A DNA stretch of 64,000 bases. Origin: Candidatus Roizmanbacteria bacterium (lineage in GTDB: Bacteria; Patescibacteriota; Microgenomatia; UBA1406; GWC2-37-13). Below the pieces are notes generated by a model. It had not been told where the DNA came from. It saw only the letters and a list, made by a program, of their open reading frames with translations, and made no database searches. Positions within the stretch are counted from its first letter, which is position 1; each line of letters begins with the position of its first letter. The position numbers and the translations under genes were made by a program. Where the stretch lies: contig JACQCK010000012.1 of NCBI GenBank assembly GCA_016201695.1, positions 1-64,000 on the forward strand. Direction: 5' to 3'. Positions 1 through 64,000 of this stretch are shown in pieces.

Positions 1-641
1 CGTTTCTTAAAACGATTACGCTGATGCGGGTGATAAAGAGCGATTTTACCAAAATAAATGTGTTCGTACACCTCGTCAACGATCAGAGTCAAATTGTAGG
101 CCTCGGTGAGTCGACAGATTTTTTCTAATGTTTCCGGCGAATAAACCGTCCCGGTCGGATTATTGGGGTGGCAAAGGAGAACGGCCCTTGTCTTTTTATT
201 GATTAGGTCTTGTAGCTTTTTTATATCTAAACTCCAATTGCTTGATTCGTCGAGTACAACATTTCTGACCGTTAACGATGCGATAGCGGCGGCCTTAAAA
301 AAAGATACATAGCTTGGTGAAGGAATCATGATCTCATCGCCTTTGGTAAATAAGGCCAGCAAAGTCACCATCAAACCCTCCATGGCGCCGGCGGTGACCA
401 ATATTTCATTTTGGCTGTACGCGGCTCCCCTATTCTGTTCCATTCTGCTTATTAGTTGACGTAACTTCCGTAGCCCTTGAGGGTCTTCGTATTTGTCAAC
501 CTTATTTGCTTTTATTGCCTTAAATACGTCTTTTCGGATAGCCGCATCAGAATAAAAATGAGGTACTCCCTGACTCAATGACACTGTACGGCGCGTGTTT
601 TTTGCCAGTAGCTCCATTTCTTTGATTTTCGATATCTTCAT
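1..641 (-). CDS. Class I/II PLP-dependent aminotransferase (3' end off window)
   Basis: The frame opens with ATG at 641 and stays open to base 1, giving about 213 residues of a protein normally near 380-400, so the C-terminal half, including the PLP lysine, lies outside the window. The translation has the class I aminotransferase signature HPNNPTG, followed by VDEVYEH, which holds the aspartate that normally contacts the PLP pyridine nitrogen. An early Q-G-x-P-H-F segment matches the family's substrate-binding start. The family transfers amino groups between amino acids and 2-oxo acids in the cytoplasm; the substrate cannot be read from the sequence. It is divergent from the TrmB-like regulator and shares its 145-bp upstream region. 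The family call is firm, the substrate unknown. Confidence 0.9.
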   Translation of the reverse strand, partial: MKISKIKEMELLAKNTRRTVSLSQGVPHFYSDAAIRKDVFKAIKANKVDKYEDPQGLRKLRQLISRMEQNRGAAYSQNEILVTAGAMEGLMVTLLALFTKGDEIMIPSPSYVSFFKAAAIASLTVRNVVLDESSNWSLDIKKLQDLINKKTRAVLLCHPNNPTGTVYSPETLEKICRLTEAYNLTLIVDEVYEHIYFGKIALYHPHQRNRFKK

Positions 642-679
642 AACGCTATTCTGTCATATATAGGCAGAAGAATAAAAAA

Positions 680-713
680 AACTTAAGCGGTTATTAAAAG
701 TTAGCCTTAAGTT
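680..713. repeat. Inverted repeat AACTTAAG/CTTAAGTT
   Basis: Eight-base arms at 680-687 and 706-713 are perfect reverse complements, and each contains the palindrome CTTAAG. The pair lies between the divergent aminotransferase and TrmB-like genes. Read on the minus strand a T-run follows the second arm, so a hairpin terminator is possible, but no upstream minus-strand gene needs one. An operator is an equally good reading. Confidence 0.4.
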
Positions 714-731
714 GGCTTCAGCAGTAATTTC

Positions 732-748
732 GTCCAATTATATTGGAC
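732..748. promoter_or_regulatory. Palindromic candidate operator over the -35 box
   Basis: The arms GTCCAAT (732-738) and ATTGGAC (742-748) are perfect 7-bp inverted repeats around a 3-bp centre. The right arm contains the TTGGAC -35 hexamer of the adjacent promoter, so a bound dimer would block RNA polymerase. Autoregulation by the TrmB-like protein encoded just downstream is an inference from position. Confidence 0.5.
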
Positions 749-772
749 ATATAGTCAATTAAAGAGTATAAT
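743..772 (+). promoter_or_regulatory. Sigma-70-type promoter of the TrmB-like gene
   Basis: TTGGAC at 743-748 and TATAAT at 767-772 are separated by 18 nt. The expected start site near 779-780 leaves a leader of only about 6 nt before the ATG at 786, with no Shine-Dalgarno sequence. Confidence 0.65.
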
Positions 773-785
773 TTATCTGATTTTA

Positions 786-1544
786 ATGGAAAAATTAATT
801 GAAGAAACGGTAAAATTACTTGGTCTTTCCAAAAAGGAAACGAAGTTTTTTGTGACGGCTTTTAAATTGGGGCCGGCTTCGATTGCCGAAATTGTTAACG
901 CTTCGCGCCTTGAGCGATCAACCGCCTATCTCATCGCGGCGGACTTGATCCGGAAAGGGTTTATCCACGAAGACTATCATGACTATCGCAAAAAACTGGT
1001 TACCATTGAGCCAAAGACACTGCTTCGGATGATTCAGGCCGAAGAGCGGTCGGTCGGTCGAAAAGGGCTTGAACTTGAGGAGGAGCTGCCCGAGCTGCAA
1101 ACTCTCTATCAGGCGTCGGCAATCAGGCCAAAAGTCAGGGTGTATGAAGGAAAAAAAGGACTGGCGCAGATTCATGAAGATATTCTAAAAATGAAACAAG
1201 CCATACTCCTTTGGAGCAATCAGGAATCGGAGCGATTTATCTTTGACGAAGACCATCACCAGGCCTTTATCGCCGAGCGGGTACGGAAAGGAATTCCGAT
1301 TCGGGTACTAACGATTGATAACATTTTAGGAAAGAAGTTAGTCGGAACGGATGAGAAAGTCTACCGAAAAACCAAGATACTTCCTAAAAACGTTAATTTT
1401 ACCGCCGAAACATATATTTATGGCAGTAAAGTGGCGATTCTCGATTACAAAAAAGATATCATCGGCATTATTATCGAAAGTGAGCCGATTGCCGCGTCGC
1501 AGCGTGCATTATTTGAAATGATCTGGAACATTTTGTCGGTTTGA
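786..1544 (+). CDS. TrmB-family transcriptional regulator
   Basis: This 252-residue protein begins with a winged helix-turn-helix (about residues 8-75; LGLSKKETKFF then AEIVNASRLERSTAY), the arrangement of TrmB-type regulators first known from archaeal sugar control and common in CPR genomes. A helical linker (about 80-110) leads to a C-terminal phospholipase-D-like effector-binding fold with a region near LLWSNQESERFIF. No sugar-binding extension is seen, so the ligand is unknown. It starts at an ATG six or so bases after the predicted transcription start. Palindromes at 680-713 and 732-748 are possible targets. The DsbA-like gene lies convergently 4 bp beyond its stop. Confident for family, not for ligand. 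Confidence 0.85.
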   Translation: MEKLIEETVKLLGLSKKETKFFVTAFKLGPASIAEIVNASRLERSTAYLIAADLIRKGFIHEDYHDYRKKLVTIEPKTLLRMIQAEERSVGRKGLELEEELPELQTLYQASAIRPKVRVYEGKKGLAQIHEDILKMKQAILLWSNQESERFIFDEDHHQAFIAERVRKGIPIRVLTIDNILGKKLVGTDEKVYRKTKILPKNVNFTAETYIYGSKVAILDYKKDIIGIIIESEPIAASQRALFEMIWNILSV

Positions 1545-1548
1545 GTGT

Positions 1549-2205
1549 CTACTTGAGGGCCTGGAGAATTTGCTTGAACTCTTCAAATGAGCGAATGGAA
1601 TCGAGTTTTTCACCATTTAGGTAAAAAGTTGGTGTGGCGTTTACGTTGGCTTGATCACCGGATAATACATCGGCGTCAACTTTGTCTTTCGTTTCTTTTG
1701 AACTCATGTCTTTTCTAAACTGTCCAAGGTCAAGTTTGAGATCGCCGGCGGCCTGCAAAAAGTACTCCGTTGCCGGGCCCGGCTTCTCCCAAACGGCCTG
1801 ATCGCGAAATAAAATATTAGTATATTCAAAAAATTTTCCCTGTTTACCGGCGGCTTCGGCCGCGTAGGCGGCTTCCGTTGCGTGTTGATGGATCTGAGTC
1901 AAGGGATAATGCCGGTAGACAAATCTGACTTTATTGACGATAGTGGTTGTCTCGATGCCCTGCTGGATGAGATTGTGGAAATTTTTACACGCCGGGCATT
2001 GCAAATCGCTATATTCAACTAAAATGTTTTTGCTGTCCTTGGCCCATTTCAGATGATCGGTCGGTTTAACGATGTTTACGGCCGGAAAAGTTTTTCCCGG
2101 TGCCGGGCCGTTAGTCAGCTTGTAGGCGGTGAACAAAAAACCGGACAGGATAATCATGGAAATGACCGAAATAAGAATTATGTTTTTGTTTTGCACGAAT
2201 GACAT
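1549..2205 (-). CDS. Membrane-anchored DsbA-like thiol-disulfide oxidoreductase
   Basis: The 218-residue protein has one N-terminal membrane segment (about residues 9-28), then a thioredoxin-fold domain. The active-site motif C70-P-A-C73 follows LVEYSDLQ, and the cis-proline loop is A-T-P192-T. This matches the DsbA/Thioredoxin_4 family (BdbD-like), which introduces or shuffles disulfides in exported proteins outside the membrane. No partner DsbB/VKOR gene is in the window. A TATAAT box lies 8 nt before its ATG inside the end of the upstream nucleotidyltransferase gene, so it may be transcribed on its own. Confidence 0.9.
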   Translation of the reverse strand: MSFVQNKNIILISVISMIILSGFLFTAYKLTNGPAPGKTFPAVNIVKPTDHLKWAKDSKNILVEYSDLQCPACKNFHNLIQQGIETTTIVNKVRFVYRHYPLTQIHQHATEAAYAAEAAGKQGKFFEYTNILFRDQAVWEKPGPATEYFLQAAGDLKLDLGQFRKDMSSKETKDKVDADVLSGDQANVNATPTFYLNGEKLDSIRSFEEFKQILQALK

Positions 2206-2213
2206 TATAGCAA

Positions 2214-2219
2214 ATTATA
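2214..2219 (-). promoter_or_regulatory. TATAAT -10 box close to the DsbA-like start
   Basis: The minus strand reads TATAAT at 2219-2214, then eight bases, then the ATG at 2205. No good -35 is seen. The predicted start site would fall at or next to the initiation codon. Confidence 0.4.
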
Positions 2220-2946
2220 ACTGCTGTAATTTCCGAATGTCCGTTTCTGTGCCAACGTCAAGTGTCGTCGAGGTTGTCTGAAAGGCAAATACCTGAATAT
2301 TTTTTTGTAACAACCAGGGAATGACCGATCCCGGCGTATCCATGTTACCGCCAGTTTTTTGATACTCCTTAACTCGGTTGACGAAATTTGTCGGATAGAT
2401 ATAAAACGGTATTGCCGCATAATGGCTGATGGCTTTTTTTGGTTTCTCAATAAACTCCACAATATTATCATGTTTGACAACGGCGCAGCCGAGTCTGTTT
2501 TCGATTTCGGAGACGTCGTTAAATCTTCGGACCACCGTGGTAAACGCTTTTCGTTTCTCATAAAAAAAAATCAGTTTTTGAAACGAGAATTGAAAATAGG
2601 TATCGCTTGGTGTGACCAACAGGTCGCTCCCCTGCCAGCGAAGTCTGGTGGTTGAAAATACAAAGTCTCCCAACGCTCCTTTTCTTTTGTCCGGTTGGCT
2701 GACTCCATCGTTTACAACGTTTACATCAAGTGAAGGATAAAACAATTGCAGCCACTTCTTATAAACAGAATAAAACCGGGCGTTAGTGACAAGAGCAATT
2801 TTGCGGATGCTATTTGTGCGCTTCAGTTCTTCCAGAATATATTCAAGTAGCGCAGTTTTTCCGTGAGTCAGGAGTCCTTTCGGCGTTGTCTTCCCGCTTA
2901 CGCCGAGCCGGGTACCAAATCCGCCGGCCAGGATCAGTGCATTCAT
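2215..2946 (-). CDS. Sugar-1-phosphate nucleotidyltransferase
   Basis: This is a RmlA/ManC-type nucleotidyl transferase (Rossmann-like NTP_transferase domain) that would couple a sugar-1-phosphate to an NTP. The N-terminus carries the signature A-G-G-F-G-T-R (residues 7-13) and a TPKGLL lysine motif; a VTPSD segment supplies the metal-binding aspartate, and EFIEKPKKA matches the family's later conserved block. The start at 2946 is preferred because the signature then begins at residue 4-5, as in homologues; an in-frame ATG at 2961 adds only five residues. At 243 residues it is the short form without a left-handed helix domain. The sugar and nucleotide are not predictable. Confidence 0.85.
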   Translation of the reverse strand: MNALILAGGFGTRLGVSGKTTPKGLLTHGKTALLEYILEELKRTNSIRKIALVTNARFYSVYKKWLQLFYPSLDVNVVNDGVSQPDKRKGALGDFVFSTTRLRWQGSDLLVTPSDTYFQFSFQKLIFFYEKRKAFTTVVRRFNDVSEIENRLGCAVVKHDNIVEFIEKPKKAISHYAAIPFYIYPTNFVNRVKEYQKTGGNMDTPGSVIPWLLQKNIQVFAFQTTSTTLDVGTETDIRKLQQL

Positions 2947-3020
2947 AAATATATTATTCAAGGTAAAGATAAATAGAAAGTCTGCGTCCTATCAATATTA
3001 TATCATCAATCATCACCTAA

Positions 3021-3041
3021 CCGCCACTTCGGAGGTGGCGG
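3021..3041. repeat. GC-rich hairpin between NTase and tRNA-Leu
   Basis: CCGCCAC (3021-3027) and GTGGCGG (3035-3041) pair perfectly, and U-G plus U-A pairs can extend the stem into the loop. It lacks a T-tract on either strand and lies between two genes reading away from each other, so it is not an obvious terminator. A REP-like element or RNA processing hairpin is possible. Confidence 0.4.
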
Positions 3042-3063
3042 GAGATTTACTACAAGCAGATGG

Positions 3064-3069
3064 TATAAT
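3064..3069 (+). promoter_or_regulatory. -10 box of the tRNA pair
   Basis: TATAAT lies 10 nt before the first base of tRNA-Leu, the right distance for a start site a few bases upstream of the mature 5' end. No convincing -35 hexamer was found. Confidence 0.4.
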
Positions 3070-3079
3070 TTAACGGCAA

Positions 3080-3161
3080 GCAGGTATGGCGGAATTGGCA
3101 TACGCGCACGGCTTAGGACCGTGTCCCGTAAGGGGTGGAGGTTCAACTCCTCCTACCTGCA
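3080..3161 (+). tRNA. tRNA-Leu (UAG)
   Basis: The acceptor stem GCAGGTA/TACCTGC (3080-3086 with 3154-3160) is perfect, with discriminator A at 3161. The anticodon stem CACGG/CCGTG (3107-3111 with 3119-3123) encloses loop CTTAGGA, giving anticodon UAG at 3114-3116, which reads CUA and other CUN codons. The long variable arm is class II, as expected for tRNA-Leu. No CCA is encoded, so a CCA-adding enzyme is needed. tRNA-Ser follows after six bases, suggesting one transcript. Confidence 0.95.
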
Positions 3162-3167
3162 CGGCAA

Positions 3168-3254
3168 GGAAGGGTGCGAGAGTGGTTTAATCGGCACGCC
3201 TGGAAAGCGTGTGTGGCCGCAAGGCTACCGCGGGTTCGAATCCCGCCTCTTCCG
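3168..3254 (+). tRNA. tRNA-Ser (GGA)
   Basis: The acceptor stem GGAAGGG pairs with CTCTTCC (3168-3174 with 3247-3253, one G-U), with discriminator G at 3254 as in other tRNA-Ser. The anticodon stem CACGC/GCGTG encloses loop CTGGAAA, giving anticodon GGA at 3202-3204 for UCC/UCU. A long variable arm with TGGCCGCAAGGCTA marks it as class II. No CCA is encoded. Confidence 0.95.
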
Positions 3255-3262
3255 CTTTATTC

Positions 3263-3291
3263 TTGCATTTTTATCCCATGTCGCTTAATAT
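3263..3291 (+). promoter_or_regulatory. Promoter of the Xer-family gene
   Basis: TTGCAT at 3263-3268 and TAATAT at 3286-3291 are separated by 17 nt. Only five bases separate the -10 box from the ATG at 3297, so the predicted transcript would be leaderless. Confidence 0.5.
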
Positions 3292-3296
3292 AAAGT

Positions 3297-4238
3297 ATGG
3301 GTATCAAGGAAGCGATCCTTAGGTTCTTAGAGTACTGCGAACTCGATCGAAATCTGTCATTAAAGACAGTCAGAATGTACGGGTATTACCTCAACTTTTT
3401 TAAAGACTGGTTTTTGACAACGCAGAAGGTCGATGACGGTTATCCGGTTGAGAAAATTGACGAAATCACGATCAGAAATTTTCGTTTGTACATATCACAT
3501 ACATACAGAAACCCATTTAAGGGTGATCTGAAGCGCCAAACTCAAAATTACTTCTTAGTAGCACTCAGATCGTTCTTCCGCTACCTAATTAAGCAGAAAT
3601 TCGCTGTCGTGCCGCCCGAAATGATCGAGTTGGGTAAACAGCGCGACAGAAACATTAAATTCCTGCAGCCTGACGAACTGGAAAAGTTGTTCCAAATTAT
3701 TGATACTTCTGACCTGATTGGACTTCGTAATCGGGCCATTCTTGAGGTGCTTTTCTCAACCGGTCTTCGGGTTTCCGAACTGGCCGCCCTCAACCGTGAG
3801 CAAACCAATACAGAGGCCGGAGAGTTTGGGGTGATCGGTAAAGGCGGAAAAGGGCGGGTGGTTTTTCTCTCGCGTCGGGCTAAGGACTGGCTTAACAAGT
3901 ACCTCCAGGACCGTAATGATCCCTATCGACCGCTATTCATCCGCTACTCCGGTCCAAAGGCTAAGGAAGGCTTGACCGATGAGAAAAGGCGCTTATCGGT
4001 TCGGTCGATTGAGCGGATGATTGACGGATATCGAAAAAAGGCCGGCATCCTCTTTCGTATCGGCCCGCACATACTTCGTCACTCGTATGCAACCGACTTG
4101 TTGTCGCACGGAGCCGACCTGCGCTCGGTTCAGGAAATGCTGGGACACAAAAATATTTCGACAACGCAGATTTATACCCACGTCACCAATGTCCGTCTTC
4201 GTGAAGTCCATGAGAAGTTCCACTCGGGCAATAAGTAA
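3297..4238 (+). CDS. Tyrosine recombinase, XerC/XerD type
   Basis: The 313-residue protein has an N-terminal SAM-like core-binding domain (about 1-105) and a C-terminal catalytic domain. All expected catalytic residues are visible: R158 in TGLRVSEL, a lysine in GKGGKGR (about 182-185), H258-x-x-R261 in HILRH, H284 in LGHKN, and the nucleophile Y293 in TQIYTH. The family cuts and rejoins DNA through a 3'-phosphotyrosine, usually at dif to resolve chromosome dimers. Size and domain plan fit a housekeeping Xer protein. It sits 42 bp after tRNA-Ser, which raises the option of an integrase, but no second copy of the tRNA 3' end was seen. The DUF2079 gene begins 3 bp after its stop. Confidence 0.9.
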   Translation: MGIKEAILRFLEYCELDRNLSLKTVRMYGYYLNFFKDWFLTTQKVDDGYPVEKIDEITIRNFRLYISHTYRNPFKGDLKRQTQNYFLVALRSFFRYLIKQKFAVVPPEMIELGKQRDRNIKFLQPDELEKLFQIIDTSDLIGLRNRAILEVLFSTGLRVSELAALNREQTNTEAGEFGVIGKGGKGRVVFLSRRAKDWLNKYLQDRNDPYRPLFIRYSGPKAKEGLTDEKRRLSVRSIERMIDGYRKKAGILFRIGPHILRHSYATDLLSHGADLRSVQEMLGHKNISTTQIYTHVTNVRLREVHEKFHSGNK

Positions 4239-4240
4239 TA

Positions 4241-5689
4241 ATGAAACTGATAATTAGATGGTGGAGCGGGATTCTTCTTTTGGCGGCGATTACTCTTTAC
4301 ATCGGCTATTTTTCGTATTTTAGTATCTTGCGTTATCAGACGCTGTACGCGTCATATTACGACTTAGGCATTATGCATCAGACAGTCTTCAATACCTACA
4401 AAAGCATCCAAACCCTGGACCCCAGTCGTTTCCTGGAGTTGACGAATCCGCTCGGCGCCGATCAGATCAAAAGGACGGCAATTCATAACGATATTTTTCT
4501 CGCTTTTATGGCGCCTTTATACTTTATCCATAGCGGACCGGAAACGCTTCTTATTGCACAAACGATTGTTTTGGCGCTTGGAGCATTGGCGGTCTATAAA
4601 ATCGTGTTATACGAGTTCGGAAAAAATAACTACCGGTATCGACGGCTGCTCGCTTTTATTTTTTCCTTGGCCTATCTGCTTTTTACACCGATGGAGCGGG
4701 CAAATATTTTTGATTTTCATGCGGTTACCTTAAGTACCAGTTTTTTGTTGTGGATGTTTTACTTCTGGTTGGTAAAAAAATATCGGGCCAGCTTCCTTTT
4801 GTTTCTTTTAAGCCTTCTTACGAAAGAACAGATCGGTTTGACCACCGTTATTTTTGGAGCTTATACTCTTTATTACTCGTTTAAGAAACAAAAAAAATTA
4901 TCTTTTTTAAAAAAATACTGGTTTGGATCAATTATTATTTTCGTCAGCATCGTCTGGTCGCTTCTGTCGTTTTTGTTTATCATCCCTTATTTTCGCGGGA
5001 ATCATCACTTCGCCTTTAATTTTTATAGCGATTTTGGTGACTCGCCGATAAGTATTATCGCCGGTTTTTTTAAGAAACCAGCAACGCTCATCCGTTATAT
5101 TTTTCGTACCGAGACCTACCGTTATTTTTTATTTATCTTGGGGCCACTTGGATTTCTCGCCATTCTTTCCCCAAGTTTACTTATCGCCGCCCCCGAGTTT
5201 GCCATCAACTTATTGTCAAATAACGGCAATATGCAGAATATCATTTATCATTACACCGCGGTTATCCAGCCGTTTGTTTTCATCGCCAGTATTTTCGGCG
5301 CTTATAAAATCATTACCCGCGCAGAAAATGCGAGAGAGGCAGGAAAAAGAACGCTAATCATAAGCATAATTATTTTTGTTTGTAGCCTTGTTTTCGCCTA
5401 TGCAAAAGGTCCGTTGCCTTTGGCTTGGGAACAAGAGATCCATCCGTTAAAATACCCGCAAAAAGAGGCGCCCGAGGCAAGTTTGTGGGCCAGTGCCTTA
5501 AAATCCGAGAAACTAAAAGTCTCCTCCACCGGACAGTTGGCTCCCTTTTTTACCGCTCGGCAATATTTCTACTTATTTTCCGATAGATATGTAAACGCCG
5601 ACTATGTAGTTTTACGACTAAATGAAATTTATGACTACCCCGAAAAAAACGTTCTTATTCCAGTCTACGAACAGCTAAAAAAAAAATAA
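4241..5689 (+). CDS. DUF2079 polytopic membrane protein (frame broken near the 3' end)
   Basis: The protein has about 10-12 hydrophobic segments and matches DUF2079: an extracellular loop with QTVFNT near the N-terminus, an HNDIFL region, then PLYFIHSGPETLLIAQ. The family belongs to the GT-C-like membrane enzymes thought to use lipid-linked sugars outside the membrane, with unproven function. The frame stops at TAA 5687-5689 directly after a run of ten A (5677-5686). The +1 frame from there encodes a typical DUF2079 C-terminus and ends at 5756 in an ATGA overlap with the next gene, so the intact gene probably spans 4241-5756. A sequencing indel, real mutation or slippage could explain this. 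Confidence 0.8.
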   Translation: MKLIIRWWSGILLLAAITLYIGYFSYFSILRYQTLYASYYDLGIMHQTVFNTYKSIQTLDPSRFLELTNPLGADQIKRTAIHNDIFLAFMAPLYFIHSGPETLLIAQTIVLALGALAVYKIVLYEFGKNNYRYRRLLAFIFSLAYLLFTPMERANIFDFHAVTLSTSFLLWMFYFWLVKKYRASFLLFLLSLLTKEQIGLTTVIFGAYTLYYSFKKQKKLSFLKKYWFGSIIIFVSIVWSLLSFLFIIPYFRGNHHFAFNFYSDFGDSPISIIAGFFKKPATLIRYIFRTETYRYFLFILGPLGFLAILSPSLLIAAPEFAINLLSNNGNMQNIIYHYTAVIQPFVFIASIFGAYKIITRAENAREAGKRTLIISIIIFVCSLVFAYAKGPLPLAWEQEIHPLKYPQKEAPEASLWASALKSEKLKVSSTGQLAPFFTARQYFYLFSDRYVNADYVVLRLNEIYDYPEKNVLIPVYEQLKKK

Positions 5690-5756
5690 GGACTTTGAGT
5701 TGATTTATCATAGTAACAATTTTGAGGTCTATCAAAAAAAAGGAGCCGAGGTATGA
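5677..5756 (+). other. A10 run plus out-of-frame DUF2079 C-terminus
   Basis: Ten adenines (5677-5686) precede the stop of the DUF2079 frame. Reading in the +1 frame from 5688 gives K-D-F-E-L-I-Y-H then N-F-E-V-Y-Q-K and a TGA at 5754-5756. That ending resembles the terminal strand-rich tail of DUF2079 proteins, and the TGA overlaps the next ATG (5753) in an ATGA junction like others in this operon. Nine A residues, or one skipped nucleotide, would restore a protein of about 504 residues. Confidence 0.75.
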
Positions 5757-6649
5757 TTTCAATTCTAATTCCATTTTACAACGAATCATACAGCTTACTG
5801 GAACTGTCTAAGCAACTTCAACGGGTGCTCGCCGGAGAAAAAGAAAAATATGAGTTGATTTTTGTTGATGATGGTTCGACCGACGGATCGGCGGAAAGAT
5901 TGCAGTCGCTAAAAACTACTTATCATCTTATCCGTCACCGTAAACGATTTGGCAAAGGCAAAGCGCTTATTGACGGATTTAATGCGTCGACTGGCGAAAT
6001 TATTTTGTTCCTTGATGCCGATCTTCAGGATGATCCAGTAGACATCCCCCGTTTTTTGGAAAGGATACGGGCCGGGCTCGACTTTGTAAACGGATGGCGG
6101 ATCAACCGCCAAGATCCGCTTTCCAAGCGTCTGCCTTCGGCAATCTTTAACCGGATCCTATTAAAGCCGTTTCTGCATTCACGTTTCCATGATATTAACT
6201 GCGGTTTTAAAGCCATGCGGCGATGCGTCCTTGAGGAAATTCCGTTATACGGTGATAATTATCGCTTTTTGCCGATTCTTGCGCATGAAAACGGGTTTCG
6301 GGTCGGCGAAATTAAGGTTATTCATCATTTCAGGCAATATGGTAAATCAAAATACGGTCTGTTGCGACTTTTTTTCGGTTTATTTGATACGATGACGACC
6401 TATTTTATTTACCGCTTTTCCGAACGCCCGCTTCATTTTTTTGGGATGATCGGTTCCATCTTTTTTTCGATCGGGTCACTGATCGCCTTAAATTTAGGCT
6501 ATCAGCGGATTTTCGCCGGCCGGCTATTATACCGGCGGCCGATTTTACTACTGGCAATACTATTGATTATCGTTGGCGTGCAAATTATTATGACCGGCAT
6601 AATTGCCGAACTTCTCGTTTACATTAGCCAAAAAAATAAAAAAGTATGA
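5753..6649 (+). CDS. GT2 polyprenyl-phosphate sugar transferase (GtrB/DPMS-like)
   Basis: A GT-A domain (about residues 1-220) starts ISILIPFYNE, with FVDDGSTD and the metal-binding D-A-D-L-Q-D motif. Two membrane helices follow (about 228-252 and 262-290). This plan matches dolichol-phosphate mannose synthase and GtrB/ArnC proteins, which load a sugar from a nucleotide donor onto polyprenyl phosphate at the cytoplasmic face. An AGGAG-like Shine-Dalgarno lies about 8 nt before the ATG. The product would supply the GT-C-type transferases nearby. The sugar is unknown. Confidence 0.88.
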   Translation: MISILIPFYNESYSLLELSKQLQRVLAGEKEKYELIFVDDGSTDGSAERLQSLKTTYHLIRHRKRFGKGKALIDGFNASTGEIILFLDADLQDDPVDIPRFLERIRAGLDFVNGWRINRQDPLSKRLPSAIFNRILLKPFLHSRFHDINCGFKAMRRCVLEEIPLYGDNYRFLPILAHENGFRVGEIKVIHHFRQYGKSKYGLLRLFFGLFDTMTTYFIYRFSERPLHFFGMIGSIFFSIGSLIALNLGYQRIFAGRLLYRRPILLLAILLIIVGVQIIMTGIIAELLVYISQKNKKV

Positions 6650-7566
6650 ATCCTTTTCTTGCCCTGATTGTTGCCAATATTATTTGGGGCATAGCATCGC
6701 CGGTTTTTAAATTTGCGCTGACTGATATCCCGCCGTTTACCTTGGCTTTTATCCGCTTTTTTTTCGCCGCCCTCCTTTTCTTTCCGTTGGTGAAAAAATG
6801 GAGTCTTCATACTTTATCAAAAAAAGAATGGGTCGAGCTTTTGCTCGGTGCATTTTTTGGAATTACGGTAAATATTACCTTCTTTTTTTTAGGCCTAAAA
6901 AAAGCCGACAGCATCAACGCGCCGATTATCGCCTCGGCCGGTCCGGTCTTTTTATATTTTCTATCGGTATTATTTCTTCATGAAAAAGCAAACCGTAAAG
7001 TACTTACGGGTATGCTTGTTTCGCTTGCCGGGGTACTGGTGATTATTCTCTCGCCTATTTTTCTTGACAGCAAGAGATTGGTATTTGGAGAGGTTGAGGG
7101 AAATATTTACTTTGTCATAGCAACGTTTGGCGCGATGCTTCACCCGTTGTTTTATAAGAATATTCTGAAAAAAATATCCGTCTACCAAGTTACTTTTATC
7201 AGTTTTTTCTTTAGCGCCCTCACCTTTCTACCGTTTATGCTACGGGAGTTTCAGTCATGGTCGATCACAACGCTGCATGTAGCCGGGTGGACAGGTATTG
7301 TCTTTGGGGTAATTTTTTCATCGGCGCTGGCTTATTATTTATATAATTACGGCTTGTCGAAAATTAACGCCCAGGAGGTAGGTATGTTTTCTTATATCGA
7401 TCCGGTGGCAGCAATTATTATCGCCATTCCGCTGGTGCATGAGTATCCAAATGCGTATTTTTTCTTTGGTTCACTTTTAGTATTCGGCGGCATTTTTTTC
7501 GCCGAAAGACGGATTCACTGGCATCCTTTCGGTAAACTTAAAAAGTTACGAAACCTGTTACAATAA
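6646..7566 (+). CDS. EamA-family (DMT superfamily) transporter
   Basis: The 306-residue protein has about ten membrane helices in two homologous EamA halves (about 3-137 and 150-288). The first opens with NIIWGIASPVFKFAL; the second ends near LVFGGIFFAE. Family members move small metabolites or, in ArnE/ArnF-like cases, flip lipid-linked sugars. The start forms an ATGA overlap with the GT2 gene, so a role in moving a polyprenyl-linked sugar is an attractive inference, but a metabolite exporter is equally possible. Confidence 0.85.
   Translation: MNPFLALIVANIIWGIASPVFKFALTDIPPFTLAFIRFFFAALLFFPLVKKWSLHTLSKKEWVELLLGAFFGITVNITFFFLGLKKADSINAPIIASAGPVFLYFLSVLFLHEKANRKVLTGMLVSLAGVLVIILSPIFLDSKRLVFGEVEGNIYFVIATFGAMLHPLFYKNILKKISVYQVTFISFFFSALTFLPFMLREFQSWSITTLHVAGWTGIVFGVIFSSALAYYLYNYGLSKINAQEVGMFSYIDPVAAIIIAIPLVHEYPNAYFFFGSLLVFGGIFFAERRIHWHPFGKLKKLRNLLQ
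7559..7564 (+). promoter_or_regulatory. Possible -10 box before galE
   Basis: TACAAT lies six bases before the galE ATG at 7571 and overlaps the end of the EamA gene. No -35 is recognisable, so it may be chance within an operon. Confidence 0.25.
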
Positions 7567-7570
7567 CTTT

Positions 7571-8578
7571 ATGTCAAAAATACTGGTGACCGGTGCCGGC
7601 GGTTACATCGGTTCAATTGCCGCTTATTTACTGCTTCAAAAAGGACACGAAGTGGTGGCCGTTGATAATTTTATGACCGGTTATCGAGAGCCGCTTAAAA
7701 TTTTAACGGAAAAATTTGGCAAGGAAAAGATTCGTGTTTATGAGATAAATCTGTGTAATGATTTGTCTTCCTTATTCCTGGAGGAAAAAGGAATTGACGC
7801 GGTAGTTCACTATGCCGCGTCCTGCCTGGTCGACGAGTCAATGAAAAACCCCCATAAATATTTTTCAAACAATATTACCGGATCGGTCAATTTACTCGAA
7901 CAGATGACCAAGTCGGGTATTCGACGCCTTATTTTTTCTTCAACGGCGGCCGTATATGGAGAGCCACAGGATATTCCGATTGACGAAAAACACCGATTAA
8001 AGCCGATTAATGTCTACGGTCAATCAAAAAAAATGGTAGAAGAAATCATCGAGTGGTACGCCAAGCTGAAAGGACTTCATTATCTGATTCTTCGCTATTT
8101 CAATGTTTGCGGCGCTTCGGATGACGGCGTTATGGGTGATTCAAAAAAACCCTCGACGCATTTAGTGCAAAATGCCGTACGCGGCGCTCTCGGCCTTGAG
8201 CCGTTTTATCTTACTTCTCCCGAGGTAAGCACACCGGATAAAACAGCGATCCGTGACTACGTCAATGTCATTGATTTGAATGAAGCCCATATTGCCGGAC
8301 TGGAATACTTATCAAACGGAGGCCAAAGCGAAGTCGTCAACTTGGGTACAAATACCGGCAGTTCAGTTTTGGAAATAGTTCATCAGGTACAAGCCATTAC
8401 CGGACATACCTTTGAAATCAAAAGAACTGTCCCCCGCGCCGGAGATCCTGCACGTTTGGTGGCGACAAACAAAAAAGCACGGCAACTTTTAAACTGGTCG
8501 CCTAAACGGACCATTACTGCAAGCGTAAAGTCATTAGTCTTGTGGTATCAATCGCATCCGCGCGGATGGAATTATTAA
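7571..8578 (+). CDS. galE: UDP-glucose 4-epimerase
   Basis: This extended short-chain dehydrogenase (335 residues) has the NAD-binding motif TGAGGYIGS near residue 7, the conserved D32-N for ribose binding, S-S-T at 123-125 and the catalytic pair Y149/K153. RYFNVCGA and STHLVQNA follow the GalE pattern closely. It would interconvert UDP-glucose and UDP-galactose (or the GlcNAc pair) in the cytoplasm to feed the glycosyltransferases of this region. It lies four bases after the EamA gene. The family is secure; substrate specificity beyond UDP-hexose is not. Confidence 0.92.
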   Translation: MSKILVTGAGGYIGSIAAYLLLQKGHEVVAVDNFMTGYREPLKILTEKFGKEKIRVYEINLCNDLSSLFLEEKGIDAVVHYAASCLVDESMKNPHKYFSNNITGSVNLLEQMTKSGIRRLIFSSTAAVYGEPQDIPIDEKHRLKPINVYGQSKKMVEEIIEWYAKLKGLHYLILRYFNVCGASDDGVMGDSKKPSTHLVQNAVRGALGLEPFYLTSPEVSTPDKTAIRDYVNVIDLNEAHIAGLEYLSNGGQSEVVNLGTNTGSSVLEIVHQVQAITGHTFEIKRTVPRAGDPARLVATNKKARQLLNWSPKRTITASVKSLVLWYQSHPRGWNY

Positions 8579-8583
8579 CCGTT

Positions 8584-9300
8584 ATGAAACTCAAGTCCAT
8601 CTCAATAGTGATCCCGGTTTATAACGAAAGTAAGTACATAAGTCATGTTATAGAAAAAGTCTTTACGGCTGATACCGGCGGACTGAAAAAAGAAGTAATC
8701 GTCGTTGACGACGGTTCGACGGACGCAACGAAAGACCAACTGCTAGCCCTTAAAAAAAGGTACAGTATTGCGGTGCTCGACGGGTCGGTCAATCATGGCA
8801 AAGGAGCGGCGTTAAGAAAGGGTTTTTCGCAAACAGCGGGAGATGTTGTCTTAGTGCAAGACGCTGACCGGGAATATGACCCGTCCGACTACCCGTTACT
8901 GATTGAACCGTTTCTGAAACAAGGGGCCGATGTAGTTTTCGGTTCGCGGTTTGTCGGTGACAGACCGCATCGGGTTCTTTATTATTGGCATTCTTTGGCA
9001 AACTGGCTGCTGACTACTTTTTCCAACATGCTGACCAATCTTAATCTGACCGATATGGAGACTGGTTATAAGGCGTTTAAAGGATCAATCATTCGGAAAA
9101 TCGCGCCTTCGTTGAAAAGTGACCGGTTCGGTTTCGAACCGGAAATTATTGCTCGAATTGCCAAAATTCCTTCGATTAAAATATATGAGGTGGGTATTTC
9201 TTATACGGGCCGAACTTATGAGGAAGGAAAAAAAATCGGTTGGAGAGACGGCGTCAGGGCAATCGCGGAAATCATTTACTACAACCTCTTTGTCAAATAA
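8584..9300 (+). CDS. GT2 dolichyl/polyprenyl-phosphate glycosyltransferase
   Basis: A single GT-A domain of about 239 residues begins SISIVIPVYNE and shows VVDDGSTD and VQDADREYDP as nucleotide- and metal-binding motifs. NHGKGAALRKG, FGSRF and TDMETGYKAF are typical of dolichyl-phosphate beta-glucosyltransferase/DPM-like enzymes. There are no membrane helices, unlike the earlier GT2 of this operon, so it should be peripheral. The ATG at 8584 is chosen because the domain begins directly there; an upstream in-frame start at 8542 would overlap galE by 37 bp. Confidence 0.85.
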   Translation: MKLKSISIVIPVYNESKYISHVIEKVFTADTGGLKKEVIVVDDGSTDATKDQLLALKKRYSIAVLDGSVNHGKGAALRKGFSQTAGDVVLVQDADREYDPSDYPLLIEPFLKQGADVVFGSRFVGDRPHRVLYYWHSLANWLLTTFSNMLTNLNLTDMETGYKAFKGSIIRKIAPSLKSDRFGFEPEIIARIAKIPSIKIYEVGISYTGRTYEEGKKIGWRDGVRAIAEIIYYNLFVK

Positions 9301-9303
9301 TCT

Positions 9304-11508
9304 ATGCGATTTTTAACAAAGCATTTTCCTCTTCTGACAGTCGGTTTGACTGCCGGTGCCGTTTTTATTTTGTATGTTTTTCGCATCAATCTTTCCACCG
9401 ACACGATTATTTTATTTTTAGCCAACAAAATTTTTTTGGGGAAGTGGCTTGCTAAAGGAGTCTTACCGCTGTATAACCCCAATATATTTACGGGCGTGCC
9501 CTTCGCTTTTGATATCGGACTCGGCAATCTTCATCCGTATAATATATTTTTCTTGCTGCCCTATCCGTTTTCTCTGGCGTTAGTTACCGGCATTTCGACT
9601 TTCGTATTTCTAGCCGGATTTTTTCTCCTCTTTAACGAGATTGCAAAAAATAACCGGATCGCACTCTTTCTTGCTTATGTGCTGTTTTTTTCCGGAAGCG
9701 GATTTATTCGCTATTCCAACCCGACGATTATGCTCGTTATCGTTCACTATGGACTGTTTATGTGGAGTTTAAAGTATTTAGATCGTAAACAAAAATGGCT
9801 GATACCGCTTGTATTAGGAGTGCTTATGACCTTGGGCGGACATTTTCAATTTGTCCTTTTTGGTTATATTTTGGGACTAATTTTCGGTTTATTTTATCTT
9901 AAAATCCCACTTAAAAAAATTGCACTATTTTATATAATTCTTTTTATTCTTGTTTCCTGGTATTTTCTTTTGGCGATGCCGATCGTTTTGGAATCGACCC
10001 GCCTAACCATCCGGAAGGAGTATGTCGCTATCGGTCCGGTAAGGCCATTTCAATTTCTTGAGCTGTTATTTCCTTTTTTATTAGGCTATGTTCGCAACGG
10101 CTCTTTTTGGAATGTCGGTCCAACAAGCGTGCTTCTTATTTCTCCCCTCGTCTTTTTTATAACCGTTCTTCTTAGTTTAAAGCGACAGATGACAAAAGGC
10201 ATTATTCCGATTTTTCTTCTTCTTCTTGTTTCGGCAACGGGTTTTATCAATCTTCCTTTTTTGCGGGGCGCCGGACAGATTTTTGTTGTAATTCATATTC
10301 TCATGTGTCTTGAAATTGCGAAAAACGGACAGTATATTCTGGCAAATTTCAAAGTATTAAAAATAAACAAAATCTATCTTTTGTTTCCGCTTCTTTGTTT
10401 GGGTGCAGGGCTCATGCTGTATAGCCGTCTGTTTACCAGAGTATTTACGGTGCTTTATTATGCGGTTAAACACAGAGGCCCGAATTTATTTTTTGATGCA
10501 GCGACGATTACAGCGACCGGTAGACTTATAGGGGCTAACTTTTTTCTTCTGATGACTCTGTCAGTTATTGTATATATTGCGGCAACAAAGAAAAAATTCC
10601 TTTTCCCGATACTCTTGGTTTATGTAGTCGTTGAAGGGTTGGTGGTGAATTATGCGCATACTTACTTTGTTCCGTCAAAGGTGATCCCGACATCAGTTAT
10701 ACTCCCGAAAAATATTGATTCAAAGCTCTATCGGGTACAGACGGCTGCCGACGTAATACCCTATTATGGGTTTCATAACTATATGTCGGCAATATTATTA
10801 AGGCCGCCATTTTCTAAGGAGAATACTTTTTTTACCGAAAAGGAGCAGGCCAATTTTGAATATTTACAAAGTATTTTTAAACTAATTCCGTCCTCTTGGT
10901 CGACGGTTGTTGGCATAAAGGCGGTCCAAGGGTACAATACCTTTGTTCCCGTCAAAGTCGCCTCTTATCTCGGTCGCCCGTCGATTGACTATAGAGACGT
11001 GTATAAGGACATTATTCGTGTTAACCCACTCTTTGGAGAGATTGATAAGGGGTCACATATAAACGCGATTGAGACTTCAAGGGTTACGCTTTATGATAAG
11101 CGGTGGTCAGACTTGAGTGTCAAATATTTTATTTCGCCTTCCCGGCTGGACAAATATAAATTGTTGGCAAACGACGGTCGATTTTTTTACGTTAATCCCA
11201 ACGCTGTCCCAATCTACGGCTTATATGTTGGTTCTTCGGTTATTCCAGCGGTGTCTTTTTACGAAGACCCAAATAAAGCGAGATTCAATTTGTCGGCGCC
11301 TGACGTTGGTAAGACATTTAAGGCCATCCAAAGTCCGGACGGATTTATAGTTTATGTAAACGGTAAAAAGATTCCGGTCAAAAAAGATACTTTATCCCTG
11401 TCGTTTCCGGTGACGGCGGCTGGAACCGTTGAGATCATTTACTCACCGCTTGAAGATTTGCGGGAGTTATTGACTAAAAAATCTATCGTTGGAGAGATTC
11501 TTCGTTAG
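9304..11508 (+). CDS. YfhO-like polytopic membrane protein
   Basis: The 734-residue protein has about 11-13 membrane helices, then a large extracytoplasmic C-terminal part (about 470-715). An early loop with LPLYNPNIFTGVPF matches the P-x-W/Y-N-P-x-x-F-G-G-x-P pattern of the YfhO family, and the C-terminal FIVYVNGKKIPV block resembles its closing beta-domain. YfhO proteins are GT-C-like and linked to glycosylation of teichoic acids or other surface polymers. It starts three bases after the GT2 gene and ends the operon. Confidence 0.75.
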   Translation: MRFLTKHFPLLTVGLTAGAVFILYVFRINLSTDTIILFLANKIFLGKWLAKGVLPLYNPNIFTGVPFAFDIGLGNLHPYNIFFLLPYPFSLALVTGISTFVFLAGFFLLFNEIAKNNRIALFLAYVLFFSGSGFIRYSNPTIMLVIVHYGLFMWSLKYLDRKQKWLIPLVLGVLMTLGGHFQFVLFGYILGLIFGLFYLKIPLKKIALFYIILFILVSWYFLLAMPIVLESTRLTIRKEYVAIGPVRPFQFLELLFPFLLGYVRNGSFWNVGPTSVLLISPLVFFITVLLSLKRQMTKGIIPIFLLLLVSATGFINLPFLRGAGQIFVVIHILMCLEIAKNGQYILANFKVLKINKIYLLFPLLCLGAGLMLYSRLFTRVFTVLYYAVKHRGPNLFFDAATITATGRLIGANFFLLMTLSVIVYIAATKKKFLFPILLVYVVVEGLVVNYAHTYFVPSKVIPTSVILPKNIDSKLYRVQTAADVIPYYGFHNYMSAILLRPPFSKENTFFTEKEQANFEYLQSIFKLIPSSWSTVVGIKAVQGYNTFVPVKVASYLGRPSIDYRDVYKDIIRVNPLFGEIDKGSHINAIETSRVTLYDKRWSDLSVKYFISPSRLDKYKLLANDGRFFYVNPNAVPIYGLYVGSSVIPAVSFYEDPNKARFNLSAPDVGKTFKAIQSPDGFIVYVNGKKIPVKKDTLSLSFPVTAAGTVEIIYSPLEDLRELLTKKSIVGEILR

Positions 11509-11560
11509 TCTTAAAACGGGATACGCACTTTTATTTAAACCGCACCTCTTCATTGAAATT

Positions 11561-11590
11561 CTCTTAACCCTCTAGAAGTTGAGGAAAGAG
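11561..11590. other. Bulged hairpin between convergent genes
   Basis: CTCTT (11561-11565) can pair with AAGAG (11586-11590), and CCTC with GAGG inside it. It lies between the YfhO-like gene and the convergent orphan gene, where a two-way terminator is expected, but it has no T-tract. Confidence 0.25.
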
Positions 11591-11611
11591 TATTAAGCTA
11601 ATCTCCGTATT

Positions 11612-12193
11612 TTATATAGTTTGACAATCAAGTTCCTGAAGACATTGCGCATAATTTGATTGAATTTGAGTATCGTTATCTAAAGATTCAAAGTATCCGT
11701 CACGTTTAATTAAATACATTTTTAAATCGTTGATCAAATTACCGATTCCAACATCAAGGATGTTCACTTGTACACGAGTATTGTTAATTGGATTAAGGCG
11801 CATGTGATTCGAATTTATAGGCATAATTCTCCAAGAATACAGCCTGCCTTTTTCGTCTCGCATAATTCGTGGGTCACTTGTGTGCATAAGAGAGTGGCGG
11901 TGAACCTTAACTAATACATTACTCTCTGTTTGACCATATCCTAAGTTAATGACGCAAAAATCTATCATTCTGTTAGTTTGAAATTTTTTCATCTTCGGGC
12001 TGGATTCGCTCCAGCCCTTCAATAATGCAGATAAGAAATCTAATACCGACATGGTAAACATTAAAATTGGAAAAGGACTTGGTTGAATTTTATATTGATT
12101 TAGATTGAAGTAAGCTCTTTTATAATCATTCTCAAGTGATTTAATCTTATTAATCAAACAATCTTTAGCATAGTTGACATCCTTTAGATTCAT
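11612..12193 (-). CDS. Orphan protein with an RX4H (HEPN-like) motif
   Basis: I do not recognise this 193-residue soluble protein. It is mostly helical at the N-terminus (about 1-60) and has R99-H-S-L-M-H104 followed by T-S-D-P-R. R-x4-6-H is the catalytic signature of HEPN RNases, and this arrangement with an N-terminal helical bundle would fit, but one short motif is weak evidence. It lies alone between the YfhO-like gene and tRNA-Gly, with codon use more AT-rich than the flanking genes, which may mean acquisition. No partner gene of toxin-antitoxin type is visible. Confidence 0.55.
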   Translation of the reverse strand: MNLKDVNYAKDCLINKIKSLENDYKRAYFNLNQYKIQPSPFPILMFTMSVLDFLSALLKGWSESSPKMKKFQTNRMIDFCVINLGYGQTESNVLVKVHRHSLMHTSDPRIMRDEKGRLYSWRIMPINSNHMRLNPINNTRVQVNILDVGIGNLINDLKMYLIKRDGYFESLDNDTQIQSNYAQCLQELDCQTI

Positions 12194-12260
12194 TTTTTTC
12201 TTATTAAGCCAATAAATTCTTCTGGAATTTTCAGCTCAGTTATTTTTTAATTCAATTTTG

Positions 12261-12331
12261 AGCGGGATACGGGAATCGAACCCGTATCTCCACCTTGGAA
12301 GGGTGGCATTAAACCATTTAACTAATCCCGC
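12261..12331 (-). tRNA. tRNA-Gly (UCC)
   Basis: On the minus strand the acceptor stem GCGGGAT/ATCCCGC is perfect, with discriminator U (complement of 12261). The anticodon stem CCACC/GGTGG encloses loop CTTCCAA, giving anticodon UCC (complement of 12297-12299) for GGA/GGG. The T-arm reads ACGGGTTCGATTCCCGT. The length is 71 nt with no encoded CCA. Confidence 0.95.
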
Positions 12332-12334
12332 AGG

Positions 12335-12364
12335 TTGTGTTAAAGTATAGCAAACGGGTAATAT
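12335..12364 (+). promoter_or_regulatory. Candidate promoter of the GT39-like gene
   Basis: TTGTGT at 12335-12340 and TAATAT at 12359-12364 have an 18-nt spacer and lie 16 bases before the ATG at 12381. It overlaps the tRNA-Gly promoter on the other strand. Confidence 0.35.
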
Positions 12365-12372
12365 ATCATCAA
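12344..12372 (-). promoter_or_regulatory. Promoter of tRNA-Gly
   Basis: On the minus strand TTGATG (12372-12367) and TATACT (12349-12344) are separated by exactly 17 nt. The -10 ends 12 bases before the mature tRNA 5' end. Confidence 0.65.
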
Positions 12373-12380
12373 GCCGGGCT

Positions 12381-13721
12381 ATGAAAAAAATAGATAAGAG
12401 ACTGGCGCTCATTCTCCTTTTCGGCTTGTTTTTACGGATTATTTCTTTAAATCAATCTCTCTGGTTGGACGAGGGTGTTACTGCCAAAGTGGTAAGAACG
12501 TATGGTTTGTTGGAGATTCCCGAAAAATTTTCCGTTTTTGACTTTCATCCCCCGCTCTACTATTTTTTTCTCAAAATCTGGACAGCTGTCTTTGGCAGTT
12601 CGGAAGCGGCGCTTCGATTACCATCGGTAATTTTTAGCCTGCTGGCAGCCATTGTGGTTTATCGTATCGGCTGCCGGCTAAAAAATCGGCAGGTTGGGTT
12701 GTGGAGCAGTCTATTGTTCTTACTAAATCCGCTGATCGTTTATTACTCGCAAGAGGCCCGTATGTACATGATGGCCGTCTTTTTTTTGACCGCCAGCCTT
12801 TATTTCTTTGTCGGCATTGTCAACCGTGAAAAAAGACCTACTGACAACCTGGGTTTTATCCTGTTTTCGTTTTTGGGAATGATGACTTTTTACGGTTCGG
12901 CCTTTTTGATCGTCAGCTGCCTGGGTTATCTTCTCGTAAAAAGGAGATGGAAGGAGAGCGGTTTCGCCTCACTTGGACTCATTACTTCGCTTATCCTTTT
13001 ATCTCCTCTGCTTCGTGTGCAGGTATTAAATGCCAAAACAAGTTTAGGAGCGGTATTGTACTGGAAAAATGTTCTCGGTGGAATAAATATGAAAAATCTG
13101 TTACTGATTTCCTTAAAGTTTGTGACCGGGCGGATCAGTTTTGCGCCAAAAATTCTCTACTACATCGTTTCTGCCTTTTCGGTTTTAGTTATAGTACCGA
13201 CGGTCTGGAACGGGATCAGAAAAAAGTTCTTTCTTGGTTTTCTTTTTTTTGCCCCGATTGCGTTAGCAATTATTTTTTCCTTTTTCTCACCGCTTCTTCA
13301 ATATTTTCGTTTTCTGTATCTCTTGCCGGTTCTATCTTTACTGATTGCCATTGGCGGAGCCAAAAAAGAACACCGTGTGTTAGCGGCCTTCATCTTTACG
13401 GCCTATACCTTGACATATTTGTTGCGGCCCAATTTCCATCGTGAAAACTGGAAAGCGCTGACCAGGCGTCTTCCCTCGAACACAAAAATTTATATGATCC
13501 TTCCCTCGGCTGATGTTTTAAATTATTATGCTCCGAGACAGAGAACGGCCGAGCTGCGGACCATTGAGAAGGCCACTTATGAAAAAATAATATACATTGT
13601 TCCCTACACGGCCGAAATTTATGGCAACGACTACGCGAAGATTCTGCGGCAAAATGGCTATATCAGAGCTCAAGTAATTGGCGAACGCGGAGTATCGCTT
13701 GAACGGTGGGAAAAGCTATAA
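12381..13721 (+). CDS. GT39/PMT_2-like membrane glycosyltransferase
   Basis: The 446-residue protein has about ten membrane helices. The first extracellular loop has SLWLDEGVT, where the D-E pair is the metal and catalytic region of ArnT/PMT-type GT-C enzymes, followed by HPPLYYFFLKIW and SEAALRLPS. EARMYMM is also typical. These enzymes move a sugar from polyprenyl phosphate to lipid or protein acceptors on the outer face. Donors could come from the two DPMS-like GT2s of the preceding operon. It overlaps the convergent flippase gene by 6 bp. Confidence 0.85.
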   Translation: MKKIDKRLALILLFGLFLRIISLNQSLWLDEGVTAKVVRTYGLLEIPEKFSVFDFHPPLYYFFLKIWTAVFGSSEAALRLPSVIFSLLAAIVVYRIGCRLKNRQVGLWSSLLFLLNPLIVYYSQEARMYMMAVFFLTASLYFFVGIVNREKRPTDNLGFILFSFLGMMTFYGSAFLIVSCLGYLLVKRRWKESGFASLGLITSLILLSPLLRVQVLNAKTSLGAVLYWKNVLGGINMKNLLLISLKFVTGRISFAPKILYYIVSAFSVLVIVPTVWNGIRKKFFLGFLFFAPIALAIIFSFFSPLLQYFRFLYLLPVLSLLIAIGGAKKEHRVLAAFIFTAYTLTYLLRPNFHRENWKALTRRLPSNTKIYMILPSADVLNYYAPRQRTAELRTIEKATYEKIIYIVPYTAEIYGNDYAKILRQNGYIRAQVIGERGVSLERWEKL

Positions 13722-14999
13722 AGTCGGCAGCCGTTCGTACTCTCGTATTGACGCGATAATCTGAATGAAAGTTGCAACCGATATGGCGATAAAAATAGCG
13801 TACGGGGGTCCACGAACGCCAAGGCGAGGAATGAGTTCATAGCAGACAGCCGTTATGAGAATGAAGAATATAACGTTTGAGATGAGAATAAAAATAGGCT
13901 TTTTGGCGGTATAAAGCAAAAAAAGAGTGGGAAGGCTGCCCAAGGCGTAAACAATAAACGGCAGACTCAAGTCCTTCGTAATTGAGACGGTACGAGCAAA
14001 CTTAGACGTAAAAAACAACTCATAGACATCTTTTGGAATAATATATAAAAGCAAAAATAAAGCGCTAGGAAGAAGTAAATATAAAAATCCGTGTTTCAGC
14101 TGATGTCTGGCGTCTTTTTTATTTTTGATTTTTGAAAAAGCCGGTGAGAGTACCTGGGTGATACTGACAACCGTGGTAATAATGGTTAGGATAATTTTCT
14201 GGGAAAGGCCGTAATATCCGACCTCGGCTTTTGAACGGAAGTAAGAAAGAAGAAAAAGATCCATGCGTAAGCCTAAATTAAAAAATTGAGAGGCGATAAA
14301 ATAAGTAAGCGTATATCCGAATCGGAACTCGTCACGTCTGACCTTGGCGGCCGCCAAAACAAAAAACAACTCTCTTTTTTCCAAAAACAGGAGCAAAAAA
14401 AATAAAACCGGCCCGAGTATACCAAATACAAAAATGACCGAGCCGATGGTAATGGTTTTGGTGACCATGAGAAATAGTACGGCCAGTGTTTTTAGGACAT
14501 TGGCAAGGTTTAAATAAATATTAGTGCGGATGAATTTTTTTGCCGCAAACAGAATGTTTTGGACAAAGTTCTGCCAAATTAAAAATAATACCGAAAAAGC
14601 AGTCAGATATAGCTCCCAGACTGGGGCGTGCGTCCTAAAAAAAATCCGATCAAGATACGGAAAAGAAATAAATAATAAGGCGATAATAATAAAAGAAAAG
14701 AGCGATTGATAAAAAAACGTGCTTTTGATGAATGGATAGAGGCGATGGGACCTTGATTCATAAAGAACCGGCAGATAGGAATAGATTGTCGCCGTTGTGC
14801 CAAAATCAAGTAGATTGGCTAATACGTAGGCTATTCCCAACAAGACGCTTAGGACACCGTATTGTGACGGTGACAGAATGCGTACGAGAATAAGAGCGAA
14901 CAAGGCGGTAAAAAAAACATTTAGATAGTTGCCGAGAGTATTAATGATGACATCCTGGCTGGTCGGTTTTTTTATAAACGAATACAAACGATCCATCAT
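13716..14999 (-). CDS. Wzx-like polysaccharide flippase
   Basis: The 427-residue protein has about 12 membrane helices and opens with a segment typical of the polysaccharide-synthesis (MOP superfamily) exporters: INTLGNYLNVFFTALFAL, then ILSPSQYGVLS. Such proteins flip undecaprenyl-diphosphate oligosaccharides to the outer face. It is alone on the minus strand between a GT39-like gene and gmd. A TAGAAT -10-like box lies 6-7 bases before its ATG. A teichoic-acid or other lipid-linked glycan is also possible as substrate. Confidence 0.88.
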   Translation of the reverse strand: MMDRLYSFIKKPTSQDVIINTLGNYLNVFFTALFALILVRILSPSQYGVLSVLLGIAYVLANLLDFGTTATIYSYLPVLYESRSHRLYPFIKSTFFYQSLFSFIIIALLFISFPYLDRIFFRTHAPVWELYLTAFSVLFLIWQNFVQNILFAAKKFIRTNIYLNLANVLKTLAVLFLMVTKTITIGSVIFVFGILGPVLFFLLLFLEKRELFFVLAAAKVRRDEFRFGYTLTYFIASQFFNLGLRMDLFLLSYFRSKAEVGYYGLSQKIILTIITTVVSITQVLSPAFSKIKNKKDARHQLKHGFLYLLLPSALFLLLYIIPKDVYELFFTSKFARTVSITKDLSLPFIVYALGSLPTLFLLYTAKKPIFILISNVIFFILITAVCYELIPRLGVRGPPYAIFIAISVATFIQIIASIREYERLPTL

Positions 15000-15034
15000 A
15001 CCTTTATTCTAACAGTTTGACTAGACAAGATAGG

Positions 15035-15063
15035 TTGTATTTAGACAAGACGTTCTTTATAAT
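15035..15063 (+). promoter_or_regulatory. Promoter of gmd
   Basis: TTGTAT at 15035-15040 and TATAAT at 15058-15063 have a 17-nt spacer. The ATG is 29 bases beyond the -10, so this transcript has a leader of about 22 nt, without a clear Shine-Dalgarno. Confidence 0.6.
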
Positions 15064-15092
15064 AAAATAATTAGTGAATTTTGTAGCTAACC

Positions 15093-16070
15093 ATGAAAAA
15101 AAGCGCGCTTATAACCGGAATATTAGGACAGGATGGGCCATACTTAGCCAAGTTTCTTCTCGAAAAAGGGTATAAAGTATACGGCCTGGTAAGAAGGTAC
15201 TCCAATCCGAATTTTGATAATTTAGATTATCTCGGTATTACCGGCCAAGTCGAATACGTGGAGGGAGATCTTACCGACGAGTCGTCGCTCTATAATGTTA
15301 TCAAGAATCTTCGTTCGGAGGAAATTTATAATCTGGCGGCTCAATCCTTTGTCGGTCATTCATGGGAAATGGCCAAACTGACGACCGAAGTCAACGCACT
15401 GGGAGTACTGTACCTTCTTAATTCGATTAAAACATTTGCGCCGACGACCCGTTTTTATCAGGCCTCGACTTCGGAGATGTTTGGTTTGGGTCACACAAAC
15501 GGTTATCAGGACGAAGGGACTCCGTTTCATCCGCGCAGCCCATACGGTATTTCAAAACTGTATGCATATTGGATGACGGTAAATTTCCGTGAGTCCTATA
15601 ATCTTTTTACCTCTAATGGCATTCTTTTCAACCACGAGTCCCCTATCCGCAGTCTCCAGTTTGTCACCAGAAAAATAACCGACGGAGTCGCCCGTATCAA
15701 AGCCGGCTTAACAAAGAAATTAGCCTTAGGCAATCTTGAGGCCAGGCGGGATTGGGGTTTTGCCGGCGATTACGTCGAGGGGATCTATCTTATGCTTCAG
15801 CAGGAAAAACCAGATGACTATGTTCTTGGTACCGGCGAAAATCATAGCGTAAAAGAATTTGTCGAAGCCGCGTTCGCCGCGGCCGGCATCGCGAAGTGGC
15901 AAGACTACATTGTGATCGACCCGCGTTTCAAGCGGCCGGCCGAAGTGCCAAGCTTAAAAGCCAATCCAAAAAAAGCTAAAGACAAACTAGGCTGGGAACC
16001 GAAAGCATCATTTAAGGAATTAGTTAAGATGATGATTGAGGCCGATCTGAAGAGATATGGTGTTTCTTAA
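15093..16070 (+). CDS. gmd: GDP-mannose 4,6-dehydratase
   Basis: The 325-residue SDR has the Gmd-specific glycine motif TGILGQDGPYL at 8-18, the catalytic S/T-E set T126-S127-E128, and Y151/K155. LFNHESPIR and FVTRKIT are Gmd hallmarks. It converts GDP-mannose to GDP-4-keto-6-deoxymannose, precursor of GDP-fucose, GDP-rhamnose or GDP-perosamine. No clear Fcl or Rmd partner is adjacent, though several SDRs lie in the window. Its last 47 bp overlap the convergent GT2 gene. Confidence 0.93.
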   Translation: MKKSALITGILGQDGPYLAKFLLEKGYKVYGLVRRYSNPNFDNLDYLGITGQVEYVEGDLTDESSLYNVIKNLRSEEIYNLAAQSFVGHSWEMAKLTTEVNALGVLYLLNSIKTFAPTTRFYQASTSEMFGLGHTNGYQDEGTPFHPRSPYGISKLYAYWMTVNFRESYNLFTSNGILFNHESPIRSLQFVTRKITDGVARIKAGLTKKLALGNLEARRDWGFAGDYVEGIYLMLQQEKPDDYVLGTGENHSVKEFVEAAFAAAGIAKWQDYIVIDPRFKRPAEVPSLKANPKKAKDKLGWEPKASFKELVKMMIEADLKRYGVS

Positions 16071-16824
16071 ATCCCTCCAAATACTTCGCGTAAAGTAAAA
16101 AGCTATAAAAAGCCCGAAACGAGGCCGCTACCACTCCGCGCAATCCATCGCGTATTCCCCAATGCCAAAACATCCATCGCAGGAAAATATAAGGCGGTTG
16201 AGTAAACAGCTTAAAAAGCGCGACGTAATAAGAATCGGTAAGATCGCGCGCCTCAAGCGAAGTATAGGTATTGAATTTCGAAAGAGCAGTCTCAAGAGAT
16301 GGATGTGAGTAATGAAGTAATGATTCATTCAAATAGCCTATTTTTCCCGATACTACAAGCTGTTCATGGACCAAGTTATTTTTATTATACCGAGCTTTAC
16401 CTTTTTTAAAAATTCGAACCAACCGGTCAAATGCCCAATCCCCGCCTTTTAAAAAACCGCCAAAGAAGTATTGCCGGCGCGGGACTCCGAAGGCTTCCAG
16501 TTCAGTTTGCGAAAGCGTCCTTATTATTTCGAGCTGTAATTTATCAGTCATTTCCTCATCAGCGTCAAGGCGAAGTATCCAGTTGCATGAAGCCTGGTCG
16601 ATGGCGAAATTAACATTGTCCTGCAGAGCCAAAAAATTATCGGCGTCTTGTTGATGACGCTCAAACACGAGCGCTCCGTGTTTTTTAGCCAGCTTTGCCG
16701 TTGCGTCGTCCCCCATTGAGACGACGATAATTTCCTGACACCAGGCAACGCTCGTCAGACATTTTTCGATATTCCTCTCCTCGTTCTTGACCGGGATAAT
16801 AACAGTCAGCGGAAATTTTGTCAT
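16024..16824 (-). CDS. GT2 glycosyltransferase, WaaE/KdtX-like
   Basis: The 266-residue GT-A enzyme begins LTVIIPVKNEERNI and has a short D-A-D-E metal motif in LRLDADEE. The layout, with EIIVVSMGDD and HGALVFER, follows the LPS-core beta-glucosyltransferase (WaaE/KdtX) subgroup. A hydrophobic C-terminal stretch with FYSFLLYAKYLEG suggests membrane association. The acceptor is unknown. The gene ends inside gmd, an unusually long convergent overlap of 47 bp. Confidence 0.85.
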   Translation of the reverse strand: MTKFPLTVIIPVKNEERNIEKCLTSVAWCQEIIVVSMGDDATAKLAKKHGALVFERHQQDADNFLALQDNVNFAIDQASCNWILRLDADEEMTDKLQLEIIRTLSQTELEAFGVPRRQYFFGGFLKGGDWAFDRLVRIFKKGKARYNKNNLVHEQLVVSGKIGYLNESLLHYSHPSLETALSKFNTYTSLEARDLTDSYYVALFKLFTQPPYIFLRWMFWHWGIRDGLRGVVAASFRAFYSFLLYAKYLEGFKKHHISSDRPQSSS

Positions 16825-16919
16825 ATTACTTATATCACCAGGCTTGGATCAAAAAAGCTTTGGTATCAGTACACAGTATAATAAATAGTAACCAGCGATT
16901 ACAAAAGGATCATGGTTTC

Positions 16920-19190
16920 TTAGTTATTTTCAATCACATACGCATAATACGCGCCTTCGTGAAATCGAGCAATAACATTCAGTGGTGTCTGATACGGAAT
17001 ATCCTCGGAAACAACGACACGAAGGCGAGAGTCTCTAGTTGAGAGTTCGTCCCGATAAATCCAGCCAAAAAATTCATCGGCAAAACTATGCGTCGGCGTT
17101 CTGCCGTAAATTTTAAATAAATAGCGCCACCCGCCGTAAGGATGATATTTTCTCGGATCTTTCCCGTAGGTTTCCAAGACATATGTTTTACCGTCAACAA
17201 TTTTCATAACCTTTTGAATAAGGCGTTTCTTTGTCGAGAGTCCATAAGGGGTTTGGGACGTGGTAAAGACAGTTACCGCATTAAAAACTAGGAATAAAGT
17301 TAGTAAACCGGCGGTAACAAACTTGGGTAACTTACTCAAAAACACGGCTAAGACAAAAGGAAAAAGAACAATAAAGGAAAGAAGGTAATACTCGCCGGCA
17401 ACACCCGGATAGACAATAAGCGACGCGGCAGACAAAAGGAGAGTCCAAGAGAGCAGTTGATTCTGATAGCTGTTCTTTTTTTGGGAAAGAAACCACAGGA
17501 AAACAAGAAAGGAAAATAACGAGATAAGAACAAATGGAATGGTCATAAGACCGTGCTGACCGAGGTTTTGTTCTTCCTGAATATTTGTTCCGAAACTAAG
17601 AAAGATAATTCGGCCAAGCGAATTAAAAAAGACTAGGAAATGATTCCAAATAATAAATAACTGCGGCGAGTGGTTAGGTTCCCTAATCAGCTGAAAAAAA
17701 CGGAGCGGCGCTAGTAAATTATCGTATTTATGTACGATATCAAAAATCAGCAAGGGAAAAGTGACGAGTAAATATACGTCGGCCATCATGATTCGGGTGT
17801 GCTGTTTGATCTCCGTTCGCTTCTGCCAGATAACCAGCAATAGGATTGGCCAAAATATCATTAATGACAGATGAACGTGGAAGGCGGCGCCGATGAGGAA
17901 GGCGGAAACAATAAGCCAGCGTGCATCTTTTCGCCCCCTGACTAAACTATAAAACATCCAAACGGTAATAAAAGGGATGGCGGTAGGATTCCAAAAACGC
18001 CGATCGTAATAGTTAATGAGTGCCGAACCGCCATAGATGAGAGAGGCAATAAAACCGATATATTTTGAGTAGATTTTGGACCCGACGTACAATACGCTTA
18101 AAGTTGTTATGATGCCAAATATACCCGAAAACCAGGCTAAAATAACCGGATCTCCCTGTGATAATTTAAAAAGGAAAGCATTAAGATAAGTAAATCCCGG
18201 ACCCAAATAGTAGTTGAGATTGGAGGCGCTGACTCCGATCCAGATTTTATGAAAGTGCTTTACCTGCTCCCACGCGAGGGTTGCCTGGTACTCTTCGTCA
18301 AAGTTAAAACTGAAAAACTGTGGAACTCGCCACAAACGAAGTAAAACAATGAAGATAAAAATAGCGATAGCCGGAAGATTATTTTTTAGATATTTCATGG
18401 TCGTGTTTTTTTTTGCCGAAAAAAATCCGGCGAAAATATGAGGCAGTGCCGCCGGCTCCCGAAAGATTTGATATGGTAACCTTCGTAAAAAGCAAACAAA
18501 ATTTTGTGAAAGTGTGTAATTTTTGCCCAAAAAATAACCGTAATTAAACAAGACATTTAGCCTGATCTCGCTATTTTTATAGGTGCGTGTTCCGCCGGTT
18601 TCGTATTGAAGATGATACACCAGCGCTTCGGGGACAAAGCGTAAAGAACGCGGGTACTTTTTATTTATCCTAATTCCAACGTCAATTTCGTTATAGGCGA
18701 AAATCGGCCCTTTTAAGGCATTGTCAAATCCGTTTACTTCTTTTAAAACTTCTTTTCGGAATGACATGTTGCAACCATAGGGAAAATCAACTACAGACGC
18801 TGAAATGGAGGAGAAGTTTTTTCTAAATTCCGCTCCATACCAGTTGATTCTTCCGGTTGGGATGCTGCTGATTATCACTGAATTTTTTTCTTTTTCGTTG
18901 ATGACCCGACCGGCCACCGCCTTGGCGTTTCGATCACTATAGGCAAAGTAATGAGCGTGTAAAGTCGTTGGCGTCAAGACGACATCGTCATCAAAATAGA
19001 CAACGATATCAGATCGTGACTTTTTTTGATTGTTGCTGACAGATTGATCAAATACCAAAATTTCAACAGAGAGGTTCTGTCTATAATCGATAATCTGCCG
19101 AAGAAGATTTAAGAGGATTTGCGGTCGGTTGACTGTACCGACTACGATGGAGAGATCGGGTTTTTTAAGCGGCGCTTTTCTATCTGCCAT
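16920..19190 (-). CDS. GT2 domain joined to a GT39-like membrane glycosyltransferase
   Basis: Residues 1-262 are a GT2 domain (DLSIVVGTVNRP, FDDDV metal site, NMSFRKEVL). Residues 265-756 are a GT-C protein with about ten helices and an FNFDEEY loop after the first helix. The join falls on an A9 run (complement of 18406-18414). With eight A residues the GT2 would end at a TGA overlapping the ATG at 18398 in an ATGA junction, so this may be two genes fused by one inserted base. The GT2 part also lacks about 30 residues between FDQS (47-50) and KSRSDIVVYF (57 on), where related enzymes have the region with the ArN motif. Confidence 0.75.
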   Translation of the reverse strand: MADRKAPLKKPDLSIVVGTVNRPQILLNLLRQIIDYRQNLSVEILVFDQSVSNNQKKSRSDIVVYFDDDVVLTPTTLHAHYFAYSDRNAKAVAGRVINEKEKNSVIISSIPTGRINWYGAEFRKNFSSISASVVDFPYGCNMSFRKEVLKEVNGFDNALKGPIFAYNEIDVGIRINKKYPRSLRFVPEALVYHLQYETGGTRTYKNSEIRLNVLFNYGYFLGKNYTLSQNFVCFLRRLPYQIFREPAALPHIFAGFFSAKKNTTMKYLKNNLPAIAIFIFIVLLRLWRVPQFFSFNFDEEYQATLAWEQVKHFHKIWIGVSASNLNYYLGPGFTYLNAFLFKLSQGDPVILAWFSGIFGIITTLSVLYVGSKIYSKYIGFIASLIYGGSALINYYDRRFWNPTAIPFITVWMFYSLVRGRKDARWLIVSAFLIGAAFHVHLSLMIFWPILLLVIWQKRTEIKQHTRIMMADVYLLVTFPLLIFDIVHKYDNLLAPLRFFQLIREPNHSPQLFIIWNHFLVFFNSLGRIIFLSFGTNIQEEQNLGQHGLMTIPFVLISLFSFLVFLWFLSQKKNSYQNQLLSWTLLLSAASLIVYPGVAGEYYLLSFIVLFPFVLAVFLSKLPKFVTAGLLTLFLVFNAVTVFTTSQTPYGLSTKKRLIQKVMKIVDGKTYVLETYGKDPRKYHPYGGWRYLFKIYGRTPTHSFADEFFGWIYRDELSTRDSRLRVVVSEDIPYQTPLNVIARFHEGAYYAYVIENN

Positions 19191-19303
19191 ATAACTTCAC
19201 TGCCAATTATGCCAGTAAACAAGAGGATAATCAAACCCCAGCTTATGGCGGGTAAAGGCCCAAATATTATATTTATTTTGGCAGCAGCTATCCACGATAC
19301 GAA
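19142..19303 (-). pseudogene. Out-of-frame C-terminus of the MurJ-like gene
   Basis: After the MurJ-like frame ends at 19288, the -1 frame stays open from about 19303 to a TAG at 19142 and encodes F-V-S-W-I-A-A-A-K, a long hydrophobic helix and E-K-R-R-L-K-N. This looks like the last helices and basic tail of the same membrane protein. It overlaps the start of the GT2-GT39 gene by 49 bp. The change point is a T5 run (complement of 19302-19306). Confidence 0.6.
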
Positions 19304-20310
19304 AAAGGCAACAGAAGTCGGATGGTTAAAGAGGCGTCTGCTTTGGTGAATTTTCCGCCGACGAATAATAGATTTATAAAAAACGGGGAAACGGTAATAA
19401 GGATAAAGGTAATCACAACGGCGATGACTAGGGCGGCGACTTTTGCTTTAAAAATATAGCGGAAAGCGTGAGTGTAGTCCCGCTGTGAAATATAGTCGAT
19501 AAGATGCGGCAGCAGCACCACTTGCAGGCCGATAGTCATGACACTTGTTGCCAGTGAAAAGATTTTAGAGACGAGATTAAGATAGACCAGGTAGCCGGAA
19601 GGCAGGCTAGATCCGAAGGACCTGATAATAAGCGCGTCACTTCGTAGTGCAAAGGTACCGATCAGTAACGGAATCCAGGCGATCAGTAAAGGTTTAATGG
19701 CGACCGTCTTAAATTTTATTTGAAAAAGATTTTTTGGAACAATAAATATTATTTGAAAAATAATATTTAAGATAAAAGATAAAATAAGCGCCCAGATTCC
19801 GACCACCCGTGCAAAGAGCAAAATAAAAATCAGATTAAAAATGCTGCCGAAAACCTGCGAGACAGGAAAACGTAAGAAATTCTTTCGAAGATAATAATAA
19901 CTTCCAAGGAGCGTCGTGATAACGGCAAAAGGAATGCTCCAAGTCATGATCGTCAGTTGGGTAGCGACTTGTCTTACGAACACTTGTCCGCGCGCGTGAT
20001 AAAGAAGATCGGCAAGAAGTGGCGAGAAGAATACCAGTATCCCCGTAAAAATAGTCGAGATGAATGTCAGAAGTGCCAGATGCGAAAAAAAATACTCGTC
20101 CGACCGGTGATCGCCGTAAAGCGGCAGAAAAGCGTCATTTAAGGTACTGTATATGAGGGTAACAAAAATCGTCGGAAGCGTCACCGACGCAAGAAAAATG
20201 TCAAGATTAGTAGTTGCGCCGAACATTCGAGTAACTACCATTTGACTAATGAGTTGAATGACGGTTGAAAAAATAAAAACAAAAGTAATGGTCGTGCTTT
20301 TTTTTAGCAT
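19288..20310 (-). CDS. MurJ/MviN-family flippase, C-terminally truncated
   Basis: The 340-residue frame has about ten membrane helices and the MurJ opening (ATG, LKKSTTITFVFIFSTVIQLISQ, then RMFGATTNLDIFLAS). MurJ-type proteins flip lipid II or lipid-linked oligosaccharides and usually have 12-14 helices over 430-520 residues. The frame stops abruptly after IRLLLPF at a TAG, while the -1 frame continues with further hydrophobic sequence to 19142. A frameshift, possibly with a small internal deletion, is likely. The ATG at 20310 is used; it lies four bases after the preceding gene's stop. Confidence 0.8.
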   Translation of the reverse strand: MLKKSTTITFVFIFSTVIQLISQMVVTRMFGATTNLDIFLASVTLPTIFVTLIYSTLNDAFLPLYGDHRSDEYFFSHLALLTFISTIFTGILVFFSPLLADLLYHARGQVFVRQVATQLTIMTWSIPFAVITTLLGSYYYLRKNFLRFPVSQVFGSIFNLIFILLFARVVGIWALILSFILNIIFQIIFIVPKNLFQIKFKTVAIKPLLIAWIPLLIGTFALRSDALIIRSFGSSLPSGYLVYLNLVSKIFSLATSVMTIGLQVVLLPHLIDYISQRDYTHAFRYIFKAKVAALVIAVVITFILITVSPFFINLLFVGGKFTKADASLTIRLLLPFSYRG

Positions 20311-20314
20311 AGGA

Positions 20315-21817
20315 TTACAGTCCCCAGCTGTAAATTTCAAGCGGCCACTTATCGGTTGGTGATTCCTTAAGATTTTCTACCCGGACTTCAAGCTTCATAT
20401 TATTTTTTGCAAATTGTTTTATATTTTCGGGCAGAATACTTTCCCAGTCCTCAACAACAAGAAAGCCCCTTGGGTGCTTGGCTTTTTGGGCAAGAAACTG
20501 TGCCAGTGACCCGTAAACCATATGGCCGTCGACATTGTACGGGCGAGGATTTATCGCGAAAGTGCCTTTCATAAAATAAGCGGTTGGTGAGACAGAGAGA
20601 TACCACACCTGAGCGTCTCCCCAGTTATTAAACAGGGTGATTTGGCTGTAGTGAGGATATTTTATTTTTAAAAGCGAAAAAGCCTTTTTATAGTCGGCGT
20701 TCTGAACGTCGCCGTAGAGGTCGGCATTAGGGCTGTAATAAATGGAAGGTTTTCGGACGATTTTATTTCCGCCAATAAAAAAAATAAAGACGATTAAAAA
20801 CAAGATTACCGGTTCTTTTTTACCGGCTAGAAGCCTAGCTGAACGCGACCAAAAATTGGCAAACAACACCCAGAGAACTCCGAAAACCGGCAAAAGATAG
20901 CGGATATTATGAGTTGATTCCTTGAAGATCCACAGATAAAGATATATAAATAAGAAGGCTGTAATATAGAGTGCAAACGCTCTTCTTTCCTTCAATAACA
21001 GGTATATTTCCAAAAGAGCCGAAAACGTTAAAGTGAAATACTGCCGTAAAAATAATTCGCGAAAGAAAGTTATATTGTTATACGGAAAAAAAAGACTTCT
21101 CTGCGGTTCCATAAAAAACGCTCGAATCATTAGTGGCCCGGAAATAACAAAAAAAATGCCCGCTCCAGTAATCAGTAAAACGGCGACTCTCTTAGGATTT
21201 TCCAATAACCGTCTTAGTTCTCCTTTATGAGCGGTAACAAGATAGAGAAAATAAGGTAGCCAAAGAAGCGATCCGAGGAAGTGGAGTAAACTTGACCAGA
21301 TTAAAAGAATAATAATTAATGTATGAATCCACCGTCCGTTTCTTTCTCGTTTCATGAGCCTCAAAAGCAGGAAAAATATGAATAGGGTTAATGTCTCGAT
21401 TGAGACATAAGGCTTGGCTTGAGTTGCGTTCGTGAGATTCATTTGAGAAAAAGCAAAGAAAAAGGCCCCGAATAATCCGGCCAGACTGTCTTCTGTCAGT
21501 TCAGCAATAACTAGAAAACAGGCAGCGATTCCCAGAGTTCCCATAATGACGGAAGGCAGGCGCGCTGCAAATTCTGTCAGTCCGAATAACCGCATTGAGA
21601 GAGCAAGCGTTATTACGTGAAGCGGTTGGTAATTGAGTAAGCCTATTGCCTGAAGGATAGTTCTATTGCCAGTGACGATGTCGCGGGCCAGATCGGCGGC
21701 GAAGGCTTCGTCCTGCCAAAAAGAGTGATTATGAAGTATGCCCTGCAGACGAAACCAGAAACCAAGCATTAATATACCCAGTAAAAGTAGCATGGCTTGT
21801 TTTTTTGCGCTTTTCAT
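20315..21817 (-). CDS. GT39-like membrane glycosyltransferase
   Basis: The 500-residue protein has about 10-12 helices. Its first outer loop HSFWQDEAFAADLAR carries the D-E pair of ArnT/PMT_2 enzymes, followed by NYQPLHVITLALSMRLFGLTEFAARLPS, cut here only by family convention. The C-terminal region after about residue 350 is extracytoplasmic, with few helices. It should use a polyprenyl-phosphate sugar outside the membrane. A TATAAT box lies eight bases before its ATG. Confidence 0.85.
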   Translation of the reverse strand: MKSAKKQAMLLLLGILMLGFWFRLQGILHNHSFWQDEAFAADLARDIVTGNRTILQAIGLLNYQPLHVITLALSMRLFGLTEFAARLPSVIMGTLGIAACFLVIAELTEDSLAGLFGAFFFAFSQMNLTNATQAKPYVSIETLTLFIFFLLLRLMKRERNGRWIHTLIIILLIWSSLLHFLGSLLWLPYFLYLVTAHKGELRRLLENPKRVAVLLITGAGIFFVISGPLMIRAFFMEPQRSLFFPYNNITFFRELFLRQYFTLTFSALLEIYLLLKERRAFALYITAFLFIYLYLWIFKESTHNIRYLLPVFGVLWVLFANFWSRSARLLAGKKEPVILFLIVFIFFIGGNKIVRKPSIYYSPNADLYGDVQNADYKKAFSLLKIKYPHYSQITLFNNWGDAQVWYLSVSPTAYFMKGTFAINPRPYNVDGHMVYGSLAQFLAQKAKHPRGFLVVEDWESILPENIKQFAKNNMKLEVRVENLKESPTDKWPLEIYSWGL

Positions 21818-21825
21818 TAAGTCTT

Positions 21826-21831
21826 ATTATA
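21826..21831 (-). promoter_or_regulatory. TATAAT -10 box close to the GT39-like start
   Basis: The minus strand reads TATAAT, then eight bases, then the ATG at 21817. No clear -35 is present. A GATAAT box for the divergent gene lies at 21845-21850 on the plus strand. Confidence 0.45.
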
Positions 21832-21869
21832 CCTTTTATGATAGGATAATATTTATCATCAGTCACGCA

Positions 21870-24023
21870 TTGTTGAGCAGAAGGTTTCTTTTGGCAAGAC
21901 GTGGGTATTATCTGTTATTGTTGATACTCTCGGTTGTATACGGCGTTTTTATTTGGCGCTACTTTTCTTCATTTACGTCTACGATTTCCGCACATTTTGG
22001 TTACTTAGATACAGTTGAGGCTTGGCGTGCACTCGATGACTTTATCAACCTTAAAGTGATGTTTAAGGATTATTTTTATCAGTACGGTTGGTTTTTTATT
22101 TTTTTGCAGGCCATTCCCTATCTCATCTTTCAGAAAACGTATATGGCAATGCTAATAAGCCGATTTTTTTTCTTACCCGCAGTCGGAGTCATTATAAGTT
22201 ACTTTGTTGCGAGATATATCTTGGGAAAAAAATATCTGATCCTGATTTTTCTAGTTCTTAGTCTCCCATTCAGGATAAATTTTGAGTATGTCGCTATCCG
22301 ACACTTAATGGCGGAATTAAGTTTAGCTATTCTTATATTTAGTCTTTACCATAAAACAAGTAAGGGATACTTGATGGCCGGTTTAGTTGGCGGCATGGCT
22401 TGTCTTACTTCCCTCGAATACGGATTGGCGCTGAACATCGGCGTGTTTATTTTTTTTGTTCTAAATTGGAAGTTGAGGATGGCTTCATTCGAAAAAAAAG
22501 AATATCGTAGTTTTTTGCTAGGCCAAACAATCGCCCTTATCCCGTTCTTATTATATCTTTTAATGAACGGAGCCGTTGGTAATTACCTAAGTTTTACACT
22601 CGGGTATATCAAAAGCTTTTACTATTCATCTCCATGTTCGCCAGACAGTTTTCCCCGCTTAGCCGACGCCGTAAGTGAAATTCAAAGCAATAGTTATTCT
22701 CTATTCGGAAAAGCAATACCACTTCTTTTTTTGCAAAAACTGAATATGTACATTGTATTTTTTTTCTACATCTTAAGTACTTTCTATTTGGCCGGACGCT
22801 ATTATATGTTAAGGAAATTAACAAGAACGGAAGCGATCGCCTCAATCCTGATTATTTACGGGTTCCTAATTTACAAAAGAACTTTAAATAATCCCTGCTT
22901 CGGCTATTTTACTTATTCTTTGGTACCTTTCATGCTTCTTTTGACATTAATAGTCGGTAATTTAGTGGCGAAATTTAAAAATGGGACAACCCGCGTGAAG
23001 ATTATAATAATTGTTGCCTTTCTATTTGTTACTGCCTGGTTGGCCTTGACAGAGGTCTCAGGAATTACAGAGGAAATATTAGTAACGAAAAAAGTAAAGA
23101 CGCAGTTATCTTTTTCAACGACTTATTACCCTAAAGTAGGCGCACCTCTTCCGAATAAAGACGTAAAGGCCTACGAAGAAATTTATCGTTATATAGTAAG
23201 CCGGGCAAAAAAAAGCGATCCGCTTTTTGTATACCCCTGGGGTCCTTATAATCAGTTAACCAATATGCCTGCCCCAAACAGTATTCTTAATCCGGCCCAA
23301 TTCATAGCCGGCGAGCGCTTTATCAATCGTACCATAGCGGATCTGGAAAAATATCAGCCAAAATATACGATAATAAATATTTATAACAACCTGTCTATAG
23401 CGCACTGGGGAAAAAACGGAGCGGGGTTAAATAGATACCTGGCTGTTAACGATAAAAAAGACGGAGTGATTTTTACGGGTATCGGAAACGAAGTTGAACG
23501 GTATATTCTTAGTAATTATTTTCCGGTCTATCGTAATGAAATCGGAGTCGTTCTTCAACGAAGAGCGAAGCCAATATATATAAATAATTACTATCGGAAA
23601 GTAAAACAGATAACTGATATTACAAAAGAGAAAATTGTCTTAGATGGTATGAAATCGGTCGGAACAAAAGCAAAATACCAGTTTCTTAGGCGCGACGGGA
23701 AGTGGAAGCTTGTTCTTTCAACACCGATAAAAGCGACAGATATTGTAGTAGAGCTAAAACTAAACGCAAATCTTTTTACAAGGGAGCTTAGCCGTTACGA
23801 TATAATCGCCCATGCCGTCGTTAGCCGCCCCGGCGATTCCTTCGCCGATGCCGGCGTTATCTCCTCAACGGATTGGCAGTTACTTCGGATTACTTTAAAT
23901 GGGGTTGAACAGATTAATGCAGTTGAGATCACAGTGTCAAAGAATAAAGGAGCGATATGGTGGTTGCTGCCAGATGATCTTGAAATAAAAAAAATTACTT
24001 TTTATGGTTGGATTCATGACTAA
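21870..24023 (+). CDS. Large GT-C-like membrane protein of unknown function
   Basis: This protein of about 717 residues has about ten hydrophobic helices followed by a soluble C-terminal part (about 470 on) with YPWGPYNQL and an end rich in beta-strand-like sequence. It resembles polyprenyl-sugar-dependent GT-C proteins in layout, but I see no diagnostic motif. The frame opens at an ATG at 21738 inside the divergent gene; the TTG at 21870, after a GATAAT box, is a more likely start, with the first helix [13 protein letters not shown] just beyond. The true start is uncertain. The 3' end overlaps the convergent acetyltransferase gene by 29 bp. Confidence 0.65.
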
Positions 24024-24540
24024 GGACCCGACGGACAACTTTGCCCGATTTATCTACTTGGCCGCGTATTTTGGCCGGATTGCCATAGACGAGCGCAAAA
24101 GGCGGCACGCTGTGGGTTATGACCGAACCGGCTCCGATCATTGCGTATTCTCCGATCGTGATGTTTGGCAAAATAGTTACATTTGCTCCAATTGACGCGC
24201 CTTTTTTTATAACAGTTGGCAACATTTTCCAGTCGCACTCGGTTTTTGGTTTTCCCTTCAAAGTAGTGGCTCGCGGTATTTTATCGTTAGCGAAACATAC
24301 GTGTGGTCCGATAAAAACTTCATCTTCGATAATGACACCCTGAAATATGGAGACGCCGTTTTGTATTTTACATCTGTTTCCGATACTTACTCCGATATCA
24401 ATATATACTCTTATTCCGATTGAACATTCTTCACCGATGCGAACGTTTTCGCGTATTTTAGTGTAACTCCATATGGTCGTTTTTATACCAATAGATGCTT
24501 TAGGCGATATCTGGGCCGTTTTATCAGTGTAAGCTTTCAT
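23995..24540 (-). CDS. Left-handed beta-helix sugar N-acetyltransferase (WlbB/WbpD-like)
   Basis: The 181-residue protein consists of hexapeptide repeats from about residue 8, with the ANDKIPRAT loop in the middle and PVGNP-type ending [10 protein letters not shown]. The NDKxPR segment is characteristic of the WlbB/WbpD group, which acetylates the 3-amino group of UDP-2-acetamido-3-amino sugars using acetyl-CoA; FdtC-type enzymes acting on dTDP-3-amino-6-deoxyhexoses are close relatives. An FdtA/FdtB-like pair exists at 56.9-59.4 kb, though far away. Confident for fold, moderate for substrate class. Confidence 0.88.
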
Positions 24541-24573
24541 ATAAGTCCGGTAAGAAATTATATAATAGGAAAC

Positions 24574-25614
24574 TCAATGGCTGCCTGACGGGGCATATCC
24601 GTTAATTTCAAGAGTTTCTTTGCTTAGCAATTTTAACTGCTGAAAAAAAAGGTCGTCAAGTGGAGTAAACGTATTTGACGAGGGAATAAGTTGAATTGTT
24701 TTTATTTCGCTTTTTGCAATAATTGCCTTTCCGTTCCAGGTAATTGGTTTTTCTACCCAAAGTTGTATTATTCCATCTTTCCAATGAAGAGGGACGGTTA
24801 GAATAATCTCGCTTTCTGTCCAATTATCTTTACTTATTTCGCCGAACTGGGTCATAAGCCTTAGTTTCTCATCGTCAGGTTTCCAACCTAGATTGCGGCC
24901 TTTTATAAGTATTCTAGAAGAACGATAAATAATTTTTGGTTCAACAAGTAATATTACCGGATTTAGGGAACGGCGAGTTTGTTCTCTTCTTTTTCCCGAA
25001 ATAAATATATTGGTCATCATAATAATGACAGTGAATAATAAAATTAAGAAAAGTCCGAAAAATAAAACCATAAACGATTTCACGTAAACCCAAATCCATT
25101 GGCTTGCCGTTATAGGATTCTTGTCAACGACAAATAATTTAGTGTAGTAGATAGTTTGTGTGACCAATTTTAGCGTTGAAGATCTTAGCGAGTGAAAAGT
25201 GGTTAACAAGTATGAGTCGACAGTGAAATGGCCGGTAATAATATTAATCTTTAAAAGATAAAATATATGATCAAGTGTTAGCCTCTTTGAACGCTCATTG
25301 TATAATTTGATAATTTCTTCGCTTGCCCCGATGAAAAAAAACAATAGAGCCCAAATACCAAGCTTCTCGGAAACTCTTTCCGAATGAAGAATTGTAAAGA
25401 AAGGAATGAGAGCAACCGACAGGAGACCGCACAAATAATAAATCCGATGCTCGATGTTAAGTTTTTTTATTAAAGCAATAAATAAAAATAGGGAAATTAA
25501 AATAAAGCGTTCGTTAATTTCCGGAGAAAATAAAATATCTTGCAAAAAATATAGAATATAAAAAAAAACGGCAAGTTCAACGAAAACTTCAATCCGGTAC
25601 TTTATATTAGTCAT
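24574..25614 (-). CDS. Membrane protein with a C-terminal IPT/TIG-like domain
   Basis: The 346-residue protein has four to five helices (about 12-125) plus another near 175-205, then a soluble domain from about 225. That domain begins PVILLVEPKIIYRSSRILIKGRNLG, the consensus start of an IPT/TIG (Ig-like) fold, and ends with beta-rich sequence. I cannot assign a function; it may present an extracellular domain for cell-wall or glycan binding. It overlaps the next upstream gene by 8 bp, so the two are probably coupled. Confidence 0.65.
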   Translation of the reverse strand: MTNIKYRIEVFVELAVFFYILYFLQDILFSPEINERFILISLFLFIALIKKLNIEHRIYYLCGLLSVALIPFFTILHSERVSEKLGIWALLFFFIGASEEIIKLYNERSKRLTLDHIFYLLKINIITGHFTVDSYLLTTFHSLRSSTLKLVTQTIYYTKLFVVDKNPITASQWIWVYVKSFMVLFFGLFLILLFTVIIMMTNIFISGKRREQTRRSLNPVILLVEPKIIYRSSRILIKGRNLGWKPDDEKLRLMTQFGEISKDNWTESEIILTVPLHWKDGIIQLWVEKPITWNGKAIIAKSEIKTIQLIPSSNTFTPLDDLFFQQLKLLSKETLEINGYAPSGSH

Positions 25615-28003
25615 TAAGGAACATTTTAAATTTTTTTATAACAAATGAACATACGATTAACAAAATGGTGATTATGCTTATAAAATAAGTTGTATTTGCG
25701 ATGCGCTGCGGAAAAAATTCGAGAACAAGATTCAAATCATACGACTGGTCAGGGTTAATCTTACAATTAATCTGTGAACATATTTCAGTCGGATTCATTA
25801 TCCATGAATTTGCATAAAAGTTAGCCTGGAGATGTTGTGTCTCTGGTATTTTATAGCGAGAAAAAAAATTCTCTGTCGAATTGTCAGAAAGGTTATCATT
25901 TTGGATAGTGCCCTTTACTTTTTTCGAAACAAATTGGATTTGAGAAGCGTTCACCGGTAAAGAAAGCCAGCCGTTTTTAAAGTAGTCCGTAATTTCTTCC
26001 AAATTGGCTTGATCGTCCAGATTCTCTGGGTGCACTTCATAATTTCCGATAAAGGGAGTATCATTGGCAGCGAAAGCAGATTTCTTAGATTGGTTAACGG
26101 TCAATCTCCATTCCGGATGCATATTTTCCAAAAAAACTAACGGGAAAGTCTGTCGTGCCTGATGAATTCTAATTATATATTTTGTCGGATTGATTTTTTT
26201 GTACTCGACAATAGGAGTACTCGCTGATGAGTAGTTGATAATCTGCTTTGCCGACGCCAATTCATTTTTTGCCATAAATGCTAGTTGACCGGAAGACAGT
26301 TCAAAGAGGTCCGCAGCAGTAAGCGCTTTCTTAAATTCAATTGATTTTGGAATGTAGATATGTGGAAGGTAAAGATTATAACCGACCCGATAAATATCTA
26401 TAATTTTCGAACTAAATATTTTTTTTTCTGGTTTTTTCAGAAACCGTTTAGGATCGATACCGAGCTCCAAAGATTTATCGTTGATAATATAGTTAGAGTT
26501 GGTGGTCGAACTGATCTGGCCGTCCAAGGTAGTTTTATCAAACGAAACCGTTGGCTTGTCATAAATCCAGGGGTAGTTTATAAATCCGAAATAGCCCCAG
26601 TTATTATTTTGATAATTTGTTGCTTTAGGATAGATGTCAATTTTAGAGTCAAGTTTTAATTTTTTGATAAAAGACGCCGAGGTAAAATAATCTGAGGGTA
26701 TTTTGATTCCGTGTTCTTTTAGATTAATGGAGCTGCCGACCTCATGATTGGTGAAAAATTCTCCGGACCAAAAAACATACCCGTTTATCAAAATAATACT
26801 CAAGAGTACTAAACGCAAACGCCGAATATCAGTTTTTTTTTCAGCGATTAATTGGTATATAAGCCCGTATATTAATGCGTAAAAAACGCCGGAAAAAATA
26901 ATTATACCGGCGGTTGTTCTCAAAAAGGCAAAAAATGCCGAAGAAGAAAGAATATATTCATATAGAAATCCAAAAGGTGGATTGGTGCCTTTCGAGATAA
27001 AAACAAATAATAACGCGTGTATATAGAGCAGTAGGCCGAACTTTTTATTTGACTTAAGTGCTGAAAACAGGAATGGAAATAGTCCTAACACTAGTAGCGG
27101 AACCAGGTAATAAGTAAAAATAGAGAAAGGATTCGTAACAAGTATTGCATTCCGGTTGGTTAAATTTGGCGTATGAAACAACTTAATCATTTTGTCGGTT
27201 GTGGCGACGCCGTAGTCAAGCGCCTCTCCAGTCGTTTTGTAGTTTTTTCGGATATTAATATGAAGACCGTGTCCTTTTGATAAAGTATATCCGTAATATA
27301 GGAAAGGTACGGAAATGAATAAAGTGGTGAGGATAATGAAAAAAAATGAAGTGGCATTTTTTTTTAAATCTCTGACAGTTAATATTTTGAGCAACAGCGA
27401 AAAACCAATAAGCGTTAACAGAGCAATAAACAGTAAAAAGTGATATTTGGGATTCGGTAAGTCGTTTATTATTCCTAAAGAAAGTGCAATAATGACCGGA
27501 TCGAGCGTATCAAATTGCTTTCTTTTAATAAACTTCAGAAAAACATATAGCGTCCAGACAATGCCTATTGTCCCGGTATAATAAATTAGAAAGTCTAATA
27601 AGTGCGGCGAGTAGATAAAAAAAACAGCTGATACCAGACCATAGAGGCGGTTTTTGTTATTAAATAGGTTAAATATGTTATAGACCCCCAACCCGCTTAG
27701 AAAAAAGATGAAAAATTGAAGAGTAAAACTTGCTTGATAGATATCTAGACCGATTTTTTTCAGACCGGCCAGTATACCCAGCCAAATAAAATATGAATTT
27801 GAAATATAATTCCCATTCAAAGTATCAATCCATTGAAAACCCATTTTAAACGAGTTCTCGGGAATCGGAGGGATAAATGTATCGTAGCTGATATTAAGTT
27901 TTCCGTAGGTTTGTATGATAGGAATAATGGACGCGATTCCGATTACGAAAATTATGATTAAAAAACGAATAAGTGACTGTTTATTGGGCCAGAGTTTTGC
28001 CAT
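25607..28003 (-). CDS. Large GT-C/YfhO-like membrane protein
   Basis: The 798-residue protein has about 11 helices in the first 450 residues, a long extracytoplasmic region (about 455-770) and a final C-terminal helix (about 772-793). The N-terminal outer loop followed by NGNYISNSYFIWLG and a later FIYSPHLLDFL resemble GT-C enzymes of the YfhO or arabinofuranosyltransferase-like types. The C-terminal part has FLENMHPEWRLTVN, similar to the YfhO closing domain (W-x-A/L-x-V-N). Function is inferred only from architecture. It overlaps the upstream SDR gene by 23 bp. Confidence 0.65.
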   Translation of the reverse strand: MAKLWPNKQSLIRFLIIIFVIGIASIIPIIQTYGKLNISYDTFIPPIPENSFKMGFQWIDTLNGNYISNSYFIWLGILAGLKKIGLDIYQASFTLQFFIFFLSGLGVYNIFNLFNNKNRLYGLVSAVFFIYSPHLLDFLIYYTGTIGIVWTLYVFLKFIKRKQFDTLDPVIIALSLGIINDLPNPKYHFLLFIALLTLIGFSLLLKILTVRDLKKNATSFFFIILTTLFISVPFLYYGYTLSKGHGLHINIRKNYKTTGEALDYGVATTDKMIKLFHTPNLTNRNAILVTNPFSIFTYYLVPLLVLGLFPFLFSALKSNKKFGLLLYIHALLFVFISKGTNPPFGFLYEYILSSSAFFAFLRTTAGIIIFSGVFYALIYGLIYQLIAEKKTDIRRLRLVLLSIILINGYVFWSGEFFTNHEVGSSINLKEHGIKIPSDYFTSASFIKKLKLDSKIDIYPKATNYQNNNWGYFGFINYPWIYDKPTVSFDKTTLDGQISSTTNSNYIINDKSLELGIDPKRFLKKPEKKIFSSKIIDIYRVGYNLYLPHIYIPKSIEFKKALTAADLFELSSGQLAFMAKNELASAKQIINYSSASTPIVEYKKINPTKYIIRIHQARQTFPLVFLENMHPEWRLTVNQSKKSAFAANDTPFIGNYEVHPENLDDQANLEEITDYFKNGWLSLPVNASQIQFVSKKVKGTIQNDNLSDNSTENFFSRYKIPETQHLQANFYANSWIMNPTEICSQINCKINPDQSYDLNLVLEFFPQRIANTTYFISIITILLIVCSFVIKKFKMFLND

Positions 28004-28964
28004 AGTTTTTTTCGGGCGAGTGATTTTTATACCAACTAACTGTTTGTTTTATGCCGTTTTTTAACGAATATGCTGGCTTCCAACCAACAGTATTCTGAAT
28101 GTAAGTTGAATTGCCAACGCTTCTTAGAACCTCTGTTTGCGAGTATTTAGAAAAAGCTAAGTAAGAATCGTCAAGTAAAAGCTCCTTAAGAATCATACGG
28201 GCCACATCTGAGACACTTGTTTCGATACCAGTACTGATGTTAAAAATTTTGCCAACGACATTTTTAGATGATGCTTTGATGATCAAACTTATTGCATTAG
28301 CAACGTCATCGACGTATACCCAATCTCGTGTTTGCGATCCACTGTGGTTTAAAGTTATTTTTTGTCGTCTGATAAGTTTAGTGATAAAAAGCGGAATCAT
28401 TTGATTAGTTCGTTGAAATGGTCCGTAAACATTGAACGGCCGCAAAATTATAACCGGCACATTACTTGAGTAATAAAGTGAGCGCGCGATATAATCTCCG
28501 GCCAGCTTTGAAGCGGTGTAAGGAGAAATGGGGTTAAGTTCATGGTGTTCATCCGTCGTAACTGCGAGCTTGTTATCAGCATATACCCCCGCACTTGATA
28601 ATAATATAAATTTCTCAACTGGGTATTTGCGCACTGATTCAAGCATGATGGATGTTCCAATTACATTTGTTTTTACCATAGAGTTGATACTGGCAAGCGG
28701 ATTGGAGGTTCCGATATTTGCCGCCGCGTGAATGACTATGTCGGCATTTCTCATTGCTTTTTCAATTGTTTTCGGTCTTAAAATGTCCCCGTTAACTATA
28801 TTGATCCGACTAAGGTATTTTTTCTCTATTACGAGACTATATAAATCTGTGTTTTTTGACCGTTCCAAGACGGTTATACTATAGTTGGAAGTGGCCAAAA
28901 GTCGCCGAATGATATTAATTCCGATGAAACCCCGTCCACCTGTTATTAAAATCGTTTTTTTCAT
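27981..28964 (-). CDS. NAD-dependent sugar epimerase/dehydratase (extended SDR)
   Basis: The 327-residue protein has TGGRGFIG at 8-15, H-A-A-A-N at 79-83 in the family's HLAA position, S-S-A at 123-125, and Y149/K153. LRPFNVYGPFQR is typical of GalE/RmlB/UXS-like enzymes acting on NDP-sugars. Nothing fixes the reaction. It leads a run with the two membrane proteins downstream, with a TATAAT box nine bases before its ATG. Confidence 0.85.
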   Translation of the reverse strand: MKKTILITGGRGFIGINIIRRLLATSNYSITVLERSKNTDLYSLVIEKKYLSRINIVNGDILRPKTIEKAMRNADIVIHAAANIGTSNPLASINSMVKTNVIGTSIMLESVRKYPVEKFILLSSAGVYADNKLAVTTDEHHELNPISPYTASKLAGDYIARSLYYSSNVPVIILRPFNVYGPFQRTNQMIPLFITKLIRRQKITLNHSGSQTRDWVYVDDVANAISLIIKASSKNVVGKIFNISTGIETSVSDVARMILKELLLDDSYLAFSKYSQTEVLRSVGNSTYIQNTVGWKPAYSLKNGIKQTVSWYKNHSPEKNYGKTLAQ

Positions 28965-28973
28965 CTCTTAACT

Positions 28974-28979
28974 ATTATA
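28974..28979 (-). promoter_or_regulatory. TATAAT -10 box close to the SDR start
   Basis: The minus strand reads TATAAT, nine bases, then the ATG at 28964. No matching -35 was found. Confidence 0.4.
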
Positions 28980-29004
28980 TATGTAATAACTAAGCAATTA
29001 ATAC

Positions 29005-30165
29005 CTAGTTCGAAAATATTTTTTTATATGTCGCTATTAGTTTTTCTGTCAGGCATGAAAGTGATGTATAAGGCTCAATTGCATTTCTTGCGTTGAATTT
29101 ATAAGTTGGATGTTGAATTAAATGCTCAATTTTTTGGCCGAAGTCCTGTTCATTATGAGGAATAAACCCGACTGTATTTATAATTTTGTCAGGGAGATGA
29201 ATAAGATTAGTAGATACCGTATTTAAATTTGATGCAAGCGCTTCAGTTGGGGCGGTCCCTATGCCGGCGTATTTTCTCGTTTTATCGTTTCCGTAGAAAC
29301 AATAAACGTCAGACGCATTATAATAGAGTGGAAGTAATTGGTTATCAATGATTTTCAGCAATTGATCGGCCGCTTTCTCGGCCTGGCTATAAAGTGGGTC
29401 AAATGGGCGCGCTCCTATAAGTAAAAGAAATAGATTTTTGTATTTATGTTTTAGTTTTTTATACGTTTTTATAATTGTATCGAGTCCTTTTGATTTTACC
29501 ATCGTACCAACATATAGCATGATATACGCATTTGCCGGGAGTTTTAAGGCCTGGCGCGCTTTTAGTTTATTTCTTGGCTTAAATTTTGTGAAGTCAACTC
29601 CTACATTATGATAGCTAATCTTAAACGAAGAGATGCCTAGATTTCGGACAAGATACTCGAGTCGAAGTTTTATGTGCACGAAAAAATGGGCTACACGCGG
29701 AAAATCTCTTCGTTCGATCGGAGTAATAAACAGCTTTTCAAGCCAATCCAAATAACCCGGTTGTCCGTATCCGTGATATTGAATGACGGTATGATAATTT
29801 GGGTACCTAGTGAGGACTTCATGAAGCAATGATCCGCGTTCACCCTGGAAATGTATGATACAGTTCTTTGGATCCTCTTTTCTTATCGCTGACATAAGTG
29901 ACGGAGAAGAGATAATTCCGTAGAATGATTCTAGTAACGGGTGTAAGGTGGTGGCGGGAAAAAGCCGGAAAGTTATCTTATTTTTCGTAAATATTTTAAC
30001 TCGATCGCTATTCCTAATGGCGTACCAAGCTTCACATTGATATTCTTTTGAATTAGAAAGTATACTTTTTGCTGCTCGGGTGCACCAATTACCATGTACG
30101 TAATAAGATAAGTCTTTGTCGTTGTTTAGAGTGTGGCAAAGGATTTGAATTATTTTTTTTTTCAT
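29005..30165 (-). CDS. GT4-type glycosyltransferase
   Basis: The 386-residue protein has a GT-B fold: an N-terminal acceptor domain (about 1-185) and a C-terminal domain starting near LYVGTMVKSKGLDTII, the usual GT4 block. GTAPTEALASN near residue 310 carries the conserved glutamate that contacts the donor. It is the only GT-B enzyme I see in the window; the others are GT-A or GT-C. Retaining transfer from a nucleotide sugar is expected; the sugar is unknown. Confidence 0.87.
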   Translation of the reverse strand: MKKKIIQILCHTLNNDKDLSYYVHGNWCTRAAKSILSNSKEYQCEAWYAIRNSDRVKIFTKNKITFRLFPATTLHPLLESFYGIISSPSLMSAIRKEDPKNCIIHFQGERGSLLHEVLTRYPNYHTVIQYHGYGQPGYLDWLEKLFITPIERRDFPRVAHFFVHIKLRLEYLVRNLGISSFKISYHNVGVDFTKFKPRNKLKARQALKLPANAYIMLYVGTMVKSKGLDTIIKTYKKLKHKYKNLFLLLIGARPFDPLYSQAEKAADQLLKIIDNQLLPLYYNASDVYCFYGNDKTRKYAGIGTAPTEALASNLNTVSTNLIHLPDKIINTVGFIPHNEQDFGQKIEHLIQHPTYKFNARNAIEPYTSLSCLTEKLIATYKKIFSN

Positions 30166-30200
30166 ATCTTATACTGCTATGGTTAAGTCAGCGTGTTGAT

Positions 30201-31244
30201 TTACAAATAAGATGTATGTAATTGTTGCCATTTTATAAACCCCGCAATGTAACAGGAAATTTCAGCATTCGACATGTAGTTTTGCCTATTATTCGACATA
30301 AATTTGTTTTTCTCTTGAATAGAACCCTCGGCGTTAAGCATTTTGTCACTGATGATTTCTTTAGGATTATAAGGGGAGACAACATAATATTGATCCTTTT
30401 CCTTTGTCCGGTACAGATTATCTTCGGTAATTAATGATTCGTGCATTTTCTCCCCTACCCGTAAACCTATATTTTTGATTGGCCAATTCTGCTTTTTTTT
30501 CATCAATTTTAAATAACCATTAATAATGGCAATAATTTTTGCTGACTTCATTTTCTTAATTATTATTTCGCCATCGTTGCCATTGACCGCTGACCATAAG
30601 ATAAGGTCGATCGCCTCTTGCTGCGACATATAAAACCTGGTCATTTCCGGATGAGTTAAAGTGATTGGTTGATTGTTCATAATCTGGTGATAGATAATGG
30701 GAAAAAGACTACCGTGTGAGCCGATGACATTACCAAAACGCACATTTATAAACCGTACCCCGGGTCTTTTTTCCTTAAGATAGTGCGAGGCAAAAATTTT
30801 CTCCTGTACGGCTTTAGTAAGACCCATTAGATTAGCCGAATCGACCGCCTTGTCCGAACTTATAGAGACAATCGTTGGAACATTATTCAGTAGCGCCGCC
30901 TTTTTCACATTAAGACTACCGAGAATATTGGTTTTAATAAACTCTTCAGGCATCTCCTCTGATATCGGTACGTGTTTGAGGGCGGCGCAGTGAAATATAA
31001 TATCGATATTTTTACAGACAGTATTTAGTGAGTCGATATCACGAATATCTCCTAAGTTATAATCGATAAAATTTAAGTCGGTATACTTATATCTTAATTT
31101 GTGCTGTTTATATTCATCCCGACTAAAGATTTTGATGACTTTTGGAGATAAAGTAACTAAAGAATCTATTACTTTTGTGCCGATGCTTCCGGTCCCTCCC
31201 AAGACTAACACGCGCTTGTTCTTAAAGTAATTATTGTGCCTCAT
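30201..31244 (-). CDS. CapD/FlaA1-like NDP-sugar 4,6-dehydratase
   Basis: The 347-residue protein starts with the GGTGSIG nucleotide motif (16-22) and continues FHCAALKHVPI and SISSDKAV, which define the PseB/CapE/FlaA1 group. The catalytic tyrosine is replaced by methionine in M140-G-L-T-K144, a hallmark of that group and not a defect. These enzymes make UDP-4-keto-6-deoxy-HexNAc from UDP-GlcNAc, sometimes with C5 inversion. It belongs to the short form without the N-terminal membrane domain. An amino-sugar pathway fits the acetyltransferase and aminotransferase genes elsewhere in the window. Confidence 0.88.
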   Translation of the reverse strand: MRHNNYFKNKRVLVLGGTGSIGTKVIDSLVTLSPKVIKIFSRDEYKQHKLRYKYTDLNFIDYNLGDIRDIDSLNTVCKNIDIIFHCAALKHVPISEEMPEEFIKTNILGSLNVKKAALLNNVPTIVSISSDKAVDSANLMGLTKAVQEKIFASHYLKEKRPGVRFINVRFGNVIGSHGSLFPIIYHQIMNNQPITLTHPEMTRFYMSQQEAIDLILWSAVNGNDGEIIIKKMKSAKIIAIINGYLKLMKKKQNWPIKNIGLRVGEKMHESLITEDNLYRTKEKDQYYVVSPYNPKEIISDKMLNAEGSIQEKNKFMSNNRQNYMSNAEISCYIAGFIKWQQLHTSYL

Positions 31245-31465
31245 ATTTTTTATTCATAAATGTCTATCTCGTAGTCTCAAAGTTACGGAAAATAATCTGA
31301 TAAGTTTAATAAAATATCGCCCTCAATACAAGTGTTTTGCCATTGCCCAAGAGAGAGAGCAATTATAGAGAATTATTATTGTTATAAGCGGCTTTAAGAA
31401 GTCCGTGTCTAGAGATGTAAAAACAATCCTGACAGGCATGAAAAATATTCAGAAAGAATATCCGT

Positions 31466-32470
31466 CTAGGTAAATGTCGGAACTTTCTTAAGACGAAAAA
31501 CCATATTTACCTTCGAGTAAGTGATATACAGCCGTTTTATTATTTCGCCGTCAGATATGAGCCTTTTGCGTTGTATAATTTTTCTCGTTTGAAGTGTGTT
31601 TTTTAATTGAATAGCATTCCAGAAATATGCACGTAGATAACAGTTGGCAACGCTAAATTTTCCCTGGATTGCAAAAAAAAATATTTCAATCAAGTGTAAG
31701 ATTGTCAGTAAAGGCAGGGTCATTAAAACGAATGGTAAACTATAATTTTTTAGAATATTTCTGATAACATTTCGTTCATTTTGGTATCGCCTGAAAGTAC
31801 TTGAGACGTATTGAGATTTCTCGCTTAGGTTTATCGGCGCGGTCCCACCATAGTAATGGTATAGTTTTGCCAGGGTGACAGGTTTAATCTTATAGCCCAT
31901 CATTTGTGCTCGCCAGGAAAAATCAATATCTTCTTGGAACATGTAGAGTTTTTCGTCAAACAGGCCAATCTTAATAAAATCTTTCCGTTTTATAAAAATA
32001 GCCGCGCCGTCAGCATAAAATAGTTTTGTCTCGTCAGTATTTGCGTCATGATATGGATAACCAAAGATATCCATGCCTCCACCGACTCGTCCTTGTAGCC
32101 GTTTGTTACGGGCCGGAATTTGGTAGGCGGTTAAGATGGTATTATCTTCGTATTCCTTAACGAGATTTGTAATCGTATCGGGAAAAAGTTCCGTATCATT
32201 GTTAATAAAAAATAAAAAAAATCCAGTCGCCGCTTTTGCTGCGATATTATTTGCCTTAGCAAATCCATAATCTTTATAGTTCTTATAAAATTTGATACGA
32301 GGATAGTATTTAGCCAAGTATTTTTCTATGCCATCAGTCGAATTATTATCTCCAATCACGATTTCAATATTTTTATATATTTGTTTGGTAATAGTTGGCA
32401 AGCATGACCGCAAAAATATAAGGCCATTACGAGTGGTGATAATAACGCTGACTTTATGTTTGAAGCTCAT
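31466..32470 (-). CDS. GT2 rhamnosyltransferase-like enzyme
   Basis: A GT-A domain opens KVSVIITTRNG and continues with IGDNNSTDG and FFINNDTEL, the N-N-D-T pattern of the WbbL/rhamnosyltransferase subgroup. FQEDIDFSWRAQMMG is the typical later acidic motif. A hydrophobic region near the C-terminus suggests membrane contact. The ATG at 32470 is chosen: a TTGCAA-N17-TATAAT promoter lies just upstream, and the domain begins at residue 5; a longer frame from 32521 would need a TTG start inside the divergent promoter. Confidence 0.87.
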   Translation of the reverse strand: MSFKHKVSVIITTRNGLIFLRSCLPTITKQIYKNIEIVIGDNNSTDGIEKYLAKYYPRIKFYKNYKDYGFAKANNIAAKAATGFFLFFINNDTELFPDTITNLVKEYEDNTILTAYQIPARNKRLQGRVGGGMDIFGYPYHDANTDETKLFYADGAAIFIKRKDFIKIGLFDEKLYMFQEDIDFSWRAQMMGYKIKPVTLAKLYHYYGGTAPINLSEKSQYVSSTFRRYQNERNVIRNILKNYSLPFVLMTLPLLTILHLIEIFFFAIQGKFSVANCYLRAYFWNAIQLKNTLQTRKIIQRKRLISDGEIIKRLYITYSKVNMVFRLKKVPTFT

Positions 32471-32489
32471 ATAAAGAATAGCAGACAAA

Positions 32490-32518
32490 ATTATAAGGGC
32501 GTTATTATATAATTGCAA
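32490..32518 (-). promoter_or_regulatory. Promoter of the GT2 gene, overlapping a divergent one
   Basis: On the minus strand TTGCAA (32518-32513) and TATAAT (32495-32490) have a 17-nt spacer. Its -35 shares base 32513 with the -10 of the plus-strand rfbF promoter. Confidence 0.6.
32508..32513 (+). promoter_or_regulatory. TATAAT -10 box of the rfbF operon
   Basis: TATAAT ends seven bases before the rfbF ATG at 32521, so the transcript would be almost leaderless. The -35 position (about 32485-32490) has no good match. Confidence 0.45.
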
Positions 32519-32520
32519 CA

Positions 32521-33297
32521 ATGAAGGTTATTATCCTGTGCGGCGGTACCGGGACACGATTAAAAGAAGAAACAGAGTTTAAGCCGAAACCGATGGTGTT
32601 TGTTGGAACAAAACCAATAATTTGGCATATTATGAAAATATACTCTTACTATGGGTATAACGATTTTATTCTGGCGCTGGGATATAAGGCAAACTACATT
32701 AAGGAATATTTTTTGAATCAGAAGGCATTCGGTTCTGACTTTACACTCGATACCGCTGATCATAAAACCCGATATTATCTTCGCAGTCGTGGGGAGGTGG
32801 ATAATTTTCGAATAACATTTGTCGATACCGGTCTGGATACGATGCCGGGTGAGCGGATTCTTCGTTGTCAAAAATATATTCCCAAAGAAGACCAGTTTTT
32901 TTTGGTAACTTATGGTGATGGAGTAACCGATCTCAACATTGCAAAGGTAGTTACATTTCATAAAAAACAAAAAACTATCGGCACGATAACAGGAGTCCAT
33001 CCACGTTCCAAGTACGGACTCGTTAAAGTAAATAAAAAAAACATGGTTCTTCATTTTGAGGAGAAGCCGGTACTTTCAGATTTGGTAAACGGAGGATATA
33101 TGGTTTTTGATCGGCGAATTTTTAAATACTTAAAACCTGGCGAAACAGAACATCCAGCGCTTGTCCGTTTATCTAAGTTAGGTCAACTGTCACTTTTTAA
33201 ACATGACGGCTTTTGGTATGCAGTAGACACCTATAAAGAACTCGAGGACCTTATTAAGTTATGGAAAACTGATCCTCCCTGGAAAGTATGGGACTAA
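32521..33297 (+). CDS. rfbF: Glucose-1-phosphate cytidylyltransferase
   Basis: The 258-residue protein has the signature GGTGTRL (8-14), KPKPM (21-25) and PIIWHIMKIYS, the last being specific for RfbF/DdhA rather than RmlA or GalU. YGDGVTD (131-137) holds the metal aspartate D133, and DGFWYAVDT the second acidic site. It makes CDP-glucose from CTP and glucose-1-phosphate, the first step to 3,6-dideoxyhexoses. It heads a ten-gene plus-strand operon; the CDP-glucose dehydratase follows four bases later. Confidence 0.92.
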   Translation: MKVIILCGGTGTRLKEETEFKPKPMVFVGTKPIIWHIMKIYSYYGYNDFILALGYKANYIKEYFLNQKAFGSDFTLDTADHKTRYYLRSRGEVDNFRITFVDTGLDTMPGERILRCQKYIPKEDQFFLVTYGDGVTDLNIAKVVTFHKKQKTIGTITGVHPRSKYGLVKVNKKNMVLHFEEKPVLSDLVNGGYMVFDRRIFKYLKPGETEHPALVRLSKLGQLSLFKHDGFWYAVDTYKELEDLIKLWKTDPPWKVWD

Positions 33298-33301
33298 AAA
33301 T

Positions 33302-34258
33302 ATGAAAATATTCAAAGATAAAAACATTTTGGTAACAGGAGGTACGGGATTTGTGGGATCACATATAGTTGAGGAATTAGTAAGGGTGGAAGCAAACGTA
33401 ACAACAACATTCCTTACTGCAAATCCGCGATCTTATTTTTTTACTAAAAAACTCGACAAAAAAGTCAACATGGCGCATGTTGATGTTGGCGACTATGAAT
33501 CAGTCCTTGATTTAGTAACAAAATTTAGTATCGATTACATCTTTCATCTGGCAGCTCAACCTCTTGTTGAAGTTGCTTATTATAATCCAAGAAGAACTTT
33601 GTATAGCAATATTTTGGGGACAGTTAACATACTCGAAAGTACTAGGCTATATCCTAAAATAAAGAGCGTTATCATAGCTTCTTCCGATAAAGCTTACGGT
33701 AAGCTAAAAAAGAATAAGTATGAAGAAGGCGATCCGCTTCTCGGAGACCATCCGTATGAGGCGTCAAAATCTTCGGCTGATTTGATCGCCCAATCTTACT
33801 TTAAGACATACGGGCTTCCTGTTATTATCACACGTTTTGGCAATATTTATGGGGAGGGCGATCTGAATTTTTCTCGAATTATCCCGGCGATTATGAAAGC
33901 AATTGTGAGAGGCACGACTCTTGATATAAGAAGCGATGGAAAATACGTGCGGGATTATTTATATGTGAAAGATGTTGTTACCGGTTATCTTTTGCTAGCC
34001 AAAAATATAGATGACGTTCGGGGTGAAGTATTTAATTTCGGTTCAAGGGAAACGCTTTCTGTACTAGAAATAGTAAATTTAATTTCTAAATATTTGAAAA
34101 AGAAAATAAATTATAAGATTTTAAATTGCGCCAAAAACGAAATTTCCTACCAGTCTATTGATTATTCAAAAATCCAAAAACGGTTACATTGGAATCCAAG
34201 GTTTAATTTGATAAAATCAATTATTGGAGTTTTTAATTGGTATAAGAAAATATTATGA
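33302..34258 (+). CDS. rfbG: CDP-glucose 4,6-dehydratase-like SDR
   Basis: The 318-residue SDR has TGGTGFVGS (12-20), FHLAAQPLVEVAY, S-S-D-K-A-Y at 127-132 and Y152/K156. The HLAAQPLV and SSDKAYG blocks with a following D-P-L-L-G-D segment are characteristic of RfbG/DdhB. It would form CDP-4-keto-6-deoxyglucose. It is somewhat short for RfbG (about 355), so another CDP-sugar dehydratase specificity is possible. It is coupled by an ATGA overlap to the second cytidylyltransferase-like gene. Confidence 0.85.
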   Translation: MKIFKDKNILVTGGTGFVGSHIVEELVRVEANVTTTFLTANPRSYFFTKKLDKKVNMAHVDVGDYESVLDLVTKFSIDYIFHLAAQPLVEVAYYNPRRTLYSNILGTVNILESTRLYPKIKSVIIASSDKAYGKLKKNKYEEGDPLLGDHPYEASKSSADLIAQSYFKTYGLPVIITRFGNIYGEGDLNFSRIIPAIMKAIVRGTTLDIRSDGKYVRDYLYVKDVVTGYLLLAKNIDDVRGEVFNFGSRETLSVLEIVNLISKYLKKKINYKILNCAKNEISYQSIDYSKIQKRLHWNPRFNLIKSIIGVFNWYKKIL

Positions 34259-35043
34259 AAGTTGTAATTCTCTGCGGTGGCGAGGGTATCCGTTTAAAAC
34301 ACGAAATTAATTTCATCCCAAAAGGTCTGGTATATATAGACGAAAAGCCAATAATATGGCATATAATGAAAAGGTACTCACAATTTGGATTTAAGGAGTT
34401 TGTTCTAGCGTTAGGAAAGAACGGAGATATGATAAGGGATTATTTTCTCAACTACGATCGTTACACTAATAATATAGGCTTTACCATAAGAGCACCGCAG
34501 CATATAACTCACTATGATCAGAGTCAAGAAGAAGATTGGAATGTTACCCTGGTGAACACCGGCGAATTCGGAAACACTGGTGTGAGACTCCAACGCTGTC
34601 AAAAATATATTGACGGAAGCGATTTTATGCTGACTTACTCTGATTGTCTATGCAGTGTTAACCTCCATAGCCTGTTAAAACATCATGAAAAAAGGAAGAA
34701 AACGGTTACAGTAACCGGTATTATGCCGCCTTTTCGCTACGGAGAATTTGTATTAAAAAATAATAGAGTGACTCAGTACAATGAAACTTCCACGCTGTCT
34801 GCCAAACAAGGTTTAGTCAATGGAGGGTACATGGTACTAAACAAAAACATTTTTGAATTTCTTACACCCTATAACGAATGTACTTTAGAAAATGAAGTCT
34901 TTAAGAAGTTGATTGTTGAAAAAGACCTCAACGTTTATAGACACGATGGATTTTGGCAGTGTTTAGATAACGATCGAGAATTTACTTATTTAAAAAAACT
35001 CTGTGAAAGTAACAAACGTTATTGGTTATCTAAAAATATTTAA
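34255..35043 (+). CDS. Divergent RfbF-paralogue nucleotidyltransferase
   Basis: This 262-residue protein is clearly paralogous to the rfbF product one gene upstream (shared PIIWHIMK, RCQKYI, LVNGGYMV and DGFW blocks). The signature is changed: GGEGIR replaces GGTGTR, IPKGL replaces KPKPM, and YSDC (128-131) replaces YGDG, though the metal aspartate D130 and lysine K23 stay. It should still bind NTP and a sugar-1-phosphate, but probably a different sugar, perhaps the modified product of this operon. Loss of activity is less likely given the intact frame and translational coupling. Confidence 0.8.
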   Translation: MKVVILCGGEGIRLKHEINFIPKGLVYIDEKPIIWHIMKRYSQFGFKEFVLALGKNGDMIRDYFLNYDRYTNNIGFTIRAPQHITHYDQSQEEDWNVTLVNTGEFGNTGVRLQRCQKYIDGSDFMLTYSDCLCSVNLHSLLKHHEKRKKTVTVTGIMPPFRYGEFVLKNNRVTQYNETSTLSAKQGLVNGGYMVLNKNIFEFLTPYNECTLENEVFKKLIVEKDLNVYRHDGFWQCLDNDREFTYLKKLCESNKRYWLSKNI

Positions 35044-35561
35044 TGAAAAAAGCGGTAATCATAACTGGACCTGGTTTTGAAGAGGCAGAGGTGATCTATC
35101 CTTTTTACAGGTTGATCGAAGCGGGTTTTTCCGTAGAAATAGCAACCAAAAATAAATCCGAAGTTAAGGGCAAACATGGACTACCCTTGACAGCTACAGT
35201 GGATGCGTTAAGTCTTGTGGAATCGGACTACCATTTAGTAGTTATACCAGGCGGATATGAGGCTCCAGACAGGGTTAGACAGATAAAGGCAGTGTTGGTT
35301 TTTATTAGAGAGATGAATAAAAAAAATAAAATAATTGCCGCGGTGTGTCACGGTCCGTGGGTTTTAATTTCGGCCGGCATAATGAAGGGCAGAAAGGCAA
35401 CTTGTTACAAAGGTTGTAAAGACGACCTTATTAATGCAGGAGCCGTTTACTTAGAGATAGATGTCGTAGTTGATGGAAATATAATCACCTCGCCTCATTT
35501 TAAGACGATGGCTCCCTGGATGAAAGCAATTATCCTTAAATTTGATCACAGTACCTCTTAA
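35043..35561 (+). CDS. DJ-1/PfpI-family protein
   Basis: The 172-residue protein has the complete PfpI nucleophile elbow A-V-C102-H103-G-P and an early glutamate pair FEEAE (12-16) that activates the cysteine. Relatives include YhbO/PfpI, reported as deglycases or glyoxalase-like enzymes acting on reactive carbonyls. In this operon it could protect against dicarbonyls or take part in keto-sugar chemistry; both are inference. The start overlaps the preceding stop in TAATG. Such a gene is unusual inside a sugar-nucleotide operon. Confidence 0.85.
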   Translation: MKKAVIITGPGFEEAEVIYPFYRLIEAGFSVEIATKNKSEVKGKHGLPLTATVDALSLVESDYHLVVIPGGYEAPDRVRQIKAVLVFIREMNKKNKIIAAVCHGPWVLISAGIMKGRKATCYKGCKDDLINAGAVYLEIDVVVDGNIITSPHFKTMAPWMKAIILKFDHSTS

Positions 35562-35580
35562 TAACCTTAAATGCGAAAAG

Positions 35581-36366
35581 ATGATAAAAAGGATTTTTGT
35601 TTCAGAAACAGACAGAAATAATCTATCGAAATTCAAAACAGTCGAGTTGCCTAAAGTCGATAAATCTAGTTATCGGGATATAGTGGTGTGTAAACCCTGG
35701 GGTTATGAGTATCTCATGTTTGAAAATGATTACGTTGCGATCTGGATTCTTCACCTCAAGAAAGGTCATGAAACATCAATGCACTGTCATCCGCGGAAAA
35801 AAAGCTCTCTTGTTGTTATTTCCGGAAAAGTGTTAACTTCGACTCTCACGGAATGGTTTGAATTTGGCCATTTACAAGGAATAATCTATGATGCAGGTGT
35901 TTTTCATTCAACCAAAGCCCTATCAGAAGAGACTTTTGTTATGGAGATAGAGACGCCCCCAATGAAGAAAGACCTGGTGCGCCTTAAAGATTCATATGGT
36001 CGCGAAACCCAAGGTTACGAAGGAAGGGACAAGCATTCGAGAGATGTTCATAAATTTAATTATATTTTTTTCGATAAAAAGGATGTAAAAAGTCAGACCG
36101 ACAAAAAAATCAATAACACAGTTGTTTCCATTAACAAATGTAGGACAAACTTTTTGGACCACGAATTTTCCCAACGAGCGAAGTTGAAGGAAAAAAGCAT
36201 TTATTGTATTATTGAGGAGAAAGTCATCGATCTTGAGCATCGTTCTTATTTTTGGGCAGGAGCGATATTTGATGCCGACGGTATGAAGAATAGGAAGAAT
36301 ATCAGACTTTTTAATAACTGTCTTTTGTTATCAGTCAGATTGGCAAAAGATGAAAAAGCTAGTTAA
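35581..36366 (+). CDS. Cupin protein (mannose-6-phosphate-isomerase-like)
   Basis: The 261-residue protein has a cupin barrel from about residue 35 to 140. CKPWGYE precedes it, as in ManC/Pmi-type cupins, and SMHCHPRK supplies the first metal histidines, with GVFHSTKAL the later one. A second, weaker barrel-like segment follows to the C-terminus. It may isomerise or epimerise a keto-sugar intermediate, or act on a phosphosugar. The ATG at 35581 is chosen over an upstream TTG that would overlap the PfpI gene. It overlaps the ThDP gene by 17 bp. Confidence 0.75.
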   Translation: MIKRIFVSETDRNNLSKFKTVELPKVDKSSYRDIVVCKPWGYEYLMFENDYVAIWILHLKKGHETSMHCHPRKKSSLVVISGKVLTSTLTEWFEFGHLQGIIYDAGVFHSTKALSEETFVMEIETPPMKKDLVRLKDSYGRETQGYEGRDKHSRDVHKFNYIFFDKKDVKSQTDKKINNTVVSINKCRTNFLDHEFSQRAKLKEKSIYCIIEEKVIDLEHRSYFWAGAIFDADGMKNRKNIRLFNNCLLLSVRLAKDEKAS

Positions 36367-38173
36367 ACTTTCAGACTACGTAGCCGAAACCCTCAAAAGT
36401 CACGGCGTAAAGTATATTTTCATGATTACCGGCGGAGGCGCTATGCACCTGAACGACTCATTTGGAAAAACCGAAGGATTGACTTACTTTTGTAATCACC
36501 ACGAACAAGCATCAGCAATTGCGGCAGAATGCTACGCGCGATTAACTAATAACATCGGAGTATGTAATGTGACGACAGGTCCCGGCGGGACAAACACTCT
36601 GACTGGAGTCATAGGCGCTTGGTTGGACTCTATTCCAATGCTGATTATCTCTGGCCAAGTAAAAAGAGAAGTCAGTATGTACTCATATCCCAATTTAAAG
36701 TTAAGGCAGCTGGGTATTCAAGAAATAGACACAATAAACCTAGTCAAAGCGGTAACAAAATATGCTAAGGCCGTTATGGATCCGCTGGAAATACGTTATG
36801 AGTTAGAAAAAGCTCTTTATATAGCTAAATCAGGGAGACCTGGCCCGGTTTGGCTTGATATTCCCCTTGACGTGCAGGCTGCCATGATCAATGTCAAGAA
36901 TCTTCGTCCATTTAATCAGAGAGAAGTCGAAAAAAAACCGAATCTTGAATACTTAAAAAAACAAGTTACAGAGGTACTTAATCTCATTAAAAAATCAAAA
37001 CGTCCGGTGATTGTAGGTGGCTTTGGACTGCGATTAGGAAATAGTGTCGAGCTTTTTTATAAGCTTATCAGAAAATTGAACATTCCCATAGTAACGTCAC
37101 TTAGTGCACACGACCTCATGTGGGAAACTCATCCTTTATATGGCGGAAGATTTGGTTTATACGGCACTCGCGGTGGTAATTTTGCCGTCCAAAACTCTGA
37201 CCTTCTTTTAGTTTTGGGGTGCCGGTTGACGCTATGGGAAACAGGTTATGAATTTAAAACATTCGCTCGAGAAGCAACAAAAATTATGGTTGATATAGAT
37301 AAAGCTGAGCTCAATAAACCCACATTTAAACCTGATGTTCCGATAAATTTTGACGTTAAATTATTTATAAATGAGACGTTGAGACAAATTAATAATCATA
37401 CGATTCCCGATTTTTCTTGGTGGTTAACAAAAACCAAACATTGGCATAAAAAGTATCCAAATATTTTACCGGAATATAAAAATGAAAATAAATATGTCAA
37501 CTCCTATTATTTAATTGGAGAGCTGTCAGATCTGATGACGAAAGATGATGTTATCGTGACTGGAAATGGAACGGCTTTCACCTGTACCTGTCAGTCTATC
37601 AAACTCAAAAAAGGCCAAAGACTGTGCATTAATATTGGATGTGCAACAATGGGGTACGATCTACCGGCAGCCATAGGAGCGTATCTTGCAACCAATAAGA
37701 AAAGAGTTGTTTTAATTACCGGAGACGGGAGTGTTCAGATGAACCTTCAGGAGCTACAGACTATAGTACATCACAAGATGCCTATAAAGATTTTTATTTT
37801 GAATAACGATGGTTATTTGGCTATCAGAATTACCCAGTCAAATTATTTTAAGAGAGTTTTTGGTTCTGATAAAAGAACGGGAGTAAGTTTCCCCAATATG
37901 TTAAAAATTGCCAAGGCTTATGGAATTCCTTCTTTGAGGATCGACAATCAAACAAATCTTAAAGCGAAACTAAGAAAGGTTCTTAATTCAAAAGGTCCAA
38001 TTATTTGTGAGATTATGATGCCACCCAATCAGCCGCTTTTCCCTAAGCCACAAGCCATTGTCAAATCAGACGGAACTTTAATTTTAAAGCCCTTGGAAGA
38101 TATGTCACCACTTTTACCGCGAAAAGAGTTCTTGGCGAACATGTTTATAAAACCGGTTAACGCTGATATATGA
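36350..38173 (+). CDS. ThDP-dependent acetolactate-synthase-like enzyme (YerE-like candidate)
   Basis: The 607-residue protein has all three ThDP-enzyme domains: PYR (about 5-180) with activating glutamate E52 in HHEQAS, the central domain (about 200-345), and PP with G458-D-G and N485-N, the cofactor-binding motif. Acetolactate-synthase relatives decarboxylate pyruvate and transfer the two-carbon unit. YerE, of the same superfamily, adds it to C4 of CDP-4-keto-3,6-dideoxyglucose in yersiniose synthesis; the CDP-sugar genes beside this one make that the leading hypothesis. A plain 2-oxo-acid decarboxylase remains possible. Confidence 0.87.
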   Translation: MKKLVKLSDYVAETLKSHGVKYIFMITGGGAMHLNDSFGKTEGLTYFCNHHEQASAIAAECYARLTNNIGVCNVTTGPGGTNTLTGVIGAWLDSIPMLIISGQVKREVSMYSYPNLKLRQLGIQEIDTINLVKAVTKYAKAVMDPLEIRYELEKALYIAKSGRPGPVWLDIPLDVQAAMINVKNLRPFNQREVEKKPNLEYLKKQVTEVLNLIKKSKRPVIVGGFGLRLGNSVELFYKLIRKLNIPIVTSLSAHDLMWETHPLYGGRFGLYGTRGGNFAVQNSDLLLVLGCRLTLWETGYEFKTFAREATKIMVDIDKAELNKPTFKPDVPINFDVKLFINETLRQINNHTIPDFSWWLTKTKHWHKKYPNILPEYKNENKYVNSYYLIGELSDLMTKDDVIVTGNGTAFTCTCQSIKLKKGQRLCINIGCATMGYDLPAAIGAYLATNKKRVVLITGDGSVQMNLQELQTIVHHKMPIKIFILNNDGYLAIRITQSNYFKRVFGSDKRTGVSFPNMLKIAKAYGIPSLRIDNQTNLKAKLRKVLNSKGPIICEIMMPPNQPLFPKPQAIVKSDGTLILKPLEDMSPLLPRKEFLANMFIKPVNADI

Positions 38174-39210
38174 CAAAATCAATAAGAAAGGAAAAGATTA
38201 AAAAGTTGCTGGGAACATTATTCAAAAAAATCAAAGTACGAAAGGAAATTTATAGCCCTGTAATCGATGGTCTAATCGAAACTTCTCTTCGTGGCGTTGA
38301 TTCACATGGCATTAGACTAGCGCCACATTATCTTGAGGCAACGCTACTTGGAAGAATTAACCCCGATCCTCAATTTGAGTTTTCCCAAACGAGAGCTTCG
38401 ACTATGAAGATAGATGCGGATAATACATACGGCATAACTGTGAGTACAATCGGGATGAATAAAGCCGTCAAGATGGCAAGAAAAACAGGAGTTGGGGTAG
38501 TAAGCATTTATAATTCTTCCCATTTTGGAGCCGCTGGGATCTACGGTCAAATAGCAGCGGAAAATGACATGATCGGATTTTCAATGACACATGTTGAAGA
38601 TTTGGTTGCACCATATGGTGGTACAAAACCATTCTTCGGTACAAATGCATATTGTTTTACAGCGCCAATGGCAGATGAACGCCCCTTTATTTTGGATATG
38701 GCGACTTCGGCAATCAGTTTTAATATGCTTAGAATGCATCAAAGTAAAATTAAAGCGCTTAAATTAGGCTTAGCTATTGATAAACATGGTAAATTCACTA
38801 TAAATCCAAACGAGGCAGTTACTTTGACACCATTTGGAGGTTATAAAGGTTATGGAATTCAAGCGCAAGTCGAAATTTTGTGCAGCATGCTGACTGGGAT
38901 GCCTTTTGGACCATTTATCACGCATATGTTTCCTCTAACTATGGAAAAAAGACGCCTCGCTCATTTCTTGATGGCGATTGATATTGAAGCATTTATTGAT
39001 ATTAAAACTTTTAAAAAAAGAATGAAGGAGATGGCAGAAATAGTTAGAAAGATGACACCATCAGAAGGATTTTCAGAAGTAAGACTGGCTGGAGACCGAA
39101 GCAAACGTGAATATATAAAGAGACTAAAAGAGGGAATTCCTATAACTAAAGAGACCATCGATGACTTTCAAAGAGTTGCCCCGAAGATCGGATTAGAGAT
39201 TAATTTATGA
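38170..39210 (+). CDS. Ldh2/malate-lactate dehydrogenase-family oxidoreductase
   Basis: The 346-residue protein belongs to the Ldh_2 (YlbC/YiaK) family, with the hallmark L-R-G-V-D-S-H-G-I near residue 42 carrying the catalytic histidine, and a glycine-rich PFGGYKGYG block. Members reduce 2-oxo acids, diketogulonate or imines with NAD(P)H, using a fold distinct from other lactate dehydrogenases. Its ATGA overlap with the ThDP gene suggests it acts on that enzyme's product. I know no standard dideoxysugar pathway that uses this family, which makes it a notable part of the operon. Confidence 0.87.
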   Translation: MTKSIRKEKIKKLLGTLFKKIKVRKEIYSPVIDGLIETSLRGVDSHGIRLAPHYLEATLLGRINPDPQFEFSQTRASTMKIDADNTYGITVSTIGMNKAVKMARKTGVGVVSIYNSSHFGAAGIYGQIAAENDMIGFSMTHVEDLVAPYGGTKPFFGTNAYCFTAPMADERPFILDMATSAISFNMLRMHQSKIKALKLGLAIDKHGKFTINPNEAVTLTPFGGYKGYGIQAQVEILCSMLTGMPFGPFITHMFPLTMEKRRLAHFLMAIDIEAFIDIKTFKKRMKEMAEIVRKMTPSEGFSEVRLAGDRSKREYIKRLKEGIPITKETIDDFQRVAPKIGLEINL

Positions 39211-40103
39211 AAAAAATATTACTGACGGGCGCGAGTGGTTTTTTTGGACAAAACTTCCTCGAACAAAAAAATAAGAAATATATTATTGCCTCCCCTACTC
39301 ATCAGGAGCTTGATCTAGTAGACACAAAAGCAGTGGACGAGTATTTTAGAAAGCATGGCCCATTTGACGCAGTGGTTCACGCGGCAACGGTCGGTGGGAA
39401 GCGATACGAAAAAGGGATGAGTAATGTTGTTGAAACAAATCTACGTATTTTTTTTAATATCGAAAGAAATAAGAATCACTATAAAAAAATGATTCATTTC
39501 GGTACAGGGGCAGAATATGATAAATCACATGATATTAAAAAAATAAAAGAGACAGATTTCGGCCGACTGATACCGACTGATGGCTTTGGATTCTATAAAT
39601 ATATTTGCTCAAAATATATAGAGAGCATTAAAAATATATACCATTTAAGAGTATTCAGTTTATTTGGCCGATATGAAGATTATAAAGTCAGATTTATCTC
39701 TAACATAATTTGTAAATACCTACTGAAATTACCCCTAACAATAATGCGTAATAGTTATTATGACTTTCTTAATATTGATGACTTTATCAAGATTATTGAT
39801 TACTTTATCAACGAAAAGCCTAAATATAATTTCTATAACGTCGGTTCGGGACAAAAAATCACTTTATTATCAATTGCCAAAAAAATTAATTCTCTAGGCG
39901 ATTATTCTCTTCCGATTAGTATTCAAAAAAGTGGTCTAAATAACGAATATACTTGTGATAACAGTCGACTAATCAAAGAATTGAAAAACTTCAAATTTAG
40001 TCGTATTGACGATGCGATTAACGAGTTATACCATTGGTACAGAAAAAATTTTAAGCGCATTGATAAAAAGGCAATTATTGAAGATTCCTACAATAAGGCA
40101 TGA
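39207..40103 (+). CDS. WcaG-like SDR (NDP-sugar reductase candidate)
   Basis: The 298-residue protein starts with TGASGFFGQNF and has H-A-A-T-V-G-G, then FGTGAEYD and GFGFYKYICSK, a Y-x3-K pair in the position used by GDP-fucose synthase-like reductases. It lacks a full-length epimerase C-terminal domain but keeps YNVGSG. In yersiniose synthesis YerF reduces the branched ketone; this gene could play that part. It is joined by ATGA overlaps on both sides. Its codons are strongly AT-rich compared with the first 24 kb. Confidence 0.8.
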   Translation: MKKILLTGASGFFGQNFLEQKNKKYIIASPTHQELDLVDTKAVDEYFRKHGPFDAVVHAATVGGKRYEKGMSNVVETNLRIFFNIERNKNHYKKMIHFGTGAEYDKSHDIKKIKETDFGRLIPTDGFGFYKYICSKYIESIKNIYHLRVFSLFGRYEDYKVRFISNIICKYLLKLPLTIMRNSYYDFLNIDDFIKIIDYFINEKPKYNFYNVGSGQKITLLSIAKKINSLGDYSLPISIQKSGLNNEYTCDNSRLIKELKNFKFSRIDDAINELYHWYRKNFKRIDKKAIIEDSYNKA

Positions 40104-40777
40104 ACGTAATAAAGCCAAAAGGCATGTTGTTCGATATGGATGGTGTAATTACTATCTTAACAAATAATATGCGTGCATGGCGCATAGCTTTTAGAGCAAA
40201 AGCAGGAATCGAAATGGCAGATGACGATTGGTATAGATTAGAGGGAATGTCACCGCAGGAGATATCTGAAAAGATCTTAATAAATAACAATCATGTAGTA
40301 ACTCCTGAACTGGTTAAAGAAATTGCTGATTTAAAACAACTGATTTTTAATAACATTTCTGCTAAGAAAAAGGTTGAGTTATACCCTTTTGTTCAAGAAA
40401 TGCTTACTTTTCTTAAGCGCCATAATGTTAAGGTTGGATTAGTTACGGGATCGGTACTTGAACGGGTTAAAGGTAGCTTATCTAAAGAAGTTTTAGAGAT
40501 GTTTGACGCTATTGTGACCGCAGATGAGGTGAGGCAGAGGAAGCCTTCACCGGATCCATTTTTAAGAGGTGCCTCTTTATTGGGGCTTACTACAGGCGAA
40601 TGTTGGGCAGTCGAAAATGCCCCTTTAGGGGTGATTTCTGCAAGAAAAGCTGGGTGCTTCTGCGTTGCTTTAATGACGACATTAAGAGATAAAAGTAAAT
40701 TATCAAATGTCGGTGCGAACGTAATTTTTGATTCGCACAAAGACTTACTGGATCATTTCCGGCAAACATTCAAATGA
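40100..40777 (+). CDS. HAD-superfamily hydrolase (beta-phosphoglucomutase-like)
   Basis: The 225-residue protein has motif I D12-M-D14-G, motif II in VGLVTGS, and a late VENAPLGVISARKAG block typical of beta-phosphoglucomutase and phosphatase-type HAD subfamily I enzymes. A cap domain inserts at about 20-85. It would dephosphorylate or isomerise a sugar phosphate. With a second nucleotidyltransferase in the same operon, processing of a sugar phosphate before activation is a reasonable guess. Confidence 0.85.
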   Translation: MNVIKPKGMLFDMDGVITILTNNMRAWRIAFRAKAGIEMADDDWYRLEGMSPQEISEKILINNNHVVTPELVKEIADLKQLIFNNISAKKKVELYPFVQEMLTFLKRHNVKVGLVTGSVLERVKGSLSKEVLEMFDAIVTADEVRQRKPSPDPFLRGASLLGLTTGECWAVENAPLGVISARKAGCFCVALMTTLRDKSKLSNVGANVIFDSHKDLLDHFRQTFK

Positions 40778-41706
40778 AGAAACTTATCTCCGTTTGCATC
40801 CCAACTTATAACCGGGCTAAATTACTGGATAATTGTCTTTCTACTATTACTTCCCAGTTTAGCAATAGAAATGTTTATCAGGCTGTAGAAATAGTAATTT
40901 CCAACAATAATAGCGTCGATAATACAGAAAAAGTAATTAGCAACTATATGAAGAAATACTCAAACATAAGATGCTTCAAAAATAAAAAAACTATTCAAGC
41001 TGATAAAAACATCATTGCTACCGCGGCCTATGCCAAAGGAGAGTATATATGGTTTTTTGGCGACGACGACGCTCACTATTCTTGGTCGCTTAAAACAATG
41101 ATAAAAGTTATTCATAAATATTATCCCGACGCCGTAATTTGTAATCTCGATATGTGTTCCAAAGACGGAAGTAAAATTTTGGATAGGAACATGATCAATC
41201 TTAGGAAAGACTTCTTTGCTAAAACTAAAAAGGAGTTATTTACTTTTTTAGAATCAAAGTTTTTTATGCATCTTGATTGGTATATAACCTGTATGTCCAA
41301 TACGATTGTCAGTAGAAAGTTATTTGATGAAAACATTGATCAAGTCATGAAGTTTTATGACCCCAAAAAAGCTAATTTTCTTCACTCCGGATTGATTTTT
41401 TACAACGACTCCGATTATAAAGTCTATTTGATTAGTAAACATTTAGTCATTTATCGAGGTTACAATATTCTTTTCGGTCCTGACGAGCGAACTACAAAGT
41501 CACAATACCTAGCTTATCTTTATAAAATGTTAAAAAGGCATAACGATACTATTTATACAATTAACAAAAAAAACATGTCCTTAAATTTTGCATTTCTTCT
41601 TTATTTAAAAAATTTAACCAGAGATTTAAGATCATTCTTAGTTAAATATATTGACTTTGACTTCAGCGACTTACTAATAAAATTATTTCATAAGAAAGAA
41701 ACGTAA
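40774..41706 (+). CDS. GT2 glycosyltransferase ending the CDP-sugar operon
   Basis: The 310-residue protein opens ISVCIPTYNRA and has IVISNNNSVD and FFGDDDAHY, the last holding the D-D-D metal site. It is the only glycosyltransferase of the ten-gene operon and so the best candidate to use its product. The acceptor is unknown. It starts in an ATGA overlap with the HAD gene. Confidence 0.87.
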   Translation: MKKLISVCIPTYNRAKLLDNCLSTITSQFSNRNVYQAVEIVISNNNSVDNTEKVISNYMKKYSNIRCFKNKKTIQADKNIIATAAYAKGEYIWFFGDDDAHYSWSLKTMIKVIHKYYPDAVICNLDMCSKDGSKILDRNMINLRKDFFAKTKKELFTFLESKFFMHLDWYITCMSNTIVSRKLFDENIDQVMKFYDPKKANFLHSGLIFYNDSDYKVYLISKHLVIYRGYNILFGPDERTTKSQYLAYLYKMLKRHNDTIYTINKKNMSLNFAFLLYLKNLTRDLRSFLVKYIDFDFSDLLIKLFHKKET

Positions 41707-41772
41707 ATAAGCGACTGTACTCGTATAATCAAGCAACTAAAAATCCTGAAAAGATATAAGAAGGAACTTCCT

Positions 41773-41787
41773 AACGTACGTTTTTTT
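41773..41787 (+). terminator. Weak candidate terminator after the CDP-sugar operon
   Basis: The palindrome AACGTACGTT (41773-41782) runs into seven T residues. The stem is very short, but it lies between the operon's last gene and a convergent gene, where termination is expected. Confidence 0.3.
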
Positions 41788-41821
41788 GTTATTGAATAAA
41801 ACACCAATTCAGCAAGTAATT

Positions 41822-42415
41822 CTACCAATTGCTCCATTTTTTAGTCTGAAAATTATAGTGTTTAATAATTTTCATCGGATTACCAACTGCAATTGAATAG
41901 GAAGGAACATTTTTTGTTATCGTGCTATTCGCGCCAATAATGGCATGATCCCCTATCTTGACATTCTTTAGAATAGACGCTTTGGTTCCGATAAAAACAT
42001 TATTACCAATAATGACTTTGCCTCCCTCAGTCAGCGGCTGTTCATGTAAGTTTCGAGATACGTCCAAAAATCCGTGGTCGTGATCAGTGATAAAAACATA
42101 AGGAGCCATGATGACATGATCGCCGATAACGATATTATTATTGGCGCTGATAAAAGTATTATTGCCTATATCAACATCGTTTCCGATCGATAACCGCACT
42201 GGGTTGTTGCTTTTTACTGTTTTTCCTCCGAATTCGCAACTGACCGTTATACGGCAGAACGAACCGATGTTTACATCATTCCCCACTCTTATGAAGCGTT
42301 CGTTGGCGCTATTCAAAAATGGTTTGATTACTGAACCTTTTCCGAATGAATGGAACTTTCCCTTTAAGATGAAAGTATACAAATTACTTAAATTAAGTAA
42401 CAGATTGTTACTCAT
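41822..42415 (-). CDS. Hexapeptide-repeat acetyltransferase (WcaF/Maa-like)
   Basis: The protein of 197 residues is a left-handed beta-helix O-acetyltransferase: repeats such as VRLSIGNDVDIGNNTFI, the ITDHDHGF loop with the catalytic-type histidine, and VIIGNNVFIG, IIGANSTI, AVGNPMKII at the end. It would transfer acetyl from acetyl-CoA to a sugar hydroxyl. The ATG at 42415 is preferred over an upstream TTG at 42433. It follows two GT2 genes on the same strand, so it likely decorates the glycan they build. Confidence 0.87.
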   Translation of the reverse strand: MSNNLLLNLSNLYTFILKGKFHSFGKGSVIKPFLNSANERFIRVGNDVNIGSFCRITVSCEFGGKTVKSNNPVRLSIGNDVDIGNNTFISANNNIVIGDHVIMAPYVFITDHDHGFLDVSRNLHEQPLTEGGKVIIGNNVFIGTKASILKNVKIGDHAIIGANSTITKNVPSYSIAVGNPMKIIKHYNFQTKKWSNW

Positions 42416-42434
42416 GAGTAAACACGCTGACAAG

Positions 42435-43460
42435 TTAAGAGTGTTTTTTTAACTGAAAATTATAATCAAATCTAATATCGCTAAACCGTAGTGAGTTTAT
42501 TTTTTGTTTATACCAATCAACAAGAGGGATCAAAATAGCTGGCGGAGCAATCAGTGTGCCGACTGAAAAAAACCAGAAAATAAGATTAAAAAAATTTTGC
42601 GGCCGATATTTAAGAAGCAGCATAATCTCGCGCAAAACATACCGATATCTTCCGTAATTTTTTATTTGTACGAGACCGACATAATTGACTGCCACAAAGT
42701 TTTGAATACAATATTTTCGAAGGCGCAAGAACTTCTTTTCCTTAAATATCGTATTAAACATATCTACCCAGCTTTGGAGCGGCGATTTATCGTAAATAGA
42801 CGATAAATAACGGCATTGGCTACTTGCTATTCTGACGGCGATAACATAGTCTTTCAAGAAAACAATCGGATATTTTTTAAATATCGCGGCAAAGGGATAT
42901 ACATGACAGGGAAAAATATCAGGGTGAAAAGGTCGATCAATATAATCAGCTTTATAAGCGAGGCCGGATAATGAATCAAGCGTCGTAAATACTTTTATAA
43001 CTTGATCGAGAGGATCGTTAATACTTATTATTTCGTCTTTATTTGAGTTGAGCCCTTTCTTAACTCTTACCGTAACATCAAGGTTATCATCGAACCATCG
43101 GTATGGCCTGGTAACGGCGCCGATATCGTTTCTCAGTTGAAAAGCGTCATAGGTTTTTTGAAGGGCAGCGCCGCCAAGAAGATCGTCTTGTCCAAGTAAA
43201 TATATGTATTTACCTCTGGCTTTTTTCATGCACCGATTCAAATTACCCGGATAGCCTATATTTTTTTTGGCGGTGTACAGTCGGATTCTTTTATCTTTAA
43301 ATGATCGTAGCACTTTTACGGTTTGATCCGTCGAAGAGTCATCGGAAATAATAATCTCGTAATCGGTAAAATCCTGTGCCAGGATACTGTTCAGTGCGTC
43401 GCCGATGGTATCTTCGCCGTTATACGAAGGAATAAGAATGCTGAAACAAGGCCTTTTCAT
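42435..43460 (-). CDS. GT2 glycosyltransferase
   Basis: The 341-residue GT-A enzyme opens FSILIPSYNGED and shows ISDDSSTD and LLGQDDLL, where the usual D-x-D is Q-D-D. The C-terminal third has a hydrophobic pair (about 285-315) that may anchor it to the membrane. The donor and acceptor are unknown. It lies between another GT2 and an acetyltransferase on the same strand with gaps below 25 bp. Confidence 0.86.
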   Translation of the reverse strand: MKRPCFSILIPSYNGEDTIGDALNSILAQDFTDYEIIISDDSSTDQTVKVLRSFKDKRIRLYTAKKNIGYPGNLNRCMKKARGKYIYLLGQDDLLGGAALQKTYDAFQLRNDIGAVTRPYRWFDDNLDVTVRVKKGLNSNKDEIISINDPLDQVIKVFTTLDSLSGLAYKADYIDRPFHPDIFPCHVYPFAAIFKKYPIVFLKDYVIAVRIASSQCRYLSSIYDKSPLQSWVDMFNTIFKEKKFLRLRKYCIQNFVAVNYVGLVQIKNYGRYRYVLREIMLLLKYRPQNFFNLIFWFFSVGTLIAPPAILIPLVDWYKQKINSLRFSDIRFDYNFQLKKHS

Positions 43461-43467
43461 TGGTTAA

Positions 43468-44343
43468 TTATAATGTATTGACACGTATTTTTACTTTGTG
43501 CATTTGCGCATTGAGCATGCCTAAAATAGCGGCTGAATATTCTAGCGTCTTCATAAAAATCATTCCTATCGCGATAAGAGGGTGTTGTAGGAGCAGTTTA
43601 CCGTTCTGTAAAAAATCAAGGCGGATCAACGAATACTGTTTTAATAATAATAATTTTTGCCTCCGGTGTTTTTTAAGATAATCGAGCACGTTTTTTCCGT
43701 ATATATATTTCTTTTTTAACTGCTTTGATAAAGTAAGCCTTCCTTCATAGTGCCTAATAGCAAATTGTGATTTGACTGTTGTGTATCCGGAAAAATTAAG
43801 TCTTAGCTGGAAGTCCCAGTCATCACCGCCCCCAAGTGCGACATCTAGGCCCCCCAATTTCTGCCATACCGATTTTCTTATAAATCTGGCGGCATCAGTA
43901 AAAGAAAGCGGGCTTTGGTTGTAACATTCTTTTTCAAGCCATCTGCACTTTGCCCAAAATCCTTCTCCATATGATGTTTCCGGGACAATAACGGCATCGG
44001 TTTTTTTTCTTTCAGTTAATAGTAAACAAGTTTCAATAGTCTTAAGGTCAAGTCTCATATCTGAATCGATATAGTAAATATATTCACCTTTTGATTTAAG
44101 GACTCCGTAATTTCTTTGATACGGCACCGCAAAAATATTTTTTTGCTTTGGATCTTTACCGAAGAAGTAAACCTTTCCGAATCGCTTGGCGAGTTGAGGC
44201 GTTTTGTCTGTACTAAATCCATCGACAATAATAATTTCTATATTCCGATAAGATTGTTTCTTTACCGACTCAAGACAGTCAATAATGATGTCTTCACAGT
44301 TAAAGGTCGGGACAATAACCGAGACCAGTACGGCTTTCTTCAT
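43468..44343 (-). CDS. GT2 glycosyltransferase
   Basis: The 291-residue enzyme opens VSVIVPTFNCED and has IVDGFSTD and YIDSDMRLD, a D-S-D metal motif. GGGDDWDFQLRL is the later conserved acidic region. A C-terminal amphipathic or membrane segment (about 250-280) is present. It starts in an ATGA overlap with the WbiB-like epimerase, so the two are likely co-translated. Confidence 0.86.
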   Translation of the reverse strand: MKKAVLVSVIVPTFNCEDIIIDCLESVKKQSYRNIEIIIVDGFSTDKTPQLAKRFGKVYFFGKDPKQKNIFAVPYQRNYGVLKSKGEYIYYIDSDMRLDLKTIETCLLLTERKKTDAVIVPETSYGEGFWAKCRWLEKECYNQSPLSFTDAARFIRKSVWQKLGGLDVALGGGDDWDFQLRLNFSGYTTVKSQFAIRHYEGRLTLSKQLKKKYIYGKNVLDYLKKHRRQKLLLLKQYSLIRLDFLQNGKLLLQHPLIAIGMIFMKTLEYSAAILGMLNAQMHKVKIRVNTL

Positions 44344-45452
44344 AAAACGCCCTTTTGTTGTAATATTTGTCTCGCTTCATCAAAAAAGTCTTTGGAATCA
44401 GCGTTGATACTCCAGTCAATGAGTTCTTTCATCCCCTGCTCTCTTGAGGTCTTAGGCGACCATCCGAGCGTTTTAGTGATTTTTTTTATATTGGCAAAGC
44501 AATGTCTGATATCACCTTTTCTAAATCTATTTTCTATTCGTATGGGAATTTTTGATTTCATTGTTTTTAATATTAGATCGGCAAGCGCAGTAATAGTTAT
44601 TTTTTTTCCTGAACCGACATTAAAAGTTTGATAGTCGGCTCGCTTATCGGCCATGACAGATATATTTGCCGAAACAATATCGTGTACAGAGATAAAATCT
44701 CGACTCTGTTTTCCGTCCTCAAAAACTACTGGAGATTTACCGGCTTTAATCCGGCTGATAAAAATTGCCGCGACTCCGGTGTAAGGATTAGAGAGACTTT
44801 GACGAGGTCCATACACGTTAAAATAACGAAGAGCGACGGTTGGGATTTTGTATGTTTTCCCGATCGTTAACGACATGTCTTCCTGATCCCGCTTGTTTAA
44901 AGCATAAATTGAATTGCATTCGAGCGGTGTAGTTTCGGGCGTCGGCTTTGGTCGCAAAATTAGATTGCAATTTGGACAAGATACTTCCCATTGTTGTTTT
45001 TCTAATTGACTCTCTTTACGAAGCAAAGGTTTTATATTACCGCACTTTTCGCAGCGATATAATCCCTCGCCGTACTCACTCATTGACGCGGCAACGATGA
45101 TTTTTTTGATATGGTTTCGGTGTTTATTAACAACTAAATCCAAAAGAAGGGCTGTGCCGTAAGTATTGACTTTAGTATATTTGCCTATTTGATACATGCT
45201 TTGACCGACGCCGATCATAGCGGCTTCATGAAAAATAATGTCGATGTCTCTTAAAACGACATCAAGAGGTTGTGGGTCAGTTATATCTGCCTTGACGAAA
45301 CGGGCTTTAGGATTAAGATATGAAGGTTTCTTACCATGATGAATTTGTGGCTCTAAATTATCAAAGACGGTTACTCGGTGTCCTTTACGGATTAATTCAT
45401 CGGTGAGAAAGCTTCCGATAAACCCGGCCCCGCCTGTAACCAGAACTTTCAT
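44340..45452 (-). CDS. dTDP-L-rhamnose 4-epimerase-like SDR (WbiB-like)
   Basis: The 370-residue extended SDR has TGGAGFIGS, A-A-S-M-S-E-Y-G and Y183/K187. An insertion before the catalytic tyrosine carries C134-x-x-C137 and C159-x-x-C162, a zinc-ribbon-like knuckle. That insertion and its ECGNIKP-like context are typical of WbiB-type enzymes, which convert dTDP-L-rhamnose to dTDP-6-deoxy-L-talose. No RmlABCD set is in the window, so the substrate may be made elsewhere or be another NDP-6-deoxysugar. Confidence 0.83.
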   Translation of the reverse strand: MKVLVTGGAGFIGSFLTDELIRKGHRVTVFDNLEPQIHHGKKPSYLNPKARFVKADITDPQPLDVVLRDIDIIFHEAAMIGVGQSMYQIGKYTKVNTYGTALLLDLVVNKHRNHIKKIIVAASMSEYGEGLYRCEKCGNIKPLLRKESQLEKQQWEVSCPNCNLILRPKPTPETTPLECNSIYALNKRDQEDMSLTIGKTYKIPTVALRYFNVYGPRQSLSNPYTGVAAIFISRIKAGKSPVVFEDGKQSRDFISVHDIVSANISVMADKRADYQTFNVGSGKKITITALADLILKTMKSKIPIRIENRFRKGDIRHCFANIKKITKTLGWSPKTSREQGMKELIDWSINADSKDFFDEARQILQQKGVL

Positions 45453-45681
45453 AAGTAACTAGTCAGATAAGTAATTATCATAGAAATTATAGGGTAGTTG
45501 GTATACAATTTCAACCATGCTTTGATGATATAATGTGCTGGTGAGTAAGACCTAAATTAAATATAATAATCCTTATGCATTACCAAGTCGACTCTATTAT
45601 TTTTTTTCAGCGTGCCACTTAAAATTTTATCGAACGTGTGAAGATATCTACGTTGCCAAAGTTATATCAAAAAAATAAGCG

Positions 45682-46620
45682 ATGAATATTTTAGTAACCG
45701 GCGGTACCGGCTTCATCGGCAGTAATCTTTTGGATAAGCTTCTTAAAAAGAAGTATAACGTGGTTTTATTGAAGAGAAAGACCTCCAATACCTGGAGAAT
45801 AAGGCATATCACCAATAAAATACGGATGTATGATATTGATCTCTCAACCGACTATGACGCAATAATCAAAAAGGAAAAAACAAAAGTGATAATCCATCTT
45901 GCGGGTAAATATATAAAACAACATAAGAGCAGGGAAGAATTAAAAGAATTGATCGACTCAAATATAACTTTCCCCTCGCTTTTATTAGATAGTGCGGTAA
46001 GGAACGACGTTAAAATATTTGTCAATACCGGTACTTTTTTTGAGTATGAATTAAAAGGTAAAATAGACGAGAATTCACTTCGGAAACCATATGATTATTA
46101 CGCGGTTACTAAGATGGCCTTTGAGACTATCCTTAAATTCTATTCGGCTAATTCAAATATGAAAACGGCAACCTTGAAGCTTTTTTCCCCTTATGGTGAA
46201 AAGGACAATGAAAAGGTAATTCCGCTAATAATTAAGTGTTTTCTAAAACGTCAGCCCCTTTTTCTTACTAAAGGAAATCAAAAACTAAGTTTTACCTATG
46301 TTGATGATATAATCGTGGCTTATTTAAAAGCACTCGATTACCTTAATAATATCAAGGCTCCTTATTATGCGAACTTTAATATCGGGAGCAATAAAAGCGT
46401 TTCGATAAAAGAAATCGTTTCTCTGGTCCGACAGCTATGCAAACAAAACGACATGGTAAATTTCGGAGCGGTTAATAACCCGAAAGACGAGGGGTTGAAT
46501 ATAACCTGTGATAGTTCATTGGCACAGAGTCTCCTAAAATGGCGGGCGCAGTACTCTATAAAGAGCGGGCTTAAGAAGACGATTAAGTATTATAAAAACG
46601 AGCTTTTAAATAAAGCTTAA
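45682..46620 (+). CDS. CDP-dideoxyhexose reductase-like SDR (RfbJ/RfbS/AscF type)
   Basis: The 312-residue SDR has TGGTGFIGS, VNTGTFFEYE in the place of the usual S-S motif, and Y-Y-A-V-T-K as the catalytic Y-x3-K. NTGTFFEY and the LFSPYGEKD block resemble CDP-abequose and CDP-paratose synthases, which reduce CDP-4-keto-3,6-dideoxyglucose. Direct proximity to rfbH (18 bp) supports that role. Which C4 epimer is made cannot be told. About 230 bp upstream hold several AT-rich TATAAT-like strings but no gene. Confidence 0.8.
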   Translation: MNILVTGGTGFIGSNLLDKLLKKKYNVVLLKRKTSNTWRIRHITNKIRMYDIDLSTDYDAIIKKEKTKVIIHLAGKYIKQHKSREELKELIDSNITFPSLLLDSAVRNDVKIFVNTGTFFEYELKGKIDENSLRKPYDYYAVTKMAFETILKFYSANSNMKTATLKLFSPYGEKDNEKVIPLIIKCFLKRQPLFLTKGNQKLSFTYVDDIIVAYLKALDYLNNIKAPYYANFNIGSNKSVSIKEIVSLVRQLCKQNDMVNFGAVNNPKDEGLNITCDSSLAQSLLKWRAQYSIKSGLKKTIKYYKNELLNKA

Positions 46621-46626
46621 ATTCAA

Positions 46627-46632
46627 TATAAT
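46627..46632 (+). promoter_or_regulatory. TATAAT box close to the rfbH start
   Basis: TATAAT ends six bases before the ATG at 46639. It suggests a separate, leaderless rfbH transcript, although the upstream SDR is only 18 bp away. Confidence 0.4.
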
Positions 46633-46638
46633 ATCGCC

Positions 46639-48009
46639 ATGCCCTACCAAACCCGGTTTAATCCTCTTTCTCGACAGGAAACTAAAGAGCTTGTTAATTT
46701 AAGAGAACAAATAGGAGATAAGATAAAGAAATTTTACAACTTGAAGTTCAAAAAAGATATTATAATTCCGGGAGTTGATCTGCTTGAAACCGCCGGAAAG
46801 TACATCGGCGAAGAAGAATTAATAATGGGCACTAACGCGGTACTTGACGGATGGTGGACAGAAGGGAAGTACGCGGACGAGTTTGCGAGACAGTTGACCA
46901 AGTATTTAGGAGTACGATACTGTATTTTTGTCAACTCCGGCTCATCGGCCAACTTGATTGCATTTGCCTCACTCACTTCACACATTCTCGGAAAAAAGCG
47001 GATACACCCGGCCGATGAGGTTATTACCGTTGCCGCGGCCTTTCCAACTACCGTAAACCCAATTATTCAGTTGGGATGTACGCCGGTATTTGTTGATATT
47101 GATCGGAAAACATTAAATATCGATTGGTCAAAATTGGAAAAAGCCATCTCCGCTCGGACAAAAGCGATCATGATAGCGCACACGCAAGGCAATCCCTTTA
47201 ACCTGGAAAAAGTAGTCGAGTTTGCAAAAAAACACAAGTTATGGTTGGTTGAAGATTGTTGTGATGCTTTGGGAGCCGAATATAAAGGTCAGAAAGTCGG
47301 CACATTTGGAGACGTGGCGACATTGAGTTTCTATCCGGCTCATCAGATGACGACAGGAGAGGGCGGCGCGGTCCTGACTAACAACCCTTTTATTTATCGG
47401 ATAGCAAAATCTTTTCGTGATTGGGGACGTGATTGTTGGTGTGAGACGGGTGAGGACGATGCCTGTCGCCGGCGCTTCAACTGGAAATTTAAAAATCTGC
47501 CCGACGGATACGATCACAAATTTGTCTATTCCCACCTGGGATATAATCTGAAGTTTACCGATATCCAGGCGGCAATCGGACTGGCACAATTAAAGCGTAT
47601 TCCGCAGTTAATTGAAGCAAGAAGACGCAACTACTTGCTGCTTAGAAATAAGCTGGTAAAATTTAATAAGTATTTTACTTTTCAAGAGGCGGAAAAAAAC
47701 TCTGTTCCTTCCTGGTTTGGATTTATGTTGACGCTAACGAAGGCGTGCGGCTTTAACGTAGCCGACATCGCCAGCTATTTGAATAAGAAAAAAATAGCGA
47801 CGCGGCCTCTCTACTGCGGGAACATCACACTCCATCCGTATTTTGATAACCTGATATGTCGAGTGATCGGCGAGTTAAAAAATACAAACTACGTAATGAA
47901 TCACACCTTTTGGATCGGTATCCATCCGAAACTGGCAACAAAACACATCGATTACATTACTAAATGTATAGAAGAATATCTTATGCCAAAAAGAGCACGA
48001 AAAAGTTAA
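46639..48009 (+). CDS. rfbH: CDP-4-keto-6-deoxyglucose 3-dehydrase (E1)
   Basis: The 456-residue protein has the DegT/DnrJ/EryC1 fold, but the PLP lysine is replaced by H235 in YPAHQMTTGEGG, so it binds PMP and dehydrates instead of transaminating. Cysteines C208, C266, C268 and C276 fit the C-X57-C-X1-C-X7-C [2Fe-2S] motif reported for Yersinia E1. It removes the C3 hydroxyl of CDP-4-keto-6-deoxyglucose in the route to 3,6-dideoxyhexoses. The E3 reductase that supplies electrons is not in the window. It is placed between a reductase-like SDR and an RmlC-like cupin. Confidence 0.93.
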   Translation: MPYQTRFNPLSRQETKELVNLREQIGDKIKKFYNLKFKKDIIIPGVDLLETAGKYIGEEELIMGTNAVLDGWWTEGKYADEFARQLTKYLGVRYCIFVNSGSSANLIAFASLTSHILGKKRIHPADEVITVAAAFPTTVNPIIQLGCTPVFVDIDRKTLNIDWSKLEKAISARTKAIMIAHTQGNPFNLEKVVEFAKKHKLWLVEDCCDALGAEYKGQKVGTFGDVATLSFYPAHQMTTGEGGAVLTNNPFIYRIAKSFRDWGRDCWCETGEDDACRRRFNWKFKNLPDGYDHKFVYSHLGYNLKFTDIQAAIGLAQLKRIPQLIEARRRNYLLLRNKLVKFNKYFTFQEAEKNSVPSWFGFMLTLTKACGFNVADIASYLNKKKIATRPLYCGNITLHPYFDNLICRVIGELKNTNYVMNHTFWIGIHPKLATKHIDYITKCIEEYLMPKRARKS

Positions 48010-48088
48010 GAGATTGGGTGAAAGCTTAAAACTTTGGGCAAAAACTGTATTCAAAAACGCCCGATTATTACTCATTAAGGCGATTTAG

Positions 48089-48094
48089 TATAAT
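48089..48094 (+). promoter_or_regulatory. TATAAT box close to the cupin start
   Basis: TATAAT ends six bases before the ATG at 48101, within the 91-bp gap after rfbH. No good -35 was found. Confidence 0.45.
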
Positions 48095-48100
48095 TGCGTT

Positions 48101-48553
48101 ATGATACACGGAGTAAAAATTAAACCGCTTGGCAAAATAGCCGATGAGCGAGGAATGATTATGCACATGCTACGAAAAGACGATCCGGCCTTCAAGAAAT
48201 TTGGTGAAATATATTTCTCGATGGTATATCCGGGCGTAGTGAAGGGCTGGCACTATCATGAAAAAATGACGCTGAATTATGCAGTTATCCAAGGCATGAT
48301 TAAACTTGTAATGTACGATAATCGGTTAAATTCTCCAACGAAAGGTGAACTGATGGAAGTATATACCGGCGAAGCAAATTATGCCTTAATTACCATTCCG
48401 CCTAAAGTTTGGAACGGAGTAAAAGGGATAGGCTTAACACCGGCAATAATCGCCAACTGCAGCGATATTCCGCATGACCGGTCGGAAATAAAAAGAAAGG
48501 ATCCGTTAAAAAATGATCTAATTGATTATTCCTGGGACATTATTTTTCGGTAA
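48101..48553 (+). CDS. RmlC-like NDP-keto-sugar epimerase (AscE candidate)
   Basis: The 150-residue cupin follows the RmlC pattern: D-E-R-G near residue 12-15, GVVKGWHYH with the catalytic/substrate-contacting histidines, and a PPKVWNGVKG loop. RmlC makes C3/C5 inversions of dTDP-4-keto-6-deoxyglucose; AscE is a related 5-epimerase in CDP-ascarylose synthesis. Next to rfbH and a reductase, an AscE-like role would give the L-configured dideoxyhexose ascarylose. It is shorter than classic RmlC (about 180), so a 3,4-ketoisomerase is another option. Confidence 0.78.
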   Translation: MIHGVKIKPLGKIADERGMIMHMLRKDDPAFKKFGEIYFSMVYPGVVKGWHYHEKMTLNYAVIQGMIKLVMYDNRLNSPTKGELMEVYTGEANYALITIPPKVWNGVKGIGLTPAIIANCSDIPHDRSEIKRKDPLKNDLIDYSWDIIFR

Positions 48554-49493
48554 GAGCCGGATAGTTTTTAACTTCTAGTTTTTGCAGGATAGACTCAAAA
48601 TCCAGCGCCAGATAACGAAGATAATTATTAAGGACACTACTCCTGACTCTTATCCTTTTTCTGACTGCATAAGGACAGGTAATCAATCCAATCAGTATAC
48701 CCGTCAAACCATATAAAAGAGCCTTTAATGATCTTCTGGTTATAACACTATAGAAAAGATGCAGCAATAACCGTACCGCTAAAACCGGAAATAACTTATA
48801 AGGAAAGTATTTTAGGTAGAACCATAATGAGTTTCTCATGAAAAAAAAGTATGAGTTATACACAACGGTATGTTTGTTGAGGTGAAGGTGCTGAACTATA
48901 ATGTTACTTTCGAGATGAATAAAATAACCGGCATTCGCAATACGCATTCCCAGATCGTCTTCAGTATGATACATAAAAAAATCAGCGTCGTAATAACCGG
49001 ATTTCGAAAAAATCGACTTTCTAAAAGCACAGCCGTTGCCGGAAAAAGTAGGAAAATTGTGTCGGTCTAAAAGATTATGTTTGTTAGGAGAGCGATATAA
49101 GTATGTTTTAGTTTGAGTATCAAAAATTTCGAAAGTCAGAATGCCGACTGATTTCGGCTTCTTTCTAAAAGTCTCATAAACTTTTGTCAATGTATCAGGA
49201 TAGACCAAAGAATCATCATCCAGTTGGACGACAAATTGACCATTGGCATTCGCCAACCCGAAGGAAAGAGCGTAGATTCCGGTTCCATTTGACATGCTGA
49301 AGTAACGGACGCTTGGAAATTTAAAAATGATTGTTTCCTTAAGATAGGCGCTGTCACTATTGTCCATAACGAGTACTTCGTATCCGCTGAAATCCGATCT
49401 AAAAATAGATCGCAAACAACTAAGCAATTCTTTCTTTCTGCTGTCGCGAGTGGCAATAACCATGCTTATGTGAACAATTGAGGACGGTTTCAT
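48540..49493 (-). CDS. GT2 glycosyltransferase, rhamnosyl/galactofuranosyl-like
   Basis: The 317-residue GT-A enzyme opens ISMVIATRDSRKKEL and has LVMDNSDS, QLDDDSLVY (D-D-D metal site) and YHTEDDLGMRI. Two hydrophobic segments near 225-270 suggest membrane attachment. It shows the F-S-G-N-G-C-A-F-R-K block of the rhamnosyltransferase group. The 3' ends of this gene and the RmlC-like gene overlap by 14 bp. Confidence 0.86.
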   Translation of the reverse strand: MKPSSIVHISMVIATRDSRKKELLSCLRSIFRSDFSGYEVLVMDNSDSAYLKETIIFKFPSVRYFSMSNGTGIYALSFGLANANGQFVVQLDDDSLVYPDTLTKVYETFRKKPKSVGILTFEIFDTQTKTYLYRSPNKHNLLDRHNFPTFSGNGCAFRKSIFSKSGYYDADFFMYHTEDDLGMRIANAGYFIHLESNIIVQHLHLNKHTVVYNSYFFFMRNSLWFYLKYFPYKLFPVLAVRLLLHLFYSVITRRSLKALLYGLTGILIGLITCPYAVRKRIRVRSSVLNNYLRYLALDFESILQKLEVKNYPALTEK

Positions 49494-50248
49494 TATGTTT
49501 TGGAAAAAAGATAATTTGAAAGGTTTTTTTCAAAATTGTTTGCCTCATCTGGAGTGCCAATCGTAGTCCAGATTTTTGTTTTTACTGTTCGAATGATACT
49601 ACCGTTCTGTATCAGGTAGTTGTACAGAGGACACATATAAAACTCGTTATTGTAGCGTAGATTTCGTCTGATCATATCCTTGGCCGCAGAAACAAAATGA
49701 CTGCCTTTGGTAAAGTAATATAAGCCGATCGCCGCGTGAGAAGAAATTACCTGCTTTTCCGCCGTTTGTAGAGCGTTTCCTTGCGTATCAAGTTTTACAT
49801 AGGAATAAGCGGGGTTGGCGCTTTCGTAAATTGGTATCAGTCCTCCCCAGTCGCTTTTGATCGCTTTGTTTCTTTGATCGAAAAATTCAGGACAGATAAA
49901 ATACTGATCGCAGTCGCAAGTGAGCATGTCCTCGTCGGTATTGATAAGATCGGCGGCAGTTAAGACGGTACATACAGGCCCTTCTGTTACCTTCTTAATT
50001 AGCTTGACCGTACACTCGTTGCCCGCGATTGTTTTAAGAAAAGCGCTGATCTTATGAGACTGTTCATATTGCGCAAGCGTAATAAAAATAAAATCTTGCG
50101 ACTTTATTTTCGGAAACATTCTTTTTATACTCAAAATCGGCCATTCGATCATTGGCCTTCCGGCGACAGAAATAAGAGGCTTGGGGAGGGTAAATCCTTT
50201 CTTTCGAAAACGTAGGCCGCGGCCGGCAAGTGGAATTATAATTTTCAT
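49493..50248 (-). CDS. Sugar/polyol-phosphate nucleotidyltransferase-like protein
   Basis: The 251-residue protein starts MKIIIPLAGRGLRFRKKG with LPKPLISVAGRPMIEW, the NTP_transferase signature in a variant common in capsule clusters. TCDCDQYF holds the likely metal aspartate. It lacks the C-terminal beta-helix. It shares a base with the next gene (stop/start) and directly abuts the GDPD gene upstream (TAAATG). Context suggests it activates a non-standard phosphorylated unit, unproven. Confidence 0.8.
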   Translation of the reverse strand: MKIIIPLAGRGLRFRKKGFTLPKPLISVAGRPMIEWPILSIKRMFPKIKSQDFIFITLAQYEQSHKISAFLKTIAGNECTVKLIKKVTEGPVCTVLTAADLINTDEDMLTCDCDQYFICPEFFDQRNKAIKSDWGGLIPIYESANPAYSYVKLDTQGNALQTAEKQVISSHAAIGLYYFTKGSHFVSAAKDMIRRNLRYNNEFYMCPLYNYLIQNGSIIRTVKTKIWTTIGTPDEANNFEKNLSNYLFSKT

Positions 50249-51001
50249 TTAGAGATATGACTGTAATTTTATAGGTTCGTCGGTGCAGATGCCATCGATC
50301 CCCCAGTCGATTAAATGTTTCCACGTACTTTCAAAACCTGAACGCGCGAGCGGATGGTCAAGAGTTCGATGAACGTCCGGCGACACGGCAAACACCTTTT
50401 CCTTATGTTTTCGCACCTCGCGGATAAAAGAGCTACTATAAAGTTTCCTATATTCGGCCGCCCAGACAAAATCAAAATTTCTGTTGTGTTTCACTTCCGA
50501 CCATAAATAAACGGTTGGCGCGAATTTGTTCTCAGAGACAGTGCAGGCGATTTTGATCGATTTGTCTATCCGTTTAAGTTTGGCGGCCGCTTCTTGAGTC
50601 AAATCAAAAACAAAGGCATTGTGGTATAAATCGTATTCTTTCCAATACCGTGCCAGTATTTTGAGGCCATCATTTGTTTGGCTATCGGACTTTAAATGGA
50701 TCGCATGGAGCCTTTTTTTATATTTTTTTATTTCTTGTATAACTGTCAAAAAGGAAACGAATTTGGCTGCACTGTCCTTATAAGTTCGTGAGACGCACTC
50801 TTTTAGGGTTAGGGAACTGACCGGAGTTGAATCTTTGTTCAGCCTGGTGAAGGTTTCGTCATGCATGACAATAAAATCGCCGTTTCGAGTTAGGCGAAGA
50901 TCGGTTTCTAGGCAAAAACCAGTTTTAAGAGCAATGGAAAGAGCAGGAAGACTATTCTCCGGATACTTATGAAGCAGGCCGCGATGAGCAAAAATGAACA
51001 T
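50249..51001 (-). CDS. Glycerophosphodiester phosphodiesterase-family protein (GDPD)
   Basis: The 250-residue TIM-barrel protein has all GDPD motifs: H6-R-G, P-E-N-S at 14-17, E32-x-D34 for the metal, and H47-D48 in VMHDET. These enzymes hydrolyse glycerophosphodiesters to glycerol-3-phosphate and an alcohol. There is no signal peptide, so it should be cytoplasmic. Its position between two nucleotidyltransferase-like genes is unusual and points to a phosphodiester or polyol-phosphate intermediate in this module. A TATAAT box lies eight bases before its ATG. Confidence 0.87.
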   Translation of the reverse strand: MFIFAHRGLLHKYPENSLPALSIALKTGFCLETDLRLTRNGDFIVMHDETFTRLNKDSTPVSSLTLKECVSRTYKDSAAKFVSFLTVIQEIKKYKKRLHAIHLKSDSQTNDGLKILARYWKEYDLYHNAFVFDLTQEAAAKLKRIDKSIKIACTVSENKFAPTVYLWSEVKHNRNFDFVWAAEYRKLYSSSFIREVRKHKEKVFAVSPDVHRTLDHPLARSGFESTWKHLIDWGIDGICTDEPIKLQSYL

Positions 51002-51009
51002 ACGATATA

Positions 51010-51015
51010 ATTATA
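51010..51015 (-). promoter_or_regulatory. TATAAT box close to the GDPD start
   Basis: The minus strand reads TATAAT, eight bases, then the ATG at 51001; it overlaps the end of the upstream nucleotidyltransferase-like gene. Confidence 0.35.
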
Positions 51016-51742
51016 AGGCGTGAGTGTTATTTTTATAGCCGGTGATGTCAGAAGGGGTTCCCCATATATATTTAATGATATTGTGTGAACAAATGACTTT
51101 TTGGTGAGTTTTTATCAGTTCGTTAAAAACCGGTCCGACATAAAACGTTTTTTCAAACAAATATCGTTTATTCTTTATCATTTTCTTGGCGTATCTTACA
51201 AAAAGAGAGCCTTTAGAAAAATAATAAAGCCCCATCGTGGCGAGTTGTGGTTTATCAACGTAAATTTTCTCCTTAAGTTCACTAAAATTGCCACGCGGAT
51301 CCGTATAGGCATATCCCCAGGGGCGGTCTGATATATTGCCGTAAGCGACGGGGAGGATGGCGGCTGCTTTTTGTTTGACAGTTTTAATATCCCGGTAAAG
51401 TTGATCAATATCACGAATCACGTCAGCGAGTTCAATCATCAGATCTCTATTTGAGTTGATTATCGACTCTAATGCTTTAAGTATCGAACACGGTGCGCCG
51501 GCGGTGGATTCCTCTAGTATTTTTGTAACGGCGTTTCTGCCGAAAAGCGTTTGTAATCGTTTTTGAACATTATGTTTTCTTTCGTCTTCTTTGAGAATTA
51601 CAAAAAAAATTCGGTCCATTGGTTTTAACTGATGCCGTTCAACGATATACTCGATAAGTAATTTTTTTCCGATCCGAACGAATGGTTTATACTGTTTCCG
51701 GAATTGAGGATTTTTGCCGGCCAGGGGAATGACAAGGTTCAT
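51011..51742 (-). CDS. Divergent nucleotidyltransferase-like protein
   Basis: The protein of 243 residues begins MNLVIPLAGKNPQFRKQYKPF, aligning with the nucleotidyltransferase two genes downstream, but the G-x-G-x-R loop is altered to K-N-P-Q-F-R and the region of the metal aspartate reads LADVIRD. GAPCSILKAL and PWGYAYTD are retained family blocks. It may have changed specificity or act as a partner subunit. The ATG at 51742 gives an ATGA overlap with the preceding dehydrogenase gene, better than an upstream start. Confidence 0.7.
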   Translation of the reverse strand: MNLVIPLAGKNPQFRKQYKPFVRIGKKLLIEYIVERHQLKPMDRIFFVILKEDERKHNVQKRLQTLFGRNAVTKILEESTAGAPCSILKALESIINSNRDLMIELADVIRDIDQLYRDIKTVKQKAAAILPVAYGNISDRPWGYAYTDPRGNFSELKEKIYVDKPQLATMGLYYFSKGSLFVRYAKKMIKNKRYLFEKTFYVGPVFNELIKTHQKVICSHNIIKYIWGTPSDITGYKNNTHAL

Positions 51743-52782
51743 ATAATTGTAGGCCACTCTAAAAGAATTCGGCCGTGAGATTTTTTAGAGTCGGCAAATT
51801 CAAATGCCTGGCGTAAGTCCTTGGTTGACGTTATTAGAAATTTTCCGGGATAAATAATATCATTCTTAATTATAGTGCTAATACTGTTAGTCTTGATAAA
51901 TTCTATGGCGCTAATATAATCTGCGTAAGTGGAACGAGTAAGGCCCTTGACTTCTATACGTTGATTCACGAGCTGGTTTGACGGCAGTGCCAGCGATAAA
52001 TGAGATATACCGAGGATACCTATCTTGCCCCCGGGACGGATAAGTTTAAAGGCAAGATTGAGAGTGGTATTGATATGTGTCCGGCCGACCGCTTCAAGCA
52101 CCGCCGTAAAATGCGATCTTAGCCCTAATAAGTCTGACTCCTCATAGTTTATGATTTGAGCAAAGTTCTGAAAATATTTCAGCTTATCGTTATTTATACC
52201 GAATATATAGAGGTTGGCTTTGGGAATATTGGCAAACTTGGCTAAAATAAGCATCATCAAGAAGGCCATTCCTCCGGTTCCGATAATAGCAACTTTGTCA
52301 TTGGCGTTAATGTTCATTTCCTTAAGTGACTTGATCGCAATCGAAGTCGGTTCAACCAAGCTGGCTGTCTCGTTTGGAATTTCATCAGGAACCGGAAGTA
52401 GTAATTCCTGCGAATAAATAAAAGACGTACGCGCCAGACCGGGCATACTTGCTCCCATGTAAGGAAGTTCCGGCCAGAGGTTTTCCTTACCGATGAAGTT
52501 GGAAGGAACATTTCTGAAATCACCGGCAACCGGAACGACTCTTTTACCGGTTATAAGATCTAAACATACACCTTCGTGCAGCAAAATTAATGGCAGGCGT
52601 AGTTTTAGTTTTTCGCTTGATTTTTCGCCGCGGTAATATTGAATATCCGAACCGCAGATCGCCGTGATTAGCGGTTTTAAAAGTGAATGATATGGCGGAA
52701 TGGAAAAGATTGATCTTTTTTTTTCACTGAATACGCCCGGTTTCACCAAATAATACTCCGTGGCATTAATGGGAAAGTTCAC
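51739..52782 (-). CDS. MDR-family dehydrogenase, TarJ-like
   Basis: The 347-residue medium-chain dehydrogenase has C43-G-S-D in the catalytic zinc position and H69-E70 in LLHEGV, plus an NAD-binding GTGGMAFL loop. It lacks the four-cysteine structural zinc lobe. The order CGSD-x-x-YYRG, KLRLPLILLHEG and later ELLLPVPDE resembles TarJ, the ribitol-5-phosphate dehydrogenase of teichoic-acid synthesis. With nucleotidyltransferases and a GDPD next to it, a CDP-polyol route is a hypothesis. A general sugar or polyol dehydrogenase is the safe call. Confidence 0.78.
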   Translation of the reverse strand: MNFPINATEYYLVKPGVFSEKKRSIFSIPPYHSLLKPLITAICGSDIQYYRGEKSSEKLKLRLPLILLHEGVCLDLITGKRVVPVAGDFRNVPSNFIGKENLWPELPYMGASMPGLARTSFIYSQELLLPVPDEIPNETASLVEPTSIAIKSLKEMNINANDKVAIIGTGGMAFLMMLILAKFANIPKANLYIFGINNDKLKYFQNFAQIINYEESDLLGLRSHFTAVLEAVGRTHINTTLNLAFKLIRPGGKIGILGISHLSLALPSNQLVNQRIEVKGLTRSTYADYISAIEFIKTNSISTIIKNDIIYPGKFLITSTKDLRQAFEFADSKKSHGRILLEWPTII

Positions 52783-53843
52783 GATTGTGGATCAATAATA
52801 ATTTTGATTGCGTTTCCCTCTTGTAACGTTTTCAAAGCGTTGTGAATCTGTGATAGGGAAAATATGTGACTAACAAGTACTGAAGAATCGACTGATTTAT
52901 TCAAAAGCATGTTTAATGCTTGCAGATATTGAGATCGGTTGGAAGCAAAGGCGCCATAGATTTCCAGTTCCTTGTAATGGACAAGATTGCTTTGGAGTGT
53001 GATAGTCGGGTTTGTTTTGGGAAGACCGCCGAAAAATGAAATCCGGCCTCTGATAGCGGCCAGGCGAACCGCGTCAGTTTGGCCCTCCGGCGACGGGGCA
53101 GCGACGATAATGACGTCGGCTCCCCGACCGGCAGAGACCTTCATAATAATTTTTTCCAGATTTTGTTTGGTGGTATCAACCATAATATCGGCCGGCACAT
53201 TTCTGGCCATCTTAAGTTTTTTCTGTTGTAAATCGGCAAGGATAATTGTTTTTGCATTTTTAGATTTAGCAACATATGCATGCATGCAGCCGATGGGGCC
53301 GGCCCCAAGAATAAGGACAATATCGTTCCTGGTTATTTTTAATTTTTCCTGACCGTTGATAACACACGATAAAGGTTCGCACAGGACCAGGTGTTCAAGC
53401 GCAACATCATGGCGGTTCTTAGGTATTTTGATAAGCACATTCTGTGTCATCGCCTCTTTGGGGACTTTCATATACTGGGCGAAACCGCCATCGGCATAAT
53501 ATCCGAGTGAGTGTCCATGTAAGGCGACTTTAACGCACATGTTTTGGACGCCAGCTTTACAAAAGCGGCATTTCATGCAACCGACAGGAGTAACAACAAT
53601 TACATCGTCGCCTTTTTTTAACGTTTTATATTGCGATTTATTACTAACTATCTTGGCGACAATTTCGTGACCGGTGATACGTGGCGGAGTAATGGCGTGA
53701 TGCCCGCTTGAAAAGATGCGAAGATCCGTTCCGCAGATGCCGCAGGCTATAATTTTCAGCAATACTTCATCTCTTTTAATCTCTGGGATTGTCTTTTCTT
53801 CGACCGCAAATTTTTTCGCTCCGTAATAAACAAGCGCCCGCAT
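52779..53843 (-). CDS. Zinc-dependent alcohol/polyol dehydrogenase (MDR)
   Basis: The 354-residue protein has the complete zinc MDR set: C37 in CGICGTD, H59-E60 in GHE, and a structural zinc lobe with C89, C92, C95 and C103. The Rossmann loop GAGPIGCMHA follows. It matches the sorbitol/threonine/galactitol-phosphate dehydrogenase group. It is coupled by an ATGA overlap to the TarJ-like paralogue, so two dehydrogenase steps, or oxidation and reduction of one polyol, may be linked. Confidence 0.88.
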   Translation of the reverse strand: MRALVYYGAKKFAVEEKTIPEIKRDEVLLKIIACGICGTDLRIFSSGHHAITPPRITGHEIVAKIVSNKSQYKTLKKGDDVIVVTPVGCMKCRFCKAGVQNMCVKVALHGHSLGYYADGGFAQYMKVPKEAMTQNVLIKIPKNRHDVALEHLVLCEPLSCVINGQEKLKITRNDIVLILGAGPIGCMHAYVAKSKNAKTIILADLQQKKLKMARNVPADIMVDTTKQNLEKIIMKVSAGRGADVIIVAAPSPEGQTDAVRLAAIRGRISFFGGLPKTNPTITLQSNLVHYKELEIYGAFASNRSQYLQALNMLLNKSVDSSVLVSHIFSLSQIHNALKTLQEGNAIKIIIDPQS

Positions 53844-53911
53844 GAAAATAGTTATGAACTAAAATACAGTATGTAATACTAGCAAATGTAGCGGTCAAAT
53901 TCAAAAAATAT

Positions 53912-54931
53912 CTAGATTGGGGCGGTTGAACTGATCCATTCTAGACTAGCCCGTGAATTTTTTGAGATGCGTTTCCAAAAAAGAGCACGCTTTAGGAAAA
54001 ACAACTGTATGCGGAAAAATTGATGCCAGTCTTTTTGGTAACTAAATAAATCGGGAAAGTATTGATGCATGACTAGATAGGTTCGGACAACTTTTCTGAT
54101 CTGAAAGCGGACAAGGTATAAATTAACGGTCGCAAGCGTCATAAAAATATGAGTTTGAATAAAAAATCGGGATTCACGGCTTGAATGAAAATCAGCCCGG
54201 TAAATATCGCCGATGATGCGAAAGTAGTTGGTAATCTTTTTAAGATCGGAGTCGTTATTTTTAAGCTCCTTGACTTTATCAAATGATCTCGCCAAGTGGT
54301 GTCGAAACGCGTATAGATATTTGTTGTAAAAATAGACATCATAATTTCTAAACATATCCATCACCACCCGGACGTCAGTCTCTGAGCCCTCGGCCGGATC
54401 GAAAAGGTTAACCTTTCTGTACACGTTTCGGTGATAAAGGGTAGCCGCATTAGGCGGAACTCCAGGAGTCAGACACCGGCAGAATTCTCGCAAAACTCGC
54501 GGTTGAGTAACGAGACGTGAGGTTGGGAAAATAGTACAGAGATAAAGAATTTCGTTAGTCTCGCTGATTACGGCCATAGGCGAGGTATATATGGGCGCTT
54601 TGACTTGTTGAATTAGCTTTGACCACTCTTCATACCAAGTCGGTGCAATCACATCGTCACTGGGAAGAATAGAACAGTAGTCCCCGCCTGCCGTTCGCAG
54701 GCACTTGTTGTAATTTCTCGCCATTCCGATATTCGTTTTATTCCTGATATATGTAAACCTGTATTTATCATATTTCTTAACGATTTTTGCTGTCCAGTCG
54801 GTCGAGGCGTTATCAATGATAAGGACTTCGAATGGTCTTATAGTCTGGTTAGCGACGCTTTGTAATGTTTGATCAAGATAGTCGGCCCGATTATAAGTTG
54901 GAATGCAGATTGTAATCTTGATTTTGTCCAT
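53912..54931 (-). CDS. GT2 glycosyltransferase
   Basis: The 339-residue GT-A enzyme opens ITICIPTYNRADYL and has LIDNASTD and LPSDDVI, in the position of the metal site. GVPPNAATLYHR matches the later acceptor region of this subgroup. It ends a run of GT2 genes (53.9-58.2 kb) on the minus strand with three- to seven-base gaps. The C-terminal region is basic, perhaps contacting the membrane. Confidence 0.86.
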   Translation of the reverse strand: MDKIKITICIPTYNRADYLDQTLQSVANQTIRPFEVLIIDNASTDWTAKIVKKYDKYRFTYIRNKTNIGMARNYNKCLRTAGGDYCSILPSDDVIAPTWYEEWSKLIQQVKAPIYTSPMAVISETNEILYLCTIFPTSRLVTQPRVLREFCRCLTPGVPPNAATLYHRNVYRKVNLFDPAEGSETDVRVVMDMFRNYDVYFYNKYLYAFRHHLARSFDKVKELKNNDSDLKKITNYFRIIGDIYRADFHSSRESRFFIQTHIFMTLATVNLYLVRFQIRKVVRTYLVMHQYFPDLFSYQKDWHQFFRIQLFFLKRALFWKRISKNSRASLEWISSTAPI

Positions 54932-54934
54932 AGT

Positions 54935-55927
54935 TCAAAAAGACAAGAGCCACTGAAAACCATTTTCAAGCGCCTGATTTAGAGTCAGCGAGCCAAATTG
55001 GATATCCGCCGCCTTATTATTAGCCGCTTTATATGAAGAAATGATTTTTCTCTTTTTAAGTGTTGAAGGAAGATTAACGATATTCCAACTAAAGGCGCGT
55101 ACGATCCAGAGGATAAAGTTTGCCTTTCCTTGAACAATTAATTTGACCGCAATTATAAACCATGAAAATATATAGAGCGGTATCATCCAGATAAGGTAAC
55201 GACCGTCCTCATTTTTAAGAATATTTACTAATTGATTTTTGCACCCTTCATAGTAGAGACGGTGACGTGTCTTTTTTGATAAACTGCTATAGTGGTGGTG
55301 GTAAATAAATGAATTAAGCACGGTGACGACTTGTGCACCGCTTAACCATGTTCGCCAAGCCAGATCGGTATCTTCGCCATAAATAATATAGTCTTCATCA
55401 TATCCGCCGATTTTATGAAAGAGTTTTGCTCTTACCGCGAGTGCCGTCCGGGTACCAAAGACGGTAAGCAACTTCCCTTTCGCGGTTATTTTGATATTAT
55501 ATGGAAGTCCAAAAAAAGACAAGAAGTGACCAGTGCTTTCAGTAGCGCCGTTAGGTTTTAAGAGGACTGCTTGGGTCATCCCGATCTTTTGATGACGTTC
55601 TAATGTCTGGATGAGTCGGCTAAGACTATATTTTTTTACCTCGCAGTCAACGTCAAGAAAAATGAGATACTTTCCGCGTGCTTTTTTAGCGGCGTAATTT
55701 CTGGCCGATGACGCGCCGCGGTTTACTTTATACTTGGAGGTTTTTATTTCCACTTTATATTTTTTTGCCATTGCCGCTGTTCGATCGGTCGAACCATCAT
55801 CGATAAAAATGATCTCCGAATGTGGATGTCTATAGGCAAGCAGAGCATCCAGGCATTTGTTGAGATATTTTTCACCGTTGAAGCAAGTAATGATAATGGA
55901 ATAAAGCAGGGAAGATTTTTTTTTCAT
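54935..55927 (-). CDS. GT2 glycosyltransferase
   Basis: The 330-residue enzyme opens YSIIITCFNGEKYL and has FIDDGSTD and FLDVDCEV (D-V-D metal site), then YGEDTDLAWR. Two C-terminal hydrophobic segments (about 245-290) suggest membrane anchoring, as in cellulose-synthase-like and rhamnosyl GT2s. Donor unknown. It is three bases from its neighbours on both sides, so translation is probably coupled. Confidence 0.86.
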   Translation of the reverse strand: MKKKSSLLYSIIITCFNGEKYLNKCLDALLAYRHPHSEIIFIDDGSTDRTAAMAKKYKVEIKTSKYKVNRGASSARNYAAKKARGKYLIFLDVDCEVKKYSLSRLIQTLERHQKIGMTQAVLLKPNGATESTGHFLSFFGLPYNIKITAKGKLLTVFGTRTALAVRAKLFHKIGGYDEDYIIYGEDTDLAWRTWLSGAQVVTVLNSFIYHHHYSSLSKKTRHRLYYEGCKNQLVNILKNEDGRYLIWMIPLYIFSWFIIAVKLIVQGKANFILWIVRAFSWNIVNLPSTLKKRKIISSYKAANNKAADIQFGSLTLNQALENGFQWLLSF

Positions 55928-55930
55928 ACA

Positions 55931-56869
55931 TTAAGTGTATAGAATTTCGTTGTTTTTATTCCTAATATAGTCTTTACTCTTTGTAAGAGAATATATCAGT
56001 CCGTCTTTTATGCCTTGGAATGTCCAACGCCAGTATTTAAGTGGCACCGAGGGAAGATAATATATGAGAACAGCCGGATAGATAAAAAATAAAAAAAAGG
56101 GGAAATGAAGCGACTTCGCATGCTTTTTCATATATAATAGTCGATTCCGAAAAAAAAGATATGTTTTAGATGAAGACGAATATATCCGCTCTTTCTTAAT
56201 AATTTCGTAACTCGGCCTGTCATCGAGATAGATAGGATGCCAGATATAAGCAGTCAGGCAACGGTCAATTTTATAACCTTTACGAAGTAGTCGTTCGCCC
56301 AAATCGGGCTCTTCAAAAACCATGGGAAACAAAATCTCGTCAAAGCCGCTAATCTCTTTGAAAACGCTACTTTTCATAATCCACGCACTCGCAAAATGGT
56401 TAACGGGCACGGACTGCTGTATTGGTAAATAATGCACCAGAAGACTCGTGAACGGGTTTACGGATAAGCCGGCACTACTGACTTCATTGGAGTTAAAATT
56501 ATAAGCGACCGGCCCGGCGAGACTGACGGAACGATTATCAGTCATAAACCGATACATATTCCAAAGAGTTACTTCATTAACCATTACATCGTGAGCCATA
56601 ATAATAATGTATTCATATTTTTCCGCAATTTTCAGCCGACGAAAAGCGGTGTTAATCGCTTTACTCATCAAAAAGTTTTTTCGTAATTGCATATAAGAGA
56701 CTTTTCGGTGTTTTGCGGTTACTTGGCGGGTGTCGTCGGTCGAGGCGTTATCGATGACAAATATATCGAATTTATCGAGATGCCGTGATTGATTAAGCGA
56801 AATCAGAGTTCGGTCAAGAATGGCGGACGAATTATGAGTAGGAATTAAAATGGCAGCGACCGGCTTCAT
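55931..56869 (-). CDS. GT2 glycosyltransferase
   Basis: The 312-residue enzyme opens AAILIPTHNSSAIL and shows VIDNASTDD, MAHDVMV in the metal-site position and VFEEPDLGERLL as the late acidic motif. A hydrophobic stretch near 250-275 could be a membrane helix. The usual D-x-D is reduced to H-D, so the metal site deserves checking. It overlaps the upstream cupin gene by 4 bp. Confidence 0.85.
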   Translation of the reverse strand: MKPVAAILIPTHNSSAILDRTLISLNQSRHLDKFDIFVIDNASTDDTRQVTAKHRKVSYMQLRKNFLMSKAINTAFRRLKIAEKYEYIIIMAHDVMVNEVTLWNMYRFMTDNRSVSLAGPVAYNFNSNEVSSAGLSVNPFTSLLVHYLPIQQSVPVNHFASAWIMKSSVFKEISGFDEILFPMVFEEPDLGERLLRKGYKIDRCLTAYIWHPIYLDDRPSYEIIKKERIYSSSSKTYLFFRNRLLYMKKHAKSLHFPFFLFFIYPAVLIYYLPSVPLKYWRWTFQGIKDGLIYSLTKSKDYIRNKNNEILYT

Positions 56870-57264
56870 AAAATTTTTTTATAAAGAGTATCTTTTTTTG
56901 ACCATTGGCGATCCGAGTAATTTAGTAAAACGGCGCGGGAAGAAAGACTTTGAAAAGCGTGAGCGATGTACGGACCAATTTTTATTTGTCGGCTTTTTTG
57001 TCGAGCGGACATAATCAAAGTTCTTGTTTCCCCGGTTCGCATATCTCTTACCGTCATTTTCAGAGTGCCGCTTACAACAACGAACCACTCGCTTATTCTT
57101 TTATGATAGTGATTGCCCCGGACGACGCCTTTTTTGGAAAAAGAGGCATAATATATCTGGCCGAATCCTGTTTTTTCAGGGACCAGCTCTGCAGACTTCA
57201 GAAAGACTATTAGTTTTCCTCGTTTATCGCTGTGCGTTTCGCAGTTTTCTATTGAGAAATCCAT
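56866..57264 (-). CDS. FdtA/WxcM-like sugar 3,4-ketoisomerase cupin
   Basis: The 132-residue cupin has D-K-R-G at 13-16, GVVRGNHYHKR with the catalytic histidines, and a final YSDRQW segment. FdtA and WxcM cupins isomerise dTDP-4-keto-6-deoxyglucose to the 3-keto form before transamination by FdtB-type enzymes; a DegT-type aminotransferase lies one gene upstream. An RmlC-like epimerase is the alternative. It starts 41 bp inside the upstream GT2 gene, a long same-strand overlap. Confidence 0.78.
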   Translation of the reverse strand: MDFSIENCETHSDKRGKLIVFLKSAELVPEKTGFGQIYYASFSKKGVVRGNHYHKRISEWFVVVSGTLKMTVRDMRTGETRTLIMSARQKSRQIKIGPYIAHAFQSLSSRAVLLNYSDRQWSKKDTLYKKIL

Positions 57265-58249
57265 CGGCGGAACGATACTGGTAATAGAGTATTATACCGC
57301 GAAGTGTACCCGAAAAAGCGCCCAATTGCCGCGGGTCAAGAGTTTTCAAAAATTTGTAAAAGTAATAGCTATGTAAAAAAAGAAGATATAACAAAAACTG
57401 CAGCATCTGAGAGAACGAAGAAACCCTTATGTGATTTAGATAAAAGAAAATAAAATTTGACATTCGGAAATGACTTTCACCCCGTTGAGTATATGCTCCT
57501 TGCCGAGATGGATGATGATGAACAACGACTTTTGGATCGAAAACGAGTCGATAGCCGAGTTTTCTAATACGAAAGGCAGCGTCGGCTTCATAATATTCGC
57601 CGATACCGATATACAGAGTATTAAAACCACCGATTCTATGGAGTAATTTAGTCCGGACCGAGTAGTTGCACGGTTCAAGATTGGTGACGTCCTGTCTTGG
57701 TTCTGCTCGCGATTCATCATAGTTGCTTCCGAGCGAAAAAGCACCGCTCTCAAACCAGGCGCTTACTTTCTTTGGTGCACCGTTTAGAAAAAGATGACTA
57801 TAAAAAAAACCGAGGAATTTAAAAGCCAAACTGCCTTTTTCAAACTGATTAAAAAATACCAGCAAATCCCTGTTTTTTCGGTATGTCGGCGGAATGGGTG
57901 CTGGGCCGGTAAGACCACCGATATCGTGATACTGCAAAAATATATTAATTATTTCCTCGATCCATTTTTTTTCGGCGACAACATCATCGTCGGTCCTCAC
58001 AAAAATATCACCACTTGCTTGCCGTAATGCCTGATTTGAAGCGGAAACCAAGCCTTTGGTTGCCTGCGTCAAAAAGATAATATTGAGTTTTTTTTTGTAA
58101 GTTTTTACGACGCGCAATGTATTGTCAGTCGAGTGATTATCGACAATGACTACTTCAAAGTCTTTGCACGACTGATGTGTCAGAGAACTTAAAAATTGTT
58201 TTAGGCGGCCGGCCCGATTTCCGGTTGGGATAAATACGGTTACAAGCAT
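57224..58249 (-). CDS. GT2 glycosyltransferase
   Basis: The 341-residue enzyme opens VTVFIPTGNRAGRL and has IVDNHSTD and RTDDDVVAE (D-D-D metal site), then GIGEYYEADAAFRI. One C-terminal hydrophobic segment is present (about 275-300). It follows the aminotransferase gene by six bases. The sugar made by the FdtA/FdtB-like pair around it is a possible donor. Confidence 0.86.
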   Translation of the reverse strand: MLVTVFIPTGNRAGRLKQFLSSLTHQSCKDFEVVIVDNHSTDNTLRVVKTYKKKLNIIFLTQATKGLVSASNQALRQASGDIFVRTDDDVVAEKKWIEEIINIFLQYHDIGGLTGPAPIPPTYRKNRDLLVFFNQFEKGSLAFKFLGFFYSHLFLNGAPKKVSAWFESGAFSLGSNYDESRAEPRQDVTNLEPCNYSVRTKLLHRIGGFNTLYIGIGEYYEADAAFRIRKLGYRLVFDPKVVVHHHPSRQGAYTQRGESHFRMSNFIFFYLNHIRVSSFSQMLQFLLYLLFLHSYYFYKFLKTLDPRQLGAFSGTLRGIILYYQYRSADGFLNRKLRNAQR

Positions 58250-58255
58250 GGATTA

Positions 58256-59368
58256 TTACTGATAAAATTTTTGGATGCTTCGCGCGACATATCTTATTTG
58301 ATGTAATGTAATAAAGTGATGAAGCGGTAGAGAGATAATTTCTTTTGACAGTTTTTCCGAATTTGGCAGCATTCCCCGTTTATATCCGAGAAAGTGCAAC
58401 GCTTTTTGCAGATGAATAGGTTTTGGATAATGAATGAGCGTTGTGACGCCGTGAGAGGTTAAATAGCTAATTAGTTTTTGCTGTTTTAGCGCCCTCACGA
58501 CATACAGATGATAGACCGATCTGCGTTCGGGAAAGATCACGGGAATTTTGATGTCGGGAGTTAACGGAGAAAGAATCCGGTTATACTCTTTGGCTAGTTG
58601 TTGGCGTTTGTGGTTCCATTCATTCAGGTAAGCGAGCTTAATATTTAAAATGGCCGCTTGAATAGTATCCATACGGGAATTAATTCCGACATAGCTGTGA
58701 TAATATTTCTTTATCTGTCCATATTGGCGAAGAAACCCTAGACGCTTTGCCAGAGCGGTATTACTAGTCGTGACCGCTCCGCCGTCACCGTATCCGCCCA
58801 GATTTTTAGTCGGATAGAAGGAAAATGCACTAAAAGTGCCAAAACTGCCGGCCCTTTTGCCTTTATATAGAGCGCCGTGCGCTTGGCAGGCGTCTTCGAT
58901 AAGATGAATTTTTCTGCCATCTTTACTAATGATTTGTTGAATCTCTTCCATTTTTTCCGCTTGTCCGTACAGATGAACTATGATAATGGCCTTAGTTCGG
59001 TTGGTTATTTTGCTTTTTAAGTCAGTTAGATCCATGCCAAAATCATTGATATCAGTATCAACCAATACCGGCTTTAACCCGTTTTCCACCGCAGCGAGCG
59101 CCGTTGCAAAGAATGTATGGGTAGGCAGAAGAACTTCGTCGCCCGGTGATAACTGGAGCGCCCGGAGTCCCAGAATTAGTGCATCAGTGCCAGAATTTAA
59201 AGTCAAGCAGTAGCGAGAACCGATATATTTAGCGAACTTTTTTTCAAATTCCCCGACCGACCGGCCAAATAACAATGACTCGTTATTGATAACGTGTGGA
59301 ATGACGGCGTTAATTTTCCTTTTTAGAAATGAATATTCTTTTCGAATAGAAACAAATGGGACTTTCAT
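58256..59368 (-). CDS. DegT/DnrJ/EryC1 NDP-sugar aminotransferase (FdtB/QdtB-like)
   Basis: The 370-residue PLP enzyme keeps the Schiff-base lysine K188 in SFYPTKNLGGYGDGG, with D159 in HLIEDACQAHGA and an NSGTDAL phosphate-binding loop. The full set contrasts with RfbH, which has His in place of Lys. Sequence style fits 3-ketosugar aminases (FdtB, QdtB, DesV), which make 3-amino-3,6-dideoxyhexoses. The cupin at 56.9 kb and the WlbB-like acetyltransferase at 24 kb could supply substrate and finish the N-acetyl sugar. Confidence 0.88.
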   Translation of the reverse strand: MKVPFVSIRKEYSFLKRKINAVIPHVINNESLLFGRSVGEFEKKFAKYIGSRYCLTLNSGTDALILGLRALQLSPGDEVLLPTHTFFATALAAVENGLKPVLVDTDINDFGMDLTDLKSKITNRTKAIIIVHLYGQAEKMEEIQQIISKDGRKIHLIEDACQAHGALYKGKRAGSFGTFSAFSFYPTKNLGGYGDGGAVTTSNTALAKRLGFLRQYGQIKKYYHSYVGINSRMDTIQAAILNIKLAYLNEWNHKRQQLAKEYNRILSPLTPDIKIPVIFPERRSVYHLYVVRALKQQKLISYLTSHGVTTLIHYPKPIHLQKALHFLGYKRGMLPNSEKLSKEIISLPLHHFITLHQIRYVARSIQKFYQ

Positions 59369-60294
59369 AGGACCTTATTAATTGCCGCCAGTGTTTTTTG
59401 GACACCGGACACGATGTCGGTAAACGGTTTATGATAGTACTTTTTCAATAAAGTGGTATCGGCAATTGTTCGTTTTAGATAAGACGGAGGAGTTGGACGG
59501 TAAACTGGTTTAATGTTTTTTTTGAGCTGCTTATTTAGTAGCAAAACTAGGTCGTTAAAACTGATATCGTCTCCGGTGCCGACATTAATAACGGGGTGAT
59601 TAACTTTTTGAACGGCTAGGTTTAAAATTACATCAATAATATCGGCAATAAAAATAAAGTCCCTTCGTTGGCTACCGTTTCCCCAAACAATGGGAGGTTT
59701 GGTTTGAGACATTTTTCGGCAAAATTCATAGACGACACTCGCGTATTTACCCTTTTTTTCTTCACCCGGACCATAGCCGGCGAGAATACGGAAACCGAGA
59801 GTGTTGGGGTACAGACCGGCAATCTGCTCGGTAATAAGTTTGGCCCGCGCATATTGGTTTAACGCTGACAAATTAAGGACGGAGTTTTCAGCATGGAGTG
59901 GGTCTATTCCGGAGTAAAGGCTGCCGGAAGAGGCGTAATAGAACTTTATGTGTTGTGAATGAGCAAACGAAACAGCATTAATAAAACCAGTTATGGCTGT
60001 GTCAAGACAGTCAGTTAAGTTGTTTTTAAATAACGCCGTAGTTGACGGCGCTGCGAGATGAAAGAAAAAATGATAATTTTGTCGGGGCAGCTTGCGAAAG
60101 ATATTTTTATCACGCACGTCTCCCCTTATTATCCCGGCCTGTTTTGGTAAGGCTGTTAGATCAGAGCCAAAACTAAAATTGTCAATTATATATACTCTGC
60201 TTTTTTTTTGAATAAGTTGACGAACTAAATGTTTGCCGATAAAACCGGCTCCCCCCGTGACAATACAAGTGCTATATTTCAGAACGTCTTTCAT
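59365..60294 (-). CDS. NAD-dependent epimerase/dehydratase (extended SDR)
   Basis: The 309-residue SDR has TGGAGFIGK, FHLAAPSTT, A-S-S-G-S-L-Y-S, and Y-A-R-A-K as the Y-x3-K pair. INVGTGDD and a GNGSQRRDFIFI block are typical of NDP-sugar epimerases and dehydratases. The substrate cannot be assigned. It is coupled by an ATGA overlap to the aminotransferase gene, suggesting a step in the same NDP-aminosugar route. Confidence 0.83.
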   Translation of the reverse strand: MKDVLKYSTCIVTGGAGFIGKHLVRQLIQKKSRVYIIDNFSFGSDLTALPKQAGIIRGDVRDKNIFRKLPRQNYHFFFHLAAPSTTALFKNNLTDCLDTAITGFINAVSFAHSQHIKFYYASSGSLYSGIDPLHAENSVLNLSALNQYARAKLITEQIAGLYPNTLGFRILAGYGPGEEKKGKYASVVYEFCRKMSQTKPPIVWGNGSQRRDFIFIADIIDVILNLAVQKVNHPVINVGTGDDISFNDLVLLLNKQLKKNIKPVYRPTPPSYLKRTIADTTLLKKYYHKPFTDIVSGVQKTLAAINKVL

Positions 60295-61282
60295 ATAAAA
60301 TATAAATAAGAAGCGTGTAAGCGTAGTTTATCACCGTAAGAAACGAGACAATCGGATGCAGAAACCACGCGTGGTCAGGTTTTTTTAGAAATCCCCTGAC
60401 TGCTTGATAGGTCGGCTCAATAAAAGTACAGGCAAAAAATATAAAGATCATAAGTTTCAACATATCGCGCTTGTAGTCAAAAATATGATAGCGCCTGACC
60501 TTTAATTTTTTAAAATAGAGTATCAGAATATATCTCTTTCTTTTTCTCATAAAACTTAAAACGTCTTCGGCAGTACGGTGCCAAATATCTGTTTTTACAA
60601 ACGCAAACGAATTATAGCCCTGTTTAACCAGATCAAGACAGGTGTCCATATGAAAAAAAAGCGCCGGTTTTTTGGCAATCATATGTGCATATTTTTTCCT
60701 AATTACAAAACCGTTAGCGCCGACGGTGGGAAGAGTGCTTTCGTTAAACTTAGCAAGATAATAATCTCCGCAGTCTGTGGCGGGCGCTTTAAGACACCAG
60801 CTATTTTCAAAATAAGTGGCGCGATCACGCTTATCAAGGTAATAAGCCACGATATCGTTGACGCCAAAAAGAGAATAATAACGGTTCATCATACTGTCTT
60901 TTCTTACGTACGCATAACGAAAAGTTTCTGAAGCGACAATTTTTTTATTCTTTTCCAGAGGGGCGACCATACGCTTGAGCCACTGTTTATCTAAAATTAC
61001 ATTATCGGAAGGAAAATTAACGATATAGTCGGAATTTGCTTTTTGATATCCGAGGGCGGTTGCGATCTCCGGGCCATCCGTTTTTATCCGGAAAACGGAT
61101 GTAAATGGGAAGCGTCGTACAATTAAAAGAGTCTTATCGGTAGAAAATCCATCAATAACCAGAACTTTTATTTTACTTTTTGGATAATCCTGTCTGGCGA
61201 TACTGTCGAGCGCACCTTTGATCAGCTGCTCGCTGTTATAAGTACAGGTTACGAAAGTTACAGAAGGTAGTGGTTGTAGCAT
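60272..61282 (-). CDS. GT2 glycosyltransferase with C-terminal helices
   Basis: The 336-residue enzyme opens VTFVTCTYNSEQLI and has VIDGFSTD, with NFPSDNVIL in the metal-site position. Two to three hydrophobic segments from about residue 260 anchor it to the membrane. It is the first gene of the 53.9-61.3 kb minus-strand run and overlaps the SDR gene by 23 bp. Donor unknown. Confidence 0.85.
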   Translation of the reverse strand: MLQPLPSVTFVTCTYNSEQLIKGALDSIARQDYPKSKIKVLVIDGFSTDKTLLIVRRFPFTSVFRIKTDGPEIATALGYQKANSDYIVNFPSDNVILDKQWLKRMVAPLEKNKKIVASETFRYAYVRKDSMMNRYYSLFGVNDIVAYYLDKRDRATYFENSWCLKAPATDCGDYYLAKFNESTLPTVGANGFVIRKKYAHMIAKKPALFFHMDTCLDLVKQGYNSFAFVKTDIWHRTAEDVLSFMRKRKRYILILYFKKLKVRRYHIFDYKRDMLKLMIFIFFACTFIEPTYQAVRGFLKKPDHAWFLHPIVSFLTVINYAYTLLIYILYERRSEI

Positions 61283-61329
61283 ACGGAAAATGAAATGGTA
61301 TTATCTTTTATTGAAGTTTTAGTATATCA

Positions 61330-61335
61330 TATAAT
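61330..61335 (+). promoter_or_regulatory. TATAAT box close to the TPR-protein start
   Basis: TATAAT ends nine bases before the ATG at 61345. A weak TTATTG (61308-61313) lies 16 nt upstream as a possible -35. Confidence 0.4.
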
Positions 61336-61344
61336 TTGTGATCT

Positions 61345-63204
61345 ATGAGGCTAACGCGCGCTCAAAAACAATATATCGAAAAAAATAAAGAGACTCTAAA
61401 AACGCACGAGGCCGCGTCTTTGTTTGGTGTTCCGGAAAAAATTATCGCCGACTACCAAAGAACTCTTTCGCCTTCGTCTTCGCAGTTGGTGATTCCGGAA
61501 TCGGATTCTACTGGCGATCTGTTGCCGACTCTTGCCCGTTCAAACGTCACTTGGCTTTCCCTGAAGCGCTGGTTTAAGCAGCATGTCCTGATTTTAATAT
61601 TTTTGTCGGTGCTGGTTGCCGTATTATACCTTCCTTTTCTCAACAACGGTTTTGTCTCCGACGATATTCCGGGAATTTCACAGAATGTACACATCGGTGA
61701 TTTTAAACAAGTAACCCGTGCCGGAGTCTACGGATTTAGACCGCTTCTTTATTTTCTGTCGTATAAACTGGGCGGAATTCATCCCTACGCCTTCCGTATT
61801 GTCAATATTCTGGCCCATTATTTTTCAGTAATAGGACTATACGCGTTATTGACGGTACTGGGTTCAGTAAATGTCGCTTTTTTTGCCGCTTCAATTTTCG
61901 CGGTACACCCGATTCTTATCGAATCAGTAACTTGGGTTTCAGGCGGATCCTACTCTCTTTATACCGCCTTTTTTATTTTGGCTTTTCTCTTCTACGTTTT
62001 ATCTTTGACAAAAACTAAAAAGTATTTATATTACGGAATTTCTGTAATCCTTGGATTTTTATCCCTGATGTCGGCGATTCCGGCAATCATTATTCCCCTG
62101 ATTCTTGGCGTATTTCATATCGGGTATACGCCGAGTATTTTTAGAACAAATAAAAAGGGGATGGTTCTTCGATTGCTTCCCTTTCTTTTGATGTCACTTT
62201 TCTTAATATATGTTTTTGTAACGGGTGTTAATAAACGTTTAACCTCTTTTAAACAGGACTATTATCAGGAGAACACGACTTACGACCCCTTATACCAGAT
62301 CCCGGTGGCTTTGACTTCGTATATTGAACTTATCTTCCTACCGCACGGCCTGACCCTTTACCATACCGAGCCGATCTATATTCAAGAATATATAATAAGG
62401 GTGTTGATTTTTATTCTTCTTATTGGATTTTATTCTTATTTATTTTTTAAGAAAAGGAAAGTTTTTTTTTGGCTTTCTTTGTACTTTATAAGTCTAGGAC
62501 CGGTACTGTCTCCTTATCGCATTGCCTGGATTGTGGCCGAACGGTACGTCTATCTTGGCGCCGTCGGCATAATCGTTATCATAGGCATGTTGATTGACGC
62601 ATTGGTAAGAAATAAAAAATCAGAAGTGATCGCTCACATGATCTATATGACGGTTATTCTTATTTTTAGCGTGATGACGATACTCCGAAACGTCGATTGG
62701 CTAGATGAAGAGCATATCTGGATGGCAACAAGTATAACCTCGCCATCTTCTTGGGTCAATCACAATAATCTCGGCGATATCTATAGTCGAAAGGGTCAGT
62801 ATGATATTTCAATTCAGGAGTTTAAGAAAGCCATCGAAATAAATCCCCGATACGGAGACGCTTACAATAATCTCGGCAACGTCTATGTAAAAATAGGTAA
62901 AGTGAACGAAGCTATCAAAATGTATCAGGCCGCCCTGGTTCTAAACCCCCGTTTATGGCAATCATATCAGAACATCGCCGTGATAGCTTATCAACAGAAA
63001 AGCTATCCGATGGCGCTTGAATATACAAAAAAAGCTCTTGCCTACGCTTCGGAAGTACCGTCACTGCACTCAAATTATGGAATCATTCTCACTAAATTAA
63101 AGGCCTACGATCAGGCAAAAGAAGCGTTCTTACGGGCTCTGCGTTTAGATCCGGGCAATCAAGCGGCAAAGGTAGGTCTAGACGAGCTGTCAAAACTCCG
63201 GTAG
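61345..63204 (+). CDS. Polytopic TPR protein, TMTC/O-mannosyltransferase-like
   Basis: Three parts are visible. Residues 1-42 look like a helix-turn-helix (THEAASLFGVP). About ten membrane helices fill 85-460, with VSDDIPGI after the first, where GT-C enzymes have the catalytic acidic pair, and AVHPILIESVTWVSG, a block shared with TMTC-type tetratricopeptide O-mannosyltransferases. About four TPRs (470-615; WVNHNNLGDIY, DAYNNLGNVY, SNYGIILTKL) close the protein. A role in protein O-glycosylation outside the membrane is likely. The 5' HTH-like part is unusual for an integral membrane transferase. Confidence 0.8.
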   Translation: MRLTRAQKQYIEKNKETLKTHEAASLFGVPEKIIADYQRTLSPSSSQLVIPESDSTGDLLPTLARSNVTWLSLKRWFKQHVLILIFLSVLVAVLYLPFLNNGFVSDDIPGISQNVHIGDFKQVTRAGVYGFRPLLYFLSYKLGGIHPYAFRIVNILAHYFSVIGLYALLTVLGSVNVAFFAASIFAVHPILIESVTWVSGGSYSLYTAFFILAFLFYVLSLTKTKKYLYYGISVILGFLSLMSAIPAIIIPLILGVFHIGYTPSIFRTNKKGMVLRLLPFLLMSLFLIYVFVTGVNKRLTSFKQDYYQENTTYDPLYQIPVALTSYIELIFLPHGLTLYHTEPIYIQEYIIRVLIFILLIGFYSYLFFKKRKVFFWLSLYFISLGPVLSPYRIAWIVAERYVYLGAVGIIVIIGMLIDALVRNKKSEVIAHMIYMTVILIFSVMTILRNVDWLDEEHIWMATSITSPSSWVNHNNLGDIYSRKGQYDISIQEFKKAIEINPRYGDAYNNLGNVYVKIGKVNEAIKMYQAALVLNPRLWQSYQNIAVIAYQQKSYPMALEYTKKALAYASEVPSLHSNYGIILTKLKAYDQAKEAFLRALRLDPGNQAAKVGLDELSKLR

Positions 63205-63205
63205 T

Positions 63206-64000
63206 TTAAAGGTTGACGGCGCTGTCGGAGAGTTTGATTTGCGCTTTCTCGTTATCGACGGTTGTTTTGGGAGTAAAGAAATGTTTCAGTAATTTTGAAG
63301 AGGCGTTTCCCCAAAAAGGCAGTGAAAAGTAATTGACCTTTGTTTGATTTGGGTCAAAATCGAGTAAGTGTCCGATTAATTTTTTGCCCATAAAAAATAA
63401 ATAAGTAAAGTCGTGCACGCTTCTTATACTCATAATTTTTCTTAGAATATATTGCGGCGTCATAAAAGCCGAATAAAGATCCTGTTCAAGTTCGTAGATT
63501 TTTTCCGCCGGAAAAGGCATTTGCATAACCGGTTGCCGCATGTCAAAATCCTCGTAGTTATCGGTCAGCAGCCATCCTTTTTCCTTACACTCACGGTACA
63601 AAGGTGTCCCCGGATAAGGAATGACGATGGTCGCCTGCATTGTTTCGTAATAGCCTTTTTTAAAAGCGTATTTGGCAACGTTGATCGTGCGTTTGGCGTC
63701 GGTGTATGACTCCCAGGGATAACCCAACATAATGGTGATATGAGGGTCTAAACCGGCTTTTCTGGCCATGCGCGGGCCGTTGATTGCGTCAACTTCTTTC
63801 GTTCCTTTGTCAAGCTTATCAAGGGTTTTTTGATTTCCGGACTCCATGCCGTAGAGAATGAATCTGAATCCGGCTTGACCCATGAGATCGTAGTATTCTT
63901 GGTTCAGGGCGTTAAAACGCATGTTGCAACCGTATCTGACTTTTTTATTGTATCCGCTTTCAATAAGAAGTTCACAAAAATGCTTGAGTTTCGGTCCGAT
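63206..64000 (-). CDS. B12-binding-type radical SAM protein (5' end off window)
   Basis: The frame runs in from base 64000 and ends at 63206, giving the C-terminal 264 residues. YGCNMRFNALN, then FRFILYGMESGNQKTLDKLDKG and ITIMLGYPWE are the conserved later strands of the radical SAM TIM barrel in the BchE/HpnJ-like class that often has an N-terminal cobalamin domain. The Cx3Cx2C cluster motif and any B12 domain are beyond the window. Such proteins are common in CPR glycan clusters; the reaction is unknown. The ATG at 63922 is internal and not the real start. Confidence 0.88.
   Translation of the reverse strand: MGPKLKHFCELLIESGYNKKVRYGCNMRFNALNQEYYDLMGQAGFRFILYGMESGNQKTLDKLDKGTKEVDAINGPRMARKAGLDPHITIMLGYPWESYTDAKRTINVAKYAFKKGYYETMQATIVIPYPGTPLYRECKEKGWLLTDNYEDFDMRQPVMQMPFPAEKIYELEQDLYSAFMTPQYILRKIMSIRSVHDFTYLFFMGKKLIGHLLDFDPNQTKVNYFSLPFWGNASSKLLKHFFTPKTTVDNEKAQIKLSDSAVNL

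Follow-up and report, generated by a model that had tools for sequence, protein, structure and literature searches.

A patescibacterial operon with a YerE-like carboligase that very probably attaches a carbon branch to a rare CDP-sugar

An operon in the 985-kb genome of a patescibacterium (Candidatus Roizmanbacteria bacterium) very probably, to judge from its sequence, extends a rare CDP-activated sugar by a carbon side chain. The extra genes around the ThDP enzyme of the operon (gene F) look like a swappable, undescribed kit that makes or processes this side chain. The window analysed was a whole stretch of 64,000 nucleotides, and the operon lies on its plus strand at positions 32521-41706 (Table 1). 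The sequence-only reading had listed ten genes there; all were present with the families and coordinates it gave, the cupin being without a passing Pfam assignment. The junctions from A to J were +4, -4, -1, +19, -17, -4, -4, -4 and -4 bp, with the cupin start set at ATG 35581, which is common to its homologues (TTG 35542 is also open). Seven of the nine junctions are overlaps and five of these are ATGA, in agreement with the earlier count of seven, mostly ATGA, beside gaps of 4 and 19 bp. Because relatives do not keep the GT2 gene (J) at this position, the operon core was taken as nine genes and J was dropped from the proposed set of ten. RfbH (K) is encoded outside the operon, about 5 kb downstream and behind four minus-strand genes.

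Table 1. Operon genes and the RfbH gene in the window
Gene	Coordinates	Strand	Assignment	Evidence or remark
A	32521..33297	+	RfbF-type glucose-1-phosphate cytidylyltransferase	TIGR02623 259 bits (cut-off 300)
B	33302..34258	+	CDP-glucose 4,6-dehydratase-like SDR	PDB 1RKX; TIGR02622 203 bits (cut-off 278)
C	34255..35043	+	Divergent RfbF paralogue	Own clade of three
D	35043..35561	+	DJ-1/PfpI family	TIGR01382 over cut-off; PDB DJ-1 homolog D, PH1704
E	35581..36366	+	Divergent cupin, C-terminal extension	Conserved motifs; no Pfam cut-off passed
F	36350..38173	+	YerE/JanthE-type ThDP carboligase (by kinship)	PDB 8RPH, tree, motifs
G	38170..39210	+	Ldh2-family 2-hydroxyacid dehydrogenase	PF02615 326.7 bits; PDB 1V9N, 2X06
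H	39207..40103	+	SDR	Near F in 11 loci
I	40100..40777	+	HAD hydrolase, BT2127-like	PDB 3QU2; NF053653 134.5 bits (cut-off 245)
J	40774..41706	+	GT2 glycosyltransferase	Place not kept in relatives
K	46639..48009	+	RfbH, CDP-4-keto-6-deoxyglucose 3-dehydratase	NF011936 637.5 bits (cut-off 423)

The order A-B-C-D-E-F-H-I was kept in two other MAGs, from Roizmanbacteria and Curtissbacteria, at 35-71% protein identity, so the operon is more than a chance grouping; loss of gene order in all relatives, which the sequence-only reading had named as evidence against itself, was not observed. The nearest operon-bearing relative, the Roizmanbacteria MAG L018 (the same locus as L062 from G697), belongs to the family of the host and has the order A-B-C-D-X-E-F-H-I, with F 71% identical, and L019 has A-B-C-D-E-F-G-H-I, with F 58% identical. 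Gene X of L018 encodes a D-isomer-specific 2-hydroxyacid dehydrogenase (PF02826, PF00389), and the L018 operon has no Ldh2 gene. Since X stands in place of Ldh2, two unrelated 2-hydroxy/2-keto acid families serve the same operon, and this exchange is the strongest hint to the role of G. The operon is rare; within the class, four of 373 sampled genomes gave strong matches to cupin E (three operon-bearing genomes and G582), and within the family two of 72 did.

TIGR02623 and TIGR02622 were the top-scoring models for A and B, both under their NCBIfam equivalog cut-offs, and B has the SDK and YxxxK motifs and a CDP-glucose 4,6-dehydratase as its best PDB match. We favour A and B as enzymes that work like RfbF and RfbG, and claim no strict equivalog status for them. 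RfbH has FYPAH, in which a His takes the place of the PLP Lys, together with the DCWC cysteines (FYPAHQMTTGEGGAV); in L018 and L019 its gene lies a few genes past the HAD gene on the operon strand. A search for the E3 reductase found two genes with a PF00175 reductase domain elsewhere in the host genome. So, the E3 reductase apart, the window would encode the route to CDP-4-keto-3,6-dideoxyglucose, and because RfbH is encoded there, we infer that this sugar is the likely acceptor of F. The same sugar is branched by both YerE and ErwE (PMC12247030). An SDR gene (45682-46620) precedes RfbH, and our guess is that it may divert CDP-4-keto-3,6-dideoxyglucose to an unbranched sugar.

The closest solved chain to F was PDB 8RPH (E 9.5e-131), and the best entry named acetolactate synthase had an E value of 3e-81. 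8RPH is JanthE from Janthinobacterium sp. HH01, a YerE-like enzyme described as coupling ketones with 2-keto acids (PMC12188165). In a maximum-likelihood tree, JanthE and 22 F sequences shared a fork with support of 100/98, the three operon F proteins grouped with support of 99/97, and plant and bacterial acetolactate synthases were separate from F, its relatives and JanthE; the exact place of JanthE is unsure because of its long branch. A C-terminal PLEDxxPxLxR signature, or a near variant, is common to most F relatives and JanthE and is lacking in acetolactate synthases, and F retains the catalytic Glu (E52) and the ThDP motif, with GDGS at 458 and NN. JanthE and F are about 37% or less similar, and they differ in the ThDP motif (CDG in JanthE, GDG in F) and at P293 of JanthE, where F has W296. 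By kinship with JanthE, the one YerE-like reference in the comparison, F is classed as a YerE-like ThDP carboligase and not as a housekeeping acetolactate synthase. The earlier proposal of CDP-sugar synthesis with such a carboligase gains support from this kinship and from A, B and RfbH in the window, and the clustering of F with housekeeping acetolactate synthases, which had been named as evidence against it, was not seen.

The genes surrounding F in 27 F-bearing loci were clustered, and representatives were scanned. Enzymes that form 2-keto acids recurred near F: in L070, L073 and L074, F comes after DmpF and DmpG (an acylating acetaldehyde dehydrogenase and a 4-hydroxy-2-oxovalerate aldolase), which both score over their equivalog cut-offs in L074; HpcH/HpaI aldolases lie near F in L021, L024, L037, L066 and L070; and NeuB adjoins F in L068 and lies about 4 kb from it in L076. 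In L070, where the DmpF gene is broken into two frames, one F gene follows the DmpF/DmpG pair and a second F gene follows an HpaI aldolase. The base rate of the DmpF family was checked across the phylum: three of 380 sampled genomes had it, each copy being beside F. Aldolases of the DmpG and HpaI types make 4-hydroxy-2-oxo acids. The neighbouring enzymes may feed F, which would be consistent with the donor preference of ErwE for 4-hydroxy-2-oxo acids (PMC12247030). Because F relatives elsewhere adjoin other 2-keto-acid-forming enzymes, we read the extra genes of the operon as a donor-supply module. Loci of the Lachnospiraceae type run rfbF-rfbG-rfbH-F-SDR-GT with no 2-keto-acid-forming enzyme between, as would fit a pyruvate-using, yersiniose-like pathway.

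Mutation of either V121 or P293 in JanthE affected its activity (PMC12188165), and JanthE numbering in our alignment matched five of five published residues. At these two positions the three operon F proteins have I and W (I123, W296), the DmpFG-linked F proteins have I, V or L and A, S or G, and those of the Lachnospiraceae type have D and R. The pattern is suggestive of active-site residues that covary with donor context across F relatives, though it is confounded by descent.

Among the extra genes, C has lost the EKP motif (glucose-1-phosphate) and has Y(S/A)DC for YGDG in all three members of its clade; it retains GGxGxR, PK and both putative metal Asp residues. The DJ-1 catalytic residues are conserved in D (E16, C102, H103), which resembles its best PDB matches. 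The best Pfam match of cupin E was a weak one to Cupin_2 (E 0.003); the protein has conserved KPWGYEY, TSMHxH and YGR motifs, a weak likeness to mannose-6-phosphate-isomerase-type cupins, and a predicted structure, built from three sequences only, with a mean pLDDT of 39.4. The best PDB match of HAD protein I is an inorganic pyrophosphatase. Beta-phosphoglucomutase was considered for this protein and rejected, as it has Asn and Pro at the positions of the hinge His and cap Arg, which we take to be the residues expected in that enzyme.

Genes D, E and I behave as a unit, since they recur together in the operon, in L064 (G582) and on a Rouxiella plasmid. In L064 the PfpI-cupin-HAD trio follows a two-subunit ThDP enzyme, with genes that overlap or abut; this enzyme is an E1-alpha/E1-beta pair from a superfamily unrelated to that of F. 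On the Rouxiella plasmid the order is cupin-PfpI-HAD, and no ThDP enzyme lies nearby. The trio is tied to a ThDP enzyme in two of its three settings, and to two different ThDP superfamilies. Among the genes of the L064 operon are also a GHMP kinase and an NTP transferase; a 2-hydroxyacid dehydrogenase was not seen there, and no close rfbF-rfbG pair was seen in L064. Because L064 is without this dehydrogenase and Rouxiella without a ThDP enzyme, the trio is not always linked to hydroxyacid oxidation. Among strong matches, cupin E was not found without adjoining PfpI and HAD genes. No relatives of cupin E were found in phages or, as an uncontrolled negative, in 198 phylum genomes around G730, and the Rouxiella trio had no match in E. 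coli genomes. A plasmid search for F relatives had acetolactate synthases among the matches listed. No paper on this gene combination was found in the literature library searched.

On balance we consider it probable that the product of the operon is a 3,6-dideoxy CDP-sugar branched at C4 and destined for a surface glycan, with a donor-supply module around F. In this scheme A would make CDP-glucose, B would convert it to CDP-4-keto-6-deoxyglucose, and RfbH, together with a reductase encoded elsewhere, would remove the C3 hydroxyl. After decarboxylating a 2-keto acid, F would join the acyl anion to the ketone at C4; the resulting tertiary alcohol would bear a keto side chain, for reduction by SDR H. 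The proposed acceptor, branch site (C4) and role of H are taken by analogy from characterised relatives. Judged from the gene neighbourhoods, D, E, G, I and C would together be a module providing a non-standard 2-keto acid as donor. Most simply, a dephosphorylated, isomerised precursor would come from HAD and cupin, PfpI would use glyoxalase III chemistry to convert a 2-oxoaldehyde to a 2-hydroxy acid, and this acid would be oxidised to the 2-keto acid by Ldh2 or, in the sister genome L018, by the D-2-hydroxyacid dehydrogenase. What is said here of the donor, of the step order within the module and of C is guesswork. More tentatively, and at somewhat less than an even chance in our view, the side chain would derive from a 2-keto acid used in no described branched sugar, by a new donor route made up of PfpI, cupin, HAD and an interchangeable 2-hydroxyacid dehydrogenase; diversity in the YerE-like class would then arise from exchange of donor modules, with the CDP-sugar acceptor staying constant. 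Of the undescribed branched or acyl-modified CDP-sugar suggested earlier, the branched form is retained as a prediction from the kinship of F, and nothing was found that points to acyl modification.

The yersiniose A pathway of Yersinia pseudotuberculosis (RfbF, RfbG, RfbH, YerE, YerF) has the same route to the acceptor and likewise a ThDP carboligase and an SDR; by gene content, the operon differs from it in the extra conserved genes C, D, E, G and I. To our knowledge, the yersiniose route includes no PfpI, cupin, HAD, Ldh2 or second nucleotidyltransferase. The yersiniose donor is pyruvate, and for the YerE-like enzymes ErwE (erwiniose) and MMAR_2332 (caryophyllose), which act on acceptors of the same kind, the preferred donors are longer, functionalised 2-keto acids (PMC12247030). 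These two enzymes are likened to F by their described chemistry, and they are not known to work with a PfpI/cupin/HAD/Ldh2 module. The E1-alpha/E1-beta pair of L064 is of the same general kind as KbDH of kibdelomycin, a two-subunit sugar-branching enzyme of the alpha-keto-acid-dehydrogenase type; such enzymes belong to a different ThDP superfamily from F.

It is also conceivable, and in our judgement rather unlikely, that the operon is yersiniose-like with pyruvate as the donor, A, B, K, F and H being the whole branching pathway and D, E, G, I and C processing the branch after ligation, for example by isomerising or oxidising the acyloin. The position of the L064 trio after an E1-type ThDP enzyme, in an operon with no hydroxyacid dehydrogenase, would suit the processing of a ThDP product, and the Lachnospiraceae-type loci need no donor enzyme. 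However, the substrates of the Ldh2 and D-2-hydroxyacid dehydrogenase families are small 2-hydroxy/2-keto acids and not nucleotide sugars, evident 2-keto-acid makers stand beside many F relatives, and F has I123/W296 against D/R in the Lachnospiraceae type. Donor supply was ranked above branch processing as the role of the extra genes.

It seems improbable that the operon houses two pathways feeding one glycan, A, B, F and H (with K) making the branched sugar and C, E, I, D and G another nucleotide sugar or a sugar acid. C, as a second nucleotidyltransferase in a clade of its own, would agree with such a division, as would the occurrence of the trio without F in L064 and Rouxiella and the GHMP kinase and NTP transferase in the L064 operon. 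Against it, the B-F interval holds C, D and E and the F-H interval holds G, positions kept across three genomes at 35-71% identity, and the cupin, among strong matches, always comes with PfpI and HAD. That F is the acetolactate synthase of branched-chain amino acid synthesis, set in a glycan cluster by chance, is extremely improbable, since Pfam and NCBIfam do assign it to the acetolactate synthase superfamily but every NCBIfam score is under its cut-off, and this identity is contradicted by the tree, the PDB ranking, the conserved glycan synteny, a Trp at the position of a conserved Arg, and the missing ketol-acid reductoisomerase (IlvC), which was not found in the host genome and was present in 14 of 14 control genomes. 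No paralogue of F was found in the host genome.

If donor-making enzymes adjoin the carboligase, the neighbouring genes would predict the side chain, and many orphan enzymes would become testable. If the donor-supply reading is true, more tertiary-alcohol-forming biocatalysts with new donor ranges may be expected, and small-genome Patescibacteria without branched-chain amino acid synthesis would retain elaborate branched-sugar pathways.

In the alignment of F, the YerE/JanthE-type ThDP carboligase of the window operon, positions 121/293 (numbering of JanthE, its closest solved relative, PDB 8RPH) were D/R in the Lachnospiraceae-type loci (rfbF-rfbG-rfbH-F-SDR-GT) and in most HpaI-SDR-DHQS loci; in the window type, the DmpFG-linked proteins and JanthE, the first position was hydrophobic and the second was W, A, S, G or P. 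A dehydroquinate-synthase-like gene was repeatedly present near F (L037, with relatives in L020, L024, L066, L067 and L068), often accompanied by a FabG-type SDR and an HpaI aldolase. Two F paralogues were located in a single cluster (L070, G318:C9), one preceded by DmpF/DmpG, with the DmpF gene split into two overlapping frames, and the other by an HpaI aldolase. At the Roizmanbacteria locus L018, the start of rfbF was damaged by assembly Ns.

The PfpI-cupin-HAD trio was also detected at L064 (G582:C15), in an operon that has no F. The ThDP enzyme of this operon is an E1-alpha/E1-beta pair, and further genes encode a GHMP kinase, an NTP transferase and a PEP-utiliser-like protein; an RfbH-like gene (38%) was present upstream, in L084. 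The Rouxiella badensis plasmid NZ_CP060593.1 carried two copies of the trio (L086 and L082), with the HAD gene intact in one and shortened in the other.

Coordinates of the gene groups described
Locus	Position	Strand	Feature
L064	4892-15931		Trio operon
L086	42230-44313		Cupin-PfpI-HAD copy
L082	10543-12263		Cupin-PfpI-HAD copy
L037	13202-14275		Dehydroquinate-synthase-like gene
L070	4149-11471		F paralogue cluster
L018	2980-5034		Transketolase gene of full length, preceding the operon gene rfbF by 31 bases
Window	49493-53843	minus	Two NTP transferases, glycerophosphodiester phosphodiesterase, two zinc-type dehydrogenases
Window	45682-48553		Consecutive SDR, RfbH, RmlC/FdtA-like cupin genes

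Within the window, the minus-strand gene run is reminiscent of polyol-phosphate activation, and the row containing RfbH possibly represents a branch toward an unbranched 3,6-dideoxyhexose.

Follow-up and report, generated by a model that had tools for sequence, protein, structure and literature searches.

A dual downstream gene set and a missing classical reductase around an E1-type dehydrase (RfbH) in a CPR bacterium

In Yersinia and Salmonella, the CDP-ascarylose/abequose pathway comprises RfbF, RfbG, the dehydrase RfbH (E1), E3, and a reductase. The window, by which we mean the whole stretch of 64,000 nucleotides analyzed here, resembles this pathway in carrying an RfbH with the catalytic His and four cysteines at the E1 spacing, along with rfbF- and rfbG-like genes, but it differs in that its genome, which is that of a CPR cell, lacks E3 and plant-type ferredoxin, and in that its cupin appears to come from another RmlC-like subfamily. 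The window's SDR is of a kind whose homologues sit after RfbH in Pseudomonas clusters. For branched sugars, YerE and ErwE take the compound that RfbH makes, CDP-3,6-dideoxy-4-keto-glucose, and attach an activated aldehyde to it (PMC12247030). The window encodes a full-length homologue of YerE, ErwE, and JanthE, and, like yerE, genes for enzymes of its kind occur next to RfbH; it differs in that it has GDG in place of CDG, falls in a clade of its own rather than that of Yersinia YerE, and is accompanied by Ldh_2, DJ-1, and HAD genes. SpnQ of the spinosyn pathway, an E1-like dehydrase with a cluster, uses generic ferredoxin/flavodoxin reductases and has no dedicated E3 (PMC8987622). The window RfbH is likewise E1-like, with a cluster but without a dedicated E3, whereas the substrate of SpnQ is dTDP-linked and SpnQ has known generic ferredoxin/flavodoxin pairs, with none identified for the window. 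ColD, from the colitose pathway, is also a His-type DegT 3-dehydratase, but it has no cluster, while the window RfbH keeps all four cysteines. Altogether, the window presents a dual downstream gene set and a missing classical reductase around an E1-type dehydrase (Table 1).

Table 1. Genes of the two runs discussed in the text (positions within the window)
Feature	Position	Strand	Basis
rfbF-like glucose-1-phosphate cytidylyltransferase	32521..33297	+	TIGR02623 259 bits, cut-off 300; 1tzf
rfbG-like CDP-glucose 4,6-dehydratase	33302..34258	+	TIGR02622 203 bits, cut-off 278; 1rkx
Second rfbF-like nucleotidyltransferase	34255..35043	+	TIGR02623 242 bits, cut-off 300
DJ-1/PfpI-like protein, branched-sugar operon	35043..35561	+	PF01965 162 bits; conserved in L208
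Protein without Pfam or NCBIfam match, branched-sugar operon	35542..36366	+	57% in L208
YerE-like ThDP-dependent carboligase, E52, GDG 458-460, NN 485-486	36350..38173	+	8rph match
Ldh_2-family dehydrogenase, candidate 2-oxo acid donor supplier	38170..39210	+	PF02615 327 bits
SDR accompanying ThDP enzyme, candidate branch ketoreductase	39207..40103	+	neighborhood homologues
HAD-family phosphatase, branched-sugar operon	40100..40777	+	57% in L208
Extended SDR, YxxxK at Y140, candidate RfbJ/AscF-kind C4 ketoreductase	45682..46620	+	SDR family matches
RfbH, E1-type CDP-4-keto-6-deoxyglucose 3-dehydrase	46639..48009	+	NF011936, 3bcx, motif census
RmlC-superfamily cupin (3ejk-like), candidate 4-keto sugar epimerase/isomerase	48101..48553	+	PF00908 34 bits

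Our searches confirm that the E1-type RfbH is real and no chance match. This DegT-family protein scored 637.5 bits against the RfbH equivalog profile, where the cut-off is 423, and its top solved structures were those of Yersinia E1 (3bcx and 3bb8), matched over nearly the full length at an E of about 1e-144 (5e-145 for 3bcx), with ColD far behind at about 1e-51. Identity to the RfbH of Yersinia aleksiciae was 53%. An earlier note on this DNA had reported that a His replaces the PLP lysine and that the cysteines follow the pattern of Yersinia E1, and both readings held up on alignment: H235 occupies the PLP-lysine site and aligns with the E1 His at the PMP site, and the [2Fe-2S] cysteines C208, C266, C268, and C276 align with those of E1 at the same spacing, C-X57-C-X1-C-X7-C. 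A motif census of the genome_contigs set revealed that nearly all RfbH readable by the pattern keep this spacing, with about ten, mostly from Bacteroidota, unmatched by the pattern, and the C-x-C..C motif was present in 20/20 further RfbH from closer relatives of the window. The window RfbH is divergent, sharing mostly 48-51% identity with the RfbH of its family, which average 64% among themselves, and it deviates at 8 sites where at least 96% of 114 sequences agree; other RfbH show equal numbers of such departures. Judged by its residues and matches, it is a sound E1-type dehydrase with a predicted role in the C3 deoxygenation of CDP-4-keto-6-deoxyglucose. Two variants found elsewhere (L036:9319-10644 and L037:9270-10592) have C-X57-C-X1-C-X10-C, three residues longer than in E1.

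The RfbH gene lies between a reductase-like SDR gene and a cupin gene, all in the same direction, as originally described. We surveyed 20 loci around RfbH from the window's family and slightly wider relatives and found a five-gene unit, rfbF-rfbG-rfbH-SDR-cupin (module A), that three members of the window's family (L202, L209, and L213) carry in full, while a fourth (L198) has its last three genes. The window's SDR-RfbH-cupin trio consists of the same genes, in support of the proposal that the window holds a nearly full route to a CDP-3,6-dideoxyhexose. Within the family, the module A SDRs that adjoin RfbH are 37-51% identical to that of the window, and homologues of the cupin, which matched 3ejk at 129 bits, reach 63-71% in the relatives' module A, 64% in L134, and 54% in L076. 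The cupin had been called RmlC/AscE-like; it does belong to the RmlC superfamily and keeps the RmlC-type His, but most other RmlC signature positions are absent, and by sequence it does not appear to be a close relative of RmlC or AscE. Since the His is kept but not the other positions, ascarylose is not preferable over other 3,6-dideoxyhexoses such as abequose and paratose.

The rfbF and rfbG genes, placed 13 kb away by the earlier note, are real, but both miss their NCBIfam equivalog cut-offs. The rfbF-like protein has as its nearest solved structure the glucose-1-phosphate cytidylyltransferase 1tzf (202 bits; next best, 70), with homologues of 61-77% identity within the RfbH clusters of relatives. 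The rfbG-like protein is the genome's best match on TIGR02622, is nearest to the CDP-glucose 4,6-dehydratase 1rkx, and has the S-D-K triad and YxxxK (YEASK). RfbF and RfbG are most plausibly encoded by these two genes. The second rfbF-like gene has a 64% counterpart at the same operon position in L208.

A linear 3,6-dideoxyhexose, the product first proposed, is supported, but that proposal overlooked the YerE-like carboligase module between rfbF/G and RfbH, and a branched 3,6-dideoxy sugar is at least as likely a product as a linear one. The best solved structure for the carboligase was 8rph at 440 bits, followed by an acetolactate synthase at 277. The 8rph sequence has a CDG motif, which according to a review marks JanthE, a YerE-like enzyme of known structure (PMC12247030), and we infer that 8rph is JanthE. 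Compared with Yersinia YerE alone, the window enzyme scored 273 bits, no better than with AHAS. In a tree whose rows were picked from RfbH loci, and which by itself is no proof of a link to RfbH, it groups with six others (99% SH-aLRT) apart from E. coli IlvB, Gcl, and the Yersinia YerE group. We take it to be a YerE-like enzyme, predicted to transfer an acyl unit to a CDP-3,6-dideoxy-4-keto sugar. In an unbiased count over 379 CPR genomes, the carboligase occurs in 21 and RfbH in 16, with both in 8 compared to 0.9 expected (hypergeometric 2e-7, uncorrected for kinship); one of the RfbH genomes (G328) lacks the cluster cysteines, and without it the overlap is 7 compared to 0.8 expected (3e-6). 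In other organisms, 32/75 resolved loci have a carboligase no more than about 10 kb from RfbH, among them that of Yersinia, where the enzyme's gene lies 4 bp after RfbH.

The genes around the carboligase recur as well. Module B consists of rfbF, rfbG, rfbF2, DJ-1, a protein without a recognized family, the carboligase, an SDR, and HAD, and the window run from 32521 to 40777 matches it with an added Ldh_2 gene that scores below every NCBIfam cut-off. At L208, RfbH follows module B downstream at a distance of three genes, and the carboligase and SDR are 71% and 66% identical to those of the window; of the 20 relatives' loci, about eight others also have a carboligase gene close to RfbH. Homologues of the module B SDR adjoin both carboligase and RfbH in L025, L035, L081, L121, and family relatives. 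In the window, the modules do not form one run: both are on the + strand, separated by about 5 kb that includes - strand genes. Because modules A and B both recur around the RfbH of relatives, RfbH appears to serve two kinds of cluster, and the window, by gene content, holds both with one shared rfbF-rfbG pair. Related gene sets were seen elsewhere: L179 (4149-10580) has two YerE-like carboligases together with rfbF, rfbG, and an acetaldehyde dehydrogenase and a 4-hydroxy-2-oxovalerate aldolase above cut-off, the latter two of which could supply hydroxylated 2-oxo acid donors, the kind preferred by ErwE, and at L029 (7352-13263) RfbH adjoins a B12-type radical SAM-like protein, the carboligase-associated SDR, and a split transketolase, perhaps another branching route.

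Based on the co-occurrence of carboligase and RfbH, on module A, and on module B with RfbH downstream in L208, we propose, with a probability of roughly 0.68, that the genes of this region produce CDP-4-keto-3,6-dideoxyglucose, from which both a plain 3,6-dideoxyhexose and a branched sugar of the yersiniose/erwiniose type derive, with electrons supplied independently of E3. RfbF and RfbG would convert glucose-1-phosphate to CDP-4-keto-6-deoxyglucose, which would join the PMP of RfbH as a Schiff base; H235 would then abstract the C4' proton of PMP, the C3 hydroxyl would be expelled to give a glucoseen, and two single electrons passed through RfbH's own [2Fe-2S] cluster would yield the common intermediate. 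At one outlet, the SDR and cupin beside RfbH would reduce and epimerize this intermediate to a 3,6-dideoxyhexose. At the other, the YerE-like ThDP enzyme would place an activated aldehyde derived from a 2-oxo acid on C4, and the SDR encoded at 39207 would then reduce the branch. The window encodes many glycosyltransferases, and the product sugars would enter a surface glycan. Counting against this reading are the sub-cut-off rfbF and rfbG, carboligases that accompany rfbF/G in the absence of RfbH, the separate runs, the lack of a ferredoxin in our searches, FNR-type genes that are as common in CPR without RfbH as with it, and a cupin in which most RmlC signature positions are absent.

The earlier note had observed that E3 is missing from the locus, and a genome-wide check extends this observation. 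In a search limited to PF00111, PF00037, PF00175, and an E3 profile, we found no Fer2 domain (plant-type ferredoxin), no Fer4 domain, and no full-length or fused E3 in the window's own genome. Two stand-alone FNR-type flavoproteins are encoded away from the window, on contig 48 (8664-9362) and contig 40 (12593-13225); the contig 48 protein aligns with the FNR portion of the E3 model (positions 99-326, 101 bits) and also with the FNR halves of BenC/MmoC. Among other organisms, E3 lies within 10 kb of RfbH at 18/80 loci, 16 of them from Pseudomonadota, one from Kiritimatiellota, and one unassigned. We also searched whole genomes for a full-length E3, defined as an N-terminal Fer2 and an FNR in one frame, leaving out genomes with E3 already beside RfbH and about ten redundant genomes. 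Among the matches listed, full-length E3 was seen in many Pseudomonadota, in 0/24 RfbH genomes of other phyla, and in 0/15 CPR genomes; some Bacteroidota carry the Fer2 and FNR domains in reverse order. No E3 or FNR gene was recognized at the 20 relatives' RfbH loci. Since E3 adjoins RfbH almost exclusively in Pseudomonadota, its absence is general outside that phylum. Most RfbH genomes of other phyla lack it, many of them while retaining the cysteines, and SpnQ uses generic reductases; a missing E3 therefore does not refute RfbH function, contrary to what had been supposed.

If not from E3, electrons may come from one of the two stand-alone FNR flavoproteins, directly or via an unrecognized carrier. 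In two CPR genomes of one family (L027 and L030), RfbH is immediately followed by an FNR gene that has no Fer2 (the two FNR genes are 54% identical), so a ferredoxin-less FNR, that is, E3 minus its [2Fe-2S] domain, could be the direct donor. We put forward tentatively, and with some doubt, that CPR RfbH is reduced by such an FNR, or by another donor in FNR-less genomes, to feed branched 3,6-dideoxy surface sugars. Co-occurrence did not single out FNR as a specific partner of RfbH, as FNR-type genes were found in 11/16 CPR RfbH genomes compared to 255/379 CPR genomes in all, and five CPR RfbH genomes have no FNR. A Fer2 match in G039 was rejected as E3, as its sequence and neighbor suggest a succinate dehydrogenase/fumarate reductase iron-sulfur subunit.

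The host genome (985 kb, 57 contigs, 96% complete) belongs to Patescibacteriota by GTDB. Since G233, a genome of the same phylum, has a contig that matches a candidate division WWE3 record exactly across 6987 bases, the host phylum is CPR, as had been suspected. Of about 70 genomes sampled from the window's own family, 18 carry RfbH, compared to 16/379 in the phylum sample. RfbH is not mainly a gene of Gram-negative O-antigens, with members in Chloroflexota, in archaea, and in several families of CPR. The RfbH tree called for by the earlier note revealed that CPR RfbH fall into more than one group, with 7 changes counted along the tree, of which no fewer than 3 are forced. A quick tree placed the window RfbH outside the clade of its family members, but an AU test did not reject its placement within that clade (p 0.60), and the xenologous replacement suggested by the quick tree was dropped. 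Our literature search for RfbH in CPR found no report.

We considered whether RfbH might serve the linear route alone, with RfbH, SDR, and cupin producing a plain CDP-3,6-dideoxyhexose and the ThDP module making an unrelated sugar from CDP-4-keto-6-deoxyglucose. Module A is indeed a complete five-gene unit without a nearby carboligase in L202, L209, and L213, and in L179 and L182 the carboligase accompanies rfbF/G although RfbH is absent, so module B of the window may be independent of RfbH. However, module B in L208 has RfbH downstream, the carboligase adjoins RfbH at many loci, and the two co-occur across CPR genomes, leaving this separation of the modules improbable, though the strongest of the alternatives. 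It is less probable still that RfbH works without electrons in the manner of ColD, with the glucoseen hydrolyzed, PMP renewed by glutamate transamination, and the cluster a relic. The failure of our own-genome searches to find E3, Fer2, or Fer4 fits such chemistry, as do cluster-less His-type relatives that adjoin the carboligase in four CPR loci, but the four cysteines at E1 spacing and the C-x-C..C motif in all 20 closer-relative RfbH speak against it, and E1 showed no transferase chemistry under such conditions (PMC8987622). The divergence of RfbH and its conserved-position departures could also point to a nonfunctional remnant, either decaying or newly acquired; with open frames, intact active-site and cluster residues, a conserved module, equal departures in other RfbH, and an AU test that allows the family grouping, we consider this highly improbable. 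The cluster-less His-type DegT proteins beside the carboligase (L039:9360-10637, L177:12755-14002, L178:3429-4718, and L180:7818-9110), which are ColD-like, may themselves represent an alternative route around a missing E3.

Our findings suggest that CPR bacteria, despite minimal genomes, likely make 3,6-dideoxy sugars and probably carbon-branched ones too, using sugar deoxygenation and carbon branching like those that gut pathogens employ for surface sugars. Such sugars would mark the little-known CPR cell surface, and how electrons reach an E1-type dehydrase in cells without E3 or plant-type ferredoxin is a testable question. Elsewhere in the window, inspection by eye revealed two nucleotidyltransferase-like ORFs flanking a glycerophosphodiester phosphodiesterase-like ORF on the - strand (49493-53843), a set that adjoins two alcohol dehydrogenase-like ORFs, and 58256-59368 encodes an ordinary DegT aminotransferase whose PLP site holds Lys (SFYPTK), with an SDR next to it.
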